Source: Candidatus Palauibacter poriticola
GTDB taxonomy: Bacteria > Gemmatimonadota > Gemmatimonadetes > Palauibacterales > Palauibacteraceae
NCBI GenBank assembly: GCA_012270965.1
Contig: JAAXHJ010000076.1
Coordinates: 1-64,000, forward strand
Reading direction: 5' to 3'
Length of the DNA stretch: 64,000 nucleotides
The notes below the pieces were generated by a model that searched no databases, was not told the DNA's origin, and was given only the letters and a program-made list of their open reading frames with translations. A program made the translations under genes and the position numbers. Below are positions 1 through 64,000 of the stretch, piece after piece; within the stretch, counting starts at the first letter, position 1; every line of letters begins with the position of its first letter.

Positions 1-709
1 GGCGGTGGCGCGCCTTGCACTGGGCGAGGACCCGGCCGGTGGCGATGTCCAGGGCGGCGAAGAGGGTTGTCGTGCCGTGACGGATGTAGCCGTGCGTGAC
101 GCCCTCGACGTATCCGAGCCCGAGGGGCAGCGGGGGCTGGGTTCGCTCCAGCGCCTGCGTCTGGCTCTTCTCGTCCACGCAGAGCACCATCGCGTTTTCC
201 GGCGGGTTGAGGTAGAGGCCGACGATGTCGCGGACCTTCTCGGCGAAGAACGGGTCGGTGGAGAGCTTGAAGTGCTTCTGCCGGTGGGGTTGGAGGTTGA
301 ACGCCGTCCACACGCGGTGGACCGCGGACTTCGACAGCCCCGTCGCCTCGGCCATGGAGCGGCAGCTCCAGTGCGTGCCGCCATCGGGAGGCCGGGTGTC
401 GAGGGTCTTCCTCAGCAGCACCATGACCTCGTCGTCTTCGATGGAGCGGGGCTTTCCCGGCCTGCGCTCGTCGTACAGGCCCATGAGGCCCTGGGTTCGG
501 AACCGCTCGCGCCACTTGCCGACCGTCCGGCGGCTCGTGCGCACCCTCTCGGCAACCGTCTGGTTGTCCAACCCGTCGGCGCACAGAAGCACGATCTCGG
601 CGCGGCGGACGAGCCCGGCGGGCAGGCTGCGCGACCGCGCCAGCGACTCGAGTTCCTCACGGGCACCCCGGCCCACTTCGAGCGCCTTCAACGGACGTCC
701 CCGGGGCAT
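1..709 (-). CDS. IS630-family transposase, C-terminal part off window
   Basis: This is a DDE transposase that would cut and rejoin the ends of element A. Reading the minus strand from an ATG at 707-709, preceded by a GGAGGGAGAGG Shine-Dalgarno stretch, the frame stays open to the window edge (236 residues). The N-terminal helix-turn-helix region ([18 protein letters not shown]) and the first catalytic Asp in the LCVDEKSQT motif are visible. The second Asp and the Glu lie beyond position 1. The protein is a close homologue of the complete transposase at 2014-3105. It differs by scattered substitutions, so it is a diverged copy and not a very recent duplicate. Nothing in the visible part suggests inactivation. 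Confidence 0.88.
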
Positions 710-790
710 GGCCTCTCCCTCCTTCAGGTGGATGAAGGGAAAGGTACTCTGTTCCCGTAACTATGTAAATATATTTACGGGACACAACAC
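1..790 (-). mobile_element. IS630-family element A, partial (cut by window start)
   Basis: The right end of this element carries a 13-bp terminal repeat at 778-790 that matches the end of element C (3177-3189) with one mismatch, and it abuts a TA dinucleotide at 791-792, as expected for an IS630/Tc1-type transposon. The internal DNA is closely similar to element C throughout, in the same orientation. The other end lies outside the window. Confidence 0.85.
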
Positions 791-797
791 TAGTGTC
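788..797. repeat. Junction palindromes of the IS630 array
   Basis: At the A/B junction (788-797) and the B/C junction (2012-2021) the ends meet as CAC-TA-GTG, so each junction is a CACTAGTG palindrome containing just one TA. Normally every IS630 insertion is flanked by its own TA pair. Sharing one TA means each later insertion used the TA at the end of its neighbour as target. Confidence 0.7.
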
Positions 798-2014
798 ATG
801 TCACCCATCAAACGCCGGATAGAGGCGCTTGAGCTTGATACGTGCGTCGTCGGTGGTGAATTGCCAGTTGACCTTGGCTGTGATGCGGTCTCTCGCCGCC
901 TGCCAGGCGGCTACTTCGGTGTGCAGGACGTCGATGGAGTCGATGCGGCGATTGAGGCACTGGCGGATCATGACGTTGAGTTCGACCTCGGCGACGTTCA
1001 GCCAACTGCCGTGCTTGGGGGTGTGGACGAACTCGAGGCGATCCCGGAGCGCCTTGGCCTCGGCGGGTTCGAAGGTTTCGTAGAGCGCGCCGGGGCGGTG
1101 CGTGTTGAGGTTGTCCATCACCAGGGTGATGCGGGTGGCATCGGGGTAGCGCTCGGCGATGTCACGCAGGAAGCGGGCCCAGTCGGTCTTGGTCTTGCGC
1201 TCGGTCACCTTCGTAGGGCGTCGGCCGGCCAGGGGCTCGGTGGCCATGAAGACGTTGCAGGTGCCGAGGCGCCGGTACTCGTAGTCTTCACGGGCCGGCC
1301 GGCCCGGTGCCGCCGGGACGGGCGTGCGCGTCTGGCCGATCAGCTGGCGCGGCGTCTCGTCCACGCAGACCACCGGGAAGTTCTCGTCGTACGGACGCTG
1401 ATAGACGTCGAGCACATGCTCCATCCCCGCCGCGAAGTCGGCATTGCGCTGCGGCGGAATCACCCAGCCGACGCGCCGCCAGGGTTTGATGGAGTTTTTT
1501 TTGGCACCCGCCGCACCGTCTCGTGCGAGACGCTGTCGATATAGCCGAGCTCCACGGCGCGATCCGCCAAGAGGCGCAGTGACCACTGCGCCCGCCCCTC
1601 GGGCGGATCGCCGCAGCTGAGCGCGACCAGCCGCGCCTCGAATTCGCCGTCCGCCTTGCGAAGGTACTTCGCTCGACGACCCCGCCGGTTCCCAAGCGCC
1701 GCATCCAGACCGTCCTCCACAAACCGCTTCTTGACCCGGTCCACCCTGCGCATGCTGATCCGCAACACCTCGGCGATCGCCCCGCCGGTCATACGCTGCT
1801 CGTTGAACTCACCCTCGTCGCAATTGAGCAGAACCAGCGCGTTGACCACCTTCTGCGAACGATGCGAGCCCTTGCGCGTGATCGCCGCCAGCGCCTCCCG
1901 TTCCCCCGCCTCCAGCTCCACCCGATACCGTTTCATCCCCGCCTCCCCGCCACCCTGGATCGATGGCAGGGAATCTAACGCGACTCTTACGACATTTCAC
2001 GTATGACCTTACAC
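793..2014 (-). mobile_element. IS630-family element B, complete
   Basis: This 1222-bp element is bounded by imperfect inverted ends: GTGTCATGTCA at 793-803 and its counterpart at 2004-2014, 9 of 11 bases matching. TA lies outside each end (791-792 and 2015-2016). It sits exactly between elements A and C and belongs to a different IS630 subgroup, as its transposase and ends differ from theirs. It carries one transposase in two overlapping frames. Confidence 0.8.
801..1936 (-). CDS. IS630-family transposase in two frames, joined by -1 shift at A8
   Basis: The N-terminal frame runs from the ATG at 1934-1936 (MKRYRVELEAGERE) and carries the helix-turn-helix part up to HETVRRVPKK. The catalytic part continues in the -1 frame with KKNSIKPWRRVGW and holds the DDE triad: Asp in VVCVDET, Asp in LVMDNLNTH and Glu in NVAEVELN. 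The switch falls on a run of eight A on the coding strand (1495-1502), read as A AAA AAA, a classical -1 slippery heptamer. The joined protein is about 378 residues, normal for the family. Programmed frameshifting or transcriptional slippage is the natural reading. A disabling indel or a homopolymer sequencing error cannot be excluded from sequence alone. Confidence 0.8.
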
Positions 2015-3105
2015 TAGTGTCGTGTCCCGGAAATAGTCATACATAGCCTCTGGATCTTGTGAAGGATGGAGTCTGCGGTGGCGGTCCACAGGAAGGGCTG
2101 GGCCCCGGGATTGTAGTGGTCGGTGAAGCGGAGGATCTTCTCCTTGAGTTGAGTGACCGCGGAGAAGGAGCCGCGGCGGATGGCTTTCCGGGTGATGATG
2201 TTGAACCGGATCTCGACCTGGTTGATCCAGGAAGAGTAGGTGGGAGTGAAGTGGGGATGGTAGCGCGGCCGGGCGGCGAGCCAGCGCTTGACTTTGGCGT
2301 GCTTGTGGGTGCCGTGGTTGTCGACGACGAGGTGGACATCGAGGTCGGGGGGCACGTTGGCGTCGATGTGCCTGAGGAAGCCCAGGAACTCCTGGTGGCG
2401 ATGCCGAGCCTTGCACTGGGCGAGGACCTGGCCGGTGGCCACGTCCAGGGCGGCGAAGAGGGTGGTGGTGCCGTGGCGGATGTAGCCGTGCGTGACGCCT
2501 TCGACGTATCCGAGCCCGAGGGGCGGGAGGGGCTGGGTTCGCTCCAGCGCCCGGGTCTGGCTCTTCTCGTCGACGCACAGCACCATCGCGTGGTCGGGCG
2601 GGTTGAGGTAGAGTCCGCCGATGTCTCGGACCTTCTCGGCGAAGAACGGATCGGTGGAGAGCTTGAAGTGCTTCCGTCCGTGAGGCTGGATGTTGAACGC
2701 GGTCCAGAGGCGCTGGACGGTGGACTTGGACACCCCGGTGGCGTCGGCCATGGAGCGGCAGGTCCAGTGCGTGCCGCCACCGGGGGGCCTGGTCTCGAGC
2801 GTCCCGTGCAGCAGCGTCATGAGCGCGTCATCTTCGATGGAGCGCGGCCTTCCCGGCCGGCGTTCGTCGTACAGGCCCGCGAGGCCCCGGGTTCGGAAGC
2901 GCTCGCGCCACTTGCCGACCGTCCGGCGGCTGACGCGGGCCCTCTCGGCCACCGTCTTGTTGTCCAGGCCGTCGGCGCACAGAAGCACGATCTCGGCGCG
3001 GCGCACCAGTCCGGCGGGCAGGCTGCGCGACCGCGCCAGCGACTCGAGTTCCTCGCGCGCGCCCCGGCCGACTTCGAGCGGCTTCAACGGACGTCCCCTG
3101 GACAT
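2014..3105 (-). CDS. IS630-family transposase (complete)
   Basis: This 363-residue transposase would mobilise element C. A helix-turn-helix lies at residues 40-70. The catalytic triad is D179 (LCVDEKSQ), D262 (LVVDNHGTH) and E298 (SSWINQVEI), giving the D-x35-E spacing typical of IS630. The ATG follows a GGGGGAGACC stretch. Oddly, the last sense codons (TISGTRH) are encoded by the left terminal repeat, and the stop codon TAG is completed outside the element by the flanking TA plus the first base of element B. The reading frame is intact and resembles the partial copy in element A. Confidence 0.93.
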   Translation of the reverse strand: MSRGRPLKPLEVGRGAREELESLARSRSLPAGLVRRAEIVLLCADGLDNKTVAERARVSRRTVGKWRERFRTRGLAGLYDERRPGRPRSIEDDALMTLLHGTLETRPPGGGTHWTCRSMADATGVSKSTVQRLWTAFNIQPHGRKHFKLSTDPFFAEKVRDIGGLYLNPPDHAMVLCVDEKSQTRALERTQPLPPLGLGYVEGVTHGYIRHGTTTLFAALDVATGQVLAQCKARHRHQEFLGFLRHIDANVPPDLDVHLVVDNHGTHKHAKVKRWLAARPRYHPHFTPTYSSWINQVEIRFNIITRKAIRRGSFSAVTQLKEKILRFTDHYNPGAQPFLWTATADSILHKIQRLCMTISGTRH

Positions 3106-3189
3106 GGTCTCCCCCTCGTTCGGATGGATGATGAGGGAAAGGATACCCTGTCTTCATCATTATGTCCATGTACTTACGGGACACGACAC
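2017..3189 (-). mobile_element. IS630-family element C, complete
   Basis: This 1173-bp element has perfect 13-bp terminal inverted repeats (2017-2029 and 3177-3189) flanked by TA at 2015-2016 and 3190-3191. It holds one intact transposase. Its right end interrupts the start of an IS3-type orfA, so it inserted into an older element. Element B abuts its left end through a shared TA. Confidence 0.9.
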
Positions 3190-3191
3190 TA

Positions 3192-3277
3192 GCCACTTGC
3201 CCCGGTGTCTCCCCGCCCGAGAGAGCCTCGAGCACCAACTGCGCCTTCAGCTTCGGCGTCTATCGCCGCCGCGCCAT
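3192..3277 (-). pseudogene. IS3-type transposase OrfA, 5' remnant
   Basis: Reading the minus strand from ATG at 3275-3277, with GGAAGGAGG just upstream, gives MARRR-stop-TPKLKAQLVLEAL followed by SGGETPGQVA. This is the start of the helix-turn-helix OrfA of IS3-type elements. A TAG at 3260-3262 replaces the usual aromatic residue, and element C truncates the frame after 28 codons. The rest of the element is not in the window; it may lie left of the IS array. The family call rests on this short stretch. Confidence 0.6.
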
Positions 3278-3807
3278 GTCGACCTCCTTCCGGTCCGCCG
3301 ACTTCTGCCCTCAGCTGCACCACGACCGGAGATCACACGTCACAACAATCGCGTGTCCAAGATCTGCCGGGTCACATCCTAGACGCGGGTTGCCCGCAGG
3401 TCCAGCACGCCGCATAATTCCCTTCCTGCGGTAAAGCGTGGACCGTGCGAAAGGCGGTGAGACACCTCATGTTCGACAAGCCTATTCGACCCTCGAACCC
3501 GACGACGCGGCAGTTGGACTCGGGCATCTTGCAGGAAGCACGACCGTTGCCGCGAATCCGAACCCCCCTCCTCGTACAGCCCCGTCCGGCCCACCCGGCG
3601 GCCGCTCCGTGCACGCGGCAAACGCACACTCGTGCGCACAGAACACCCACCACCGGTGGCTCCTGCCTTCGCCACGTTCGCTCCACAGCCGTTGCTGTCC
3701 TCCTCCACAGGTGCCGCACCCTGGCGACCCAAGTTAGCTACCTTGTCCGCGCCCAGTCCCCACCAACCACATCTTTCTGCGCTCCCCTTCAACCTACCGT
3801 CCTTCAC
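3278..3807. other. Region without a recognised gene
   Basis: About 530 bp between the IS3 remnant and the protease. A plus-strand frame continuous with the protease opens at 3445, but its first 121 codons have no recognisable domain and unusual composition (Pro, Thr and Arg rich), so I treat them as leader. No tRNA-like fold or clear promoter was identified by eye. The missing end of the broken IS3 element may lie here. Confidence 0.4.
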
Positions 3808-5037
3808 TTGATTCGCAGTCTCGTCCTCGGATCCCTTGTGTTCACTACAAGCTGCGCCTCCGGGACCGCTGGGGATCTCGCGCCCGCCCACGCACCCACC
3901 CCGATCCGTATCACCTCCGGCCCAACCGCAGACATTTCGTTCTTCCGCCTTTTGATCGACGTTCCCTTTGGCACAAGGGTCGGACACCATCATCGGGGTC
4001 TTCTGAAAGTTCGCGATCATCCACACGTCTGGGATTCGGGCCCGTCTACGGCCCCAGATTTGTTTCGTCGTGAGGCGTCCGCCCTTCTCCGGCAACAGGG
4101 CTACAGCGTGTTAGGAAGTGATAATCCACTGTTCGGCGATGATCGAGGCGCGACAGCTCAATATCAGTTGGGAGGGACGATCGCCCATCTGGCTTTTGAC
4201 ACATACGATTCTCTCGCCGGGAACTACGCAGAAGCGCTATTGGACCTGGAGTGGCAGCTCTTCGATACGCGGCAAGATTCCGTCGTTTTTGTTGTTCGCA
4301 CTCGTGGCTACGCGAGGCGGGGGTCGCACGACCCCGGTACCGTCATGGCCGCGTTCCGCGATGGCTTGGCTCGCCTATTGTCTGACTCCACCTTTGTGGC
4401 ACATGTGACCGCGACTAACCAATCGGACAAAGCATCACTCAATTCCGACGTTGCGATGGCTGAGTGTCACTTGGCTGAACCAGTCGCGTTACCGATCGAT
4501 CTGGAACGCCTTTTCAGAAGCATAGTAATCGTCCGTCCTGGTATGACTTTTGGTAGTGGCGTAATAGTGTCACCGCAAGGTCATATATTGACTGCCGCGC
4601 ATGTTGTCGCCGGCCTGTTGGTTGTTCCGGTGCGATTGCGGACGGGTATCGAATTAGATGCACAAGTTATTGCGACACAAGAGGACCAAGATGTTGCGTT
4701 GCTTAAGATTGCAGGAGATCGGCACGAGTGTTTGCCGATTGCGGATTCACGTCCCGGAATCGGGACGGATTTGTTTGCCGTTGGATCGCCAAGGAGTGAC
4801 GAATTGGCTTTTTCTGTGACCGGTGGCATAGTTAGCGGTTTCAGACAGATCGACGGCAACGAGTACATTCAGACCGACGCAAGTCTCAACCCAGGGAACA
4901 GCGGTGGTCCGCTAGTAACGGTCGACGGCGTAGTGATCGGCATCGTTAGTTGGAAATACACTGATACTGAGGGCATTGCGTTCGGCGTGCCCGGTGACGT
5001 CGTGAAACGGACTCTCCGGATTACCGACACGAAGTAG
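3808..5037 (+). CDS. Trypsin-like (HtrA/S1C-type) serine protease lipoprotein
   Basis: This is likely an exported serine protease. From the TTG at 3808 the protein is 409 residues. It begins with a short hydrophobic segment ending TTSC (C16), a lipoprotein-signal-like start. Residues about 65-200 form a region of unknown fold with a lipoprotein-like flavour. Residues about 225-405 are a trypsin fold with His265 (LTAAHVV), Asp295 (QDVALL) and Ser365 (NPGNSGGPL). No PDZ domain follows, unlike DegP/DegQ. The frame is open from 3445, but that extension would bury the signal segment. The coding DNA, mainly after 4400, is clearly richer in A/T than neighbouring genes. Together with the adjacent IS array this suggests acquisition by transfer. 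Its substrate is unknown. Confidence 0.8.
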   Translation: MIRSLVLGSLVFTTSCASGTAGDLAPAHAPTPIRITSGPTADISFFRLLIDVPFGTRVGHHHRGLLKVRDHPHVWDSGPSTAPDLFRREASALLRQQGYSVLGSDNPLFGDDRGATAQYQLGGTIAHLAFDTYDSLAGNYAEALLDLEWQLFDTRQDSVVFVVRTRGYARRGSHDPGTVMAAFRDGLARLLSDSTFVAHVTATNQSDKASLNSDVAMAECHLAEPVALPIDLERLFRSIVIVRPGMTFGSGVIVSPQGHILTAAHVVAGLLVVPVRLRTGIELDAQVIATQEDQDVALLKIAGDRHECLPIADSRPGIGTDLFAVGSPRSDELAFSVTGGIVSGFRQIDGNEYIQTDASLNPGNSGGPLVTVDGVVIGIVSWKYTDTEGIAFGVPGDVVKRTLRITDTK

Positions 5038-5394
5038 AATCGGGATCGGTGGATCCTTGGTGAACGGAGTCGCCTCACGGAAGATCACGGACAGCAATGT
5101 GTTTCCGCTAGATAGAATTGATGTAGCTTGGCCGGCTGAGATGTCGATTCGCCGACGTAACCACGTCGGGCGAGCAGCAGGTGTCGCGAGGCCGGGGGTG
5201 ATAATCGAGGAACGGAGTTGGCAAGCAGGTGTAGCTACGCCGTGAATTGGGAAGGCTAGCGTGCGCGTGAAGGCAGGTGGCGGTAGGGAGGAGTGCCTTC
5301 GCAACAGCGCGGCGTGGACGGTTGTAAGCGGTGGGCGCGAAGTTGCTCCCTGGGGCAAGCGACTCAAACGTGGCCCGGAACATGGAGGTCTGCC
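5038..5394. other. Intergenic region, nothing recognised
   Basis: 357 bp between the protease and the DUF1080 lipoprotein. It holds no convincing reading frame, RNA gene or terminator visible by eye. Only the last bases matter: GGAGG at 5384-5388 is the ribosome-binding site of the next gene. Confidence 0.4.
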
Positions 5395-6183
5395 GTGAGA
5401 GGATGTATCGATTTGCGGAAACGAGGGTCTGTGGGGAACCTGGCCGTGCTGGCCTGCGTTGTGAGCGCCGCGTCGGCGTGCGGCCAGGCGGGAACTGACT
5501 CATCGACAGAGGGCGACGCCGGGGCGGGGGTGGCGGACGCGGGGCGGACGGCGGCGAACGAACTTTCGCTCGAGGAGGCCGGGGAGGGGTTCGAGCTCCT
5601 CTTTGACGGGGAGTCTCTCGGGGCGTGGCGAGGGTTCTTGGTGGACGAAGTCCCGGCGGGTTGGAGCGCGGACGACGGGACGCTCGCCTTCACGCCCGGT
5701 GTCGGAGGCGGCACGCTCATTACGCGCGAGACCTTCACGGACTTCGACCTGCGCCTCGAGTGGAAGATCGGCGAGGGCGGCAACAGCGGGATCTTCTTCG
5801 GCATCTCCGAGAACACCGAACGCGCCTTCGAGTCGGGTCCGGAGATGCAGGTCCTCGACAACGCAGGGCACTACGACGGCGGCGATCCGCTCACGTCGGC
5901 GGGGTCGAACTACGGCCTGCACGCGCCGCCGGACGACGTCACGCGCCCGGTCGGTGAATGGAACGAAGTCCGGATCGTTCGCCGCGGCAACCAAGTCGTC
6001 CACTGGTTGAACGGCGTGCGGATCGTCGAGTACGAGATCGCCTCGCCCGAATGGGAGGCCCGGGTGGCGGCGAGCAAGTTCGTCGAGTGGCCCGACTACG
6101 GCCGGCACCACGAGGGCCACCTCGGCCTGCAGGACCACGGCGACCCCATCTGGTACCGCAACATCCGCGTCCGCCGGCTGTAG
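5395..6183 (+). CDS. DUF1080 lipoprotein (3-keto-disaccharide hydrolase-like)
   Basis: The DUF1080 family has a concanavalin-like jelly-roll fold; studied members cleave 3-keto-glycosides. The GTG at 5395 has GGAGG six bases upstream and starts 262 residues with a lipoprotein signal ending in SAASAC, so the protein is probably anchored in an envelope membrane facing the periplasm. The domain starts at about residue 55 (GFELLFDGESLGAWRGF). It shows hallmark stretches: FTDFDLRLEWKI, GGNSGIFFGI, EMQVLDNAGH, WNEVRIVRRGNQVVHWLNG and HLGLQDHGDPIWYRNIRVR at the C-terminus. A longer frame back to 5293 is open but lacks a better start. It may work with the sugar operon at 16.5-20.3 kb, but this link is inference from families only. 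Confidence 0.9.
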   Translation: MRGCIDLRKRGSVGNLAVLACVVSAASACGQAGTDSSTEGDAGAGVADAGRTAANELSLEEAGEGFELLFDGESLGAWRGFLVDEVPAGWSADDGTLAFTPGVGGGTLITRETFTDFDLRLEWKIGEGGNSGIFFGISENTERAFESGPEMQVLDNAGHYDGGDPLTSAGSNYGLHAPPDDVTRPVGEWNEVRIVRRGNQVVHWLNGVRIVEYEIASPEWEARVAASKFVEWPDYGRHHEGHLGLQDHGDPIWYRNIRVRRL

Positions 6184-6222
6184 CTGCGTTCCGGACGGAA
6201 CCGTCAACGCCGCACCGAGGCG

Positions 6223-7530
6223 TCAGGCGTTCGCGTCCAGGGGGCGGTGGGTGAAGCTCCGCTTGCCGGGGCCGTAGTCCGCCGCGCCCTGACCTTCGCC
6301 GCGTAACAGCCAGCGCGTCGTGAGGAGGCCCTCGACGCCCACCGGGCCGCGAGCGTGGATGCGGGCCGTGCTGATCCCCACCTCCGCCCCGAGCCCGTAG
6401 CGGAACCCATCCGCGAAGCGGGTGCTCGCGTTGTGGAACACGCTCGCCGCATCCACGGCCTTCAGGAACTGTTCCGCGACGGCCGCATCCTCGGCCACGA
6501 TCGCGTCCGTGTGGCTGCTCCCGTGCGTGTGAATGAAGTTGATGGCCTCCTCCGGACCCGCCACGGTCCGCACCGCCAGCGTGAGGTCGCCGAACTCGAG
6601 TCCCCAGTCCTCCTCGGACGCGGGCTTGGCCCACGGCAGAACCCGGCGGGAGGGCTCGTCGCAGCGGAGTTCGACGCCGTGCTCGCGGAGCGCCTCTCCA
6701 ATCGGCTTCAGCCGCGGCAGGAACGACTCGTGCACGAGCAGCGTCTCGGTCGCGTTGCACGCGGCCGGGTAGTCGCACTTTCCATCCACGGCAAGCCGCA
6801 AGGCCATCTCCGAATCCGCCGACGCGTCCACGTAGAGGTGGCACACGCCCTCCGCGTGCCCGAGTACCGGAATCCGGCTCCGCTCCTGGATCGAGCGCAC
6901 CAGCGCTCCGGAACCCCGCGGGATCACAAGGTCGATGAGATCGTCGAGCGCGAGCAGTTCGTCGACATCCCGCCGGCCGGGGACGCCGAGCACGGCCCGG
7001 AGATCGAGACCCGCCTCCTCCAGCGCCCGCCGCAGGCAGCCGACGAGCACCTCGTTCGAGCGCGCCGCCTCGCGGCCGCCCTTCATGATCACCCCGTTGC
7101 CGGAGCGGATTGCGAGCGACCCGATCTGGATCACGGCGTCGGGACGGCTCTCGAAGATGATGAGAAGCACGCCGAGCGGGCTGCGCACACGCTCAAGCAC
7201 GAGGCCCTCATCGAGTTCCGTTCGGGTGAGGACGCGGTTGATCGGATCCTCGCCCTCGACCAGCGCGTCGATCCCCTCGAGCAGACTCTCGAACTTGGCA
7301 TCCGGGAGCCCCAGCCGGTGAAGCAGGGACCCGGAGAGCCCTTCCTCCGCCGCGCGCGCCAAGTCCTCGTCGTTCGCCCGCGAGATCTCGGCTCGCGACC
7401 GAAGCAACACCGCTCTCAGCGCGCGCAGCGCCGCCGTCCGGCGCTCCGCCGGCGCGCTTCCGATGGTGCGTTGCGCCGTCCGTACTCCGGCCGCCCGCTC
7501 CCTCAGCGTCTCCGTCCGTTCCCGCTTCAA
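6223..7530 (-). CDS. proA: Glutamate-5-semialdehyde dehydrogenase
   Basis: ProA reduces glutamyl-5-phosphate with NADPH to glutamate-5-semialdehyde, the second step of proline synthesis, in the cytosol. The aldehyde-dehydrogenase fold is complete. Clear landmarks are SPLGVLLIIFESRPD, IRSGNGVIMKGGREA, the catalytic cysteine in YPAACNATETLL, and FGDLTLAVRTV near the C-terminus. The frame is open upstream to 7662 inside proB. I place the start at the TTG at 7530, 13 bases after the proB stop, giving 435 residues, close to the usual 415-430. The gene follows proB directly, so the two form a proBA operon. The exact start is uncertain. Confidence 0.95.
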   Translation of the reverse strand: MKRERTETLRERAAGVRTAQRTIGSAPAERRTAALRALRAVLLRSRAEISRANDEDLARAAEEGLSGSLLHRLGLPDAKFESLLEGIDALVEGEDPINRVLTRTELDEGLVLERVRSPLGVLLIIFESRPDAVIQIGSLAIRSGNGVIMKGGREAARSNEVLVGCLRRALEEAGLDLRAVLGVPGRRDVDELLALDDLIDLVIPRGSGALVRSIQERSRIPVLGHAEGVCHLYVDASADSEMALRLAVDGKCDYPAACNATETLLVHESFLPRLKPIGEALREHGVELRCDEPSRRVLPWAKPASEEDWGLEFGDLTLAVRTVAGPEEAINFIHTHGSSHTDAIVAEDAAVAEQFLKAVDAASVFHNASTRFADGFRYGLGAEVGISTARIHARGPVGVEGLLTTRWLLRGEGQGAADYGPGKRSFTHRPLDANA

Positions 7531-7543
7531 TTCAGTGCTTCCG

Positions 7544-8710
7544 TCAGGTTTCCTTGAGGATGAGATGCTCCCGCCCCACGATTTCGACGCCGGCTCCCGC
7601 CTTGTGGGAGATCGCTTGGAGGACGAGCCGCGAATCGAGCGCGACGACGCCCCGTCCGACAAGCGGTCCGTCGAGCGCCCGAACCTCGACCACGTCGCCG
7701 CGCCGGAACGCGCCCTCCGCCCGCACGACGTCTGCGGCCCTCAGCGACTCGCCGCCCCGGAGACGCTCGGTGCCGCCCTCGGCCAGGACCAGCGTCCCGC
7801 GCGGGTGTGAACAGTACGCGATCCAGCGGCTGCGCGAGGAGAGGGCGGCGCGCGGGGGAATCCACGTTCCCTCCTCCTCGCCGGCCAAGACACGGTCGAG
7901 CGCGCCCGGATCGACCCCCGAGGCGATGACGGTGTGGCAGCCCCCGCGCGACGCGACACGGGCCGCCTCCAGCTTGCTCGCCATCCCGCCCCGGCCGAGC
8001 ACGGAGCGCCCGTCCACGTCGAGTCCGTGCTCATCGGGCCGGTCGATCCGGCCGACCAGACTCGCCTCCGGGTCGCGCCTGGGGTCGGCCGTCATGACCC
8101 CCGGCACGTCCGTGAGGAGCACGATCAGATCCGCCGCCAGCTCGCTCGCGACCAGCGCCCCCAGCCGGTCGTTGTCGTCGAAGATCGGCCGCTTGCCCGT
8201 CCCCCGGTACACCCGATCGTTCAGCGAGATGGCGTCGTTCTCGTTCACGACGGGGACCACGCCGAGCCGGAAGAGACTCTGGAGCGTCTCGTGCAGGTTC
8301 AGGTAACGCACCCGGTCGTCGAAGTCCGTCCACGTGATGAGGATCTGCGCACAGGTGACGCCGAGCCGGGCGAACCCCTGCTGGTAGAGTTCCATGAGCC
8401 GGCTCTGGCCGATCGCGGCGCACGTCTGCTTCAACTCGGCCGTCTCGGGCGGCTCGGGGAGCTGGAGGGCGACGCGTCCGAGGCCCACCGCGCCCGAAGT
8501 CACGATGAGGACCTCCCGGCCCTCCCGCCGCAGGCGGCTCGCACTCTCCACGACGCGGAAGAGGCGAGAGAGGGCGATCGTCCCATCGCCATGCGTGACG
8601 ACGCCCGTCCCCACCTTGAGGACGATCCGGCGGGCCGCCGCGATCGCCTCGCGCGTGACCGGCGGAACGGCGGTGCCCCGGGGGGTCGAGACTGGTTGGA
8701 GCTGGCTCAC
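7544..8710 (-). CDS. proB: Glutamate 5-kinase
   Basis: ProB phosphorylates glutamate to glutamyl-5-phosphate, the first and feedback-controlled step of proline synthesis. Residues about 20-270 are the amino-acid-kinase domain (IVLKVGTGVVT at the nucleotide site, LIVTSGAVGLG, VVNENDAIS, FDDNDRLGALVA, GRGGMASKLEAA). A C-terminal PUA domain follows (GTLVLAEGG to GREHLI). The frame runs upstream to 9088, but the extension has no family match. GTG at 8710 with a GAGG about ten bases ahead gives 388 residues; GTG at 8725 is an alternative. It lies upstream of proA on the same strand. Confidence 0.95.
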   Translation of the reverse strand: MSQLQPVSTPRGTAVPPVTREAIAAARRIVLKVGTGVVTHGDGTIALSRLFRVVESASRLRREGREVLIVTSGAVGLGRVALQLPEPPETAELKQTCAAIGQSRLMELYQQGFARLGVTCAQILITWTDFDDRVRYLNLHETLQSLFRLGVVPVVNENDAISLNDRVYRGTGKRPIFDDNDRLGALVASELAADLIVLLTDVPGVMTADPRRDPEASLVGRIDRPDEHGLDVDGRSVLGRGGMASKLEAARVASRGGCHTVIASGVDPGALDRVLAGEEEGTWIPPRAALSSRSRWIAYCSHPRGTLVLAEGGTERLRGGESLRAADVVRAEGAFRRGDVVEVRALDGPLVGRGVVALDSRLVLQAISHKAGAGVEIVGREHLILKET

Positions 8711-8988
8711 GTCGGAACGCCTCACAGCGAGACCGGGACCCGCAGCCGGCCACGGGGCCGGCGGAAGGCCACCAAAGGTACACGGGCACCCCCTCGGCAC
8801 CAGTCCCCGGGGCGGGCCGTTGCACACCACCCTCCGACGCGCGACGCTTCGGAGGCGGGAGCGGACGGGGCGGAGGGTCGCGGTGGAGGATCGCGGCGGG
8901 AGCGGGAACGGGAAGCGGCGATGCATCGCGGCGGGCGCGGGACGGGGCCACCTGCTGCGGCGGGGCTTCGGCGGAAGGCGGAATTCGG

Positions 8989-9903
8989 GTGCAGGTCCAC
9001 CTGATCGACGGGACGTACGAGTTGTTTCGGCACTTCTACGGCCTGCCCTCGGCGAAGAACGCCGGCGGGCACGAGGTGGGGGCGGCACGCGGGGTCGTGG
9101 CTTCGATGCTCGGCCTCGTCGAGGGCGGGGCCACGCACGTCGCGATCGCCACCGACCGCGTCATCGAGTCGTTCCGCAACGAGCTGTGGCCCGGCTACAA
9201 GGACGGCTCCGGCATCGATCCGGCCCTCTACTCTCAGTTCCCGCTCGTCGAGGAGGCGCTCGCTTCGGCGGGCTTCGTCGTGTGGCCGATGGTCGAGCAC
9301 GAGGCGGACGACGCCATGGCGGCGGGAGCAGCGGTGGCGGCGGCGGACTCCCGCGTGGAGCGAGTGATGATCTGCACGCCTGACAAGGACCTCGCGCAGT
9401 GCGTGGAGGGAGAGCGGGTCGTGCAGTTCGACCGCCGGCGGCGCCTACTGCGCGACGAGGCCGGCGTGATCGAGAAGTTCGGTGTCCGGCCGACGTCGAT
9501 CCCTGACTGGTTGGCGCTCGTCGGAGACTCGGCGGACGGCTTCCCCGGCATCCGAGGCTTCGGCGCGAAGACGGCCGCTGCGGTGCTCGCCCGCTACGGC
9601 CGGATCGAAGAGATCCCGTCGGACGGGAGGGACTGGGATGTCAGAGTCCGGGGCCCCGAACGGCTCGCCCGGACGCTGCGCGACGGACTGGACGCCGCGC
9701 TCCTCTTCCGCCGCCTCGCCACCCTTGTTCGTGAAGCTCCGGTGTCAGCGAGCGTCGACGACCTCGAGTGGACGGGCCCGCGCGACGACTTCGACCTCGT
9801 CGCGGCAATCCTTGACGCACCGGATCTCGCCCCGCGTGCCCACCGCGTCGCCGAAACGTGCGGAGCCAACCCGCTCGAACCCGGCGGACCCCATCGAGCA
9901 TAG
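8989..9903 (+). CDS. 5'-3' exonuclease (Pol I N-terminal / FEN type)
   Basis: This stand-alone 304-residue protein has the fold of the 5'-nuclease domain of DNA polymerase I, which removes RNA primers and flaps. The GTG at 8989 follows GGAAGGCGG. The metal-binding acidic positions are visible: D6 in HLIDGTYEL, D in AIATDR, the EADDAMA cluster, and CTPDKDLAQ. The helix-hairpin-helix DNA-binding part is LALVGDSADGFPGIRGFGAKTA. The C-terminal 100 residues are less conserved. No polymerase domain follows, so this is the short version found as a separate gene in many bacteria. It is divergent from proB, with a 278-bp gap that carries no recognised gene. Confidence 0.88.
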   Translation: MQVHLIDGTYELFRHFYGLPSAKNAGGHEVGAARGVVASMLGLVEGGATHVAIATDRVIESFRNELWPGYKDGSGIDPALYSQFPLVEEALASAGFVVWPMVEHEADDAMAAGAAVAAADSRVERVMICTPDKDLAQCVEGERVVQFDRRRRLLRDEAGVIEKFGVRPTSIPDWLALVGDSADGFPGIRGFGAKTAAAVLARYGRIEEIPSDGRDWDVRVRGPERLARTLRDGLDAALLFRRLATLVREAPVSASVDDLEWTGPRDDFDLVAAILDAPDLAPRAHRVAETCGANPLEPGGPHRA

Positions 9904-9905
9904 CC

Positions 9906-10600
9906 TCATCCTGGCGGGAATTCGGTAAGCGGCTCGACGATCACCGCCGGACATCCCCTTCCTCTCCCGGACGGATGTCTCACGACGTAGGCCTGAGGTA
10001 CGCGACACGCCTCGATGATCTCCTCCAACGTAGATCTGAACTCGGAGCCTTGGAACACGACGACATCGGGCTTGAGGATGCGCACCTCGGCCTGTAACGG
10101 CTCGACCTCAGCGGCGCGGTCGAGAAAGGATCCGGCCGTCCGCTCCGCTTTTCCTCTCCTTACCCTGCACGACCCATTTGTAGAAGGTCGTCAGCGCGAT
10201 GCGCGAAAGGGGGTTCGTCGAGGGCAACTTGCGTTCGGGCGGCTTCTTATCGTCCTCCTCCTTGAGGATCCGCTAGCAGGTTGTCGTTCTTGAACGTCGC
10301 CCACTCGTCGTACGGACCGGCGTACTTGACCGCCGTGAAGTACGTCCCCGCGCACTTGAGCGCCGTGAAGTACGTGCCCGCGATGTGCGTGTTGTACTCT
10401 GCCGGGGGCGTGCATTCGATGCTCCTGCGCCGGCATTCGAAGGACTGGATGCGGTCGGGCGTCTCGGCGGAGCCGATGTCCAAGCTCACGACGAGCAACT
10501 TGGGATAGCCGTTCTCGCCGTACCTAGAGCCGATGTACGGGTAGGTGGCGAACTTCCGGTCGGCGGGGCGGCAACGGGAGGAGGCACCGCAGCTCCCGTA
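9906..10600 (-). pseudogene. Decayed gene, possibly uracil-DNA-glycosylase-like
   Basis: A coherent protein can be read on the minus strand only by joining three frames. The N-terminal part contains KFATYPYIGSRYGENGYPKL then LLVVSLDIGS. The middle, after a shift near 10270, contains ILKEEDDKKPPERKLP and NPLSRIALTTFYKWVVQG. The C-terminal part, after a second shift near 10125, contains AEVRILKPDVVVFQGSEFRS and YVVRHPSG, ending at the TGA at 9906-9908. The ILKPDVVVFQG and late HPS stretches recall the uracil-DNA-glycosylase superfamily, but I cannot confirm this. A 30-bp tandem duplication (10321-10380) repeats AGTYFTA within the reading. Two frameshifts plus the duplication indicate an inactivated gene; no complete copy is in the window. 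Confidence 0.55.
10321..10380. repeat. 30-bp tandem duplication inside the decayed gene
   Basis: Two adjacent 30-bp units (10321-10350, 10351-10380) differ at a few positions only. The duplication keeps the frame and repeats ten codons of the decayed gene, so it happened within coding DNA. Confidence 0.8.
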
Positions 10601-10645
10601 CTGCAGGCGAGACGGACCTGTTCGGGTGGCTCCTAGTGTCGCCCC

Positions 10646-12205
10646 CTAGTCCGTGATCGGGGGGACGGCCTCCATCAGCAGGGCGATCGCGGCGTTCAGG
10701 TTGCGGCCGCCGGGGCCGGCACCCGTGTACTTGCCGAGGCGCGTGATGACGAGGCCGCGCGCGGGGATGAACACCGTGTATTGCCCGCCGGCGCCCGCGA
10801 AGGCGCCGTAGTCGTCCTCGATCGGGAAGCCGAGGTCCTTCCACACGAAGCCGCCGCCATACGTCGGGCGACCGTCGGCGATCCAAGCCGGGGCGACCTC
10901 CATCGCGTAGTCGACGTAGCCCTCGGGGAGGATGCGCTCGCCCTCCCACACGCCGTCCTGGAGGTAGAGGTTGCCGAGCCGCGCCCAGTCTCGGGCCGAG
11001 CCGAATTCGTAGCCCTGCGTGAGGAAGTTCCCGTTCGGGTCCGTCTCCATGACGAAGTTCCGGATCCCGAGCTTGTCGAACAGGTTGCGCTGTGGGAAGG
11101 CGTGATAGTCCTCGCCGCGCCCCTCCACGCCGAGGCGGATCAGGTAGTTCGTGAGCGCGGGGTCGGTGTTCCGGTATCGTCCCACGGTGTTCGGCTCCCA
11201 CTGCTGCGGGCGGGTGGCGGCCCACTGGAAGGCGTTCTCCCCGGTGTAGAGGTAGAGGTGGTCGGGATACCCCATCTCTTCCGTATAATCCGGGTCCTGC
11301 GGCGCGACGATCCGGATCCCGCTCGACATGCGCATGATGTCGGCGATGCGGATGTTCCTCCTCGCATCATCCTCCCACTCCGGGATCGGAGCGCGCTGCC
11401 ACAGACTGTACACGCCCTGCTGGATGAGGACGGCCATCAGCGTCCCGGTGAGCGACTTCCCCTTCGACCAGCTCTCGAACGGCGTGTGCATGTCGACGCC
11501 CGGGCCGTATCCCTCGCCGATGATCCGGCCCTTGTAGGTGACGACGAAGCCGAGCGTCATCCCCTCCTGGTCCATCGCGATTTCGACCGCATCCCGGACC
11601 TTGTCCATGTCGATCTCGGGCGGGTACGGCTCGTCCGGGAGCACGTCCCCCATGGGCCAGGGCGTCGTGGCGGGGTCCGGCGTGTTCGGCTCGACGACGG
11701 AGGGCGTGAAGTAGATCGAGTCGCGGCCCAGCGGGTGCGCAACGCAGCCCTGGCTGCCGTACAGCTTGGCCGTGCGCGTGATCCCGGAGCCGAGGGTGAG
11801 GTTCACCGTCTGCGCCTCCATGTCCACGACCGTGTCGACGACCGCGCCGCGGTGCTGGAAGGGCGCGGTGAAGCCGCCCACGTTCGCGGCCGCGTCGCGC
11901 CAGTCGAGACCGGTGATGAAGGTCCCGGAACAGAGCGTCTTCGCGAAACCAGCCGTGTGGTGCACGATGGGCTCGCCCGGGGGCGGATCCCACTCGGTCG
12001 GAAGCTCGAGCGACTCCCCGCGCGCGATCAAGCGCTCCATGAGGCTCTCGCCGGAGGCTTCGTCGCCGGAGGCTTCGTCGCCGCCGGCCTCGCCGCCGCC
12101 AGCCTCGGCGCCGTCCTCCGGCGCACAGGCCAGTAGGCCCAACAGGGAGAGGGAAAGCACACGACAGAGGTGCGTCACGAACGTTCGATCAAGGGCGCGG
12201 CGCAT
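10646..12205 (-). CDS. Serine hydrolase, beta-lactamase/class-C type, lipoprotein
   Basis: This 519-residue protein belongs to the beta-lactamase-like serine hydrolases (penicillin-binding-protein fold), which include peptidases and esterases. A lipoprotein signal ends in GLLAC (C27). It is followed by an acidic linker with a repeated GDEAS unit. An N-terminal extension of about 140 residues precedes the catalytic domain. The catalytic SxxK is in FESWSKGKS near residue 245, and the YxN-type tyrosine is in GRYRNTD near 342. The C-terminal part (GGFVWKDLG, FAGAGGQYTVFIPARGLVI) completes the fold. It is probably anchored in the envelope. The substrate cannot be told; a beta-lactamase role is not implied. 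GGAGG lies just upstream of the ATG. Confidence 0.88.
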   Translation of the reverse strand: MRRALDRTFVTHLCRVLSLSLLGLLACAPEDGAEAGGGEAGGDEASGDEASGESLMERLIARGESLELPTEWDPPPGEPIVHHTAGFAKTLCSGTFITGLDWRDAAANVGGFTAPFQHRGAVVDTVVDMEAQTVNLTLGSGITRTAKLYGSQGCVAHPLGRDSIYFTPSVVEPNTPDPATTPWPMGDVLPDEPYPPEIDMDKVRDAVEIAMDQEGMTLGFVVTYKGRIIGEGYGPGVDMHTPFESWSKGKSLTGTLMAVLIQQGVYSLWQRAPIPEWEDDARRNIRIADIMRMSSGIRIVAPQDPDYTEEMGYPDHLYLYTGENAFQWAATRPQQWEPNTVGRYRNTDPALTNYLIRLGVEGRGEDYHAFPQRNLFDKLGIRNFVMETDPNGNFLTQGYEFGSARDWARLGNLYLQDGVWEGERILPEGYVDYAMEVAPAWIADGRPTYGGGFVWKDLGFPIEDDYGAFAGAGGQYTVFIPARGLVITRLGKYTGAGPGGRNLNAAIALLMEAVPPITD

Positions 12206-12580
12206 CGAGATCCTCCGGTCATCCAGGTACGGTCGGGGTCCAGGCGCCCGGCCTCGGGCTCCGAGTCACGGACGTCGGGTGGAACGTGGTCAGAGCGACC
12301 GCGCGTGACAAGCAGTGGACGAGAATCGCATCACCCTCCCAGCAGCCATCCGAGCAGCGCCGACGGAACCGCGGACAGATCCGGATCGCTCATGTCCAGC
12401 GCCGCCCTCGTGGCGACGAGGCCGCGCCACGGAGACGCTTTCAGCGTGGGTGCCGTCCGCCTCCATCGGTCTCCGCCCACATACTTCGACTCGATAGCGA
12501 GACCTCCGAAGCCGGGATACCAAATCCGGCAAGCTATGCCAGCTGCGTGTGCGGGACGTTCCCGCTGGAACGTTGCCCTA
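12206..12580. other. Intergenic region, nothing recognised
   Basis: 375 bp upstream of the serine hydrolase and downstream of the next propeller gene, both on the minus strand. Short frames here have no family resemblance. It presumably holds the promoter of the serine hydrolase, but no convincing -35/-10 pair stands out. Confidence 0.4.
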
Positions 12581-13834
12581 TCAGTTCCTCGTCAGCCGCA
12601 GGACCTGGGGATGCTGAACGTCGAGCGCATCCTCCCGTACCCCGAGCACGGCGTCCATGGTGATTCCCGCCACGCGGAAGCGGGCCGGCATCTCGACGAT
12701 CCCGAGCCAGGTTCCATTGGCGTCCAGCACCAGCCACTCCTCCGGCTGGTCCTGCTCGGTTTCTCCCCGGTGAAGTTCCAGCCAGACCGCTCCCGAGGGG
12801 TCGACGAGGATGTCGGTGAAGGCGGGTCGCGTGTCCGAAGCGGGAGCGGCTTCGAAGGGCCCCCTCAACGGGTGTCCGGGCGTGAATCCGTCGAGCACGA
12901 AATCCCGCTCGGAGGCGATGCGGGCGTCGCTCAGGTCCAAGGGATAGTCGGGGATTCGCAGGATGCGCACGATGTTTCCTGACAAGTCCAGTTCCTCCAG
13001 CTGCATCGTGTCGGAGGAACCCCGCAGAATGTGCCCGCGCCGGGCGGCCACGTGAGATTGTTTGCCGAAAAAGTGCGGCGCGGTCCCAACGTACGAGCCG
13101 TCGCGGACGAATACGTACACCTCTGCTCCCCGCATGTCGCCGACGCTGTCGATCCGGGTCCCCTCCAGATCTAGGAGCACGAGAGGTTCAGGACGCCGAA
13201 CCCGCCCGGCAAGGCCATCCATCGGCAACACCGGCCGCGATACCTCCGGCAGGATCCGGCCCCCGTCGAGGTAGTGCAGGTCGATCGCCCAGGGATCGAT
13301 GTCGAAGGTCCCGACCACCGCCAGATTGTGGGCGACCACGGTGACGCGTCCGCGAGCGAGGGCCAGCAGGGTGTCGCCCGCGTTCTCGATCCGCCGCAGG
13401 CTTCTGAATTCGCCGGGACCGTCGCCCCTCCCGCCGAACGACCCCAGGAACTCGCCGGCTGCGGAGAACACCCGCACTTCCTGCGAGCTCCCGTCGGCAA
13501 TCACGAGTGACCCGTCCGGGCGTTGCTTCATGTCGCGGAGCCGATGGAACTCGTGGCGGGGGCCATTGCCCGAGAGCGTGAGGTCGACGAGCGGATCCGG
13601 GTCGATGCTCCAGCGACTCGAGTCGCCCCAGAGCGGCCGCGTAGCCTCGACGATCTCGATGCCGGCGCTGTCGCGCTGGACGACGAGGGGCGGGCCGGCT
13701 TCGCTGATCTGGCAGGCTGGCAGAAAGGGCAGGACGGGGAGGAGGAGCGACCGGACCACGGTTTCCAGGCTCCCAACCCGACATTCGCTGACCTGCTCGC
13801 TTCCAGCCGTCGCAAGGCCGTAGCTCGCTTGCAT
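12581..13834 (-). CDS. 6-bladed beta-propeller protein, probable lipoprotein
   Basis: The protein belongs to the secreted 6-bladed beta-propeller group common in Bacteroidota and Gemmatimonadota; no reaction is known for it. After a hydrophobic segment ending LPFLPAC come blades with the family hallmark GGRGDGPGEFRSLRRIE (about residue 135), plus repeated strand patterns such as RVFSAAGEFLGSFG and LVLDANGTWLGIV. The ATG at 13834 has GGAGG six bases upstream and is preferred over the ATG at 13840. A GTG at 13758 would give a more normal signal peptide and is an alternative. It lies just downstream of the S9 peptidase on the same strand. A second gene of this type lies at 47274-48519. Confidence 0.8.
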   Translation of the reverse strand: MQASYGLATAGSEQVSECRVGSLETVVRSLLLPVLPFLPACQISEAGPPLVVQRDSAGIEIVEATRPLWGDSSRWSIDPDPLVDLTLSGNGPRHEFHRLRDMKQRPDGSLVIADGSSQEVRVFSAAGEFLGSFGGRGDGPGEFRSLRRIENAGDTLLALARGRVTVVAHNLAVVGTFDIDPWAIDLHYLDGGRILPEVSRPVLPMDGLAGRVRRPEPLVLLDLEGTRIDSVGDMRGAEVYVFVRDGSYVGTAPHFFGKQSHVAARRGHILRGSSDTMQLEELDLSGNIVRILRIPDYPLDLSDARIASERDFVLDGFTPGHPLRGPFEAAPASDTRPAFTDILVDPSGAVWLELHRGETEQDQPEEWLVLDANGTWLGIVEMPARFRVAGITMDAVLGVREDALDVQHPQVLRLTRN

Positions 13835-13913
13835 ACGCATCCTCCGGCGTGAGGCCGGACGCATGGACGAACCGACGAGCACCCCCAACTGACGCGCGTC
13901 GTTTAGCAGCCCA

Positions 13914-16277
13914 CTAGGGCTGGACGATCCGGTAGTCGACCGGCGGCTCGGCGCCCATGAGGTGCTCGATGAAGTAGTCCCAGGTGCGCCGGATGAGGTA
14001 CGGTTCGCGCGCGTAGCCGTGGTTCCGGTTCGGGAAGACGAGCATGTCAAACGTCTTGTTCGCCTCGATGAGGGCGTCGGCCACGAGCAGCGTCATGTTC
14101 GGGTGCACGTTGTCATCCAGCGACCCGTAGTGGAGCAGGAGCTTCCCCTTGAGGTTCGAGGCGATGTTCTGGTTCGCCTGCGAATCGAAGCTGTCCGTCC
14201 CGTCCGGGTTCCGTTCGAGGAGCCCGTGGTACTTCTCCCCCCACGGGAAGTGGTATCCGCGCTGATCGTGATTCCCCGCTCCCGAAACGGCAACCCTGAA
14301 GAAATCCGGGAAGGTCAGGATGGCGTCGGTCGAGGAGAAGCCGCCCCCGGAGTGGCCGAAGATCCCCACCCGCTCGATGTCAATGGGATAGCGGAGGGCG
14401 AGCGCCTTGAGCGCCGAGACGTGATCCGGGATCCCGTTGTCCCGCATGTTGCCGTAATAGCTCTCGTGGAAGGCCTTGGAACGGTACGGCGTGCCCATGG
14501 CGTCGACCGCGAAGGTGATGAAGCCGAGCTGGGCGAGCGCGTGGCCCTGGCCCCGCGGACCGGAGGTGAAGCCGGGCGTGCGGATGGGGCCGATCTGCGG
14601 ACCGGGGTAGACGTAGTCGATGACGGGATAGACGGTCCCCTCCTCCAGGTTCGGGGGGAGCCAGAGGTAGCCGTACACGTTGGTCACCCCGTCGCGCGCC
14701 TTCGCGGAGAAGCGCAGCGGGGGCTCCCAGCCGGCCTCGAGGAGCGGCGAGATGTCGCCCTGCTCGACCGTCATCACGGCGCGTCCGGCGGCGTCCCTGA
14801 GGACGGTGACCGGGGCCGTCGAGCGCGTGGAATACGTGTCCACAAAGTAGCGGCCGTCGGGTGAGGCGGAGACCTCGTGGTGTGCATCCTCCGGGGAGAG
14901 GAGCGTCACCGCGCCACCGTCGAGCGACGCCCGGTAGAGGTGATGCCGGTACGGATCGCGTCCGGGCTCGCGCCCCACGCCGGTGAAGTAGACCTGCCCT
15001 GCGGCCTCATCGACCGCGAGAAGTTGGACAACGAGCCAGGAGCCCTGCGTGATCCGGTGCTTCATCGCTCCGGTGGCGAGGTCGTGCAGGTAGAGGTGGC
15101 CCCAGCCCTCGCGCTCGGAGAACCAGATGAACTCGGTCCCGTTGTCGAGCACGCGCCAGTTGTAGGGCGTGCGGAGCTGGTTCAGCTCCACCCAGGTGTC
15201 GCCGCTCTCGACGATGACCTTTCTGGTCGCGCCCGTCGAGGCGTCGACCTCGACGAGCGTCTGGTTCCTGAAGTCGCGCGAATGGTGCGAGAAGTAGACG
15301 CGGGCGCCGTCCGGGGTCCATTGGGCGGCGTGCCAAGTCGTGTCCGCGCCGCCGAAGTATCCGACGACCGGGTCGTAGTCGGCCCGCACCTGGGCTCCGG
15401 TCTCGGCGTCGAAGATGTGGAGCTGCCAGGTGGGGATGATGGAGTCGCCGGGGAGCGCGTAGCGGTAGCTGTGGAGAATCGGGCGCCCGGTGGCGGCCTC
15501 GAGCAGATGAAGATCCTCGACATCCCGCTCGTCGTAGCGGTGGGTCGCGATCCGGCGGCCGTCGGGGGACCACTCGGCCACCGGGGGCGGCTTGAACTCC
15601 CGGCGGCGGTTCGTGATCTCCTGGCAGCAGCCCTCCGGCGCGACGCCGTAGCCCCAGTGCGGCTCTCCGTCCGTCGAGAGTTGGCGCTCCTCGCCGGAGT
15701 TCATGTCGCGCACCCACAGGTTCTCGTCGCGCGAGAAGACGGCGAGCGCGCCGCCGGGGGAATCGATCTCGTGCGTCGCCCGCGCGACCGAGTCCGGGCC
15801 GGCGCAGCGGTAGGCGCCGATGTCGCAGTCCCAGCGCTCGTGGGTGTCGGTCCAGAAGCGGATCCCGCCGGACGCGTTGAACTCGAACTCGTCGAAGGGG
15901 AGAGCCGTCGCCTCGTGGCTCTCGTCGGAAGCCTCGGAGAGGGCGGCGGCGAGCCGGTCGTGGTCGAAGGCGGGTCGGCGGGTGCGGGCCGCGGCATCGA
16001 TCATGATGAACTCGTGGCCGCCGAACACCTGGTTGCGGTACCAGAAGCGGTTCGCATCGACCCAGCGGGGGTTCACCGTGACGCCCGACGTGAGCTTCTC
16101 CGCGTGCCAAGGCAGGAACTGTTCGGCGCGCGCGTACTCGCTCGCGCTCACGGATGCCGGCTGGTAGGGCCGGGACTGGGCCACGGCTCCCGGCGGCGGC
16201 GCGGCGAGCGCGAGGACGGAGAGCGCGAGAACGGGGCGCACGACGGGTGACGGGCGGTGCATGGAGAGGCGTGTCAC
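13914..16277 (-). CDS. S9 family peptidase, DPP-IV type, secreted
   Basis: This is a prolyl-oligopeptidase-family serine protease of the dipeptidyl-peptidase-IV subgroup, which removes dipeptides after proline or alanine. From the GTG at 16277 (GGAGG five bases ahead) the protein is 787 residues with a signal peptide ending near GAVAQ, so it is exported. Residues about 110-510 are the DPP-IV N-terminal beta-propeller (repeats with WSPDGRRIATH, WTPDGARVYFSHH). The C-terminal hydrolase carries the nucleophile in GIFGHSGGGFS (near 641), Asp in GSLDDNVHP (near 720) and His in NRNHGYA (near 750). All three catalytic residues are present. The longer frame to 16364 adds no signal peptide. It probably feeds peptide scavenging. 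Confidence 0.94.
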   Translation of the reverse strand: MTRLSMHRPSPVVRPVLALSVLALAAPPPGAVAQSRPYQPASVSASEYARAEQFLPWHAEKLTSGVTVNPRWVDANRFWYRNQVFGGHEFIMIDAAARTRRPAFDHDRLAAALSEASDESHEATALPFDEFEFNASGGIRFWTDTHERWDCDIGAYRCAGPDSVARATHEIDSPGGALAVFSRDENLWVRDMNSGEERQLSTDGEPHWGYGVAPEGCCQEITNRRREFKPPPVAEWSPDGRRIATHRYDERDVEDLHLLEAATGRPILHSYRYALPGDSIIPTWQLHIFDAETGAQVRADYDPVVGYFGGADTTWHAAQWTPDGARVYFSHHSRDFRNQTLVEVDASTGATRKVIVESGDTWVELNQLRTPYNWRVLDNGTEFIWFSEREGWGHLYLHDLATGAMKHRITQGSWLVVQLLAVDEAAGQVYFTGVGREPGRDPYRHHLYRASLDGGAVTLLSPEDAHHEVSASPDGRYFVDTYSTRSTAPVTVLRDAAGRAVMTVEQGDISPLLEAGWEPPLRFSAKARDGVTNVYGYLWLPPNLEEGTVYPVIDYVYPGPQIGPIRTPGFTSGPRGQGHALAQLGFITFAVDAMGTPYRSKAFHESYYGNMRDNGIPDHVSALKALALRYPIDIERVGIFGHSGGGFSSTDAILTFPDFFRVAVSGAGNHDQRGYHFPWGEKYHGLLERNPDGTDSFDSQANQNIASNLKGKLLLHYGSLDDNVHPNMTLLVADALIEANKTFDMLVFPNRNHGYAREPYLIRRTWDYFIEHLMGAEPPVDYRIVQP

Positions 16278-16489
16278 GGGATCCTCCTGGGTTGCGGGAC
16301 CGGCAGCCCCCGGCCAGAGCCCTGCCGCGTTCGAGCGGCGATGCATCTCGCGGATTCCCGCCACGGACTGCCGAAAGAGAATAGACCGAAGCGTTCGCCG
16401 GCCGGTAGGGCCGCAAGGGTCGCCGCGCCGTTGCGGAGGCGAACGAAGCGGCGCTAGGGTGCCCGCCGACCCGATCCGAGGAGTTTCTC

Positions 16490-17989
16490 GTGAATGCGAC
16501 TTCGTCCGCCGTCCGTCCGCGGCGGCTTTTTCTGGCCAGTTGCGTGTCGCTCATCGCGACCTCCGTCACCTTCGCGGTGGTCGGCGCGGTCATGCTCACG
16601 CTGAAGAGCGAATTCACGCTCACGAACTACGAGGTCGGCCTCATCGGCGGGGCGGCGATCTGGGGCTTCGCCGTGTCGCAGGTCCTCTTCGCGCCCTTCT
16701 GCGACACGCTGGGGATGCGGTTCCTGCTCCGGCTCGCCTTCGCGTGCCACCTGCTGGGCGCGCTCGTGCTCATCACGGCGGGCGGCTTCTGGCAGGCGTT
16801 CAGCGGAGCGCTGACGCTGGCGCTGGGGAACGGACTCGTGGAGGCCGCCTGCAACCCGCTGGTGGCGGCGCTCTATCCGGACCGGAAGACGGTTAAGCTG
16901 AACCAGTTCCACGTCTGGTTCCCGGGCGGGATCGTGATCGGTTCGGTGCTCGCCTTCGGCCTCGAGTCGGTGGGGCTCACCGCGTGGCAACTGAAGATCG
17001 GCCTCATTCTCATCCCCACCCTCATCTACGGGCACCTGATGTGGCGGGAGGCCTTTCCGCCGACGGAGGGCGTACGCGCCGGGGTGAGCATGGGCGAGAT
17101 GTTCCGGGCAACGTTCACGACGCCGCTCATGATACTGATGCTCTTCTGCATGGCGATCACGGCCTCGACGGAACTGGGGCCGAACCGCTGGGTGCCGCCG
17201 GTGCTCGAGGCGGGCGGGATCCCGGGGATCCTCGTGTTGGCGTGGATCAACGGCCTGATGGCCCTCCTCCGCTACAGGGCGGGGTTCGCGGTGGAGCGGC
17301 TGTCGCCGCCGGGCGTGCTGGCGGCCAGCGCGGCGGTCTCCGTGGTGGGACTGCTGTGGCTCAGCTACGCGGAGACGACGGCGGTGGCCTTCGCTTCGGC
17401 GACCGTGTTCGCAGTCGGCGTGTGCTACTTCTGGCCGACGATGCTCGGCTTCGTGTCGGAGCGCGTACCGCGTTCCGGCGCCCTCGGGCTGGGGATGATG
17501 GGGGCGACCGGGATGGCGGTCGTCGGGCTGTGGACGACGCCGTGGATGGGAAGGATCGCCGACGAGGTGGGGCACGAGCGGCTTCCGGCGGTTGAGACGC
17601 AGGCGCTCTTCGCCGATGCGGCGACCGCCTTCGCGAGGGCCGAGGAGAGCATCGCGCCTGACTTGGCGGCGGCGGGCGAAGCGGTCGGCGAGGCGCTCGC
17701 CGGCGTGGGACCGGATGGCGCGCTGCCGGAGTCGGTCACGGCGAACGCGCTGCGGGCAATCATCAACTCCGGGGGGGATGAGGCGCTCGTGGAGCGAGCC
17801 AACGCCATTCTCGGACCGGCGGACAACTACGGCGGACGGGTTTCGTTCCGGTACATCCTTCCGTTCACCGGAGCGCTCATCCTCATCTTCGGACTCCTCT
17901 ACGCACGTGATCGGCGGGCGGGCGGATACCGGGCCGTGCGGATCGGCGCGGGGTCGAACGACGCCGGCGAGGCGCCGGACGACGGATGA
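16490..17989 (+). CDS. Major facilitator superfamily transporter
   Basis: A 499-residue membrane transporter of the sugar/anion MFS type, starting at GTG 16490 after GAGGAG. Hydrophobic segments fit twelve helices, and the substrate-gating loop between helices 2 and 3 reads CDTLGMRFLLR. A soluble insert of roughly 90 residues (about 370-465, rich in Ala and Glu) sits before the last helix (RYILPFTGALILIFGLLYA), unusual for this superfamily. The stop overlaps the start of the next gene by 4 bp (ATGA), so transporter, dehydrogenase and isomerase form one operon. This suggests uptake of a sugar or sugar derivative, otherwise unidentified. Confidence 0.88.
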   Translation: MNATSSAVRPRRLFLASCVSLIATSVTFAVVGAVMLTLKSEFTLTNYEVGLIGGAAIWGFAVSQVLFAPFCDTLGMRFLLRLAFACHLLGALVLITAGGFWQAFSGALTLALGNGLVEAACNPLVAALYPDRKTVKLNQFHVWFPGGIVIGSVLAFGLESVGLTAWQLKIGLILIPTLIYGHLMWREAFPPTEGVRAGVSMGEMFRATFTTPLMILMLFCMAITASTELGPNRWVPPVLEAGGIPGILVLAWINGLMALLRYRAGFAVERLSPPGVLAASAAVSVVGLLWLSYAETTAVAFASATVFAVGVCYFWPTMLGFVSERVPRSGALGLGMMGATGMAVVGLWTTPWMGRIADEVGHERLPAVETQALFADAATAFARAEESIAPDLAAAGEAVGEALAGVGPDGALPESVTANALRAIINSGGDEALVERANAILGPADNYGGRVSFRYILPFTGALILIFGLLYARDRRAGGYRAVRIGAGSNDAGEAPDDG

Positions 17990-19257
17990 GGCGACGCCTC
18001 AGCTATGGGATGGTCGGAGGCGGACCCGGCGCCTTCATCGGAGACGTACACCGGATGGCCGCCGAACTCGACGGTCTCGCGCGGATCGCGGCCGGCGCCT
18101 TCTCGTCGGATCCGGAGCGGTCGGCGGCCAAGGGGGCAGAGGTGGGACTGGACCCGGACCGCGTGTACGGGAGCTACGCGGAGATGGCGGCGGCCGAGGC
18201 GGCGCGTGGGGGAGACGAGCGGCTGGATTTCGTCGTCGTCGTCACGCCGAACCATCTTCACTTTGACGTGGCGCGCACGTTCCTCGAGGCCGACTTCCAC
18301 GTCGTGTGCGACAAGCCGCTGACGACGACGGTCGCCGACGCCGAGGCGCTGTGCCGGCTCGTGGCGTCCGGAGACCGGGTGTTCGCCCTCACCCACAACT
18401 ACGGCGGCTATCCGATGGTGAAGGACGCGCGCCACCTGGTGCGGGGAGGGACGCTGGGGGAGATCCGCCGCATTCAACTCGAGTACTTCCAGGGGTGGCT
18501 GTCGTCACCGCTCGAGGAGAGCGGGCACCCGCAGGCGGCGTGGCGGACCGATCCGGCGCGGGCCGGGGCCGCCGGGGCGCTGGGCGACATCGGGACGCAC
18601 GCGCATCACCTCGCGCGCTACGTGACCGGGCTCGAGGTCGAGGCGCTGTGCGGCGAGCTGACGACGTTCGTGCCGACCCGGCGCCTGGAGGACGACGCGA
18701 GCCTGCTCATACGGTGGAACGGCGGGGTGCGGGGGACGCTCACGGTGTCGCAGGTGGCGGCGGGCGAGGAGAACGGACTCGCGATTCGCGTGTTCGGGAG
18801 CGAGGGCTCGATCGCCTGGCGGCACGACGACGCGGAGACGTTGTGGCACCGGACGCCGGACGGGCGGGCCCGCGCCCGGCGCCGCGGCCACGGCTGGATC
18901 TCGCCCGCGGCCTTGCGGGCCTCGCGCATCCCGCCGGGGCACCCCGAGGGGTTCATCGAGGGGTTCGGGAACCTGTACCGCAACGTGATCTCGACCATCG
19001 GGGCGCTTGACGAGGGGCGGACGCCGGCTGAGGCGGACCTTGACTTCCCCACGGTGTGGGACGGGGCGCGCGGGGTTCATTTCCTCGAGCGGGCGGTGGA
19101 GAGCGGGCGGCTCGGCGCGTGGGTGGACGCACGCTACGAGCCGCCCGGAGAGCCGCCCGCGGAGCCCCGGAAGCCTGCCGAACCCGCGGAGTCGGTCGAG
19201 CCCGCGGACGTTGCGACGGCGGCGCCCGGACGCGGGACGGCGGAGGCGGGGCCGTGA
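17986..19257 (+). CDS. Gfo/Idh/MocA family oxidoreductase
   Basis: An NAD(P)-dependent sugar dehydrogenase of the Gfo/Idh/MocA family, 423 residues. The Rossmann nucleotide loop is [11 protein letters not shown] at residues 9-19. The catalytic-lysine motif appears as VVCDKPL (usually EKP) near residue 106. The C-terminal substrate domain has [17 protein letters not shown] Pro/Glu/Ala-rich tail of about 40 residues after RYEPP is not part of the fold. It overlaps the transporter by 4 bp upstream and the isomerase by 4 bp (GTGA) downstream. Such enzymes often oxidise or reduce position 3 of sugars or inositols; the actual substrate is not evident. Confidence 0.92.
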
Positions 19258-20258
19258 GCGCACGGCCGATCACGCTGTTCACCGGCCAGTGGGCCGACAT
19301 GCCGCTGGCGACGCTCGCGGCCAAGACTGCCGAGTGGTGCTACGACGGGCTGGAACTCGCCTGCTGGGGAGACCACTTCGATGTCGCGCGGGCAACGGAG
19401 GAGGACGGCTACGCGGCCGGGCAGCGCGATCTGCTGGCGGCCCACGGCCTCGAGGTGTACGCGATCTCCAACCATCTCGTCGGTCAAGCCGTGTGCGATC
19501 CGGTCGACGCCCGCCACGAACTCATTCTGCCCGAGCGCGTGTGGGGCGACGGCGACCCCGAGGGCGTGCGGCGGCGGGCCGCAGAGGACATGCGGCGCAC
19601 GGCGGCGGCGGCGAGCGCACTCGGCGTTCCGGTCGTGAACGGCTTCAGCGGCAGCTCGATCTGGGTCGCCGCGTACGCCTTCCCCCCGCACCCGCCCGGC
19701 TTTGTGGAGGCCGGATTCGCCGACTTCGCCGACCGCTGGAACCCGATCCTCGACGCGTTCGACGCGGCGGGCGTGAAGTTCGCCCTCGAGGTGCACCCGA
19801 CGGAGATCGCCTTCGACGCCGCCAGCGCGGCGCGGGCCGTGGAGGCCGTGGCGGGGCACCCCGCGTTCGGCTTCAACTACGACCCCAGCCACCTCGCATA
19901 CCAAGGCGTGGACTACGTCGGCTTCATCTTCGAATTCGGCGACCGCATCCACCACGCTCACATGAAGGACGTGTGGTGGTCCGACGCCCCGCGCCGCTCC
20001 GGCGTCTTCGGCGGCCACCTCGACTTCGGGCATGCGGACCGGGGGTGGGACTTCCGGTCGATCGGACGCGGGCGCGTGAACTTCGAGGAGATCCTGCGCG
20101 CCCTCGACCGGGTCGGTTACGAGGGCCCTCTCTCAATCGAGTGGGAGGACAGCAGCATGGACCGCGAGCACGGCGCCCGCGAAGCCTGCGAACGGCTTCG
20201 GGCAGTGACCTTCCCCTCCTCCGCCTCCGCCTTCGACACCGCCTTCTCCGAGGATTGA
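19254..20258 (+). CDS. Sugar phosphate isomerase/epimerase (AP-endonuclease-2 barrel)
   Basis: A TIM-barrel isomerase of the xylose-isomerase-like family, 334 residues from the GTG at 19254, whose TG is shared with the stop of the preceding gene. Metal-binding positions are visible: Glu in [11 protein letters not shown], Asp/His in [14 protein letters not shown], the [10 protein letters not shown] strand, and Glu in [11 protein letters not shown] at the end. A Gfo/Idh dehydrogenase followed by such an isomerase is a recurring pair in catabolism of inositol-like or keto sugars. It closes the operon that starts at 16490. The frame is open upstream to 19056, but that part overlaps the dehydrogenase and is not coding. 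Confidence 0.92.
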
Positions 20259-20297
20259 TCGCCGCGCCGTCAAGGGAGGTCGAAACCCCGGGGGTCG

Positions 20298-20324
20298 TTG
20301 CGGTCCACATTGTGTGAGTATATT
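20298..20324 (+). promoter_or_regulatory. Candidate promoter/operator of the toxin-antitoxin pair
   Basis: TTGCGG (20298-20303) and TATATT (20319-20324), 15 bp apart, resemble a sigma-70 promoter in a distinctly A/T-rich patch just before the antitoxin ATG at 20336. Two direct ATTGTG copies (20309-20314, 20322-20327) overlap it and could be half-sites for autoregulation by the antitoxin. Spotted by eye only. Confidence 0.4.
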
Positions 20325-20335
20325 GTGCTAATGTT

Positions 20336-20752
20336 ATGAGTACACGACTGCAGGTGGTCATGCCGGAGGCGGAGCTTGATGAGATCCGCGACGCGGCGCG
20401 GCGTCACCGCGTCACGGTGTCCGCGTGGGTCCGGCGGGTGCTTCGAGACGCGCGTGAGCGCGAGTTGCGAGGCGGAAGCGTCGATGCCGTGCGGGAGACG
20501 GGACCACAATACGGAACGTCTGAGGCAGGGCTCCTGCGGTTCGTGGACTTGGAGTTGAGGTTGCCGGAACGCGACTTGGAGGCGGTGCGGCGGCGGTACG
20601 GGCTCGCCGACTGGTCGGCGGCGGCCAGGGAGGCGGTGGGCCGCCAAGCGGTGGTCCCCATGACGAAGGAGGAGGCGCTCGCCATGGAGGGTGTGGGCTG
20701 GGAGGGGGATCTGGACGAGATGCGGGACGGCAACCCGGGCGACCTCCCGTGA
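20336..20752 (+). CDS. VapB-like antitoxin with two ribbon-helix-helix domains
   Basis: This 138-residue protein is the likely antitoxin of the downstream PIN toxin. Residues 1-45 ([20 protein letters not shown] to [12 protein letters not shown]) read as a CopG-like ribbon-helix-helix. After a linker, residues about 68-103 ([20 protein letters not shown] then SAAAREAVG) form a second such unit, followed by a toxin-binding-like tail ([13 protein letters not shown]) typical of VapB. Usual VapB proteins are 70-90 residues with one domain, so this looks like a fusion of two antitoxins or antitoxin halves in one unbroken frame. The stop overlaps the toxin start by 4 bp. It probably binds its own promoter. 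Confidence 0.75.
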
Positions 20753-21168
20753 TCGTCGACACGTCCGCGTGGATCGAATACCTGCGCCGCACGGAAAGCC
20801 CCGCCAACCTTACTTTGAGACACGCCGTACAGACCGGGAGCGCGATCGCCACGCCCGCTCCCGCAGTCATGGAACTACTCGCAGGCTGTCGTAGCGAATC
20901 CGAGGAGCTGGATCTGTTGAAGCTGCTCGGCCGCTTCGAGATCCTGATCCCCGACTCTCTGAGCCAGTACCGAAGCGCGGCCTTGATCTATCGCACCTGC
21001 CGCCGCACGGGGTGTACGATTCGATCCACGGTCGATTGCATGGTCGCCGCCGCGGCGCTGCACGCGCGACGCCCCCTGCTGGCCCGGAATCGCGACTTCG
21101 ACACCATCGCCCGCAACACGGAACTCGAACTCGTCGTTCCGACGGCGCCGACGTCAGGCCCCAAGTAA
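20749..21168 (+). CDS. VapC-like PIN-domain toxin
   Basis: A 139-residue PIN-domain ribonuclease. The four acidic metal ligands of VapC are in place: D4 ([10 protein letters not shown]), E42 (VMELLAG), D96 (STVDCMVAA) and D116 (NRDFDTI). The GTG start shares bases with the antitoxin stop (GTGA), the usual coupling in vapBC operons. Such toxins cleave tRNA or rRNA when the antitoxin is degraded; the target here is unknown. The toxin looks intact. Confidence 0.9.
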
Positions 21169-21218
21169 CCGGGAGATGCCCGCAGGGCCCTTGGTCGTTC
21201 GGCGCCGTTACGGCACTG

Positions 21219-23159
21219 CTACGGCGGGGCGGGACCCCAGAGGGCGTTGACGCCCGTTTCGTAGGGGACGACCTGGCCGGTGCCCGCGGTGTCGGGGAGC
21301 ACGAAGAGGGGCTTTCGGTCCGGGTAGGCCTCGATTAGGCGTGCGTTCGCCTCCGGACCGAGATCCCGGGCCCAGAGCACGCCCGCGCCGCCGAGCCCGG
21401 GCAGGTCGCCGCGCCACGGGTAGTCCGTGAAGCCGAGCCAGCGCAAGCGATCCGAGGCGGCTTCCCGCCGGCACCGGTCCGCCACTTCCTCCGGCCGCTC
21501 CGCTCCGACCAGGGCACCCTCCAGACGGCAGGGCGAATACCGGGTCAGAAGGGTCCGCACGCTGTCGAGCCTCATGGGCCGCGCCGCCAGCCGGGCACCG
21601 ATCCTGTCCTGCCAGGAATCGTGCACGAACACGAGCGACGGGCCGGGCTCCGTGACCTCGGGGAGGGGTGCCACGCGGGCTCCGAGGCGCGCGACGCGCT
21701 CCCGCCCACCCGCGGCGAGGCCGTAGCCGAGGGTCGCGAGGAGGAGAACGGCGAGCCCGTCTGAGAGCCACGCCCGGCGGGCGGCGCGCGCGAGGCCGGT
21801 CGCCGCCAGAACGAGGAGCGCGCACCAGGCGGGGGCGGCCTCCCCGAGCATGCGGGGGCCGAAGACGAGGTCGTGATGCCAGTACAGCGCGCTCGCGACG
21901 ATGGGCAGCAGCGCCCAAGCCGCCAGAATCCGCTCGCCCCGATCCAGGCGGCGAGCCAGGAGCAGGAAGAGGCCGATGAGCGCGGCCACCGGCAGCGCCG
22001 TGCCGAGGAGTTCCCGGCCCAGCGACAGGAGTTCGGTCGAGGTGTACCCCAGCGCCTGCGTGAAACCGTACATGCGGCCCCATGGATCGATATGGAAGCC
22101 GAGGCCGTGGCTCGGGCCGGTGGCGGCCGTATAGCCGAGGGTGAGCGGGCTGCCGAAAAAGCGGGCGTTGAACCAGCCGAGACCGACCGCGAACGGGAGG
22201 CCGCCCAGGGCCCACCAAGCGAAGCGGCGCAGGAGCCACGGCCGGTGCAGGCCCGGCTCCCGCCGCGGCGCGGTGAGCCACACGCCGGCCGTCACGGCGG
22301 CACCGATGAGCAGACCGGAGACGGGGCGCGTCGTGACCATGACGCCCATCGCGCCGCCCGCCGCCAACGCCCATACGGCCCGGCCCGCCTCGGCCCGGAG
22401 CGACAGCCAGAGGGCGAGCGCGGCGAAGGCCGCCACCGTCGCGTGGTTCATGTAGCTGGCCGCGAGCGCGAGGAGCATGGGGCTCGTCACGGCAAGCAGG
22501 GCTCCGATCCGCGCGGCCGCGATGCGATCCGGCAGCAGGCGCTCGAATGAAAGGACCGAGAAGACGCCCACCATCCCCGTCGCGCCCGCGGTCGCGATCC
22601 ACGGGCCTCCGAGCAGGAACCCGAGCGCAAGCCACAGGGCGTGTGCCGGAGGGTATTGCGACACCCATCCCGCCGGCGTGTGGACCATGAACTGCATCGA
22701 CCAGAACTCGGGCGCGGCGAGCACCGGGCCGGAAAGGTGTCCGGCGGCAAAATAACGCGCCTGAAGGAGCTGGACGCTCGAGTCGGTAAGGATCGTCCGA
22801 CCGTCGAGCGCGATCTCCGCCACCGCCACGGTGAGCCCGGCTCCCAGCAACCCGACGAGAGTCGCCGCGGCCCACCCCGGCGGCCGTGCGATCTCCGAGC
22901 CCGCGCGGGCGAGGAAGACCGACAGCCGTCCTCCACCAAACGCCCCGGCGAGGGCGGCGGCGCCCACCACGAGGAGGGTCCAGGCGCCGGCCGTGACGCC
23001 CCAGCTGTACGTCCAGTGCTCGAACCCCGACCGCCGCATGAGATCGTCGAGCGAGCCGCGAGCGGCCGCCGGATCGAGGACCACGAAGACGGGGACGACG
23101 ACAAGCACCACCAACGCGAGTCCCACCACGCGCCGGCCCGCATCGAGGAATACGTTCAT
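21219..23159 (-). CDS. Polytopic membrane protein, glycosyltransferase-like
   Basis: A 646-residue inner-membrane protein starting at ATG 23159 (MNVFLDAGRR). It has about ten to twelve hydrophobic helices in the first 450 residues and a soluble C-terminal domain of about 180 residues. The acidic pattern early in the protein (AEIALDGRTILTDSSVQLLQ, then SQYPPAHALWLALG) and the overall layout recall GT-C-type lipid-linked sugar transferases of the PMT/ArnT sort, but no diagnostic motif is clear, so the function is open. The open frame extends to 23546 through a block of 28-bp repeats; I exclude that extension because it is repeat-derived and precedes the first membrane segment. Convergent with the VapC gene. 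Confidence 0.7.
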   Translation of the reverse strand: MNVFLDAGRRVVGLALVVLVVVPVFVVLDPAAARGSLDDLMRRSGFEHWTYSWGVTAGAWTLLVVGAAALAGAFGGGRLSVFLARAGSEIARPPGWAAATLVGLLGAGLTVAVAEIALDGRTILTDSSVQLLQARYFAAGHLSGPVLAAPEFWSMQFMVHTPAGWVSQYPPAHALWLALGFLLGGPWIATAGATGMVGVFSVLSFERLLPDRIAAARIGALLAVTSPMLLALAASYMNHATVAAFAALALWLSLRAEAGRAVWALAAGGAMGVMVTTRPVSGLLIGAAVTAGVWLTAPRREPGLHRPWLLRRFAWWALGGLPFAVGLGWFNARFFGSPLTLGYTAATGPSHGLGFHIDPWGRMYGFTQALGYTSTELLSLGRELLGTALPVAALIGLFLLLARRLDRGERILAAWALLPIVASALYWHHDLVFGPRMLGEAAPAWCALLVLAATGLARAARRAWLSDGLAVLLLATLGYGLAAGGRERVARLGARVAPLPEVTEPGPSLVFVHDSWQDRIGARLAARPMRLDSVRTLLTRYSPCRLEGALVGAERPEEVADRCRREAASDRLRWLGFTDYPWRGDLPGLGGAGVLWARDLGPEANARLIEAYPDRKPLFVLPDTAGTGQVVPYETGVNALWGPAPP

Positions 23160-23173
23160 GCCGGAGAAGCTAC

Positions 23174-23285
23174 ACACCCGCCTCCGGCCTGTCTGCGATG
23201 ACCCCCGCCTTCCGGCCCGTCTGCGATGGCCCCGGCTTCCGGCCCGTCTGCGATGATCCCCGGCTTCCGGCCCGTCTGCGATGGT
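23174..23285. repeat. 28-bp tandem repeat, four copies
   Basis: Four head-to-tail units of 27-28 bp sharing the core TTCCGGCCCGTCTGCGATG lie directly ahead of the start of the membrane protein gene (transcribed leftward) and 255 bp before the ABC transporter gene on the other strand. On the minus strand the unit keeps an open frame reading IADGPEAG. There are no unique spacers, so this is not a CRISPR. Role unknown. Confidence 0.85.
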
Positions 23286-23539
23286 CTGCGGCGCGCAGAT
23301 CGGAGCGGAAGCCGAATCGCGCGGCCTCCGGCCGGCGGAGACCGTCGACGGCCGGCCGCGCTTGACTCGCACCACGCCCCATCCGACTTTCCCGCCCCCG
23401 TGGGGACGGCCCGAACGTGGGCCGCGGCGCGGGCAACAGGTCGACCCCGCTCGACTGTCCATCGACGGATCAGCCCGGCTGATATTCCGCTGACTTCGGG
23501 CGGTTCGCACACTCCAAACCCGGATTCGACGCCACTCGC
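23286..23539. other. Divergent intergenic region
   Basis: About 250 bp between the repeat block and the ABC transporter gene; with the repeats the gene-free stretch is 380 bp. No reading frame with family resemblance and no clear hairpin was seen. It should hold the divergent promoters. Confidence 0.4.
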
Positions 23540-24601
23540 ATGTCACTCCTATCGCTGACCGATGTCGTGAAGACGTTCGGCGAGACCGTCGCGGTCGACT
23601 CTGCGACCTTCTCGATCGACCGCGGCGAAGTCGTCGGCTTCCTTGGGCCGAACGGCGCGGGCAAGACGACGACCATGCGGCTCCTCACGCAGTATCTCGA
23701 GCCTGATGGGGGCACGATCTCGATCGATGGCCTGTCCATCGAGGACCACCCCATCGAACTGCGGCGCCGCATCGGCTACCTGCCCGAGACGAACCCCCTG
23801 TACCGGGACATGCTCGCCGGCGAATACATCACGTTCATGGGCCGGCTGCGGGGGATGAGCCCCGGCGAGATACGCGCGCGAACCGACGATGTCGTCGCGC
23901 AGACCGGCATCGAAGCCGTGTACTACCGCCCGATCAACCAGCTCTCGAAGGGGTACCGGCAGCGCGTCGGCCTCGCGCAGGCCATCCTCTCGCAGCCGGA
24001 GATCCTCATCCTCGACGAACCGACCGAGGGGCTCGACCCGAACCAGCGCGTCGAGATCCGCAGCCTGATCCGCGACGTGGGGACCGACCGCACCGTCCTC
24101 CTCAGCACGCACGTGATGCAGGAGGTGCGGAAGACGTGCTCGCGCGTCGTCATCATCAACGAGGGGCGCATCGTCGCGGACGGCTCCGTCGATGCGCTCG
24201 TCGCCGGACATGGCGGGGCTCGGGTGATGGTCGAACTCGAGGCTCCCCGGACCGCCGCCGGGGAGGCCATGGCCTATCTCCCCTCCGTGGCCCGGGCCGA
24301 CGCCGTCGAAGCGGACGCGGACGGGCGCGCCCGTTTCGCGGTCGAGGGCGCGCCCGGCCAGGATCCGCGGCCGGACATCTCGCGGCTTGCCGCGGCGCGC
24401 GGCTGGCCGCTGTGGGAGCTGCACCTTGCCCAAGCGAGCCTGGAGGATCTCTTCCACCGGCTCACCGCGGAGAGCGCGGGACCGGCCACCGAGACCCCCG
24501 GCGAGGCCGGCACCGAGACCCCCGGCAAGGCCGGCGGCGAGACCCCCGCCGCGCCGTCCGGCGGAGCACCGGGTGAGGCCGGCGCGGAGGTGGACGGATG
24601 A
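23540..24601 (+). CDS. ABC transporter ATP-binding protein (GldA/NatA type)
   Basis: The cytosolic ATPase of an ABC-2-type transporter, 353 residues. Walker A is GPNGAGKTT at about residues 36-44, the signature is QLSKGYRQRVGLAQA, Walker B is ILILDEPTEGLDP, and the switch histidine is in LLSTHVMQEV. After the ATPase a C-terminal domain of about 100 residues ends in a low-complexity tail made of TETPGEAG-type units from a 24-bp repeat. Its last 4 bp overlap the permease gene (ATGA). Together with the two following genes it matches the GldA-GldF-GldG arrangement; in non-gliding bacteria this system is a general exporter of unknown cargo. Confidence 0.93.
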   Translation: MSLLSLTDVVKTFGETVAVDSATFSIDRGEVVGFLGPNGAGKTTTMRLLTQYLEPDGGTISIDGLSIEDHPIELRRRIGYLPETNPLYRDMLAGEYITFMGRLRGMSPGEIRARTDDVVAQTGIEAVYYRPINQLSKGYRQRVGLAQAILSQPEILILDEPTEGLDPNQRVEIRSLIRDVGTDRTVLLSTHVMQEVRKTCSRVVIINEGRIVADGSVDALVAGHGGARVMVELEAPRTAAGEAMAYLPSVARADAVEADADGRARFAVEGAPGQDPRPDISRLAAARGWPLWELHLAQASLEDLFHRLTAESAGPATETPGEAGTETPGKAGGETPAAPSGGAPGEAGAEVDG

Positions 24602-26856
24602 TCGGCCGCATCCTCACGGTCGCGAAGCGGGAGTTCGCGGGCTACTTCGACCACGCGACCGCCTACATCCTCCTCGTCATCTTCCTCGGGATCAACTTCT
24701 ACTTCTACTTCCAAGAGGCCTACCTCCTCGGCGAGGCGTCGCTGCGGCCGATGCTGTCGCTCCTTCCCTGGCTCCTGCTCTTCTTCATTCCGGCCGTCTG
24801 CATGCGGTCGTTCGCGGAGGAGCGGAACGCGGGGACGCTCGAACTCGTGCTCGCGCAGCCGATCCAAGTCGTGGAGTTTCTGCTCGGCAAGTTCCTCGGC
24901 GTCCTCTTCTTCCTGCTGGTCGCCATGGCGGGGACGCTGGGCATCCCGCTCGGTCTCACCCTCGGCGCCGACCTGCAGTGGGGCGTGGTCTTCTCCCAGT
25001 ACTTGGGATCGATGTTCCTCATATCGGCCCTCATCGCGGTCGGCCTGTGGGCGTCCTCGCTCACGAGGAACCAGGTGACCGCATTCATCATCGGGGTCAC
25101 GGTCGGCTTCGCCCTCTACCTCATCGGACTCCCCACCGTCACCCTCTCCCTCCCGGGCCCGCTCGCGGCGGTGGCGGCGCGCCTGGGCGTACTCGGACAC
25201 TTCTCGAACGTGGCGCGCGGCGTGATCGACCTGCGCGACGTCCTGTACTTCGCCGCGCTGGGGACGGCATTCCTCTCGCTCACGTATTTCGCCGTCATGC
25301 GCGAACGCCTAAGCCGCGCACGGCCGGCGTACGGGCGGCTGCGCGTGGGCGTGCTTGGCTTGGTCGGGATCGCGATCTTCGCCGCGCTGGCGGGCGCCCA
25401 GTTGCGCGGCCGGCTCGACCTCACGCCGGGCAAGGTCTACACGCTCTCCCCGCCGACGGCCGACCTGCTGCGCGGCGTGGACGACCTCGTCACGATCAAG
25501 CTCTTCCAGTCCGCGGAGCTGCCGGCGCAGCTCGCGCCCGTGAGCCGGGACGTGGACGACCTTCTCCGGGATCTCGACGCGACCGGCGGCGCCAACGTGA
25601 ACCTCGTGCGCCTCGATCCCGACGAGGATCCCGGCGCCCAGGAGGAGGCGGGGCTGCTCGGCATCCGCCCCGTGCCCTTCCAGATCGTCGCCGATGACGA
25701 GGTGTCGTACCAGGAGCGCTACTTCGCGCTCGCGGTGCAGTACGCCGGCGAGACCCAGACGATCCCGCTCATCCGTCAGACGGCGGACCTCGAATACCGT
25801 CTCGCCTCGATGATCCGCGCCCTCACGCGGCCGGAGCGCCCCACCATCGGGATCCTCACCGGACACGGCGAACTGAGTCTGGACGCGGGGCTGCGGCTCG
25901 CCCGCAGCCGCCTCGCCCTGGAGTACGACCTGGTGGAGTTCCGCGTCGACTCGACGACCGCGGCGGTGCCGGATTCGATCGACGTGCTCGTAATCGCCGG
26001 CGGCCGCATGCCGATGGAGCCGGCGGCGGGCGAGATCCTGAGCCGCTTCGTGGACGACGGCGGGAGCCTCTTCGTCCTCAAGTCCGGCGTGACGGCGGAC
26101 ATGCAGGCGCGCTACGCGGGCCCCACCTTCGATCCGGCCCTCGACTCCCTGCTGCAGGCGCGGGGACTCGGCATCGTCCCGTCGATGGCCTTCGACTTCC
26201 TGCTCAACGAACAGGTGCAGGTGCCGTCCAACTTCGGGGCCATCGTCGTGCCGTATCCGCTGTGGACGCTCGCCCAGCCGGCCTCCGGACACGTGATCGT
26301 GGACGGCGTGGCGAACGTGCCGATCCGATTCGGAAGCCCGCTCCTCGTCGAAGTCGAGGACAGCACGCGGGTGACGCCACTGCTCACGACGTCCGAGGGT
26401 GGCGGACGACTGCAGACCCCGCTCTCGATCGATGCGATGCAGGATTGGCCCGCGGTTATCTCGCCGGGCGATGGTCAGATCTCCGAGGAAGACGTGACGA
26501 TGGAGACGCTCGCCCTGGCCTACAGCCAGCCGGACGGGGGCCGCATCGTCCTCGCGGGCTCCTCATCACCGATCCACGACGAGACGCTCTCGCAATCGAT
26601 GTCCGGGCTTGCCGGGATGGTCTTCTTCCAGAACGCGATCGATTGGCTCGCCCAAGACGAGGCGCTGATCTCCATCCGGTCCAAGGACCGCGCCCCGCCC
26701 CTCCTCCTCTTCCCCAACGAATGGCTCCCGGACCTCACGCGGTACGGGAATCTGGCCGGCGTCCCGCTGCTCTTCGTCCTCATCGGCGTGCTGCGGCTCG
26801 CGCGGCGGCGGCAGGTGCAGCAGCGCTTCTTCACCGAGGGGGGAGCGCTCGTATGA
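24598..26856 (+). CDS. Fused ABC-2 permease and GldG-like protein
   Basis: A 752-residue protein joining two normally separate parts. Residues 1-245 are a GldF/ABC-2 permease with six helices and the conserved loop FAEERNAGTLELVLAQPI. Residues about 250-720 are a GldG-like region: a membrane helix, the start of the extracytoplasmic domain (LDLTPGKVYTLSPPT), then RPTIGILTGHGELSLD and IDVLVIAGGR, ending in a final helix (LLFVLIGVLRLARRR). It overlaps the ATPase gene and the following DUF4340 gene by 4 bp each, so all three are translated together. Fusion of the two parts in one chain is seen in several phyla. Cargo unknown. Confidence 0.9.
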   Translation: MIGRILTVAKREFAGYFDHATAYILLVIFLGINFYFYFQEAYLLGEASLRPMLSLLPWLLLFFIPAVCMRSFAEERNAGTLELVLAQPIQVVEFLLGKFLGVLFFLLVAMAGTLGIPLGLTLGADLQWGVVFSQYLGSMFLISALIAVGLWASSLTRNQVTAFIIGVTVGFALYLIGLPTVTLSLPGPLAAVAARLGVLGHFSNVARGVIDLRDVLYFAALGTAFLSLTYFAVMRERLSRARPAYGRLRVGVLGLVGIAIFAALAGAQLRGRLDLTPGKVYTLSPPTADLLRGVDDLVTIKLFQSAELPAQLAPVSRDVDDLLRDLDATGGANVNLVRLDPDEDPGAQEEAGLLGIRPVPFQIVADDEVSYQERYFALAVQYAGETQTIPLIRQTADLEYRLASMIRALTRPERPTIGILTGHGELSLDAGLRLARSRLALEYDLVEFRVDSTTAAVPDSIDVLVIAGGRMPMEPAAGEILSRFVDDGGSLFVLKSGVTADMQARYAGPTFDPALDSLLQARGLGIVPSMAFDFLLNEQVQVPSNFGAIVVPYPLWTLAQPASGHVIVDGVANVPIRFGSPLLVEVEDSTRVTPLLTTSEGGGRLQTPLSIDAMQDWPAVISPGDGQISEEDVTMETLALAYSQPDGGRIVLAGSSSPIHDETLSQSMSGLAGMVFFQNAIDWLAQDEALISIRSKDRAPPLLLFPNEWLPDLTRYGNLAGVPLLFVLIGVLRLARRRQVQQRFFTEGGALV

Positions 26857-27782
26857 ACCCCAAGCAACTGAAGGTCATCGCGATCGTGCTCGGCGTGGCG
26901 ATCCTTCTCTACCTGCCCCGGCTGTTCAGAGACGGCGGCGAGGGGGGAACGCTGGATGTCGGGGACGGCTTCTCCTTCGCGGTGACGGACTCCATCGCGG
27001 GCGTGGACATCGTGCTCGCGGAGAATGCCGGCACGGTGCGTCTCGAACGGACGGACGCGGGGTGGACGGTCGACGGGTACGTGGCGGACGAACCGAAGAT
27101 CCGCAACCTCCTGGATGTGATCGGGCAGCTTTCCTCGGCGGAACTCGTCGCACGCAACCCTTCGAATCACGCGAGCCTGGGCGTCGGGGAGGGCGGTCGG
27201 CGCATCGAAGTGCGGACGGCCGGCGGCGGCGCGCGACGCTTCCATCTCGGCGACCGCGACACGCGCTCCGGGGGTTACTTTGTGCGTCTCCCCGGCGACG
27301 ACGTCGTCTATCGGCTCGACGGTCCGGCCGGGGGCTACCTGAACCGCGACCGCGACGGGTGGCGCCCGCGCCTCATCGCCTCCGTGGACACCACCGGCGT
27401 ACGCGAAGTCTTCATGCGGCGCGGGGACCGGGAGGCCGTGCTGCGCCGGAGCGACGAGGGGTGGCTCGCGGGGGACGCGCCGGCGGATTCGGCGCTCGTG
27501 CAGAGGCTTCTCGCCATCCTGCCCTCGATCTCCGCGTCCGGCTTCCCCACGGAGGAGGAAGCGGCGGCCGCCAACTTCACGCTCCCGGACGGATGGGTCG
27601 AGGTGTTCTCCGAGGGGTCCGCGGACGTGACGGGCCGGCAACTCGAACTCTCGATCCTCCTGCTGGAGGACGAGGAACGCGGGGACTGGGTCGCCCGCCT
27701 CGCGGACGGAGCGGAAGCCTTCCGCCTCTCCAGCCTCACGGTGAATCGCCTGCTCCCGGAGGCGCTGGTCCCCGTCCCCTAA
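26853..27782 (+). CDS. DUF4340 domain protein of the Gld-type transporter
   Basis: A 309-residue protein with an N-terminal signal anchor (KVIAIVLGVAILLYL) and an extracytoplasmic DUF4340 region made of repeated beta-rich units, for example VRLERTDAGWTVDGYVAD and AVLRRSDEGWLAGDAP. DUF4340 genes regularly follow gldG-like genes, and the ATGA overlap here supports a shared complex. It has no catalytic motif and is probably a structural or substrate-contact part. It is convergent with fumC across an 88-bp gap that shows small GGGTCAGCCG repeats but no clear terminator. Confidence 0.85.
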   Translation: MNPKQLKVIAIVLGVAILLYLPRLFRDGGEGGTLDVGDGFSFAVTDSIAGVDIVLAENAGTVRLERTDAGWTVDGYVADEPKIRNLLDVIGQLSSAELVARNPSNHASLGVGEGGRRIEVRTAGGGARRFHLGDRDTRSGGYFVRLPGDDVVYRLDGPAGGYLNRDRDGWRPRLIASVDTTGVREVFMRRGDREAVLRRSDEGWLAGDAPADSALVQRLLAILPSISASGFPTEEEAAAANFTLPDGWVEVFSEGSADVTGRQLELSILLLEDEERGDWVARLADGAEAFRLSSLTVNRLLPEALVPVP

Positions 27783-27870
27783 GCCTAAGAGCCCACTAAC
27801 GAGCCGGGCCCACAGGGGTCGGGCGATGGTGCTCGGTCGGCGGGGGCTTGGGCGGGTCAGCCGAGTCGGG

Positions 27871-29259
27871 TCAGCCGGGCTCGGTCATCGCGCGGAAATC
27901 GAGGATGCGGTCGAGTTCGGCCGGGGCGACGAGCCCCCGTTCCAAGACGAGTTCCTTCAGCGTGCGGTCCTCGGCGAGGCTGAGCTTGGCCAGTTCGGCC
28001 GCCTTGTCGTACCCGATGACGGGCGCGAGAGCGGTGGCGAGCGCCGCGGTGGACTCCGCGTTCCGGAGGCAGCGCTCCTCGTTCGCCGTGATCCCTCGAA
28101 CGCAGCGCTCGGCGAACTCGACGCTCGCGGTGGAGAGGATCCGGACGCTCTCGAGCAGGTTGTGGGCCATCACGGGGATCATAACGTTGAGTTCGAGGTT
28201 CCCCGACTGCCCGCCCACGATGATCGTGGCGTCGTTGCCGATGACCTGCGCGCACACCTGAAGCACCGATTCCGCCATCACCGGGTTGACCTTGCCCGGC
28301 ATGATGGACGAGCCCGGCTGCACCGCGGGAAGGTTGATCTCGCCGAGGCCCGTGCGAGGACCGGATGACAGCCAGCGCAGATCGTTCGCGATCTTGGTCA
28401 GGCTCACGGCGACGGTTCGCAGCGCCCCGCTCGCCTCGACCACCGCGTCGCGCGCCGACTGCGCCTCGAAGTGGTTCGACGCCTCCACGAACCCGACACC
28501 GAGGATCTCGCTCAGCGCGGCCGACATCCGCGCGCCGAAATCGGCTGGCGTGTTGATGCCGGTCCCCACCGCCGTCCCGCCGATGGCAAGTTCCGCCAGC
28601 GCGGGCCGGACGGCCTCGACGCGCCGTATCCCGTGCCGCACCTGGCTCGCGTAGCCGCCGAACTCCTGTCCCAGCCGGACCGGCGTCGCGTCCTGCAGGT
28701 GCGTGCGCCCCGCCTTGGCGATGTGATCGAATTCGTCCGCCTTCTCGGCGAGCGCCGCGCGCAGCCGCTCCAGCGCGGGCAGAAGCTCGCGTTCGATCGC
28801 GATGAGTCCCGAGACGTGGGTGGCGGTGGGGATCACGTCGTTCGACGACTGCCCCAGGTTGACGTGATCGTTGGGGTGGACGGGGCTTCGCGAACCCACG
28901 ACGCCGCCCAGAAGCTGAATGGCGCGGTTCGCGATGACCTCGTTCGCGTTCATGTTCGTCGACGTGCCGGATCCGGTCTGGAAGATGTCCAGCACGAAAT
29001 GGGTATCCAGCGTCCCGGTCATGGCCTCGCCGGCCGCCTGCTCGATCGCTTCGCCCAGGCTGGGGTCGAGGAGCCCCAGCTCCCGGTTCACGCGGGACGC
29101 CGCCAGCTTGATCGCGCCGAGCGCCTCGATGAAGCGCCGTCCGAAGCGGAGGTCGGAGATGGGGAAGTTCTGGCGGGCCCGCTCCGTTTGCGCTCCGTAG
29201 AGCCGGTCGGCGGGGATCGCCATGTCCCCCATGGAGTCCTTCTCTATGCGATGGTCCAT
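27871..29259 (-). CDS. fumC: Fumarate hydratase, class II
   Basis: Catalyses reversible hydration of fumarate to malate in the TCA cycle; an iron-free, soluble homotetramer. The 462-residue length is normal. Family signatures are all present: TGSGTSTNMNANEVIANRA, HPNDHVNLGQSSNDVIPT, KAGRTHLQDATPVRLGQEF and the lyase signature GSSIMPGKVNPVM near residue 316. Aspartase shares the fold, but the residues around HPNDHVN and GRTHLQDA fit fumarase. It lies 86 bp downstream of the DUF192 gene on the same strand and may be co-transcribed. Confidence 0.96.
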   Translation of the reverse strand: MDHRIEKDSMGDMAIPADRLYGAQTERARQNFPISDLRFGRRFIEALGAIKLAASRVNRELGLLDPSLGEAIEQAAGEAMTGTLDTHFVLDIFQTGSGTSTNMNANEVIANRAIQLLGGVVGSRSPVHPNDHVNLGQSSNDVIPTATHVSGLIAIERELLPALERLRAALAEKADEFDHIAKAGRTHLQDATPVRLGQEFGGYASQVRHGIRRVEAVRPALAELAIGGTAVGTGINTPADFGARMSAALSEILGVGFVEASNHFEAQSARDAVVEASGALRTVAVSLTKIANDLRWLSSGPRTGLGEINLPAVQPGSSIMPGKVNPVMAESVLQVCAQVIGNDATIIVGGQSGNLELNVMIPVMAHNLLESVRILSTASVEFAERCVRGITANEERCLRNAESTAALATALAPVIGYDKAAELAKLSLAEDRTLKELVLERGLVAPAELDRILDFRAMTEPG

Positions 29260-29345
29260 GCGTGGGCGTCCGTGGATTCCCGTTGGCGGTTGGGGTTTGG
29301 CGGCCAGAGCCTAGCGGCCAGAGTTCGGCGGCTAGAACTCGGCGG

Positions 29346-29873
29346 TTAGAACTCGATGAGGTCGCCGACGCGGATGCCGTTGGCCTCGAACCACCCCTGG
29401 TTCATCTCCAGGGCGTACATGGCGGGCGCGGCCGAGTTGTGGGTTTCCGTCGTCTGCGGCTCCATCTGCTGGATGTCGACGATGCGGCCTTCGCGGTCGA
29501 TGTACGCGATATCGAGGGGTATGAGCGTGTTCTTCATCCAGAACCCGAGCGTGCGCTGCTCGGGGTAGACGAACAGCATCCCCTGATTCTCATCGAGCGA
29601 CTCCCGGTACATCAGTCCCCGCTGGCGCTCGTCGGCGTCGTCGGCGATCTCGACTTGGATCTCGATGCCACCCACCCGGAGCGGGACCAGTTCCACGGCT
29701 TGGGAGGATTCCGGCGACGTCGCGGCGCCCGTTCCCGTTTCGGCCGCCTGCTCGCCGTTTTCCGCCACCTCGGCATCGCGAATGCCCGCGTCCGCCGAAC
29801 CGCACGCCCCCAAGGTGGCCATAAGAGCCACCATCAGCCCGAAACCGGGCTCCCTCCATCGTTCGCTCAGCAT
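29346..29873 (-). CDS. DUF192 lipoprotein
   Basis: A 175-residue exported protein of the DUF192 family, whose biochemical role is not established. From the ATG at 29873 (MLSERWREPG) a lipoprotein signal ends in TLGAC, then an acidic linker. The domain proper (residues about 75-175) shows the hallmarks RQRGLMYRESLDENQGMLF, FWMKNTLIPLDIAYID and YALEMNQGWFEANGI. The frame is open to 29924, but that extension has no signal sequence. Between it and fumC are short imperfect repeats (TCGGCGGCTAGAAC-like). Confidence 0.88.
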   Translation of the reverse strand: MLSERWREPGFGLMVALMATLGACGSADAGIRDAEVAENGEQAAETGTGAATSPESSQAVELVPLRVGGIEIQVEIADDADERQRGLMYRESLDENQGMLFVYPEQRTLGFWMKNTLIPLDIAYIDREGRIVDIQQMEPQTTETHNSAAPAMYALEMNQGWFEANGIRVGDLIEF

Positions 29874-30042
29874 GTCAAACCGTCGTCCTCCGGGTCGATT
29901 CCGTTGCGGCCTCCGCTCTCGCAAAACCTATCAGACGAGGGTGGGGTATGGAACGAGGTGGCCGGGCCGGTGGGGGGGAGGGGCACGGGACGGGAGAGTC
30001 GAGCACCGTTCAGGCGGGTCGTGGACAACTTCGAGGCGTACT

Positions 30043-30087
30043 GGTTGCCGCGTGACCGGTCGCCGCGTGACCGGTTGCCGCGTGACC
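30043..30087. repeat. 15-bp repeat, three copies, before the Fur-family gene
   Basis: Three adjacent 15-bp units GGTTGCCGCGTGACC (middle copy with one change) end about 50 bp before the ATG of the Fur-family gene. Position and regularity would suit a regulator-binding array, but this is only inference. Confidence 0.7.
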
Positions 30088-30138
30088 GGTTTGCAGGCGG
30101 GACGAGCGCGCGTATCTTCTCAGCGCGTTGAGAACACC

Positions 30139-30639
30139 ATGACCACGGACACCCTCACCCCCCGACCGCCGCTCGGCTGCGCCGCCGTGATGCTCGGCCT
30201 CTTTCGGGCCGCGCTGCAGGAGCATCATCTGCCCCTCACTCACCAACGGGAAGCGATCTCCCGCGTACTGTTCGAGTCGGGGCGGCGGTTGTCGGCGGAC
30301 GAGGTCGTGGAACGGCTGCGCGGCGACGGTGAGCGCGCGGGGAAGGCGACGGTGTACCGGACCCTGGGCCTCTTGGTTCGCGTCGGCCTCGCTACGGAGC
30401 ACGACTTCGACGAGGGCTTCAAGCGATACGAGGCGAAGGTCGGACGGGCGCAGCAGGACCACCTGATCTGCACGGCGTGCGGAGACGTGGTCCGGTTCCA
30501 GCGCGAGGATCTCAACCGGCTCCAGACGGAGGTCGCCGGGCAATTCGGCTTCCACGTGCTGAGACGACAACTCAAGCTGTACGGGTTCTGCGCGCGCTGC
30601 GACGTCGAATCCGGCCAGGCGATTCGCCAGGTCGGCTAG
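30139..30639 (+). CDS. Fur-family transcriptional regulator
   Basis: A 166-residue metal-dependent repressor of the Fur superfamily. The winged helix covers residues about 20-95 (LTHQREAISRVLFES, DEVVERL, KATVYRTLGLLVRVGLA). The dimerisation domain has the histidine of DHLIC and two Cys pairs, CTACGD and CARCD, as in structural zinc sites. Iron, zinc, manganese or peroxide sensing cannot be decided by eye. The ATG at 30139 is chosen because the upstream frame (open to 29665) crosses the 15-bp repeats and the opposite DUF192 gene. It lies upstream of pyrE and the NifU-type gene, probably in one unit. A second Fur-family gene is at 63054. Confidence 0.9.
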   Translation: MTTDTLTPRPPLGCAAVMLGLFRAALQEHHLPLTHQREAISRVLFESGRRLSADEVVERLRGDGERAGKATVYRTLGLLVRVGLATEHDFDEGFKRYEAKVGRAQQDHLICTACGDVVRFQREDLNRLQTEVAGQFGFHVLRRQLKLYGFCARCDVESGQAIRQVG

Positions 30640-30664
30640 CCAAGTGAGCTAGCCACGTGAGCTA
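30633..30664. repeat. 13-bp direct repeat between the Fur-family gene and pyrE
   Basis: GCTAGCCAAGTGA, GCTAGCCACGTGA and a partial third copy GCTAGG follow one another over the stop of the regulator gene and run into the pyrE ribosome-binding site. They place stop codons in the pyrE frame just upstream of its start. Confidence 0.65.
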
Positions 30665-30674
30665 GGAGGCTCCG

Positions 30675-31250
30675 CTGAGTTCCGCCCATTCGAAACTTCT
30701 GAACCTGCTCGCCGAGCGCTCGTTCCGGCTCGGGGACTTCGTGCTCGCCTCCGGGGCCCGGAGCGACTACTACATCGACTGCCGGACCTCGACCATGCAC
30801 GCGCACGGACAGGTGCTCATGGGCGAGGTCGGTCTCGCAGCCATCCGGGACGCCGGACTACGGCCGGATGCGGTCGGCGGCCTTACGATGGGCGCGGATC
30901 CGCTGGCCTACGCCATCGCCGCCGCCAGTTGGCGCGCCGGCGATCCGATCCATGCCTTTTCGGTCCGCAAGCGCGCCAAGCGGCACGGCAAGGGGCGGTT
31001 GATCGAGGGCTGCTTCGAGCCCGGCGCCCGGGTCGTCGTCGTGGAGGACGTGATCACGACGGGCGGGTCCGCCTTCCAAGTGGTCGAGGCGGTGATCCGC
31101 GCGCGCGGCGAGGTGCTCGGATTGCTCGCGCTCGTGGACCGCGAGGAGGGGGGAAGAGCCACGCTGGAGGCGGCGGGTCTGCCGACCATGGTGCTCTATG
31201 CGGCAAGCGATCTGAGGGCGGCCGTGGCCGCCGGCGGTTCCGCGTCCTGA
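30675..31250 (+). CDS. pyrE: Orotate phosphoribosyltransferase, apparent CTG start
   Basis: PyrE joins orotate to PRPP giving orotidine monophosphate, the fifth step of pyrimidine synthesis. The PRPP-binding motif VVVVEDVITTGGS lies near residues 118-130, and the substrate-loop region FSVRKRAKRHGKG is present. Conserved N-terminal sequence (KLLNLLAERSFRLGDFVLAS) begins before any ATG, GTG or TTG: the frame opens after a TAG at 30663 and its first standard start is the GTG at 30738, inside that conserved part. CTG at 30675, five bases after a GGAGG (30665-30669), gives 191 residues, the usual size. I therefore infer a CTG start. Confidence 0.9.
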   Translation: MSSAHSKLLNLLAERSFRLGDFVLASGARSDYYIDCRTSTMHAHGQVLMGEVGLAAIRDAGLRPDAVGGLTMGADPLAYAIAAASWRAGDPIHAFSVRKRAKRHGKGRLIEGCFEPGARVVVVEDVITTGGSAFQVVEAVIRARGEVLGLLALVDREEGGRATLEAAGLPTMVLYAASDLRAAVAAGGSAS

Positions 31251-31302
31251 CGCACGCGCGATCCCGCGCCGGCTTCAGCGGAAATCATCGGGAGAGAAAG
31301 AC

Positions 31303-31899
31303 GTGTCCGACCAGGATCTATTGACATTCACCGACGCCGCCAGCGAGCGGATCCGATCGTTCATCAACGAGGACCCCGCGGAGGGTCTCGCGGTGCGCGT
31401 CAGCGTTCAAAACGCGAGCCCCATCGCGCCGGAATACGAGATGGCCCTCATCGAACCCTTCGAGCGCGAGGCCGGGGACCAGTCGTTCGACGCCCCCGGC
31501 TTCGAAGTCGTCGTCGATTCGAAGAGCGCGGACATCCTTTCCGGTACCCGCATCGACTGGGTGGAGTCGCTCCAAGGCTCGGGCTTTCACTTCAACAACC
31601 CCAACATCCAGCCGCTCGGCTCCGGGCCGCTGGACGGGCCCCTCGTCGACCGGGTGCGCCGCGTCATCGACGAGCAGATCAACCCGGGGGTGGCATCGCA
31701 TGGCGGGACCGTGCGCCTCGTCGACATCCGCGACAACGTCGTCTACGTCACGATGGGGGGCGGCTGCCAGGGGTGCGGCATGGCCTCCGTGACGCTCACG
31801 CAGGGGATCAAGCAGATGATCCGGGACGCGGCGCCCGAGATCGTCGACGTGCGGGACGTGACCGACCACGCCGCCGGCAGCAATCCCTACTACCAGTAG
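31303..31899 (+). CDS. nfuA: NfuA/NifU-type iron-sulfur carrier
   Basis: A 198-residue Fe-S cluster carrier. Residues 1-95 form a degenerate A-type domain (DLLTFTDAASERIRSFI) without its cysteines, as in NfuA. Residues 105-185 are the NifU C-terminal domain with the cluster-binding pair C155 and C158 in GGGCQGCGMASVTL. Two monomers would hold one 4Fe-4S cluster and pass it to client enzymes. GTG at 31303 follows GGGAGAG. It is 52 bp downstream of pyrE. The cluster clients in this window could include the radical SAM protein at 54364, but that is a guess. Confidence 0.9.
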   Translation: MSDQDLLTFTDAASERIRSFINEDPAEGLAVRVSVQNASPIAPEYEMALIEPFEREAGDQSFDAPGFEVVVDSKSADILSGTRIDWVESLQGSGFHFNNPNIQPLGSGPLDGPLVDRVRRVIDEQINPGVASHGGTVRLVDIRDNVVYVTMGGGCQGCGMASVTLTQGIKQMIRDAAPEIVDVRDVTDHAAGSNPYYQ

Positions 31900-31948
31900 C
31901 CGCCACCACGCCCAGAGGAGGCCCGACGCTCCCAGCGGCGTCCTGAGG

Positions 31949-32299
31949 CTACTTCTTGTTGCGCGGCTTGAGGAAGACGTGCAGGAGCGTGGCCACGATC
32001 GACATGACGAGCGCGCCGCCGATCGCGGCCAGCGGGCCGTCGAGTTCGAACCCCGGGATCAGCGACGCGGCGAGGTAGAACATCAGGCCGTTGAGGACGA
32101 AGTAGAACAGGCCCAGCGTCAGGACCGTGATCGGGAAGGTCACGACACGCAGGATCGGCCGGACGACCGCGTTGATGAAACCGATCGCGAGCGCCCCTCC
32201 GATGAGCGCTTCGGGACTGTCGACCCGCACCCCGGCGACGAGCCGCGCCGTCGCGTACAGCGCCGCCGCGTTGACCAGCCAACTCCGGATCAAGCCCAT
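31949..32299 (-). CDS. Holin-4-type small membrane protein
   Basis: A 116-residue membrane protein of the phage_holin_4_2 family, a chromosomal group unrelated in role to phage lysis. Four hydrophobic helices fill the chain. The family pattern GFINAVVRPILRVVTFPITVLTLGLF is recognisable in pieces (INAVVRPIL, FPITVLTLG), followed by LNGLMFYLAA. The positively charged end KPRNKK would be cytoplasmic. No phage genes lie nearby. It is downstream of the large barrel protein on the same strand. Confidence 0.85.
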   Translation of the reverse strand: MGLIRSWLVNAAALYATARLVAGVRVDSPEALIGGALAIGFINAVVRPILRVVTFPITVLTLGLFYFVLNGLMFYLAASLIPGFELDGPLAAIGGALVMSIVATLLHVFLKPRNKK

Positions 32300-32333
32300 G
32301 AATCGCCGTCCGCGGCGGTCGCCGACGTCGCCG

Positions 32334-35300
32334 TCAGAAGCCGGGCGTCAGACTGAACTGCCAAATCCAGCCCTTCTCGGGGCGATCGAAGGGCCGGACG
32401 AAATTCAGTTCCGCGATCATGAGGCCGAAGAGGTTGACCCTCGTCAGGAGCCCGGCGCTCGACACCCAATCCCGGTCCGCGAACGAGCAGGTTCCGGCCG
32501 GGCAGTTCAGCGGGGTCTCGTCCGACCACGCCTTGCCCACGTCGTAGAAGACGCCGACCTCGACCGGCGGTACGCCCGGGGCCCGAATTACCCCGATCCC
32601 GCCCAAGAGGGGAAGCCGCAGTTCCACGTTGCCCACCGCCACGCGGCTTCCGATGAGATTCTCGGTGAGGTTGCAACTGAAGAATCCGACCTGGCCGCCG
32701 GGATCCGTGCACTCCGAGACGCCGATGGACCTGTTGTCGTAGCCGCGCACGAGAGATGGCACGCCAAGATAGAGCCGCCCGAGACGCCAGTCCTCCGAAC
32801 CGCCCCCCCAGCGGCCGAAGTGAAGGGCCCGTCCGGCCACCGTGAAGGGCCCGGCACGAACATACCGGCGGACATCACCCGTGACCGTGATGAAGTTGAG
32901 CGTTCCCACCGCCGGCTCCACTTCAAGACGGTAGCGCTGACCCGCGATCGGACTCGTGCCGCCGAAGATGGAGCTGTCGTACACGAGGGCGACGCTTCCG
33001 CTCGCCGTGTAGAGCGACTCCGGCGCGCAGGGCTCACTCCCGAACGACACCGTCCCCGCCGCACAATCCGGCAGATCCGTTTCCTCGTCGACCAGCAGCT
33101 GGCCCGTGAAGGCGTCGAAGGCGAACTCCTCGATCTCGCCGGAGAAGTCAACCTGGCGCGCCGAGGCGGAGAACTCGATCCGCGAGTTGCGGTTGAAGGG
33201 ATAGGCCACGATCCCGGTCAGCTCCCGGTTGACCTCGAACCAGCGGAAGTCCCGGAACACGTTCACGAGTCTGCCCCCGACCAGGACCGGCTGGAACCCG
33301 ATCTGGCGCGTGACCAGCGGCACCTGCCCCCCGATGAAGGCCCAGTTCCAGCGGCTCGACAGATTCTCGTAGCCGGCGAGGAGGGCCGTGCCCTCGATCA
33401 GGTTTCCGAAGGTCGTATTGACCTGCAGGATGGTCTGCAGCGTACGGTTCCCGAGCAGGTCCGAGAAGAAGAGAGCCGCCCCTCCGGCGAAGAAGACGCC
33501 GAAGTCGCTCGCCCCGAAGGCGATCGTGGGCTGCGAGATGAAGTCGAGGGACAACCGGGACTGGAACTCGCCCTCCTCGAAGGTGATCGGGTCGGCTAGG
33601 CCGAGGCGGGCGTTGGCGAGCAGTTCCGCGTGCGCGGTCGACATCCGTTCGCGCGGCGGGATGATCGAGGCGTCGACACCCACGAGCATTTCGGGAGCCG
33701 GCTCCCCGGCCAGGACCTCCGGGTCGTCGATGATGTAGATCTCGTAGCTGAACGGCCCACCCTTGTTCACGCTGAACGCGACATCGCCCGTGCCGCGGGC
33801 CACGGACACGGCCGGGCTGATCGCCGTGAGCCCGCTCACGCCGGTCCACAGGTCGGTGACCAGGTACCGCTCGCGCGTCTCGAGGTCGAGCCGGTAGAGA
33901 TTGGCGATCCCGTCGTGGTCCGACACGAAGTACAAGCTCCGGCCGTCCGGCGACCACTGCGGATTGTAGTTCCGGAACTGGTCGTCGAAGCCCGGCAGCG
34001 GCTCGATCTCCCCGCTCTCCAAGTCCAGTAGCGCGACCTGGTAGGTCCCGGGGACGAGCAACTCCAAGTCGGTCGTGAAGCGGTCCGTCGCGAACGCCAC
34101 CGACCGGCCATCGGGCGACCAAGCGGGCTGGAGATCGGCAAACGGATCCTCCGTGAGCCGCCTCAGTTGCTCGGTCTCGATGTTCATCACATACAGATCG
34201 GTGAACCCGCCGGAGTGGCCGCTGAACGCGATGTGCGACCCGTCCGGCGACCAGCTCGGCGTGAAGATCGCGCCCAGTTGAAATCCCTCGACCCGGATCT
34301 CCCTGACGATGTTTCCGCTCTCCGCCTCCATGATCGTGAGCAGCGGATCGCCCGTCTTGATGCCGGCGACGGCGAAGAGCTGGCCGTTCGGGTGCCAGTC
34401 CCCCGCCGAGTGGATGAACTGGAGGCTCTCGAAGTGCGGGTCGACCGCGTTGTTCGTGAGGCGGCGCTTCACTTCGCCGGTGCGCGCGTCGGCCCCGAAC
34501 ATCTCGATGGAGAAGAGGTCGCTCTGCGACACGTAGACCATGTCCAGGCCATCGGGACTCAGCGCCGGGCCAAGGTGAAGCTTCCCCTCATCGGGGGGCT
34601 CGTACACGACGCGGCGCCCGTAGTCGTCGGGGGAGCGGGTCTCCTGGCGCGCGTCCGCGAAATAGGTCTCGAGTTCGTTCTTCCAGCGGTCCGAAAGCTC
34701 TCCGATCGGCACCTCGAGGACGGCTTCGATCGCCGCCAGCGGATTCCCCGTGCGCGCGGCGAGGTTGAGAATCCGGCCGATCCGGTCGTCCCCGAACGCG
34801 CCGCCGATGTAGGACCAGAAGGCGTGGCCGTAGCGGTACGGGAAGTACCGCCTGTCGCCGAGTTCCGGAATCGTGGGGAACCCATCTTCCAGATCCAGCG
34901 CATCCCGCATCCACATCGTGGTGAAGGGGTCGATGGGTCCGATCGAGAGGTATTCGGCCATGCCTTCGATGAACCACAGCGGGAGCCGGATCGCGCCGGG
35001 CACGTCCAGCCCCGGGCCTCCCGTCCCCTGCCCCGTCATGTCGAACTGGAAGGCGTGGACGAGTTCGTGGCCGAGCAGGTGGTCGGTCTCGTGGATCGAC
35101 ACCATCATGGGCATGACGAGCCGCCGCTTCAGGATCTCCGTGAAGCCCTGCGTGCCCTCGTCGATGAACTGGCCGGAGGTGTTCGTCTGCTCGAAATCCG
35201 GATGGTCGGCGTAGAGGATGATCGGCTGGCGCTGGCGGAACTCGTGATTGAGCACCCGGGAGAGGCGGGCGTACCAGCGCTCCGCCAGGCGGCCGACCAT

Positions 35301-35498
35301 CTGCGCGCCGACCGCGCTCTCCTCGTAGTAGTAGATGTCGAAGTGCTGCGTCTTGAGCACCTCGAAATCGAAGGACTCGTAGACCACCTTGTTTCGGCCG
35401 AAATACCGGCCGGCCTGCCCCTCCAGCGCGGCGGCGGCGGGACCCGAGAAGACCGCGAGAGCGGCAAGCGCGACGAGCGCGTGAGTTCTCCGAAGCAT
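32334..35498 (-). CDS. Peptidase-MA-like / PD40 propeller / outer-membrane barrel fusion
   Basis: A 1054-residue exported protein with three parts. After a signal peptide (ending near PAAAA), residues about 45-290 resemble a gluzincin-type metalloprotease domain with HELVH in LLGHELVHAFQFD (about 142-146) and a downstream glutamate in FIEGMAEYLS. Residues about 310-640 hold WD40-like PD40 repeats as in TolB (WSPDGSHIAFSG, WSPDGRSVAFAT, WSPDGRSLYFVS). Residues about 690-1054 look like a surface-antigen/BamA-type 16-strand barrel (LGVPSLVRGYDN, VELRLPLLGGIG) ending in F, the outer-membrane sorting signal. This order is known from a few phyla. Its role, perhaps surface proteolysis or protein secretion, is unknown. 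Confidence 0.85.
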   Translation of the reverse strand: MLRRTHALVALAALAVFSGPAAAALEGQAGRYFGRNKVVYESFDFEVLKTQHFDIYYYEESAVGAQMVGRLAERWYARLSRVLNHEFRQRQPIILYADHPDFEQTNTSGQFIDEGTQGFTEILKRRLVMPMMVSIHETDHLLGHELVHAFQFDMTGQGTGGPGLDVPGAIRLPLWFIEGMAEYLSIGPIDPFTTMWMRDALDLEDGFPTIPELGDRRYFPYRYGHAFWSYIGGAFGDDRIGRILNLAARTGNPLAAIEAVLEVPIGELSDRWKNELETYFADARQETRSPDDYGRRVVYEPPDEGKLHLGPALSPDGLDMVYVSQSDLFSIEMFGADARTGEVKRRLTNNAVDPHFESLQFIHSAGDWHPNGQLFAVAGIKTGDPLLTIMEAESGNIVREIRVEGFQLGAIFTPSWSPDGSHIAFSGHSGGFTDLYVMNIETEQLRRLTEDPFADLQPAWSPDGRSVAFATDRFTTDLELLVPGTYQVALLDLESGEIEPLPGFDDQFRNYNPQWSPDGRSLYFVSDHDGIANLYRLDLETRERYLVTDLWTGVSGLTAISPAVSVARGTGDVAFSVNKGGPFSYEIYIIDDPEVLAGEPAPEMLVGVDASIIPPRERMSTAHAELLANARLGLADPITFEEGEFQSRLSLDFISQPTIAFGASDFGVFFAGGAALFFSDLLGNRTLQTILQVNTTFGNLIEGTALLAGYENLSSRWNWAFIGGQVPLVTRQIGFQPVLVGGRLVNVFRDFRWFEVNRELTGIVAYPFNRNSRIEFSASARQVDFSGEIEEFAFDAFTGQLLVDEETDLPDCAAGTVSFGSEPCAPESLYTASGSVALVYDSSIFGGTSPIAGQRYRLEVEPAVGTLNFITVTGDVRRYVRAGPFTVAGRALHFGRWGGGSEDWRLGRLYLGVPSLVRGYDNRSIGVSECTDPGGQVGFFSCNLTENLIGSRVAVGNVELRLPLLGGIGVIRAPGVPPVEVGVFYDVGKAWSDETPLNCPAGTCSFADRDWVSSAGLLTRVNLFGLMIAELNFVRPFDRPEKGWIWQFSLTPGF

Positions 35499-35716
35499 AC
35501 ATCCTCCACCAGGAGACCGCGGCTTTTCGACCTTCCCGGGTTCCTGGACCCCGGGGGGCCGTGCCGCCTCGCGGACGGCAAAGCAGTCAGGGGGCGTCGA
35601 AAGCTACCCGCGGCACCCGACCTTCGCTATCCGCTCCAGCGAGACTCCATCCGCACAAGCACGACCGAAGCGCGGGCGGGGTCACGTCCTCGCCGGCCGG
35701 CCTCCCCCCCCGACCG

Positions 35717-36355
35717 TCAACAGCCGCGCATGAACCCGCCCAGGGCTGCACGGGCGCGTACGGCCACCGGCTCATCCGCGAAGGGGCCAGCCACGACGCG
35801 GTACATGTCTTCGTACGGCTCGATCGAGGCTTCGAACCCCTCCCGAGCGACCTCCCGCCGCTTCGCCTCGGCGTTCCGGCGCTCCCGGTAGGAGCCGACT
35901 TGGACGACGACGCAGCCGCCGCGCGCGGAGACCGCGTTCGCCGCCTCGATGACGGTGATCCGCACACGCGCCGTACCGGGCCCGATCATTCCGAGCGCCC
36001 TCGCCGCGGCACGGGACACGTCCAGAATCCGGCCCTCCACGAAGGGACCGCGATCATGTATCGGAAGTTCGATGGAGCGACCGTTGTCGAGGTTGTCCAC
36101 GCGGAGCCGGGTCCCGAGCGGGATCGTCTGGTGGGCGGCCGACACCTCATCCATGTCGTAGGTGTTGCCGGCCGCCGTGGGTCGGCCGTCGAACGGCTCC
36201 CCGTACCACGAGGCGATGCCGGTCTGCGTCCAGCCGACGCCGTGGAGGGGGGGGTCGGTGGACGGCGTGGTCGCGGGCGGCGCGGGCCACACGCAGCCCT
36301 GCCCCGAGAGCGCGATGGCGAGCGCCACGCCGAACGCGGCCCTTCGCCGGCTCAG
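35717..36355 (-). CDS. rlpA: RlpA-like septal lytic transglycosylase with SPOR domain
   Basis: RlpA cleaves peptidoglycan lacking stem peptides at division sites. The double-psi barrel spans residues about 40-125: GIASWYGEPFDGRPTAAGNT at its start, then IPLGTRLRVDNLDNGRSIEL and IHDRGPFVEGRILDVSRAA, with the catalytic-type acidic residues present. A SPOR domain (VVVQVGSYRERRNAEAKRRE, YRVVAGPF) ends the protein and would bind denuded glycan. A lipoprotein-like signal precedes GQGC. The start is unclear: CTG at 36355 overlaps the stop of the PhoX-like gene as CTGA and gives SRRRAAFGVALAIAL; a TTG at 36373 is the standard-codon alternative. Confidence 0.9.
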   Translation of the reverse strand: MSRRRAAFGVALAIALSGQGCVWPAPPATTPSTDPPLHGVGWTQTGIASWYGEPFDGRPTAAGNTYDMDEVSAAHQTIPLGTRLRVDNLDNGRSIELPIHDRGPFVEGRILDVSRAAARALGMIGPGTARVRITVIEAANAVSARGGCVVVQVGSYRERRNAEAKRREVAREGFEASIEPYEDMYRVVAGPFADEPVAVRARAALGGFMRGC

Positions 36356-37746
36356 AGCGGCCCCCGCTCCCAAGGTCCCCAAATCGCCAACGTGTGGCCG
36401 AGGTTCCCCGCGCCCATCGAGATCGTGTCCCCCTGGAGGTTGATGAACAGCGTCCGGCCATCGGGACTGAAGCAGGCGCCGGCGAACTCGCGCTCGTTCA
36501 GGAGATTCAGGGCGAAGGGGAAGATCTCCCCCGCGGACGACAAGCCCCGGAGGTGCGTCTCCCCCGAGTTGTCCTCGCAGATGAGGATCCCGCCCCGGGG
36601 ACTCACCGTGAGGTTGTCCGGACCGGAGAGTACCTCCTCCGATGGCGACTCGAAGACGAGCGCGAGCGCCTCTTCGCCCGGTACGTAGCGCCAGACCTGG
36701 CCCAGTTGGGCGTCGCCCCCGTTCGTCGCGTGGAAATAGATGCTCCGGTCCGCGTGCCAGCAGCCCTCGAGCCGGGAGAACCGGGCCCCGCCCGCCTCGA
36801 ACCCCTCCATCCACACCGTGGTCGCGCTGCGCTCGGCTTCGGGGGGATCGGGGTTCTCGATCGGCACCCATTCGACTTCGCGCCACTCTCCCGGCCGCTG
36901 GCCGGTGCGAAGATCCACCTGCGGCGCGCCCCGCACGGCGAGCATCTCCAGCACGCCCCCATCCCGGAGAACGCCCGGCGTATGCGGCCGAAAGCGATAG
37001 AAGCCGGAGCGGCGGTTGTAATCTTCGGTCTCGTAGACGAACCCCGTCGCGGGGTCCACCGCGACGGCTTCGTGCGTGAACCGTCCCATCTCCCGTATCG
37101 GCTCGGCGCGCACCGGTTCGTCCGCATCGGCGGGCACCTCGAACACGTACCCGTGGGGCACGGTCCAGCCGCGCCCCAGACCGAAGGTCGTTTCCTCGCA
37201 CGTCAGCCAACTGCGCCACGGCGTGACCCCGCCCGCGCAGTTGATCATCGTCCCCCCCGCGCTCACGAAATCCCGCACGAGGACCGGACGCCCGTCCGCC
37301 TCGAGCCGGACCTCCAGCGTCGTCGTGCCGCCGCCCGCCAGGGGATCGTACGCCAGCTCGGGCGACACCAGCGGGACCGCGACTCCGGGCGGGTCCTGGT
37401 CCTCATGGTTTCTCACCAGGCGGACGACATCGTCGCTCACCGGAAAGAGTCCCATTCCGTCGTGGGCTCGGGGCGTGGGCCGGCCATCCGACATCGGACG
37501 GCCCTCCACGCTGAGGAGGACGTACGAAAACCCCTCCGGGAGGGCGAGTTCCGGGCCGGCGGAGCGGAGAGGCCCGTACCCGGATCCGGCGGATCCGCGC
37601 GCCGCCATGGCCGTGGACGCGGCGGTTGGCCGGGCGCGCGCCGCGAGACCTGCGAGCGAAGGCGCGAGCGCCGCGGTCCCCGCCCAGCGCCCGGCGCGGA
37701 GTACGAAGTCTCGTCTGTCGATCTTGCTCAGCGGCTCCTCCGTCAT
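36352..37746 (-). CDS. PhoX/DUF839-type protein, Tat-exported
   Basis: A 464-residue protein of the PhoX family, a beta-propeller whose studied members are calcium/iron alkaline phosphatases. The twin-arginine signal DRRDFVLRAGRW near residue 10 indicates folded export. Family stretches include LVRNHED, GGTTTLEVR, FVSAGGTMINCAGGVTPWRS, TCEETTFG, THEAVAVDPATGFVYETED, LSGPDNLTVSPRGGILICED and FSPDGRTLFINLQGD. ATG at 37746 is chosen over the in-frame start at 37791 since it sits just before the Tat motif. It is upstream of rlpA on the same strand. Phosphatase activity is a family-level guess. Confidence 0.88.
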   Translation of the reverse strand: MTEEPLSKIDRRDFVLRAGRWAGTAALAPSLAGLAARARPTAASTAMAARGSAGSGYGPLRSAGPELALPEGFSYVLLSVEGRPMSDGRPTPRAHDGMGLFPVSDDVVRLVRNHEDQDPPGVAVPLVSPELAYDPLAGGGTTTLEVRLEADGRPVLVRDFVSAGGTMINCAGGVTPWRSWLTCEETTFGLGRGWTVPHGYVFEVPADADEPVRAEPIREMGRFTHEAVAVDPATGFVYETEDYNRRSGFYRFRPHTPGVLRDGGVLEMLAVRGAPQVDLRTGQRPGEWREVEWVPIENPDPPEAERSATTVWMEGFEAGGARFSRLEGCWHADRSIYFHATNGGDAQLGQVWRYVPGEEALALVFESPSEEVLSGPDNLTVSPRGGILICEDNSGETHLRGLSSAGEIFPFALNLLNEREFAGACFSPDGRTLFINLQGDTISMGAGNLGHTLAIWGPWERGPL

Positions 37747-37790
37747 GCTTCGGGCGGCACCCGCGGTTGCTTCGGGCGGCACCCGCGGCA
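37747..37790. repeat. 22-bp direct repeat before the PhoX-like gene
   Basis: Two adjacent copies of a 22-bp unit beginning GCTTCGGGCGGCACCCGCGG (37747-37768, 37769-37790) lie immediately upstream of the chosen ATG of the PhoX-like gene. They occupy its leader and would move the ribosome-binding site. Role unknown. Confidence 0.7.
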
Positions 37791-37972
37791 TGTTGCGGGG
37801 TATGGAGACGACCGAGGGTGGCCGACTTTCCGACCGGGCCCCGGACTGGACGCGAATCGCACGGGGAGTATCCTAAAGGGTCGGTGGATCGCTCGCACCG
37901 CGACGTCCATCCGCATCATGCCCGCAACCGCGTGCCACCGCCGAGAAAACCATCCAGAGGAGAGATATCGAC

Positions 37973-38758
37973 ATGCGGCACTCGCTCCTGCGCCCTTCGG
38001 GGCCGTTCCTGTTTCTGGCCATCGCGAACTCCGCGGCGGCCCAGTCGTTCGCCGACTTCTGCCCCACCGGCGACGAAGCGACGCAGGCGGCCGTCGTGGG
38101 CTATGTGACGGATCCGGAAGCGGAAACGATCATACCGGGCGCGACCGTGGCCGCGAGTTGGGTGCAGGACAACGCCCGCCAGCGCATCGAGGTACAGACG
38201 GACATCCAAGGTCTCTACGCGCTGTGCGGACTGCCCCAGGGCGCGGAGGTCACGCTGCGGGCTCTCATCGGAGACCGGCGCGGGGAAGCCGTCCCCTACA
38301 CGACGGCGGCGTCGCTCGCCCAGCAGGATCTGTTCATCTCGCTCACGGGCGAGCCCGAGACGAGGGAGGAGGTGGGATCGCTGGCCGGAGGGGGCAGCGG
38401 CGGATCCGGGCGCGCGTTCAGCTCCGAGATCATTCGCGCCGACGATCTCCTCGACCTGCCCGAAATGAGCGTGTACGACTTGCTGCGGCGGCACCAGCTC
38501 CTGAGGTTCGAGCGGGTGAGCGGGGCGGGAGAGGTGATCCTCCTCATGGCGGCGACATCGAGCGCCCGCGCCGGCGGGATGCAGTCGATCCAGCTCAGGA
38601 TCAACGAGCGGCGCGAACCCGACGCGATCGGGGCGATCCGCGATCTGTCGATCGATGAGATCCGTCGGATCGAAATCCTCACGCGCACCGAGGCGTCCGC
38701 CCGCTACGGCGGAGACGGCTTCGTCGGCGCCATCGCGATCACAACGCGAAACCGCTAG
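37973..38758 (+). CDS. Secreted regulatory-domain plus TonB-plug protein without barrel
   Basis: A 261-residue exported protein. After a signal peptide (ending NSAAAQ), residues about 35-120 look like a carboxypeptidase-regulatory-like beta-sandwich (VVGYVTDPEAETIIPGATV, DIQGLYALCGLP), as found at the N-terminus of SusC-type receptors. Residues about 140-261 resemble a TonB-receptor plug that ends in EIRRIEILTRTEASARYGG and FVGAIAITTRNR. In a receptor the 22-strand barrel would start here; instead a stop follows. The frame is clean, so this appears to be a stand-alone form and not a fresh truncation. AGAGGAGAG precedes the ATG. Partner unknown. Confidence 0.75.
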   Translation: MRHSLLRPSGPFLFLAIANSAAAQSFADFCPTGDEATQAAVVGYVTDPEAETIIPGATVAASWVQDNARQRIEVQTDIQGLYALCGLPQGAEVTLRALIGDRRGEAVPYTTAASLAQQDLFISLTGEPETREEVGSLAGGGSGGSGRAFSSEIIRADDLLDLPEMSVYDLLRRHQLLRFERVSGAGEVILLMAATSSARAGGMQSIQLRINERREPDAIGAIRDLSIDEIRRIEILTRTEASARYGGDGFVGAIAITTRNR

Positions 38759-38848
38759 CCGTCCGCGGCGCGGACCCGGGGGGGGCGACGCGGCCGGGGT
38801 CGGGTGCCGCATGTTGGCGCTCGGCGCGAGCGTGTGTGAACATGCGGG

Positions 38849-40360
38849 ATGAGCAGCACGCTGATCCTACCTTCGAGGAAAGGGAGGCGGAGCCTCGCTC
38901 CCTGGGTGTGCGCGGGGGCCTGTGCCCTCGCCTGCGGTGACGGCGGCTCGCCATCCGGCCCCGACCCGGCCCCTCCTCTGCCGACGGTGGCCGTCCAGTC
39001 GCTGAGCCCGGCTCCGAACACGCGGGCCGCCCCTCGGGACGGCGGCCTGCTCATCACCTTCGACCGGCCCCTCGATTCCTCCGCGTCCGAGGCTCCGGAT
39101 GTGCGCGTGTTCGGGCGTTGGTCGGGCGCGGTGGAAGTCGCGGTCGAGTACGGGGAGGACGGCCGATTCCTGCGCGCGACACCCTCCGCACCCTTCGCGG
39201 CGGGCGAACGCGTGACCGCGACCCTCGTCGCCGGCTCGTACCGCGGTGCGGAGGGTGAAGCCGGTTTCGGCCACACCTGGTCGTTCCGGACCGCTTCCGC
39301 ACCGGGTTCGCTGGTACAGCGCGGCGTCGCCACGCTGCCCGTCCGGCGGCCCGGAGAGCCCCACATCCAGACCTACGGCGCCTACGCGGGCGACCTGAAC
39401 GGCGATGGCTGGTCGGACCTCGTCCTCCCGAACGAACAGTCCGTCGACATCCGCATCTTTCTCAACGATGGCGCAGGCGGATATGGGGATTTCGAGGTCG
39501 TCGCCGTGCCGGATGGCGTCGACCCGAGCACGAACGAGGGGGCCGATCTCGACGGCGACGGCGACATCGACCTCGTCGTGGGGAACGCGCGCGGTGCGCT
39601 GGCGGCCGTGTTCCTCGGCGATGGGGCGGGCGGCCTGACCCACGTCCAGAATCTCCGGGTCGGACAGGGCGTGCGCGGCGTTTGCCTCGTCGACTTCGAG
39701 AACGACGGCGACGCGGACCTCGTCGCGACCGCCTTCGACGACAACCACGTCGCCTTCTTCCGGAATCTGGGCGGGACCTTCGCGCCCGCGGGAACGATGG
39801 ATGTCGGCGATGGCGAGTGGTCCTGCGCGCCCGGCGACGTGAACGGCGACGGGTTGATGGATGTCTTCCTCGGGACCCGGCGCTCCAACGAGAAGGTGAC
39901 GCTCGCTTCGCGCGGCGACGGCACCTTCGAGCCGCTGGGGCGGATTCGGTCCGGGGATGCTTGGATGCTCGCCTCCGGCGATCTGGACGGTGACGGGCGG
40001 ATCGACGTCGCGGCGGTGAACGGGGCGGTTGCTTCCCTGTCGATCCTGCGCGGTGCCGCGAATGGGGGGTTGTCGCTCGTCGAGACGCATCCGCTGGACG
40101 GCTTCCCGCTCGCGGTGGACGCGGGTGACGTCGACGGGGACGGGGACATCGAAATCCTGACCTCGGACTTCGACAGCGGCCACTTCGTCATCTTCGAGAA
40201 CGAGGGGGGACGCTTCCGGCGGCATCCCGCGGAACTCGCGGCCCGTACGGCGGCCTCGTGCGCCATCCTCCACGACCGTGACAACGATGGAGACCTCGAT
40301 ATCACCGGGATCGACGAGATCGACGACCTTCTCTTCTTATTCGAGAACCATCCCGGATAG
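38849..40360 (+). CDS. FG-GAP/VCBS repeat lipoprotein
   Basis: A 503-residue surface or periplasmic lipoprotein (signal ending CALAC). Residues about 45-150 form an Ig-like (Big_5 type) domain. From about 170 on there are six or seven FG-GAP/VCBS repeats, each with a calcium-binding DxNxDG loop: GDLNGDGWSDLVL, ADLDGDGDIDLVV, VDFENDGDADLVA, GDVNGDGLMDVFL, GDLDGDGRIDVAA, GDVDGDGDIEILT, HDRDNDGDLDITG. These make an integrin-alpha-like propeller used for adhesion or binding. The next gene, a TonB-dependent receptor, starts 6 bases after its stop, so the two are probably a functional pair. Confidence 0.9.
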   Translation: MSSTLILPSRKGRRSLAPWVCAGACALACGDGGSPSGPDPAPPLPTVAVQSLSPAPNTRAAPRDGGLLITFDRPLDSSASEAPDVRVFGRWSGAVEVAVEYGEDGRFLRATPSAPFAAGERVTATLVAGSYRGAEGEAGFGHTWSFRTASAPGSLVQRGVATLPVRRPGEPHIQTYGAYAGDLNGDGWSDLVLPNEQSVDIRIFLNDGAGGYGDFEVVAVPDGVDPSTNEGADLDGDGDIDLVVGNARGALAAVFLGDGAGGLTHVQNLRVGQGVRGVCLVDFENDGDADLVATAFDDNHVAFFRNLGGTFAPAGTMDVGDGEWSCAPGDVNGDGLMDVFLGTRRSNEKVTLASRGDGTFEPLGRIRSGDAWMLASGDLDGDGRIDVAAVNGAVASLSILRGAANGGLSLVETHPLDGFPLAVDAGDVDGDGDIEILTSDFDSGHFVIFENEGGRFRRHPAELAARTAASCAILHDRDNDGDLDITGIDEIDDLLFLFENHPG

Positions 40361-40366
40361 CGTCTG

Positions 40367-43051
40367 GTGGGGCGCTTCCGTTTGAGCGGTGCGCGGTTCG
40401 CGCTCGGGACGCTGCTCCTCGCCGGCGCCGGGATCTACTCCGCCGCCGCGCCTCGGAGCGCCGAGGCGCAGGCCGACCCGTCGGGTCGCGCACCCGCGGA
40501 TACCCTCGCCGGGGCGGCCCGCGAGGGGAGGGCGGCGTCCGTCGAGGTTTTCTCGCGAGCCGAGATGCTCGAGACCGGACAGGCGGAACTCGCTTCCGTC
40601 CTCGGCGAACTCCTGCCATCCGCCTACTTCCCGCGCCGGCAGGTGGCGGATCTCACGTCCGGCGTTCGGCCCCTCCAACTGCGCGGACTATCGCCGGACC
40701 ACACGCTCGTCCTCCTGAACGGGAAGCGGCGCCACGCCACGGCGGTCGTGCACACGCTGGGCGGCGGGGCCTTTCCGGGCGCGAGCGGCGTGGACCTGAA
40801 CGCCTTCCCGCTGCAGGCGATCGACCGCTTGGAGATCGTGCGCGACGGGGGCACGACGCGGCACGGCTCCGACGCGATCGCGGGGGTCATCGACCTGCGT
40901 CTCCGGAACACGGTTTCGGCCCCCGAGTTCATCGCCTCCGTCGGCCACCATTTTCCGGACGAATGGGATGACGACGGGCTTCGCTACGACTTCTCGGGGA
41001 ACTGGGGACTGGGCATCGGCCGCGGCGGTGTCCTGAACCTCACGGGCGCGTTCAGCCAGCGGGAACCGACGAACCGCGCGGGCGCCGATGGCCGCGACCA
41101 GATCCTCCCGGGAGACGCGGACTTCGTCGACCGGGGGCTCGTCATCCTCAAGCACAACGAGGTGGCGCAACCGAACCACCTGTGGGGAGACGGCGAGTCC
41201 TCGAACTTCATGTTGTTCGCCAACTTCGAACTCCCTCTCGCGGCCCCGCGCGCCGGCCCCGGCGGTACCGAACTCTACGCATTCGGCGGTTACGGGCGGC
41301 GGCGCGAGCTGCACTCGAGCTTCTTCGTGCGCTCGATGGACGACCGCAACTGGCCGGGGATCCATCCCCTCGGCTTTCTTCCGGGCTTCGACTCCGACAT
41401 CCGGGACGTCTCTCTCGTCACCGGCCTCCGGGGGGGCGTGGAGGATCCGCCCGGGGGTGGGTCCGGGGCGGACGCCGGGTATTTCTCCGAGGCCGGCTTC
41501 GACCTCATCATCCCGGACCTGGTCGACGCGGAGGAGGGCTGGAGCTGGGACCTAAACGCCCAGTACGGCTCGAATCGGATCGACAACGACCTCTTCGACA
41601 CGCTCAACCCGTCGCTCGGGCCGTGCCTCGAATCGGCGTGCGCGCCCGGCGCGGACGGGATCCGGGGGACGGCGGACGATCCGGGGATCCCGAACCGGAC
41701 CCGGTTCTCCACGGGATCGCTCGAGAACCGTCAGTTTCTTGCGAATGCGGACGCGGGGCGCCGGATCGAGACGGGGCTCGGGACCGGACCGCTAAGCCTC
41801 GCCCTCGGGGCGACCTTCCGCCTCGACGGTTACCGGATTCTGGCGGGGGAACCCGCCTCGAGGATCGACGGCTTTCACCCGACCCAGAGCGGCGGCGTCG
41901 CGGCGGCGGGCTCCCAACGCTTCACCGGCTTCCGGCCGGAGGAGACCGGGAGCTGGGTCCGCTCGAGCGTCAGCCTCCAAGCCGAAGTCGACGCGCCTCT
42001 CGCCCGACCGCTCCTCGTCTCCGCGACGGGACGCTACGAACGCTTCAGCGACGTCGGCGGGACGCTGAACGGCAAGCTCGCCTTGCGCCTGGCGCTCTCC
42101 CGGGTCGGCGTCTTCCACGCGAGCGTGTCCTCGGGATTCAGGCCTCCCGCGTTGAGCCAGTCGCACTACGGACACGTCACGGCGGGACGCCGCGAAAGTC
42201 CGGACGGGCCGGGCGCCGTCCTCGGGTTCGAGGCGGGCACCTTTCCCGTGGACGCTCCGGAAGCCCGGGCCGTCGGCGCGTCGCCGCTCCGAGGGGAGAG
42301 GTCGCGCTCCCTCAGCGCGGGGGTGGAGCTTGCGCCGGCCGACGAGCTGCAGATCGCGATCAACGGTTACGCGACGGGCGTTGACGACGCCATCCTTCTC
42401 TCCAACCCGTTGGCGAGCGGGGCCAGCGACCTCGTCGAGCACCTGCTGGCGGACTTCGCCGCGGAATCGATCCGCTTCTTCGCCAACGCGATCGACCTGC
42501 GGTCCTACGGCATCGACGCGGGCGTCAGTTGGCGGGGACGGATCGGGGACGCGTCACGCCTCGAACTCGGCGCCTCCGCGAACTGGGGACAGGTTCGCGG
42601 ACGGTGTCCGGATGGCGACATCGCTGCATGCGTGAAGGGCAACGAGGCGCTGGGGGACGAAGCGTTCAGGATCTATGACGGGTCCGACGTCTTCTTCCTC
42701 GAGGAGGGACGCCCGGACTGGCGCGGCAGGTTCAGGACGAAGTTCACGCGCGGAGCGTTCGAGGTCGGCTTCGGGGCGAACTACTACGGGGCGCAGGAGG
42801 AACTGCGCGCGCTCGGCGTCGGCGAGCACCCCCACAGGATCCGGCTCCTGGAACCGAAGGTTACCCTCGATGCGGGAATCCACTTCGATCTGGCGGACGG
42901 TTGGCGTCTCACGGTCGGCGGCGAGAACCTCTTCGATTCCTTCCCGACGCGGGTGGACGCGTTCGGAGGCATCTTCCCCTACCGCTCGTACTCCGCGATG
43001 GGGTTCAACGGCCGCTACCTATACGCGCTCCTGGCCGCAACGGTCTCTTAG
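40367..43051 (+). CDS. TonB-dependent receptor
   Basis: An 894-residue outer-membrane receptor, starting at GTG 40367 right after the FG-GAP gene. A signal peptide ends near AEAQ. The plug (residues about 55-180) has SVEVFSRAEMLETGQ, PLQLRGLSPDHTLVLLNGKR and LEIVRDGGTTRHGSDAIAG. The barrel follows, with typical late strands such as LSAGVELAPADELQIAINGY and VGGENLFDSFPTRVD. Between barrel strands a loop with two cysteines (SLGPCLESACAPGADG) is present. It would import a large substrate with TonB energy; siderophore, sugar or peptide cannot be told. No TonB/ExbBD genes are in the window. Confidence 0.93.
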   Translation: MGRFRLSGARFALGTLLLAGAGIYSAAAPRSAEAQADPSGRAPADTLAGAAREGRAASVEVFSRAEMLETGQAELASVLGELLPSAYFPRRQVADLTSGVRPLQLRGLSPDHTLVLLNGKRRHATAVVHTLGGGAFPGASGVDLNAFPLQAIDRLEIVRDGGTTRHGSDAIAGVIDLRLRNTVSAPEFIASVGHHFPDEWDDDGLRYDFSGNWGLGIGRGGVLNLTGAFSQREPTNRAGADGRDQILPGDADFVDRGLVILKHNEVAQPNHLWGDGESSNFMLFANFELPLAAPRAGPGGTELYAFGGYGRRRELHSSFFVRSMDDRNWPGIHPLGFLPGFDSDIRDVSLVTGLRGGVEDPPGGGSGADAGYFSEAGFDLIIPDLVDAEEGWSWDLNAQYGSNRIDNDLFDTLNPSLGPCLESACAPGADGIRGTADDPGIPNRTRFSTGSLENRQFLANADAGRRIETGLGTGPLSLALGATFRLDGYRILAGEPASRIDGFHPTQSGGVAAAGSQRFTGFRPEETGSWVRSSVSLQAEVDAPLARPLLVSATGRYERFSDVGGTLNGKLALRLALSRVGVFHASVSSGFRPPALSQSHYGHVTAGRRESPDGPGAVLGFEAGTFPVDAPEARAVGASPLRGERSRSLSAGVELAPADELQIAINGYATGVDDAILLSNPLASGASDLVEHLLADFAAESIRFFANAIDLRSYGIDAGVSWRGRIGDASRLELGASANWGQVRGRCPDGDIAACVKGNEALGDEAFRIYDGSDVFFLEEGRPDWRGRFRTKFTRGAFEVGFGANYYGAQEELRALGVGEHPHRIRLLEPKVTLDAGIHFDLADGWRLTVGGENLFDSFPTRVDAFGGIFPYRSYSAMGFNGRYLYALLAATVS

Positions 43052-43093
43052 CCGAGACTCTGCGCTCTAAGCTCCGGCAGCCCGTGGCTGTTG

Positions 43094-44290
43094 CTAGCCG
43101 CCGGGCCAGGGGGTGCCCTGTTCGGCCGGCACGCGACCCATGCCCATGAACACGAACTTCTGGATCCGCTTCCCCGCGTACGTCTCCGTCGTGTAGACGT
43201 TGCCCCGCGAGTCCGTCGCGATGCTGTGCACGCCGATGAACTGCCCCGGCTGCCGGCCGCCGTCGCCGAAGCTGGTCAGAACCTCTAGCGAGGCCCGGTC
43301 CATGACGTAGACCCGGTGATTCGATCCGTCGGCGACGTACATGTATCTCTGCTCGGGATCCCGAGAGAAGGCGAGGTCCCAAGTCGATCCGGCGCCGAGG
43401 GTCCGGGGCGCGACGAACGCCTCATCCACATACGTCCCGTCCGTCCGGAAGACCTGGATCCGGTCGCTCGCGCGGTCGCAGACGTAGACCAGGCCGTCGA
43501 GGGAAGGCTCGGCGCAGTGCACGGGCGTCCGGAACTGGGGAAAAGGTGGCTCGTCGGGGTCGTAGAGGGGCGGCGGGGTGTCGTCCGGCGCGTTGCCGTA
43601 AGCGCCCCAGTAGCGCTTGAAGGCACCCGTCGACGCGTCGAGCACCGCCACGCGGCGGCCGCCGTAGCCATCCGCAACGTAGGCTTCGTTCGCCTCCGCA
43701 TCGAAGGCAACCTCCGCCACGCGGTTGAAGCGCGTCTCGCTGTGGCTGTCGGGCTCCATCCCCACGTGCGGTTGCCCGTAGGAGGCGAGGAACTCGCCAT
43801 CGCGCGAGAACTTGAGGATGTGCGAGTCGCTCGCCCCGTTGCCGCCGATCCACACGTTGTCCATGTGGTCGACCGTGATCCCGTGGTTCGATTCGGGCCA
43901 CACGTAGTCGTCGGAGGGGCCTCCCCACGAGTTCACGAGGTTGCCCTCCGGGTCGAACTCGAGCACCTCGGGGGCCGGACGGCAGCACTCGGAGGTCGGG
44001 GGATCGGCATCGGCACCCAGTTCGGTGCGGGCGTCGATGGAGGCGCGGCGATGGATGATGAACACATGGTCGCGCGAGTCGACGCCGACTCCGATCGTGG
44101 AACCGAGGAGCCAGTGTTCCGGCAGCGGCTTCGGCCAGAACGGATCCACCTCGAACCGCGGGGCCTCGACGCCCTGTCCCTCGCTGCCCTGGGCCTCGTC
44201 GTTCATGGCCGCCTGGCCGCAGGCGAGCGCGATGACAAGGCCGGCCGTCACGCCGCCGATGCCGATGAGGGTTCGCCGCTTCCCGTTCAT
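43094..44290 (-). CDS. NHL-repeat lipoprotein, tandem copy 1
   Basis: A 398-residue lipoprotein (signal ending ALAC, C24) with an NHL-type six-bladed propeller. Blades are visible as GVGVDSRDHVFIIHR, VLEFDPEGNLVNSWGG, GITVDHMDNVWIGGNG, ILKFSRDGEFLASYG, RIQVFRTDGTYVDE and YVADGSNHRVYVMD. Resembles the peptidyl-glycine lyase-like propellers of environmental bacteria; no catalytic claim is possible. It and the next gene have exactly the same length and are near copies, so they arose by tandem duplication. It is the downstream member, with a 28-bp gap. Confidence 0.88.
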   Translation of the reverse strand: MNGKRRTLIGIGGVTAGLVIALACGQAAMNDEAQGSEGQGVEAPRFEVDPFWPKPLPEHWLLGSTIGVGVDSRDHVFIIHRRASIDARTELGADADPPTSECCRPAPEVLEFDPEGNLVNSWGGPSDDYVWPESNHGITVDHMDNVWIGGNGASDSHILKFSRDGEFLASYGQPHVGMEPDSHSETRFNRVAEVAFDAEANEAYVADGYGGRRVAVLDASTGAFKRYWGAYGNAPDDTPPPLYDPDEPPFPQFRTPVHCAEPSLDGLVYVCDRASDRIQVFRTDGTYVDEAFVAPRTLGAGSTWDLAFSRDPEQRYMYVADGSNHRVYVMDRASLEVLTSFGDGGRQPGQFIGVHSIATDSRGNVYTTETYAGKRIQKFVFMGMGRVPAEQGTPWPGG

Positions 44291-44318
44291 GGCCGTGCCT
44301 CCTCGCCCGTCCGTCCGT

Positions 44319-45515
44319 CTACTGGTCGCCGCCCGGCCAGGGCGGCCCCTGGTGCTCGGCCGGCACCGGGCCCATGCCCATGTACACGAACTTCTGAACG
44401 CGCTTCCCCTCGTAGGTTTCCGTCGTGTAGATGTTGCCGTTCGAGTCCGTCGCGATGCTGTGAACGGCGAAGAACTGGCCCGGCTGACGGCCCCCGTCCC
44501 CGAAGCTGGTCAGGATCTCGAGCGACGCGCGGTCCATGATGTAGACCCGCATGTTCTTCCCGTCGGCGACGTACATGTACTTCTGGTCCGCATCGCGCGA
44601 GAAGGCGATGTCCCACGTCGACCCGTCGCCCAAGGTGCGCGGCGCGATCCGCACCTCGTCCACATACGTGCCGTCCGTTTGGAAGACCTGGATGCGGTCG
44701 TTGGGGCGATCGCACACGTACACGAGGCCATCACGCGAAGGCTCGGCGCAGTGTACGGGCGTCCGGAACTGCTGGATAAGCGGCGCGTCGGGGTCGTAGG
44801 GCGGCGTGCGCGTGTCGTCCGGCGGGTTGCCGTAGGCGCCCCAGTAGCGCTTGAAGGCACCCGTCGACGCGTCCAGCACCGCGACGCGGCGCCCGCCGTA
44901 GCCGTCCGCGAGGTAGGCTTCGTTGGCCGCGCCGTCGAAGGCGAGCTTGGCCACGCGGTTGAAGCGCGTCTCGCTGTGGCTGTCGGGCTCGGGCCCGGCC
45001 TCCGGCTCCCCGTACGAGGCGAGGAACTCTCCGTCGCGCGAGAACTTCAGGATGTGCGTGTCGTTGGGCCCGTTGCCGCCGATCCACAGGTTGTCCATGT
45101 GGTCGACGGTGAGCCCGTGGTTCGAGCCGGGCCACACGTACTCATCGGAGGGGCCGCCCCAGGCGTTCACGAGGTTCCCGTCCGGATCGAACTCGAGCAC
45201 CGGCGGCGCGGCGCGGCAGCATTCGCCGATGGGCGGATCGGCGTCGGCTCCGCCCTCGGTGCGCTCGGTGAGGTTGCCCCGGTGCACGATGAAGACGTGG
45301 TCGCGCGAGTCCACGCCCACGCCGATGGCCGATCCGAGCACCCAGTGGTCCGGCAGCGGCTCCGGCCAGAAGGGGTCCACCTCGAACCTCGGGACCTCGA
45401 CGCCCTGTCCCTCGCTGCCCTGGGCCTCGTCGTTCATGGCCGCCTGGCCGCACGCCAGCGCGAGGGCGATGCCCGCGACCACACCGAATATGAGGGTTCG
45501 CCGCTCTCCGTTCAT
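44319..45515 (-). CDS. NHL-repeat lipoprotein, tandem copy 2
   Basis: Paralogue of the preceding entry, also 398 residues when started at ATG 45515 (an ATG at 45521 is in frame, but AAGGAGAG lies too close to it). The lipoprotein signal ends ALAC and the mature start (GQAAMNDEAQGSEGQGVE) is identical to copy 1. The blades match copy 1 with scattered changes; differences cluster in loop regions, for example SVIDARTELG in place against NLTERTEGG here. This fits duplication followed by divergence toward different ligands. It is upstream in the pair, so probably the first gene of the operon. Confidence 0.88.
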   Translation of the reverse strand: MNGERRTLIFGVVAGIALALACGQAAMNDEAQGSEGQGVEVPRFEVDPFWPEPLPDHWVLGSAIGVGVDSRDHVFIVHRGNLTERTEGGADADPPIGECCRAAPPVLEFDPDGNLVNAWGGPSDEYVWPGSNHGLTVDHMDNLWIGGNGPNDTHILKFSRDGEFLASYGEPEAGPEPDSHSETRFNRVAKLAFDGAANEAYLADGYGGRRVAVLDASTGAFKRYWGAYGNPPDDTRTPPYDPDAPLIQQFRTPVHCAEPSRDGLVYVCDRPNDRIQVFQTDGTYVDEVRIAPRTLGDGSTWDIAFSRDADQKYMYVADGKNMRVYIMDRASLEILTSFGDGGRQPGQFFAVHSIATDSNGNIYTTETYEGKRVQKFVYMGMGPVPAEHQGPPWPGGDQ

Positions 45516-45730
45516 GGCCATCTCTCCTTGCGGGTCCTGGGTCGCTCCCGAGTCGCCCCGTGCCGACTATTCCGATCAGTTCACGCTACAGATGCCGTCC
45601 GCGTTCGTCCAGAGACCGGCCGGCGTCGATGAGCACGCGCAGGGCAACGCTCGACGGCGCGGGCTGGGCGCGCCATCGTGCGGGCGGACAGGAAAGCTCT
45701 TCCCAGCCTCCCGGAGTTTGGGGATCGCCG

Positions 45731-47248
45731 ATGGAACGAGGGTACGCACGGCCAACCCGGCGGATGGCGCCTCTGATGGGGTGCGTCCTCACGCTTTACG
45801 GTCTCACAAGCCTGGCCGGAGCGGCGCGGGCTGCGCCGGATCGCACGCCCTGGCCGGCTGCGCCGGATCGCACGCCCTGGCCGGCTGCATCGGATCGCAC
45901 GGTCGAGGCGGTTCGCGCCGCACCGCGCGAGAATCCCGCCGCGCTGCACGAGATTCCCGCGGACGTCACCATCCAGACCTTTGTCACGCCGGAGGGGTCT
46001 CGTCTCCGTTTTCTCGTGCGGGCGCCTCTCGAGGCGATGCGGGACATCGAGTTCCCCCGGTACGGACTCGGGTATCTGGATCTGGAGGCGGCGGATCCAT
46101 TCCTCCGCGATGCGGCGCAACTCTGGCTCGCCGACTATGTGACGTTCTACGAGGAGGATCGACGCCTGGAGGCGCCCCGCATCGTGGCGGCCCGCGTCTC
46201 TCTCCCCTCGGACCGATCCTTCGCCACCTACGAGACGGCGCTGGCGCACTTCGACGCCTCGCCGCTCGACCCGGGGCTCCAGCTCCCGTGGCGTCAGGCA
46301 CTGCTCGACGTATGGCTGGAGTACGATATCGCGTCGGACGAGTCCCGCTTCTCGATCGAGCCGGGGTTCGCGCACCTCGGCCTGCGCACGGTCACGGTGC
46401 TGCGGCTGCGGCCGCCGGACCGTCCGGAGCGCGCCTTCCAGTACGTCGGCGATCCGGGACTCGTTAGGCTCGACCCCCGCTGGCACCAGGCGGCGCTGCG
46501 CTTCGTGTCGCTCGGCTTCACGCACATCCTCGACGGGATCGACCACCTCCTCTTCCTCCTCTGTCTCGTCATCCCGCTGCGGACTCTGTGGGGTCTGGTT
46601 CCGGTCATCACGTCCTTCACGATCGCGCACTCGATCACGCTCGTCGCCTCCGCCTTCGGGATCGCGCCGCGCGCACTCTGGTTTCCGCCGCTGATCGAGA
46701 CCCTCATCGCGCTTTCCATCGTCTACATGGCGCTCGAAAACATCGTCGGGGCGAAGCCTCGGAAGCGGTGGTTGCTCGCGTTCGGGTTCGGGCTCGTGCA
46801 CGGGTTTGGCTTTTCGTTCGCGCTCAGCGAGTCGCTGCAGTTCGCGGGCGGACACCTGCTCACCTCCCTGCTCGCGTTCAACGTGGGGGTGGAGCTGGGA
46901 CAGCTCGTCGTGGTCGCCATCGCCGTTCCGGTGGTCGAAGTGGTGTTCCGCAAGGTGGTGGCGGAGCGGATGGGGACGATCATCGGATCGGCGCTGCTGG
47001 CGCACACCGGCTGGCACTGGATGACGGACCGGGGTTCCGACCTGCTGGCCTACCGCTTCACATGGCCGGCCGTCGACGGAGCACTGGCCGCCGCTCTCAT
47101 GCGCTGGGGGGCGCTGGCGCTGATCGTCGGAGGTGCCGCGTGGGCGATCAGCGGGCCGTTCGGGAAGCTGGCGTCAAAGGCCGGGGGCGGAGGGGGAGCG
47201 GCCGCCGCCGCGCGAGGGAGGCCGGCGGCGGGACGGGAGGCAACGTAG
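45731..47248 (+). CDS. HupE/UreJ-family membrane protein with extracytoplasmic domain
   Basis: A 505-residue protein. A signal peptide (LTSLAGAARA) is followed by a short repeat PDRTPWPAA x2 that stems from a 27-bp tandem duplication. Residues about 85-255 are an extracytoplasmic beta-rich domain. Residues about 265-475 are the HupE/UreJ_2 membrane domain with six or seven helices, starting with the hallmark GFTHILDGIDHLLFLLCLVI, then FTIAHSITL and FGLVHGFGF. Family members are linked to nickel or cobalt supply, yet no hydrogenase or urease gene is in view, so the metal and role are open. A Gly/Ala-rich tail ends the protein. Confidence 0.85.
   Translation: MERGYARPTRRMAPLMGCVLTLYGLTSLAGAARAAPDRTPWPAAPDRTPWPAASDRTVEAVRAAPRENPAALHEIPADVTIQTFVTPEGSRLRFLVRAPLEAMRDIEFPRYGLGYLDLEAADPFLRDAAQLWLADYVTFYEEDRRLEAPRIVAARVSLPSDRSFATYETALAHFDASPLDPGLQLPWRQALLDVWLEYDIASDESRFSIEPGFAHLGLRTVTVLRLRPPDRPERAFQYVGDPGLVRLDPRWHQAALRFVSLGFTHILDGIDHLLFLLCLVIPLRTLWGLVPVITSFTIAHSITLVASAFGIAPRALWFPPLIETLIALSIVYMALENIVGAKPRKRWLLAFGFGLVHGFGFSFALSESLQFAGGHLLTSLLAFNVGVELGQLVVVAIAVPVVEVVFRKVVAERMGTIIGSALLAHTGWHWMTDRGSDLLAYRFTWPAVDGALAAALMRWGALALIVGGAAWAISGPFGKLASKAGGGGGAAAAARGRPAAGREAT
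45838..45900. repeat. 27-bp tandem repeat inside the HupE-like gene
   Basis: Unit starts GGATCGCACGCCCTGGCCGG recur at 45838, 45865 and, partly, 45892, exactly 27 bp apart. The frame is kept, so nine residues are repeated just after the signal peptide, where length change is tolerated. Confidence 0.8.
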
Positions 47249-47273
47249 CCGGCGTTCCCGCAGGAGGGGCCAG

Positions 47274-48519
47274 CTAGCCGTCAGACGATGCTTCTATCAG
47301 ATCATACAACCGTACGAACTCGATGCCCATCTTGTCGCTCCATACGCCCAGCACGTAGTCGCGTCCGATGTCGTACGAACGGAAACCGGGCGGCAGAACG
47401 ACGGTGCCGCCGAAGTCTCCCGGGATCGACGGATCGGTGACGACCCAGCGCGAGGGTTCGCCTTCCCCGAGCGCCGGATCGTAGATCTCCCTCCAGACGC
47501 GGCCGCCATCCTGTAGGACGAGCGCCTCGAAAGGTGGAAAAGTCATGGGGGCTGGTGCGGAGGCTACGAACTCTTCGTACCGGTCTCGCCATACGCCGCG
47601 CTCGGTGCGGCCGCGAAACCGAGAGACCCGTTCGTCGATCCACGCCTCGCGAACGCGTTCCGGCACCGCCTTCGGGGGAGGTCCGGCGAAGAACGCTCGC
47701 GGCGTACCGTCTGCGCGAAAGGTGCCCACGAAGTGCCCTTCGATCGGCCCCAAGGCGATCCACTCGCCGCGCACCGCCACCGTAACCGTGCGGAGGAAGG
47801 GCGCGGACACCGTAGAACCGCCGATGCGCATGCTCTCGCTTCCCGTGCTGGACTGCATTTGGTAGATGGTTTCGCTCCCCGGCGTCGGCTGCCCAAAAAG
47901 GAACAACTCGTCCCAACGTGTCGATGAGCACGGGCTGGACGACCGGTGCCCGGTAGGTGAGCACGCTACCAGGATAGTCTCCGTAGTGTGCCTCAACACC
48001 CTGGCCCTCGATCTCCTCGAGTCCCACCAAGGTTCCGTTTGCAAGAAACCCGTAAAGGTGGACCCTTCGCCCCGTTCCATCGAACTGTCGGGATACGTCG
48101 TCAGTCCGTTGGAGCCTTCCGGCGGGCGAGAACATTGTCACACGCTCCGGCAGGAGGTCCAACGCGGCGAGGGCGCCATCCTCGAGTTCCGCAACTCGAT
48201 ACAGACGCCTGAACTCGCCCGGCCCGTCCCCCGCACGGCCGAGGGCCTTCACGAAAGCGCCCCGCGAATCGAAGAACTTGAGGGTCCGTGAACCTCCGTC
48301 CGCCACGAGAATCCCCCCGTCTCTCAGGCGAATCGCGTCGGTGATCCTGAATAGGCTCGTGCCATCGCCGTCAACGGTTCCGATCTGGATTCGTGGCTCC
48401 TCGGAGATGTGATAGGCGACCGGCAACCCCTGGTCCACGCCTGCGGCCGCAATCGATCCCGGGAGGACCACGAGCGCGAATGCCCAGCCAAGGAGGAGTG
48501 CCCGTTCGCTTGGCCCCAT
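47274..48519 (-). pseudogene. 6-bladed beta-propeller gene with one frameshift
   Basis: Two frames together encode one propeller protein of the same group as 12581-13834. The first part, from ATG 48519, has a signal peptide (ALLLGWAFALVVLPGSIAAA) and the hallmark GRAGDGPGEFRRLYRVAE; it runs to LIDTLG. The second part takes over near 47912 with DELFLFGQPTPGSE and continues through IEGHFVGTFRADGT to the stop at 47274. A one-base insertion or two-base loss joins them; no long homopolymer lies at the point, so programmed shifting is unlikely. Otherwise both halves look well preserved, so the lesion is recent or a sequence error. Confidence 0.75.
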
Positions 48520-48675
48520 GCCACGCACTGCTCGAACCGTCGTGGTCCGACTCGTCCGACTGCCCAACGCTACTGTACGCAGATACAGGAGGCGCACCCG
48601 ATTTCCCGGGTATCAAAGTCGCAGCTTACGTCGCAGTGGGCAGTCGTCCCGGCCGGGCACCAGCGCTGCATGGTT

Positions 48676-48855
48676 TCAACCATGTCCTGCCACGCCATCA
48701 TGCAATTCAAGAATCGCGCCCGGATCCTGTGCGCACGCCGGCTCCGCACCGATGATCCCCGCGGTGTACCTGTGGTCGACAGGGGTCGGGGTGAAAGCGA
48801 GCGTGATGCACGACGCGGGAAGGACCGTATGGAGTACGTTCTTCAAGCGCCTCAT
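48676..48855 (-). CDS. Small putative secreted protein, 59 residues
   Basis: Not a known family. The ATG at 48855 has a strong GGAGGAGGGG stretch five to twelve bases upstream. The N-terminus (MRRLKNVLHTVLPASCITLA) looks like a basic region plus a modest hydrophobic segment, and EPACAQDPG further on resembles a signal cleavage region. It lies upstream of the frameshifted propeller gene on the same strand. The strong ribosome-binding site is the main support; without it I would not call this frame. It could also be the leader of a longer, decayed gene. Confidence 0.4.
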   Translation of the reverse strand: MRRLKNVLHTVLPASCITLAFTPTPVDHRYTAGIIGAEPACAQDPGAILELHDGVAGHG

Positions 48856-49152
48856 GCTAATCCCCTCCTCCGAACGTGGACGGGCCGCCGGTCGACGCAT
48901 GCTACGGCCGCCGAAGCTAGCGATAAATCCGGAGAGCCGCCAAGAGGCCCGAACTTCGAAGTCGGCGATCGCTGGAGCGGGCAGCAGTGTGCGATGCCCC
49001 GGCGACCCTCGTCGGCCGGGCATGATCGTGCTCGCCGTCGTCCCGATGGTCATCGCCGCGGAGGACGGGCAGACGCCTTCCGAGTCCGGTGATCCTTGCC
49101 CGGTCTGGTGATCGCATCCCATCGTCCAAGTTCCTACTACCAGGGAGGACGG
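48856..49152. other. Divergent intergenic region
   Basis: About 300 bp between the small minus-strand frame and the NHL gene on the plus strand. I see no reading frame of note. It should hold promoters in both directions, including the one for the gene set that leads into the amine dehydrogenase cluster. Confidence 0.4.
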
Positions 49153-50178
49153 ATGCGGAAACCAAGGCGAACCTCGCTTCTTGCGGCCCTCGGGCTGGCG
49201 GCGGGCGTCGCGGGGACGGGCGGGCTTCACGCACAGTTGACGGCCCCGAACCCCTACATGGCCACCGACGGCTGGGGGCAGCTTCCCGACGGACGCGCCT
49301 GGGGCGCGACGAGCGCCGTCTACCCGGCCCCGGACGGGGAACACATCTGGGTGGGCGAGCGGTGCGGCGCGAATCTGTGCGTCGAGAGCGACGTCGATCC
49401 GATCCTGCTCTTCGACACCGAGGGGAGTCTCGTGCGGAGCTTCGGCTCGGGGCTGATTGCGTGGCCGCACGGAATGTTCGTCGAGGAGGACGGCAGCGTA
49501 TGGGTGGCCGACGCGGTGGGATACGCGCCGGTACCGGAGGGCTGGGGGCATGTGGTCTACAAGTTCAGCCCCGAGGGTGAGGTTCTGATGGTTCTGGGCG
49601 AGCAGGGCGTGGCGGGGGACGGCCCGAACCACTTCAACAAGCCGTCGGACATCCTCGTCGCGCCCGACGGCAGCATCTTCGTGGCGGACGGGCACGACGC
49701 GGGCGGCAACAACCGCATCGTGAAGTTCGCGCCCGATGGCACCTTCCTCATGGAGTGGGGGCGCGCGGGCACGGCGAACGGGGAGTTCCGCGACCCGCAC
49801 GCGCTCGCGATGGATTCGCGGGGACGCCTCTTCGTCGGTGATCGGGGCAACAGCCGCGTCCAGGTCTTCGATCAGGAGGGGAACCACCTCGAGACGTGGC
49901 ACCAGTTCGGACGCCCGAGCGGGCTGTTCATCGACGAGGAGGATGTCCTCTACTCGACGGATTCCGAGTCGAACGCGCGCCGCAACAAGGGATGGCTCCG
50001 CGGCATCTACATCGGCGACGCGGCGACCGGTTGGGTGACGACCTTCATCCCGGATCCGGAGCCCAATCAGGATGCGTCCGGCACGAGCGGCGCGGAGGGG
50101 ATCGCGGTCGACGCGCACGGCAACCTCTACGGTGCCGAGGTCGGACCCCGGCAGATGAGAAAATACATCCGGCGTTAG
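49153..50178 (+). CDS. Secreted NHL-repeat protein
   Basis: A 341-residue exported propeller. ATG 49153 follows GGGAGGACGG; the signal peptide ends near GGLHAQ. NHL blades are clear: WPHGMFVEEDGSVWVADA, VYKFSPEGEVLMVLG, PSDILVAPDGSIFVADGH, IVKFAPDGTFLMEWG, ALAMDSRGRLFVGDRGNSRV and GIAVDAHGNLYGAEV. The protein lies 92 bp ahead of another secreted protein gene that runs straight into qhpG, so it may be the first gene of the amine dehydrogenase transcription unit. Its role there, if any, is unknown; it is unlike the QHNDH beta subunit, which is present separately. Confidence 0.85.
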   Translation: MRKPRRTSLLAALGLAAGVAGTGGLHAQLTAPNPYMATDGWGQLPDGRAWGATSAVYPAPDGEHIWVGERCGANLCVESDVDPILLFDTEGSLVRSFGSGLIAWPHGMFVEEDGSVWVADAVGYAPVPEGWGHVVYKFSPEGEVLMVLGEQGVAGDGPNHFNKPSDILVAPDGSIFVADGHDAGGNNRIVKFAPDGTFLMEWGRAGTANGEFRDPHALAMDSRGRLFVGDRGNSRVQVFDQEGNHLETWHQFGRPSGLFIDEEDVLYSTDSESNARRNKGWLRGIYIGDAATGWVTTFIPDPEPNQDASGTSGAEGIAVDAHGNLYGAEVGPRQMRKYIRR

Positions 50179-50270
50179 CGGAGTCGGGAGCAACGGAGTC
50201 GGGAGCAGCCGGCAGCGGATTCGGGAGCAACCGGCAGCGAAGTCGGCAGCAACAGCGCGGGAGTCGCGAG
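50179..50270. repeat. Imperfect tandem repeats between two secreted-protein genes
   Basis: Units of about 15-22 bp based on GGAGTCGGGAGCAAC and GCAGCCGGCA follow each other from 50180 to about 50265 with drift. They separate the NHL gene from the next gene. No spacer structure, so not a CRISPR. Confidence 0.7.
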
Positions 50271-50942
50271 ATGAGACACACGATTGGCTTCATGGCGATC
50301 CTGTTCGCGTTCGGGGCGAGCGGGGCGGCGGCGCAGGACGAGAACACCAGCTTCTTCATCACCAGTTCGAATCCGGGGGATGGCGCGGACCTCGGCGGTC
50401 TCGAGGGCGCGGACGCGTACTGCGAGACGCTGGCCGAGGCGGCGGGGCTGCCCGACCGCATGTGGCGGGCCTACCTCAGCACGACGGGCGCGGGTGGCGT
50501 GAACGCGCGCGACCGGATCGGCGAGGGGCCGTGGTACAACCACGCCGGCACGATGATCGCCCGGGATGTCGAGCACCTGCACAGCAACGGCCCGAACCTG
50601 ACCAAGGCCACGATCCTCACCGAGAACGGCGATGAGGTGAACGGCCGGGGCGACCAGCCGAACCAGCACGACATCCTCACCGGGTCGCTGATGAGCGGCA
50701 TGGCCTCGGACGCGGAGGGCGACACGACGTGCGGCAACTGGACGTCGAGCGGCGAGGGCAGCGCGCTCGTCGGGCACCACGACCGGGTCGGAGGCGGACA
50801 GAACCCGACGTCGTGGAACGAGGCGCACGGGTCGCGGGGTTGCAGCCTCGAGAATCTGCGCGGGACGGGCGGCGACGGGCGCTTCTACTGCTTCGCCGCG
50901 GACGGACCGGGCGGCGGCGCGCTCCGCCAGCGGGTTAACTGA
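50271..50942 (+). CDS. Secreted lectin-like protein of unknown role
   Basis: A 223-residue exported protein (signal ending GASGAAAQ). The body resembles C-type-lectin/endostatin-like secreted proteins of bacteria: FFITSSNPGDGADLGGLEGA, ADAYCETLAEAAG, WRAYLSTTGAGGVNARDRIG, GPWYNHAGTMIA and a C-terminal CSLENLRGTGGDGRFYCFA. Four cysteines could form two disulfides. The family function is not known to me. Its TGA is in the same frame as qhpG and only 6 bases before the apparent qhpG start, so it is very likely co-transcribed with the amine dehydrogenase genes and could be an accessory or substrate-related protein. Confidence 0.75.
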   Translation: MRHTIGFMAILFAFGASGAAAQDENTSFFITSSNPGDGADLGGLEGADAYCETLAEAAGLPDRMWRAYLSTTGAGGVNARDRIGEGPWYNHAGTMIARDVEHLHSNGPNLTKATILTENGDEVNGRGDQPNQHDILTGSLMSGMASDAEGDTTCGNWTSSGEGSALVGHHDRVGGGQNPTSWNEAHGSRGCSLENLRGTGGDGRFYCFAADGPGGGALRQRVN

Positions 50943-50948
50943 GCCGGC

Positions 50949-52490
50949 CTGGCGGACACGTCTTACGATGCCCTGATCGTCGGCGGCGGGCCGGCCGGCT
51001 GCGCCGCCGCGGCGTCGCTGGCGCGGCGCGGACATGATGTCGCGCTGATCACGCGGCCCGCCCCGCCGGCAAAATGGCTCGCCGAGTCGATCCCCGGGTC
51101 GGCGCGGAAGCTCCTTGATCGCGTGGGAGCGCTGGACGCCCTGGACGCGGCGGGCCTCGTGCCGAACGAGGGCAACACCGTGTGGTGGGCCGGGATGCCC
51201 CGCCGGGACGAACGGTTCGGGATGCCCGAACGTGGCTTCCACGCGGAGCGGGCGGCGCTCGAGACGGCCTTTCGCGGAGTGGCCCGCGAGGCGGGCGCGC
51301 GCCTGATGACGGACGGGCCGGTGGTCGAGACGGCCGTCGAGCGCGATGGCTGGCGCGTGGCCACCTCGACCGCGCGCTACCGGGGCCGCTGGGTGCTCGA
51401 CGCCTCCGGCCGGGCCGGGGTGCTCGCCCGGCGCGGGCTCCGAACGCGCGAACGCGGGATCGCCACGCTCGCGCTCGTCGGCCGCTGGACCTCGGGCCGC
51501 GGCCACGCCCCGCCGGACCCCGGCTGCACGCTGATCGAGAGCTATCGGGACGGGTGGGCCTGGTCGGTACCGACGGCGGCGCGCACCCGCTGCGTCACGG
51601 CGATGGTCGACCCGCGCCGCACGCAACTGGCGCGCGAGCGGGGCCTCGACGGCATGTGGCGCGCCGAACTGGCCAAGGCGGCGCGGCTCGGCCGGCGCCT
51701 CGAAGGGGGCCGGCTGGACGGGCCCGTGCGGGCATGTCCCGCGTCGCTCTACGGCGCGGATTCACATGGCCGGCCGGGCCTGCTCCTCGTCGGCGACGCC
51801 GGCTCCTTCATCGACCCCCTCTCCTCGTACGGCGTCAAGAAGGCGCTCGCCTCCGCCTGGCTCGCCGCGATCGTGACGCATACGGGGCTCGAGGACGACG
51901 CCATGGCCGGCCCTGCCTGCGAGTTGTACGACGACCGGGAACGCGAGGTGTACCGCACCTACCGGGCGCTCTCCGTCCCCTTTCTCGAGCAGGCCGCCGC
52001 CGCGAACGGCCACGCCTTCTGGGAGGTTCGCCTCGCCTCCGCCCGGGCGGCGGGCGCGGACCTCCCGGAGCCCGCCGTCGCGTCCGACGGGTCCGCGGTG
52101 CCGGAACCGGGAGACCGCCCGCTCGCCGAACGCCGGGTCGACGCCTTCCTCGCGCGCCCCGAGGTGCGGACGGCGTGGGAGACGATCCGCTCGCTGCCGG
52201 CCGTGCATCTCCGCCCGGCGCCGGGACTCTCGAGCCTTAGCCGCCCCGCCGTCGTCGACGACCGGATCGCCCTCGAGGTCCGCCTCGCCTCCGACCGGCT
52301 CCCGGACGGCGCGCGCTACGTGCGCAATGTCGACCTTCGGCGGCTCGTGGATGTCGCGCCGGACTCCGATCGGGTTCCCGACCTGTTCGAGGCCTACAAC
52401 CGGCGCGCGGCGGCGGTGCCGCTCCCGGATTTTCTGGCCGCCCTCTCCTTCGCCGTGGGCGCGAACTTCCTTGAGCTGGCCGACGCGTGA
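50949..52490 (+). CDS. qhpG: Flavin-dependent monooxygenase for CTQ synthesis, apparent CTG start
   Basis: QhpG hydroxylates the tryptophan of the QHNDH gamma subunit that becomes cysteine tryptophylquinone (known from Paracoccus). The FAD loop is YDALIVGGGPAGCAAAASLA at the extreme N-terminus, and the second FAD motif is LLLVGDAGSFIDPLSSYGVK near residue 280. Between them lies the substrate domain. The first ATG/GTG/TTG in frame is the GTG at 51123, which would remove the FAD loop, so translation must begin upstream: CTG at 50949, 6 bases after the preceding gene's in-frame TGA, gives 513 residues. The assignment to QhpG rests on the neighbouring qhp genes plus the fold. The end overlaps the frame leading into qhpA. 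Confidence 0.87.
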   Translation: MADTSYDALIVGGGPAGCAAAASLARRGHDVALITRPAPPAKWLAESIPGSARKLLDRVGALDALDAAGLVPNEGNTVWWAGMPRRDERFGMPERGFHAERAALETAFRGVAREAGARLMTDGPVVETAVERDGWRVATSTARYRGRWVLDASGRAGVLARRGLRTRERGIATLALVGRWTSGRGHAPPDPGCTLIESYRDGWAWSVPTAARTRCVTAMVDPRRTQLARERGLDGMWRAELAKAARLGRRLEGGRLDGPVRACPASLYGADSHGRPGLLLVGDAGSFIDPLSSYGVKKALASAWLAAIVTHTGLEDDAMAGPACELYDDREREVYRTYRALSVPFLEQAAAANGHAFWEVRLASARAAGADLPEPAVASDGSAVPEPGDRPLAERRVDAFLARPEVRTAWETIRSLPAVHLRPAPGLSSLSRPAVVDDRIALEVRLASDRLPDGARYVRNVDLRRLVDVAPDSDRVPDLFEAYNRRAAAVPLPDFLAALSFAVGANFLELADA

Positions 52491-52591
52491 CGTCGACCCG
52501 CGAGCGGCGGCGGGGCGCGCGGAAGCCCCTTTCGGGGTGGCGCGCCCGCGGCGATGGGCACACAATGGATCGGTTCGGAAAGGGAGGATGG

Positions 52592-54367
52592 ATGAGGCGC
52601 GAAGCGACGACGCGACGGGCACTTGACCGACTGGCGGCGGCCGGAATGGCCGCAGGTGCGCTGGTTTTGCTCGGCGCGCGCGCGCTTCCTCCCACCCCCG
52701 GCCCGCCCTCGACCTCGTCCGCCGACCTCGATTCGGCCCCCTTCGCCGGTGCCCCGGCAGTCCCGGCACAGGCCGACGACGAGGGCTATCCGATCGACCA
52801 CGAGATCATCATTCGTCGCTGTCAGCGCTGCCACGAGCGCGATGACGAAGGGCGGATGACGCGGATCTCCTACGAGCGGAAGACGCCGGAGGGGTGGCAG
52901 ACGTCGGTCCGCCGCATGATCGCGCTCAACGATGTCTTGCTGGGCCCGGACGAGGCGCGCGAGGTCGTGCGCTACCTCTCCAACCGGCAGGGCCTCGCTC
53001 CCGAGGAACTCGAACCCGGCCGCTTCGAGGTCGAGCGCCGCCTCATCGAACACGTTTACGAGGCGGACCGCGACGTCGAGAACACCTGCATCCAGTGCCA
53101 CAGCATGGGCCGCGTCATCACTCAGCGGCGCACGCGCGAGGAGTGGGAACTCCTCATGGCGACGCACCGCGGCCTCTACCCGCTCGTCGACTTCCAGGGT
53201 TTCCAGGACGGGGGCGACGGACCGCAGCCGGTGGACGAGGCGATCGACCACCTCGCCGAGGCCTTCCCCCTCGAGACGCCCGAATGGTCCGCCTGGTCGG
53301 CCTCCATGCGCACGCCGCGCCTAACCGGCACCTGGGCGCTGGCGGGGTTCGAGCCCGGGAGGGGGCAGGTCTTCGGCACGGTGGAGATCTCCGCCGGCGA
53401 CGCTCCCGACGAATTCCGCTCCCGCGCCTCGTACACATACGCGGAGTCGGGTCGTGAGGTGAGTCGCGCCGGACAGGCCATCGTCTACACCGGCTATCAG
53501 TGGCGGGGACGGTCGAATCCCGGCGGTGCGGACGAGTTGCGCGAAGTCATGACGGTGGACCGCGGATGGCAGGAGATGACGGGCCGCTGGTTCTCGGGCG
53601 CGTACGATGAGTTCGGCCCCGACGTGAGGCTCATCCGCGCAAGCGGCGGCCCCGTCGTATCGGGCGTGCATCCCCGGGCGGTCCGCACCGGCGCCGCGTC
53701 CGCCGAACTCCGGGTCCACGGCCTCAACCTCCCGGCGAACCCCGACGCGGCGGACTTCGACTTCGGACCCGGCGTCCGGGTCGAGTCCGCGACGGGCGGC
53801 GACGGAAGCACGGTCACGCTACGCCTCTCGGTCGCTGAGGATGCGGCCATCGGCGGGCGCGACCTCTTCGTGGGCGGCGTGAGCCTGGCGGGCGCGATTC
53901 AGGTCCATGACGGCGTGGACCGTCTCGAGGTGACGCCGCGCGCGGGCATGGCCCGGATCGGCGGCGCGAACTTCCCGAAGGGCTATCAACCCTACGACGC
54001 CATCGGGTGGGACGACGGCCCCGACGGCGAGCCGAACACGGAGGACGACCTGCGGCTCGGGCGCGTGCCCGCGAGCTGGAGCATGGAGGAGTACACGGCC
54101 ACCTTCGACGACGACGACATCCGGTACGTCGGCGCGCTGGGGTCGGACGGGATCTTCACCCCCGCCATCGACGGCCCCAACCCCGACCGCAGGGGCAACC
54201 GAAACAACATCGGCGACGTGTGGGTCGTCGCGACCTATGCGGGTTCCGACGCCGCGGCGGCGGGCGGCGGCGACCTTCGCGCCCGTGCCCACCTCATCGT
54301 GACGGTGCCCCTATATCTCAAGTTCGATCCGTGGCAGGGCGTTCCGACGGGGAGGCTGGTTCCGTGA
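52592..54367 (+). CDS. qhpA: Quinohemoprotein amine dehydrogenase, alpha subunit (diheme)
   Basis: The largest QHNDH subunit; it takes electrons from the CTQ cofactor and hands them to external acceptors through two haems c in the periplasm. From ATG 52592 (GGGAGG four bases upstream) the protein is 591 residues with a signal peptide in RLAAAGMAAGALVLLGARA. Haem sites are C77-x2-C80-H81 (RCQRCHE) and C166-x2-C169-H170 (TCIQCHS). From about residue 240 to the end are three beta-rich domains (for example LTGTWALAGFEPGRGQVFGT, VHPRAVRTGAASAELRVHGL), as in the family. The frame is also open from a GTG at 52487 that overlaps qhpG. The end overlaps qhpD by 4 bp. Confidence 0.93.
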   Translation: MRREATTRRALDRLAAAGMAAGALVLLGARALPPTPGPPSTSSADLDSAPFAGAPAVPAQADDEGYPIDHEIIIRRCQRCHERDDEGRMTRISYERKTPEGWQTSVRRMIALNDVLLGPDEAREVVRYLSNRQGLAPEELEPGRFEVERRLIEHVYEADRDVENTCIQCHSMGRVITQRRTREEWELLMATHRGLYPLVDFQGFQDGGDGPQPVDEAIDHLAEAFPLETPEWSAWSASMRTPRLTGTWALAGFEPGRGQVFGTVEISAGDAPDEFRSRASYTYAESGREVSRAGQAIVYTGYQWRGRSNPGGADELREVMTVDRGWQEMTGRWFSGAYDEFGPDVRLIRASGGPVVSGVHPRAVRTGAASAELRVHGLNLPANPDAADFDFGPGVRVESATGGDGSTVTLRLSVAEDAAIGGRDLFVGGVSLAGAIQVHDGVDRLEVTPRAGMARIGGANFPKGYQPYDAIGWDDGPDGEPNTEDDLRLGRVPASWSMEEYTATFDDDDIRYVGALGSDGIFTPAIDGPNPDRRGNRNNIGDVWVVATYAGSDAAAAGGGDLRARAHLIVTVPLYLKFDPWQGVPTGRLVP

Positions 54368-55803
54368 TCAAGCCCATCGGCCAACTGGCGCTGCGCGAAT
54401 TCCACGCCTTCGAGGCGGCGGGCGAGCGCTTTCTCTATCTCGTCCCCTCGGCCGGCATCTTCCGGATCGATGCGGCATCGTCCGCGATCCTCGACCTGCT
54501 CAGCTACGGTCCCCGAGCGCCGGGCGAGGTCGTGAACTCTCTCTCGGACCGATACTCCGCCGAGCGCGTGCGCGACGGGCTGCTGGAACTCCGGCAGATC
54601 CGCGCCATCGGAGAGGCGGGGGCTCCCACCGAAGCCGTCGCGAACGACCTGCCGCCCGACGGCTTCCCGCTCACGACGATGGTCCTCAACGTCACGAACA
54701 AGTGCAACCTCGCGTGCACCTACTGCTACGAGTACGGCGAGGACAAGATCGTCGACCCCACGTGCACGGACGACCCGAAGTTCATGCGGGACGAGACCGC
54801 GCGGGAGAGCGTGGAGTTCCTCCTCAGGGAGTCGGGAGCGCTCGAGGTCGCGCACCTCACCTTCTTCGGAGGAGAGACGCTGCTCAACTTCCCCGTGCTC
54901 CAGGACACCGTGGCCTACGCCCGCCGCCGCGCCGAGGAGGAGGGAAAGCGGATCGAGTTCAGTCTCACGACGAACGCGACGCTCCTCCGCCCCGACATCA
55001 TCGAGTGGCTGGCGGACAACGAGATCGGCGTGACCGTCTCCATCGACGGACCGAAGGAGATGCAGGACCGCATGCGGGTCTTCCACAGCGGCAAGGGCTC
55101 CTACGAGACGGTCCGGCCCCGGATCAAGGAACTGCTCCGCCGGCACAAGTCCCGTCCGATCGGCGCGCGCGTCACGCTCACGCGCGAGAACCTCGACATC
55201 CATCGCATCTACCGTCACCTGACGGAGGAAATGGGGTTCTGGGAGGTGGGCTTCGCCCCGGTCACGACCTCCTCCGGGCGCGACTACGAGATCGAGGACG
55301 AGGGATACGACCGCATGCTGCGCCAGTTCGGAGAGTTGGCGCGCGACTGGCTGGATCACGCGGTGGGGAACCGGCACCACGGCTTCTCGAACGTGAAGGA
55401 CACGCTGGAGGAGATCCACAAGGGGGTGAGCAAGGCGTATCCGTGCGGGGCCGGCCTCGGGCTCATGGGCGTGACGACGGGGGGCGACGTGTCGCTCTGC
55501 CACCGCTTCGCCTACTCGAACGACCACAGCTTCGGGACGGTCGCCGAGGGGATCGACCGGGAGCGGCAGAAGGACTTCCTCGAGGATCACCACATCAAGA
55601 ACAAGACGGACTGCCATACATGCTGGGCCCGTCCGATCTGCTCGGGCGGCTGCTATCACGAGGCGCACACGAGACACGGCGAGACGACCGCGCCCAACCT
55701 GCACTTCTGCAACTGGGTTCGGACGTGGACGCACACGTGTCTGGAGATCTACGGAGAGCTGTCGGAGCGGAACCCGGAGTATCTGGCCCGCTTCGACCAT
55801 TGA
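54364..55803 (+). CDS. qhpD: Radical SAM enzyme forming thioether cross-links in QhpC
   Basis: QhpD makes the Cys-to-Asp/Glu thioether bonds of the gamma subunit inside the cell before export. The GTG at 54364 is shared with the qhpA stop. Residues 1-90 resemble a PqqD-like peptide-recognition domain (AGERFLYLVPSAGIFRID). The radical SAM cluster motif is C114-x3-C118-x2-C121 in NKCNLACTYCYEYG, followed by FFGGETLLNFP and LTTNATLLRPDIIEWL. The C-terminal third is a SPASM-type domain with many cysteines (KAYPCGAGLGLMG, DCHTCWARPICSGGCYHEA, HFCNW) for two more Fe-S clusters. 479 residues, the expected size. It sits directly ahead of its substrate gene. Confidence 0.95.
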   Translation: MIKPIGQLALREFHAFEAAGERFLYLVPSAGIFRIDAASSAILDLLSYGPRAPGEVVNSLSDRYSAERVRDGLLELRQIRAIGEAGAPTEAVANDLPPDGFPLTTMVLNVTNKCNLACTYCYEYGEDKIVDPTCTDDPKFMRDETARESVEFLLRESGALEVAHLTFFGGETLLNFPVLQDTVAYARRRAEEEGKRIEFSLTTNATLLRPDIIEWLADNEIGVTVSIDGPKEMQDRMRVFHSGKGSYETVRPRIKELLRRHKSRPIGARVTLTRENLDIHRIYRHLTEEMGFWEVGFAPVTTSSGRDYEIEDEGYDRMLRQFGELARDWLDHAVGNRHHGFSNVKDTLEEIHKGVSKAYPCGAGLGLMGVTTGGDVSLCHRFAYSNDHSFGTVAEGIDRERQKDFLEDHHIKNKTDCHTCWARPICSGGCYHEAHTRHGETTAPNLHFCNWVRTWTHTCLEIYGELSERNPEYLARFDH

Positions 55804-55852
55804 CGCGGCCGGGCGCGGACCCGGCCGGCCTTCGCATGCGAGGGGAGAAGCC

Positions 55853-56188
55853 GTGAAGCACTCGAAACCGATCAACCGGAAGGCCGTCCGCATCGAGGCG
55901 CAGGTCGCCCGCGAGGAGCTGGACGTCGTCGGACTCGAAGGCCGGCCACCGGAGGGGCCGCACATTCCGCTGGGCTGCTCCCTCGTCTTCGCGCCCGGTT
56001 GGGAGGTGGATTCGACCGGCGGCACCGCCGGGCTGTGCCAGCCGGTGGAACGGGATCTGTTCGACTGCCACCTCGCCTGCTTCTGGCCGGCGCACGTACC
56101 CGATCAGCTCAACCACTCGCCGGACTGGACGTCGCAGTGCGCGTCGGCGCAGAAGGACTGGCGGAAGCTGGATCTCGTCTTCCCGTGA
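55853..56188 (+). CDS. qhpC: Quinohemoprotein amine dehydrogenase, gamma subunit (CTQ-bearing)
   Basis: This 111-residue protein is the catalytic subunit carrying the cysteine tryptophylquinone. All cross-linking residues of the Paracoccus subunit are here with identical spacing: C42-E51, C62-D68 and C76-D84 for the three thioethers, and C72-W78 for CTQ (DCHLACFWPAHVPD). If the mature numbering is the same (first cysteine at 7), the mature chain starts near residue 36, so an N-terminal leader of about 35 residues (basic start MKHSKPINRK) is removed, presumably by QhpE. There is no Sec signal; export would use QhpF. An extra cysteine, C96, is not part of the known set. The stop overlaps qhpB by 4 bp (GTGA). 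Confidence 0.96.
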   Translation: MKHSKPINRKAVRIEAQVAREELDVVGLEGRPPEGPHIPLGCSLVFAPGWEVDSTGGTAGLCQPVERDLFDCHLACFWPAHVPDQLNHSPDWTSQCASAQKDWRKLDLVFP

Positions 56189-57324
56189 TCCGAAGCACGC
56201 ACTCCAAGCGCCGGGGCGCTTCGGTTGCGGCGTCCGCTTGCGGGCTCCCGTTCGCCGTGGTCGCGTTCGGCTTTGCGCTGAGCGGTGTTCGCGAGCTGGA
56301 GGCGCAGGGAAACGGCCGCAACGCCCACTGGTACATGGGCAACTACAGCAACGAAGTCCTCGTCTGGGATGAGGCGTCCGAGGAGGTCGTGGACCGGATC
56401 CCGGTCAAGCGTCCGATCTCCCTTCGTCTCGACGTCTCCGAGGATCGATCGCGGCTCTACGTGATGGACCCGTTCTTCGAGACGATCGAGATCATCGCGC
56501 TCCCCTCCAAGGAATCCATCGGGGAGTTCACGCTGAGCGAGGGCGCGACCCGTACGTGGATCCGTTCCTTCCAAGTCCACCCCGGCCAGGCATGGATGGC
56601 GCTGCTCGTGCAGAGCCGCACGAAGCTCGCGGACCGGTACAGGATCGACGAGCCCGCCATCCTGCGCTTCGACCTCACGACCTACGAGGTGACCGACACG
56701 ATCCCGTGGCCGGACGAGGAGACGCGCCGGTCCGCCAACTTCCGCTTCTCTCCCGCCGGCGATCTCCTGTACATGTTCTCGGACGACCTCGTCGCGCTCG
56801 ATTCCGAGAGTTTCGAGGAGGTGGACCGCTGGGAGATCTCGGAGCCGCTGGAGCCGGGGCTGGGGGAGATGAGACTCCCCTTCGGCCAGAGTCCCTATCA
56901 GGAGGAGGATGGCGTATACACGGGCCTCTTCCGCATGACGGATCCGCTCCAGAACCGCCGTCTCATGGGCATCGCGACCGTGGATCTGGCGGGGCAGGAC
57001 GTGGAGTTCCATCCCATCGGTCCCAGCGAGGGCGTGTCCTTCGTGCTTTCGCCGGACGGGACGAAGGGCTACGGGTTAAAATCCGAGATCGGGCACTACG
57101 AGATGTGGAAGTTCGATCTTCGGGAGCCGCGGGTGGCCGGGCGCATCACCTTCGCGGGACGGCCGCGGATGGCGTTGATGCCGAGCGCCGACGGCACGAA
57201 GCTCTACATCTACAACGCCGGCAGCACGATCGACATCTACGACGAGGAGACGTTCGAGTTCCTGCGGACGGTCACGCTGGACGCGGACATGACGAGCGTC
57301 GTCGTGGTGCCCGATCCCGGCTGA
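56185..57324 (+). CDS. qhpB: Quinohemoprotein amine dehydrogenase, beta subunit
   Basis: The beta subunit is a seven-bladed propeller that packs against the alpha and gamma subunits in the periplasm. GTG at 56185 shares bases with the qhpC stop; the protein is 379 residues. A signal peptide (AVVAFGFALSGVRELEAQ) precedes the blades, visible as HWYMGNYSNEVLVWDEASEE, RLYVMDPFFETIEIIAL, FRFSPAGDLLYMFSDDLVAL, VSFVLSPDGTKGYGL, RMALMPSADGTKLYIYNAG and IDIYDEETFEFLRTV. The call relies on position between qhpC and qhpF and on the propeller; the fold alone would not be specific. Confidence 0.92.
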   Translation: MIRSTHSKRRGASVAASACGLPFAVVAFGFALSGVRELEAQGNGRNAHWYMGNYSNEVLVWDEASEEVVDRIPVKRPISLRLDVSEDRSRLYVMDPFFETIEIIALPSKESIGEFTLSEGATRTWIRSFQVHPGQAWMALLVQSRTKLADRYRIDEPAILRFDLTTYEVTDTIPWPDEETRRSANFRFSPAGDLLYMFSDDLVALDSESFEEVDRWEISEPLEPGLGEMRLPFGQSPYQEEDGVYTGLFRMTDPLQNRRLMGIATVDLAGQDVEFHPIGPSEGVSFVLSPDGTKGYGLKSEIGHYEMWKFDLREPRVAGRITFAGRPRMALMPSADGTKLYIYNAGSTIDIYDEETFEFLRTVTLDADMTSVVVVPDPG

Positions 57325-57330
57325 TTCCCG

Positions 57331-58989
57331 GTGATCCGGGACCCGCACTTCCGCCGAGCCCTCGCCTACGTTCGACCGTACGCGGGGGCTTTGCTTCCCG
57401 TGGTCCTCCTCTCCACGGCCGGGACCGCGCTCGGGCTCGCGCTCCCCTACCTGTCGAAGGCGATGATCGACGACGCGATCCTGGGCGGGGACTTCCCTCT
57501 CCTGCTCCGGATCGTCGGCCTCTTCATCGGGATCATTCTCCTCGGCTTCGGGGCCAACGTGGCGAGCGGGATGCGGTACACGCGGGTGTCGGCCGGCATC
57601 CTGTTCGACATGCGGCTGGCGCTCTACCGCCACCTGCAGCGGCTCTCGCCGCGCTTCTACGCGCGGACGCCGTTCGGGGACATCGTCTCGCGCATCAACA
57701 GCGACATCGGCGAGATCCAGCGGGTGACGGCGGACGCGGCGCTCGGGCTGTTCGGGAACGTGCTCTTCCTGATCGGGACGGTGGGGATGCTCATCTATCT
57801 CGACGCGCGGCTCTTCCTGGCGGGGATCGTCGCGCTGCCGCCCAGCCTGTGGGCGCTGGTGAGGTACCGCCGGCGGCTCGAGGGGCGGGTGACGCACCTG
57901 CGGGAGCGGAGCGCGGACATCGGGAGCTTCCTCATCGAGACGCTGCAGGGGGTGCGGACGGTGGTGGCGTCCAACGCGCAGGAGCGGGAGGCGGCGCGCT
58001 TCGGGCGACACAACGACCGGTTCGTGCGGGCGCTGCTGTCGATGCGCCGCTACACGTACCTGGCGGGCGGGCTGCCGGGGGTCCTGCTCCAGGCGGGGGC
58101 GGCGGCGGTGTTCCTGTATGGGGGCTACCGGGTGATCACGGAGGCGACGACGCTGGGGACGTTCGTCGCGTTCATGGCGTACCAGATGCGGCTCCTCTTT
58201 CCGGTGCAGGCGCTGATGGGGCTGTACGCGAACCTGGCGAGCGCGCGGGCGTCGCTCGTGCGCGTCCACGAACTGTTCGACACGCCGCTCGAGGTGGTGG
58301 AGGCGGATGGGGCGGAGCGGCTGGGGCGGGCCGCGGGGGCGCTGGTTCTGGAGGATGTGCGGCTCGGCTTCGGGCGCGGCGGCGAGGTGCTGGAGGGGGT
58401 GTCGCTGGAGGTGCCCGCCGGGCAGTTGGTCGCGCTCGTGGGTGCGAGCGGGAGCGGGAAGTCGACGATCGCGGACCTGCTGTCGCGCCAGCTCGACCCG
58501 GACGGCGGGCGGGTGCTGCTCGACGGGCGGGACCTGCGTGGGCTCGCGCTGGCCGACGTGCGGCGGAACGTGGCCGTGGTGGAGCAGGACCCGTTCATCT
58601 TCCACGCCTCGATCGCCGAGAACGTGCGCTACGCCAAACCCGACGCCACGGATCTGGAGGTCGCCGGGGCGCTCGCGGCGGCCGCGCTCGACGGGCTGCT
58701 GGCGTCGCTGCCGGAGGGGGCGGCGACGGTGGTCGGGGAGCGGGGCCGGCAGCTCTCCGCCGGGGAGCGGCAGCGGGTGGCGGTGGCGCGGGCGTTCCTG
58801 GCCGATCCGGCCGTGCTCGTGTTCGACGAGGCGACGGGGGCGCTGGACCCGGCCTCGGAGGCGCAGGTGCTGGAGGGCTACGCCGCGCTGATGCGGGGGC
58901 GGACCACGGTGCTCATCACGCACCGCCCCGAACTCGCGCGGAGGGCGGAGCGCGTGGTGGTGCTCCGCGACGGGCGGATTGCCGGGTGA
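57331..58989 (+). CDS. qhpF: ABC exporter of the QHNDH cluster
   Basis: A 552-residue half-transporter: an N-terminal six-helix membrane domain (residues 1-300) and a C-terminal ATPase. Walker A is GASGSGKST, the signature is QLSAGERQRVAVARA, Walker B is VLVFDEATGALD, and the switch His is in VLITHRPEL. In Paracoccus QhpF is needed to move the matured gamma subunit to the periplasm. Homodimerisation is expected. There is no peptidase domain; the leader is cut by the separate subtilase encoded next. GTG 57331 is 6 bases after qhpB; the stop overlaps qhpE by 4 bp. The coding DNA is extremely GC-rich. Confidence 0.93.
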   Translation: MIRDPHFRRALAYVRPYAGALLPVVLLSTAGTALGLALPYLSKAMIDDAILGGDFPLLLRIVGLFIGIILLGFGANVASGMRYTRVSAGILFDMRLALYRHLQRLSPRFYARTPFGDIVSRINSDIGEIQRVTADAALGLFGNVLFLIGTVGMLIYLDARLFLAGIVALPPSLWALVRYRRRLEGRVTHLRERSADIGSFLIETLQGVRTVVASNAQEREAARFGRHNDRFVRALLSMRRYTYLAGGLPGVLLQAGAAAVFLYGGYRVITEATTLGTFVAFMAYQMRLLFPVQALMGLYANLASARASLVRVHELFDTPLEVVEADGAERLGRAAGALVLEDVRLGFGRGGEVLEGVSLEVPAGQLVALVGASGSGKSTIADLLSRQLDPDGGRVLLDGRDLRGLALADVRRNVAVVEQDPFIFHASIAENVRYAKPDATDLEVAGALAAAALDGLLASLPEGAATVVGERGRQLSAGERQRVAVARAFLADPAVLVFDEATGALDPASEAQVLEGYAALMRGRTTVLITHRPELARRAERVVVLRDGRIAG

Positions 58990-59699
58990 GGGAGCCGCTC
59001 CGGAGCCGGACCGGGCGCGGGGTCTCCATCGCGGTCATCGACAGCGGGGCGCATCCGAACCATCCACATCTGGGACTCCTGGCGGGCGGGGTCGCGTTCA
59101 CGCCCGACGGACGCGAGCACGACGATCTGACCGACCGGCTGGGACACGGGACGGCCGTCACCGCCGCCATCCAGGAGAAGGCGCCGGGCGCGCGGGTCCA
59201 CGTCGCCCGCGTCTTTCACGACGAGCTGGCGACGAGCGCCCGGACGCTGGCGAGGGCGATCGACTGGACCGCGGAGCGCGGCTGCCGGCTGGCCAATCTG
59301 AGCCTCGGAACGCCCCGCCAGAGCCGCATCGAGGTGCTGCAGCCCGCCGTCGAACGCGCCGCGCGGGCCGGAACGATCGTCATCGCCGCCTATTCGCACG
59401 AAGGACGGCTTCAGCTCCCGGGCAGCCTCCCCGGCGCCCTCGGCGTGTGCCTCGACTGGGACCTGCCCCGGCACGGCGTCCGCGTCGGCCACCGCGATGG
59501 CCGCCGCGTCCTGCACGCGTCCGGCTACCCGCGCCCCATCCCCGGTGTCCCCCCCACCCGCAACCTCAGCGGCATCAGCTTCGCCGTGGCCAACGCGACC
59601 GGCATCCTCGCCCTCGCCCTCGACCTCTTCCCCGAAGCCCAAGGCCGCACCGCCGCCCTGGAGGCTCTCGATGCGCTGGAACGGGTCCGGATGTCATGA
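58986..59699 (+). CDS. qhpE: Subtilisin-like protease removing the QhpC leader
   Basis: QhpE is an unusual intracellular subtilase that clips the leader of the cross-linked gamma subunit. This 237-residue protein starts at GTG 58986, overlapping the qhpF stop. The triad is D19 (IAVIDSGAHP), H54 (RLGHGTAVTA) and S198 (LSGISFAVANATG), where the usual GTSMA is replaced by GISFA, like other small single-purpose subtilases. There is no signal peptide or propeptide, which agrees with action in the cytosol. The chain is shorter than normal subtilisins (about 275), so only the core is present. It is the last gene of the cluster. Confidence 0.92.
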   Translation: MREPLRSRTGRGVSIAVIDSGAHPNHPHLGLLAGGVAFTPDGREHDDLTDRLGHGTAVTAAIQEKAPGARVHVARVFHDELATSARTLARAIDWTAERGCRLANLSLGTPRQSRIEVLQPAVERAARAGTIVIAAYSHEGRLQLPGSLPGALGVCLDWDLPRHGVRVGHRDGRRVLHASGYPRPIPGVPPTRNLSGISFAVANATGILALALDLFPEAQGRTAALEALDALERVRMS

Positions 59700-59714
59700 A
59701 AAATGAACATCCGA

Positions 59715-59746
59715 TGCTCAGATTTCAGGATTTTCGAGGCTGAGCA
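59715..59746. terminator. Weak hairpin between convergent genes
   Basis: TGCTCAG (59715-59721) and CTGAGCA (59740-59746) can pair over a loop of 18 bases, between the end of qhpE and the end of the cupin gene, in a locally A/T-rich patch. The stem is short and the loop long, so this is only a candidate bidirectional terminator. Confidence 0.25.
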
Positions 59747-59748
59747 GT

Positions 59749-60180
59749 CTAGCTGCGAGGGGGGCGTTCGAAGTCGACGATGTTTTCCCACTCCTGGGCG
59801 TCGGAGCGGGCTACGACGGCGACGACCGGCTCGGTGTCGCTGAGGTTGAACACCTCGTGGGGGACGCCGGGCTCGATGAAGATGAAATCGCCCGCCTCGT
59901 TATCGAGCGTCTTCTCCAGCCGCGGCCCGAACTCGTGCCGGACGCGTCCTTGGAGGATGTAGAGCATCACCTCGAAATCCACATGGATGTGCGCCTTCGC
60001 GACGCCGCCCGGCGGGATCATCGCCACGTTCATGGAGAGCGCGCCCGAGCCGACGTTCTCCGCCCACATGCCCGTCTTGTACTCGATCCCGTTCCACGCC
60101 CGGTGCCTGCCGCCACCCCGCACCGTGATGATCCCCTCGTGCCGCTCCACCCGCCCCGGCGCCTGGCTGTTTCCGTTCAT
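59749..60180 (-). CDS. Small cupin-domain protein
   Basis: A 143-residue single-domain cupin of the Cupin_2 type. Metal-binding motif 1 is visible as AKAHIHVDFEVMLYILQGRV (two His, one Glu), and motif 2 as EAGDFIFIEPGVPHEVFN (Pro-x-His). A start at ATG 60180 follows CAGGAGAAG or GGAGGTGCG-like bases. Such proteins may be enzymes, sensors or storage proteins; nothing around it decides which. It is convergent with the amine dehydrogenase cluster and downstream of the metal-linked operon on the same strand, with a 66-bp gap. Confidence 0.88.
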   Translation of the reverse strand: MNGNSQAPGRVERHEGIITVRGGGRHRAWNGIEYKTGMWAENVGSGALSMNVAMIPPGGVAKAHIHVDFEVMLYILQGRVRHEFGPRLEKTLDNEAGDFIFIEPGVPHEVFNLSDTEPVVAVVARSDAQEWENIVDFERPPRS

Positions 60181-60246
60181 CGCGCACCTCCGCTACCAGG
60201 AGAAGTAGGGACTGCGGACGAACGAAACCAGACCGTTGCGGGGGGC

Positions 60247-60546
60247 TCAGTCGCCTTTGGCCGTTACGAGCGCGGCGGTGTTTGAAAGCAGCCAGGCGGA
60301 TGCGGCGCAGAGTTGCAGCCAGTCGCCGCGTGAGTTGATCCCGTACGCGAACACGCTGGCGATCCAGCACAGGCTGGCGGCCGTTTGGCCGGCCCACTCG
60401 ATACGCATCGCCCGACGGAGCACCGGCGCCGTTCGCCGGCGCTTCGGAGTCAGCTCCGGAGTCAGCCTCGGAGTCGGCTCCGGAGCCAGCTTCGGGGTCA
60501 GCTTCGGGGTCACGGGCGCCGGGGCTTCGGCTCGGTCGGTCAGCAT
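60247..60546 (-). CDS. Small proline-rich two-helix membrane protein
   Basis: A 99-residue protein I do not recognise. ATG 60546 overlaps the end of the flavoprotein gene by 7 bases (ATGCTGA). Residues 10-35 are a Pro/Thr/Leu/Lys repeat (units like LTPK, LAPE, LTPE) followed by basic KRRR. Residues about 50-95 hold two hydrophobic helices (QTAASLCWIASVFAY and LCAASAWLLSNTAALV) separated by GINSRGDW. It is the third gene of the CobW/flavoprotein operon and so may help anchor or feed that system. No metal-binding cluster is evident. Confidence 0.65.
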   Translation of the reverse strand: MLTDRAEAPAPVTPKLTPKLAPEPTPRLTPELTPKRRRTAPVLRRAMRIEWAGQTAASLCWIASVFAYGINSRGDWLQLCAASAWLLSNTAALVTAKGD

Positions 60547-61667
60547 ACGCACTCCTGTCCGCAGCAGGAGAGATCGTCGAGGTACATGCCCCACATCCTG
60601 TACATCTCGAGCTCCTCGGCGGGCAGGCCGAGCGAGGTTGCGATCGACTTGGCGACGACCGCGAACCGCTGCCGGTACTTGAAGATGAAGCAGAAGATGT
60701 GCTTGTCGTGCCGCACGGACGCGCCGCACAGGTAGATCCCGGGGACGATCGTCGATTCGTCGTGCTCGTTGAGGAGCGGGAATCCGTCGTCGCGTGCCTC
60801 GAAGAGGTCCATCAAGAGCGGATGGCTTCCCTCGAACCCGCCCGCGAGGAGGGGCTGCACGGGCGTGCGAAAGCGCTGCCCGTCAGCCGTGGCGACCTCG
60901 AATCCGGCATCGGCGGCAGCCACGGCGGTGATTGCGGTGTCGGGAAAGAGCTCCACGTGCTCCGCGTACGAAGGGCGCCGCGTCCGCTCGAGCGAGAAGG
61001 TGGAGAGCGCGACGCTGGGATCGGAGCTCTCGGACCCCCAGGGACTCTCCTTGTCGAAGAGACGCACCCGCTTGCCTCGCTCGGCCAGGTGGCTGGCGAC
61101 GTCGACACCGCTCTCGTAGCCGCCGATGACGATGAAATCGTCCCCCTCCAGCTCGGCGTAGCTGGGGAGCAGCGCCGTGTGCAGGCACAGTTCGCTGCCC
61201 TCGAAGCTGTTCAAGCGCGGGTACTGGAAGTCGCCCGCCGCCCAAATCACGTGCCGGGCACGCAGAGATCCCGCTGTCGTTTCGACCACGAACTCTTCGC
61301 CGCTTCGGTCGATCCGAAGCACGTCGACGCCCTCCTGGACCGGCAACTCGAAGTGGTCTGCGATCGCCGTGAGGAAGGCCGCATACTGCCTCCCCGTGGG
61401 GTGCTCGACCTCCAGGGACCAGGCGGCCGAGGTCCCGATCACGACGGAATTCAGGTCGAGCATGCCGACCGAGTTCGTCGGGAACGAAGGTGTGATGAAG
61501 CGAGTCTCGGCCGGCCACTGGGCGAACGAGGCACCCACCGAGTGGCGTTCGAGCGCGACGAAGTTCTCGATCCCCGCGTGCGCGAGTGCGACCGAGACGC
61601 CCACGCCGGCCGCCCCCGCGCCGACGATGACCACATCCAACAGGTCGTCCTGAGCCGTAGTGTTCAT
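60540..61667 (-). CDS. FAD-dependent oxidoreductase with C-terminal CCxxxCxC tail
   Basis: A 375-residue flavoprotein of the FMO/thioredoxin-reductase-like type. FAD loop [18 protein letters not shown] lies at residues 12-29; a second nucleotide loop is [18 protein letters not shown] near 190, and the late ATG-like motif is [11 protein letters not shown]. The last eight residues read CCGQECVC (C368, C369, C373, C375), an uncommon tail suited to binding a metal. The ATG overlaps the stop of the CobW gene (ATGA), so GTPase and flavoprotein are made together. Family members oxidise small molecules or reduce disulfides; with this context a redox or metal-delivery role is plausible but unproven. 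Confidence 0.85.
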
Positions 61668-62908
61668 CCAGCCACCTCCTCGACCATCTGAAGCTCGGGG
61701 AAGGGGTTGGCACGTCCCTCCCAGGTGCTGCTGTCGCCGGCGGCAAGGGCTTCGTCGAGCAGGCATGCGTCGAGGCGCGCGCGTATCGCGACCTCATCCA
61801 TCCGCTGACCGATGAAGACGAGTGCCTGGTTACGGTCGCCGTACCGCGGGTGCCAACTCGACTGCTGGTTCGGCCGCTCTCCGTCCGGGTGGTCCCAGTA
61901 CTCCCTCGGCGTCGCGGCCCACCACATGCCCATGGGGTTGACGGAACTCACACCCCCGGCCTGTTCCCACTCGTATACGGCCTTGTGATCGGCGGCGACC
62001 CAGAAGAAGCCCTTCGACCGGAGCACGCCGCGCCAGTTCTCATCGTCGTTCAGGAACGCCCACAGCTTCTCCGCGTCGAACGGCGCCGGAGTCCGATAGG
62101 TGAAGGTCGATATCCCGTACTCCTCCGTCTCGGGCGCGTGGTCTCCCTCGAGTTCGCGGATCCAGCCGGCCGAGCTTTCCGCCTTGTCGTAGTCGAACAG
62201 GCCCGTGTCGAGCACACGCTCAAGGGGCACCTGCCCATGTGTCGCCCGGTGAATCTCCGCGCCGGGGTTGAGCGCGCGCAGAATGGCCTCGACCTCGCGC
62301 GCATGGTCCGCGGCGACAAGATCGAGCTTGTTGAGCACGATGACGTCGGCGAACTCGACCTGGTCGATGAGGAGGTCGGTGACGGTCCGCTCGTCCTCTT
62401 CGCCCAACGACTCACCGCGGTCCTGCAGGTCCTCGGCGGCGACGTAGTCCTTGAGGAAGCTCGCGGCGTCCACGACGGTGACCATGGTGTCGAGGCGCGA
62501 GATGTCGCCGAGGCTCACCCCGTCCTCGTCCTCGAAGGTGAAGGTCTGGGCGACCGGGATGGGCTCCGAAATCCCCGTGGACTCGATCAGCAGGTAGTGG
62601 AAACGCCTCTCCCGGGCCAACCGGGAGACTTCGGCGAGCAGGTCCTCCCGCAGCGTGCAGCAGATGCAGCCGTTCGTCATCTCGACGAGCGTCTCCTCGG
62701 TTCGCGAGAGCTGGGCGCCCCCGCGCTCCACGAGGGCCGCGTCGATGTTGACCTCGCTCATGTCGTTCACGATGACCGCGACCCTGCGTCCCTCCCGGTT
62801 GTTCAGAACCTCGTTCAGGAGGGTGGTCTTCCCGGCTCCGAGGAAGCCGGACAACACCGTGACGGGAAGGCGCTCGTCACGAGGTACGGCGCCTGGATCG
62901 CTGCTCAT
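61664..62908 (-). CDS. CobW/COG0523-type GTP-dependent metal chaperone
   Basis: A 414-residue G3E GTPase. P-loop GFLGAGKTT at residues 21-29, the metal-binding motif CICC within [11 protein letters not shown] (C81, C83, C84), the Walker B-like region [11 protein letters not shown], and NKLDL for guanine. The C-terminal CobW domain has [19 protein letters not shown]. Such proteins deliver zinc to client enzymes under zinc limitation when controlled by Zur, and the divergent Fur-family regulator with a palindrome in between supports that model here. ATG at 62908 follows AAGGAAG. The longer frame to 62980 crosses the palindrome and is not preferred. Confidence 0.93.
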
Positions 62909-62985
62909 CGAACTTCCTTTTCCGGCGCTTCTCACTGCGGGGTGCTCCTGCAAGCGGATTGCGAGGGCAGGAAAATACACAAGTG

Positions 62986-63001
62986 ACTTGCATGTGCAAG
63001 T
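62986..63001. promoter_or_regulatory. Palindrome between CobW and Fur/Zur-type genes
   Basis: ACTTGCA-TG-TGCAAGT is a perfect 7-bp inverted repeat with a 2-bp centre, within AAGTG...GCTT flanks that are partly symmetric. It lies in the 145-bp divergent gap, 78 bp from the CobW ATG and 53 bp from the regulator ATG. Position and symmetry make it the best candidate operator for the regulator encoded next to it. It does not match the classic E. coli Fur or Zur boxes. Confidence 0.65.
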
Positions 63002-63053
63002 GCTTGTCCCTAGCGTTTTCGAACTTCATCTCTGCACGCGCGGGGGAAGGCCC

Positions 63054-63491
63054 ATGCGAATCACCAAAAACGAGGCCCGTCGGAGGCTGCGCGAGTGCGG
63101 TCTGCGCGTGACCGCACCGCGCCTTGCGGTGCTCCGCATCCTGGCCGCCGCCGAGGGTCCGGTATCCTTCACGCAGGTGCTCGACCTGCTGGGCGACTCG
63201 GACTGGGATCAGGCGACGATCTACCGCAACCTGGTCAAGCTACGCGAGGCCGGCCTCGCCCCCGTGGTGAGTCGGGCGGACGGCATCGACCGATACGCGC
63301 TCGCGGGAGACCACGAAGACAGCCATCGCCATCCGCACTTCCTGTGCGAGGCCTGCGGCCGGGTGGCCTGCCTGAAGGAAGAGGTCACTACGGCGTTATC
63401 GATCGATGGGCCGTGGGCCGAGTCCATCCGCCGCGCGATGGTGCACCTCCTCGGCCACTGCCCGGACTGCCTCGCCCAGGCCGATGCCTGA
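63054..63491 (+). CDS. Fur/Zur-family transcriptional regulator
   Basis: A 145-residue Fur-superfamily repressor, distinct from the one at 30139. Winged helix: LRVTAPRLAVLRILAAAEGP, then DQATIYRNLVKLREAGLA as the recognition helix. The metal-binding hinge region is His-rich (HEDSHRHPHFLCEACG), and a second Cys pair is CPDC near the end; both pairs fit the structural zinc site. Divergent location against a CobW-type zinc chaperone suggests a zinc-responsive regulator, but iron or peroxide sensing is not excluded. ATG 63054 follows GGGGGAAGG. It is convergent with the amidohydrolase gene. Confidence 0.9.
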   Translation: MRITKNEARRRLRECGLRVTAPRLAVLRILAAAEGPVSFTQVLDLLGDSDWDQATIYRNLVKLREAGLAPVVSRADGIDRYALAGDHEDSHRHPHFLCEACGRVACLKEEVTTALSIDGPWAESIRRAMVHLLGHCPDCLAQADA

Positions 63492-63514
63492 GATCCGCCG
63501 GGCGCGGCAGTCGC

Positions 63515-64000
63515 TCAGTTGCCGAAGCTGGTGGCGATTTCGGCGAGGCCCTGCTGGATCTCTTCCTCGGACTTCCAGACGCCGCGCACCATGACGCCGG
63601 CGCGGTCGGCGACGTTTGCCACATCCTCGAGCGGGTTCGTGTTCGTCAGGATGAGATCCGCCCGCCGGCCGGCGGCCACCGTCCCGAAGGTGTCGTAGCC
63701 CTGGAAGTACTCCCCCACGTTCCGGGTGCCGCTGACGAGGATCTCGTACGGCGACATCCCGGCGTCGGCCATCGCCGCGAGTTCGCGGTGGAGCGAGAAA
63801 CCTGGGACGCTGAACATCTGCGGGGAATCGGTGCCCATGAGGATGCCCACGCCGGCCTCGTTCATCATGCCGAGGAGCCGGGTCCGGTTGGTCGCATGCA
63901 GGCGCGCCTGCTCCACGTCCCACGCGCCGCGCGCCTGGATCGCCTGGAGCCGGTCCTTCCAGCCCTGGACGCCCTCCGGGGGCCAGTAGCGCATCTCGGG
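63515..64000 (-). CDS. Amidohydrolase-family protein, C-terminal part (runs off window)
   Basis: The visible 160-odd residues are the C-terminal portion of an imidazolonepropionase-like amidohydrolase. The late metal-ligand aspartate is in GVGILMGTDSPQ, followed by the family's helix LHRELAAMADAGMSPYEILV and the end module GTVAAGRRADLILTNTNPLE DV-type, a mark of metal-dependent amidohydrolases. The N-terminal half with the HxH motif lies beyond position 64000, so substrate and signal peptide cannot be judged. The reading frame reaches the window edge; the first internal ATG (63994) is not taken as the start. Confidence 0.85.
   Translation of the reverse strand, partial: PEMRYWPPEGVQGWKDRLQAIQARGAWDVEQARLHATNRTRLLGMMNEAGVGILMGTDSPQMFSVPGFSLHRELAAMADAGMSPYEILVSGTRNVGEYFQGYDTFGTVAAGRRADLILTNTNPLEDVANVADRAGVMVRGVWKSEEEIQQGLAEIATSFGN

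Follow-up and report, generated by a model that had tools for sequence, protein, structure and literature searches.

The closest described systems are the quinohemoprotein amine dehydrogenases (QHNDH) of Pseudomonas putida and Paracoccus (PDB 1JMX and 1JJU). In PMC7876137 and PMC8172795, their gamma subunit is described as crosslinked by the thioethers C7-E16, C27-D33 and C41-D49 and as carrying a cysteine tryptophylquinone (CTQ) that derives from Trp43 and Cys37. The known acceptors of QhpD follow the cysteine at a distance of 6 to 9 residues. The 2021 study (PMC7876137) puts qhp genes in more than 1300 species, with a variable gene order, and the review (PMC8172795) places QHNDH in both Gram-negative and Gram-positive bacteria. 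The best PDB match of QhpD is 5wgg (E = 2e-61), named CteB in PMC7876137; CteB and related ranthipeptide maturases also carry out non-alpha thioether chemistry (PMC8326336) but act on small RiPP precursors, unlike QhpD.

The locus considered here lies on contig JAAXHJ010000076.1 of Candidatus Palauibacter poriticola (GCA_012270965.1), of which positions 1 to 64,000, the whole stretch analyzed, are called the window; the qhp cluster occupies 50949-59699 on the plus strand. It resembles the P. putida and Paracoccus systems in its seven kinds of genes, in the domains and heme motifs of alpha and in the crosslink and CTQ residues of gamma. Their beta subunits are the best fold matches of the window beta, yet the sequences are only 18% identical. 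At gamma positions 61, 36 and 42 they have Ala, Gly and Trp (type I), in contrast to Cys, Asp and Phe in the window. We infer a gamma leader of about residues 1 to 35 of QhpC, with the core starting at about residue 36, compared with the 28 leader residues given in PMC7876137. Type I qhp clusters also have an AraC regulator, whereas the genome of the window has none over the cut-off.

All seven genes are complete and lie on one strand in the order G-A-D-C-B-F-E (Table 1). The earlier note had claimed that all three structural subunits and four maturation and export proteins occur in one locus, and the profile matches, the fold and this order on the plus strand bear it out. Its description of the junctions as 4 to 8 bp long was accurate for A-D, C-B, B-F and F-E (−4, −4, +6 and −4 bp) and wrong for D-C, at +49 bp. 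The open frame of qhpA reaches back to a GTG at 52487; its start is most likely the ATG at 52592 behind GGGAGG, which leaves a G-A gap of about 101 bp and no overlap.

TABLE 1 Features of the qhp cluster, in window coordinates
Feature	Position	Strand	Details and evidence
qhpG, flavin-dependent peptidyl-tryptophan dihydroxylase	50949..52490	+	513 codons, probable CTG start; NF049967 215.9 bits
qhpA, di-heme alpha subunit, signal-like N terminus	52592..54367	+	TIGR03908 473 bits; two CXXCH
qhpD, radical SAM/SPASM thioether-forming enzyme	54364..55803	+	TIGR03906 568 bits, cut-off 453
D-C spacer, 49 bp, two predicted hairpins, 5' of qhpC	55804..55852	+	RNAfold −26.2 kcal/mol
qhpC, gamma-subunit precursor	55853..56188	+	111 aa, GTG start; NF037958 126.6 bits, PF08992 116.4 bits
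Asp71 of qhpC (mature Asp36), type II-specific	56063..56065	+	core alignment
Trp78 of qhpC (mature Trp43), CTQ precursor	56084..56086	+	92/92 distinct cores
Cys96 of qhpC (mature position 61), fifth invariant cysteine	56138..56140	+	core alignment
qhpB, beta-propeller beta subunit	56185..57324	+	TIGR03907 E 1.4e-13, residues 52-366; fold
qhpF, putative ABC exporter for processed gamma subunit	57331..58989	+	PF00664, PF00005; position; tree with type II QhpF
qhpE, subtilisin-like leader protease	58986..59699	+	GTG start; NF049966 158.2 bits, cut-off 165; PF00082

Profile searches against the QhpA-G families agreed with the gene assignments of the earlier note, in that a qhp family was the best NCBIfam model for six of the seven proteins (all but QhpF), three of them scoring below cut-off. 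The E-values of the best NCBIfam matches run from 1e-13 to 1e-170, a range that, on sequence evidence, excludes chance matches. In the window, alpha, QhpD and gamma reach the cut-offs of their models (274, 453 and 50 bits, respectively). QhpG is below the NF049967 equivalog cut-off of 240 bits (frame from 50952), QhpE is below that of NF049966, and beta, at 50.7 bits, is below the TIGR03907 cut-off of 223. Type I controls from plasmids pass, with QhpG at 558 (Cupriavidus), 529 (Pseudomonas) and 364 bits (Leisingera), beta at 455, 380 and 368 bits, and QhpE at 279 bits (Cupriavidus). The alpha subunit has all four of its Pfam domains (I to IV: PF09098, PF14930, PF09099 and PF09100) along with the two c-heme motifs, and matches 1jmx_A with an E-value of 1.4e-80. 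Because its TIGR03907 score was below the cut-off, beta was checked by fold, using an AlphaFold model (pLDDT 87.3) for which 43 rows had been aligned. The top two of 1914 PDB matches to this model were 1jju_B (E = 1e-20) and 1jmx_B (E = 2e-18), the two solved QHNDH beta subunits, and the predicted fold thus confirms beta as the QHNDH beta-propeller subunit; the sole PDB match by sequence search was a surface-layer propeller.

The QhpD score stands against 283 bits for its next model. LodB/GoxB maturases and CmlS-type halogenases share the flavoprotein fold family of QhpG, and we rejected both as identities for the window protein since their models score 81 to 99 bits (CmlS halogenase, the next after NF049967, 99 bits), more than 100 bits below NF049967. 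In a phmmer search of the PDB, halogenases ranked first and the QhpG structure 7CTQ was tenth of 15. The genome has one strong QhpG match, the next scoring 26 bits. The window QhpG, at 513 aa, is 61 to 102 residues longer than seven aligned type I QhpG proteins (411 to 452 aa), and the extra length is largely an insert ahead of the C-terminal region. QhpF is an MsbA-like ABC exporter, with no qhp-specific model among the best 25 of 185 families.

Gamma subunits were numbered by alignment to 1jmx_G, with 1jju_C aligned as well, and we use the label type II for those that have C61 and D36 and group with other type II members in trees. The window has both residues and that tree position, and its C, D and F stand where the type I pattern reads A61, G/A36 and W42. 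Cores were taken from 182 of 183 loci, the exception being a truncated gamma that lacks the four-Cys motif (L059), and counts are given as distinct cores because named and unnamed loci overlap, with the same contigs occurring twice. The 92 distinct cores comprise 82 of type II and 10 of type I, with no intermediates in the sample; type I is represented by few sequences, all from plasmids, drawn from 10 of the 25 non-Novosphingobium plasmid records (Cupriavidus, Pseudomonas, Paracoccus and Leisingera). Type II was seen in Gemmatimonadota, in Acidobacteriota and on one Novosphingobium plasmid; in a tblastn search of plasmids, the window gamma was 64% identical to that of Novosphingobium sp. RL4 and 39 to 50% identical to those of the other 25 records. 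The pattern scan of relatives' contigs kept 80 of 321 relatives. Loci recovered by PF08992 only (21 from Acidobacteriota and 30 from Gemmatimonadota) were type II in 51 of 51 cases, so the two-type result is independent of that scan. Several loci with doubtful titles were not counted as new phyla: L136, titled Gammaproteobacteria, has its match place at G397, in the class of the window; L133 and L137 are titled and look like L136; and the tree positions of L119 (titled Bifidobacterium breve) and L106 (titled Rhodospirillaceae) suggest that their titles are wrong.

Trees were built from closed, sufficiently long rows and are all unrooted, without an outgroup. In the QhpD tree (69 rows after removal of 15 near-duplicates), one branch with a support of 100 splits the types, between which QhpD identity is 33 to 41% (mean, 37%). 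One branch likewise splits the types in trees of G, A, D, B, F and E from 27 rows (20 type II and 7 type I), with a support of 100 for G, A, D, B and F and 93 for QhpE. In the comparison of trees proposed in the earlier note, carried out for these six proteins, the same deep split recurs and the window has the same nearest kin each time. As judged from residues and trees, the window cluster is a member of a deep, sequence-distinct and under-annotated second QHNDH type.

Gene content, residues, beta fold and phylogeny are established here; the substrate and all of the chemistry are inferred, by analogy, from work on Paracoccus and Pseudomonas. The gamma precursor would be made with a leader peptide, QhpD would form the Cys-to-Asp/Glu thioethers C7-E16, C27-D33 and C41-D49, and QhpG would dihydroxylate Trp43. 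The leader would be cleaved by QhpE and the processed gamma exported by QhpF. In the periplasm, gamma would assemble with beta and with alpha and its two hemes c, Trp43 and Cys37 would become CTQ, and the enzyme would deaminate primary amines and pass the electrons on via the hemes.

Because the qhp models are best for six of the seven proteins, the beta model has the QHNDH fold, the crosslink and CTQ residues are present and the trees match, we take the cluster to be, by its likely function, a genuine and ordinary-looking QHNDH operon, with a fifth gamma cysteine that is worth an experiment. We give a probability of about 0.9 to the reading that the locus encodes a QHNDH of a second sequence type together with all of its maturation proteins. 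The gamma residues, alpha heme motifs and domains, beta-propeller and QhpD in the operon together fit QHNDH in the wide sense. Against this reading stand the scores of beta, QhpG and QhpE under the NCBIfam cut-offs, together with two features of the surroundings: in a search for an AraC-type regulator (QhpR), the best HTH_18 protein of the genome (94.3% complete) was on another contig and scored 28.2 bits against a cut-off of 33.6, and the cluster has no full aldehyde dehydrogenase next to it. Full-length aldehyde dehydrogenases are encoded on other contigs, and there is a weak partial match on the contig of the window at 6709-7416. One could instead see in the locus a qhp remnant that has degenerated or been put to another use, such as a system for a thioether RiPP without CTQ, and the very low beta score and the truncated gamma of one relative (L059) point that way. 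However, the qhp frames are all open, with a GC3 of 0.88 to 0.96, every crosslink and CTQ residue has been kept, and 14 of the 17 genomes of this genus retain the gamma gene, so we consider a remnant very improbable.

The window gamma and all 92 distinct cores, of both types, have C7, E16, C27, D33, C37, C41, W43 and D49. The two types share no residue at 14 gamma positions. Position 61 is Cys in 82/82 distinct type II cores and Ala in 10/10 of type I, and position 36 is Asp in 82/82 distinct type II cores and in 0/10 of type I, which have Gly or Ala. Type II further has D/E72, versus Gly or Gln in type I, and F, Y or G at position 42, versus Trp; Asp67 is invariant in both. A conserved partner for a disulfide with C61 was sought in alpha and beta, and none was found: the four heme columns of alpha (71 type II rows) are the only ones where Cys occurs in more than 30% of rows, and beta (77 type II rows) has no column above that level. 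The trimer therefore offers C61 no conserved cysteine with which to form a disulfide. Additional cysteines do occur in individual rows; 60 of 72 closed type II alphas have exactly four after residue 45, and among 95 closed type II betas, 80 have no cysteine and 15 have one or two. The type II QhpD also has a conserved cysteine of its own, the eighth, near the C-terminal end after the seven SPASM cysteines, in 74 of 74 rows and in 0 of 10 type I rows. A cysteine near that position occurs in some ranthipeptide maturases, and the eighth QhpD cysteine may therefore be ancestral. Nothing in the literature searched, the coverage of which leaves out key papers of 2012, 2014 and 2015, described a gamma subunit with five cysteines.

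The conservation of C61 could mean that QhpD makes a fourth Cys-to-carboxylate thioether, from C61 to Asp67 (+6), Asp72 (+11) or Asp36. That C61 occurs in every distinct type II core without a conserved disulfide partner favors such a bond, as does the QhpD cysteine found in every type II row; Asp67, being invariant, and the type II-specific Asp36 and Asp/Glu72 are candidate partners, and the spacing from C61 to Asp67 equals that of C27-D33. However, Asp67 is equally invariant in type I, where C61 is absent, and because the two types have no residue in common at so many places in gamma, the co-occurrence of C61 with Asp36 or Asp72 proves little. The possible ancestry of the extra QhpD cysteine tells against the bond as well, and the AlphaFold model of gamma (pLDDT 44.5) was not used, being unsuitable for C61-Asp distances. 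On this balance, a fourth thioether seems doubtful.

We think it probable that C61 is instead a structural or functional free thiol, in a buried contact, a metal site or a redox site, and that the crosslinks are those of type I. The type I Ala61 suits a small buried side chain, and alpha and beta offer no conserved partner cysteine. The constancy of C61 is nevertheless unusual for mere packing, as two phyla and the Novosphingobium plasmid show no Ala, Ser or Val at this position, and a free thiol in the periplasm would be open to oxidation. The specific proposal that type II QHNDH has a fourth thioether, from C61 to Asp67, Asp72 or Asp36, formed by a QhpD with an extra invariant SPASM cysteine, is in our view unlikely; if it were true, we would know of no CTQ subunit with more crosslinks than the type II gamma, and type II would be a second, under-annotated QHNDH branch. 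The QhpC/QhpD pairs of type I and type II form a natural enzyme pair with which to address the fifth cysteine.

The surmise in the earlier note of a Gemmatimonadota genome was right, the host genus being Candidatus Palauibacter. Within the genus, PF08992, the gamma family, was found in 14 of 17 genomes (13 of 16 without the window), as against 0 of 18 genomes of other genera of the same family; over the sample of 60 genomes that was scanned, 3 of 28 genera had it. In the phylum sample, it occurred in 75 of 395 Gemmatimonadota genomes and 20 of 138 genera, and in a sample of Acidobacteriota, it occurred in 21 of 297 genomes. These counts, together with the more than 1300 species mentioned above, weaken the suggestion that the host widens the range of QHNDH. 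The note had also seen a qhpG placed first as unusual; this order on one strand is the commonest among the phylum regions retrieved (27 of 38) and also occurs on the plasmid NZ_CP081046 (L179) of Leisingera aquaemixtae, an alphaproteobacterium, which together rule out a novel gene order. Seven further regions have the same order but miss at least one of the outer genes, in most cases because the contig stops there (L041 is an exception), one (L042) has qhpG on the opposite strand, and three show C-B-F or D-C-B-F alone, with long gaps (L039 and L064) or the truncated gamma (L059). The Leisingera cluster, which shares the gene order of the window but is type I by trees and residues, has genes for a helix-turn-helix regulator and an aldehyde dehydrogenase after it. 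Neither the phylum of the host nor the gene order is thus remarkable, and they give little support to a wider known range. The literature searched, which does not extend to key QHNDH papers, did not name Gemmatimonadota as a QHNDH host, and amine-related terms had no match in the paper on the order (PMC10469786). Clustering of neighboring genes singled out no accessory family as linked to qhp across both phyla; its largest groups had the look of residual qhp frames or frames read in reverse, and one row (L129) was viewed by eye.

Public family models under-score the type II branch. All 43 type II betas scanned had TIGR03907 E-values no better than 1.6e-25, far from the cut-off, and type II QhpG and QhpE lie around theirs, with best E-values of 1.6e-74 (of 27) and 7.5e-50 (of 21) and the window just below. 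Amine oxidation by this enzyme in Gemmatimonadota and Acidobacteriota may consequently be under-counted in annotations. Two named strains have type II clusters, the acidobacterium Edaphobacter modestus DSM 18101 (L140) and Novosphingobium sp. RL4 (L069); both share the C61/D36 gamma of the window and the order A-D-C-B-F-E, but their adjacent QhpG-like frame is far more divergent (about 50 bits) and differently placed, its place in RL4 being mapped from record coordinates.

In the qhpG frame of the window, the stretch from the stop at 50940 to the GxGxxG motif for FAD binding contains no ATG, GTG or TTG, and the CTG at 50949 is therefore its likely start. Among nine distinct sequences of the genus compared over this region, five (the window, L070, L071, L075 and L034) share this CTG, with a stop two codons upstream; in two (L072 and L073), an in-frame CTG overlaps the upstream stop (CTGA), the nearest in-frame GTG being 48 codons upstream, and L078 and L077 have ATG and TTG, respectively. 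No sigma-70-like promoter was found at 48400-60200, where there was one terminator-like site versus 3.7 in shuffled sequences, and Rfam and tRNA scans of the window gave no match. By RNAfold, the predicted hairpins of the D-C spacer are kept in six close relatives (L070-L075); they are kept neither in L076, where the spacer is 13 bp long, nor in the other loci folded, where the spacer is weaker or absent.

Within the genus of the window, qhpG, the gene for the flavin-dependent peptidyl-tryptophan dihydroxylase, seems from the reading frames to begin at a non-standard CTG codon, both in the window (position 50949) and in six other qhp loci (L070, L071, L075, L034, L072, and L073). In L072 and L073 this candidate start shares bases with the preceding stop codon, as CTGA. 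The three genes 5' of qhpG in the window have counterparts that stay near qhpG across the genus, with a changed order in L078. Very divergent QhpG-like frames adjoin two other clusters of the type II branch, and the one in Edaphobacter modestus is itself adjoined by a LysR-type regulator.

Features near qhp clusters in the window and in two other type II loci
Feature	Locus	Coordinates	Strand	Remark
HupE/UreJ-like membrane protein, NHL-repeat protein, protein without Pfam match	Window	45560-50942	Same as qhpG	5' of qhpG
ZigA-type zinc metallochaperone GTPase adjoining Fur-family regulator	Window	61664-63491		3' of qhp cluster
QhpG-like frame, very divergent	L140 (Edaphobacter)	13977-15104	-	~50 bits to QhpG model
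QhpG-like frame, very divergent	L069 (Novosphingobium)	15213-16502	+	~50 bits to QhpG model

The spacer between qhpD and qhpC (55804-55852 in the window), like that of the close relatives L070-L075, is filled by two predicted tandem hairpins, which perhaps have a role in setting expression of the gamma subunit. Downstream of the cluster, the GTPase and the Fur-family regulator are perhaps a zinc-response pair.

The qhp genes are widely spaced in some Longimicrobiales-type loci (L129, 5783-17152; L105; L095; L109; L134), and in L129 the spaces between them contain several repeated lipoprotein genes that, judged by eye, resemble beta-propellers. The public titles of five records (L133, L136, L137, L106, and L119), which name Gammaproteobacteria, Rhodospirillaceae, and Bifidobacterium breve, look wrong; a genome match places L136 in the Gemmatimonadota, and for the other four the judgment is based only on tree position or likeness.
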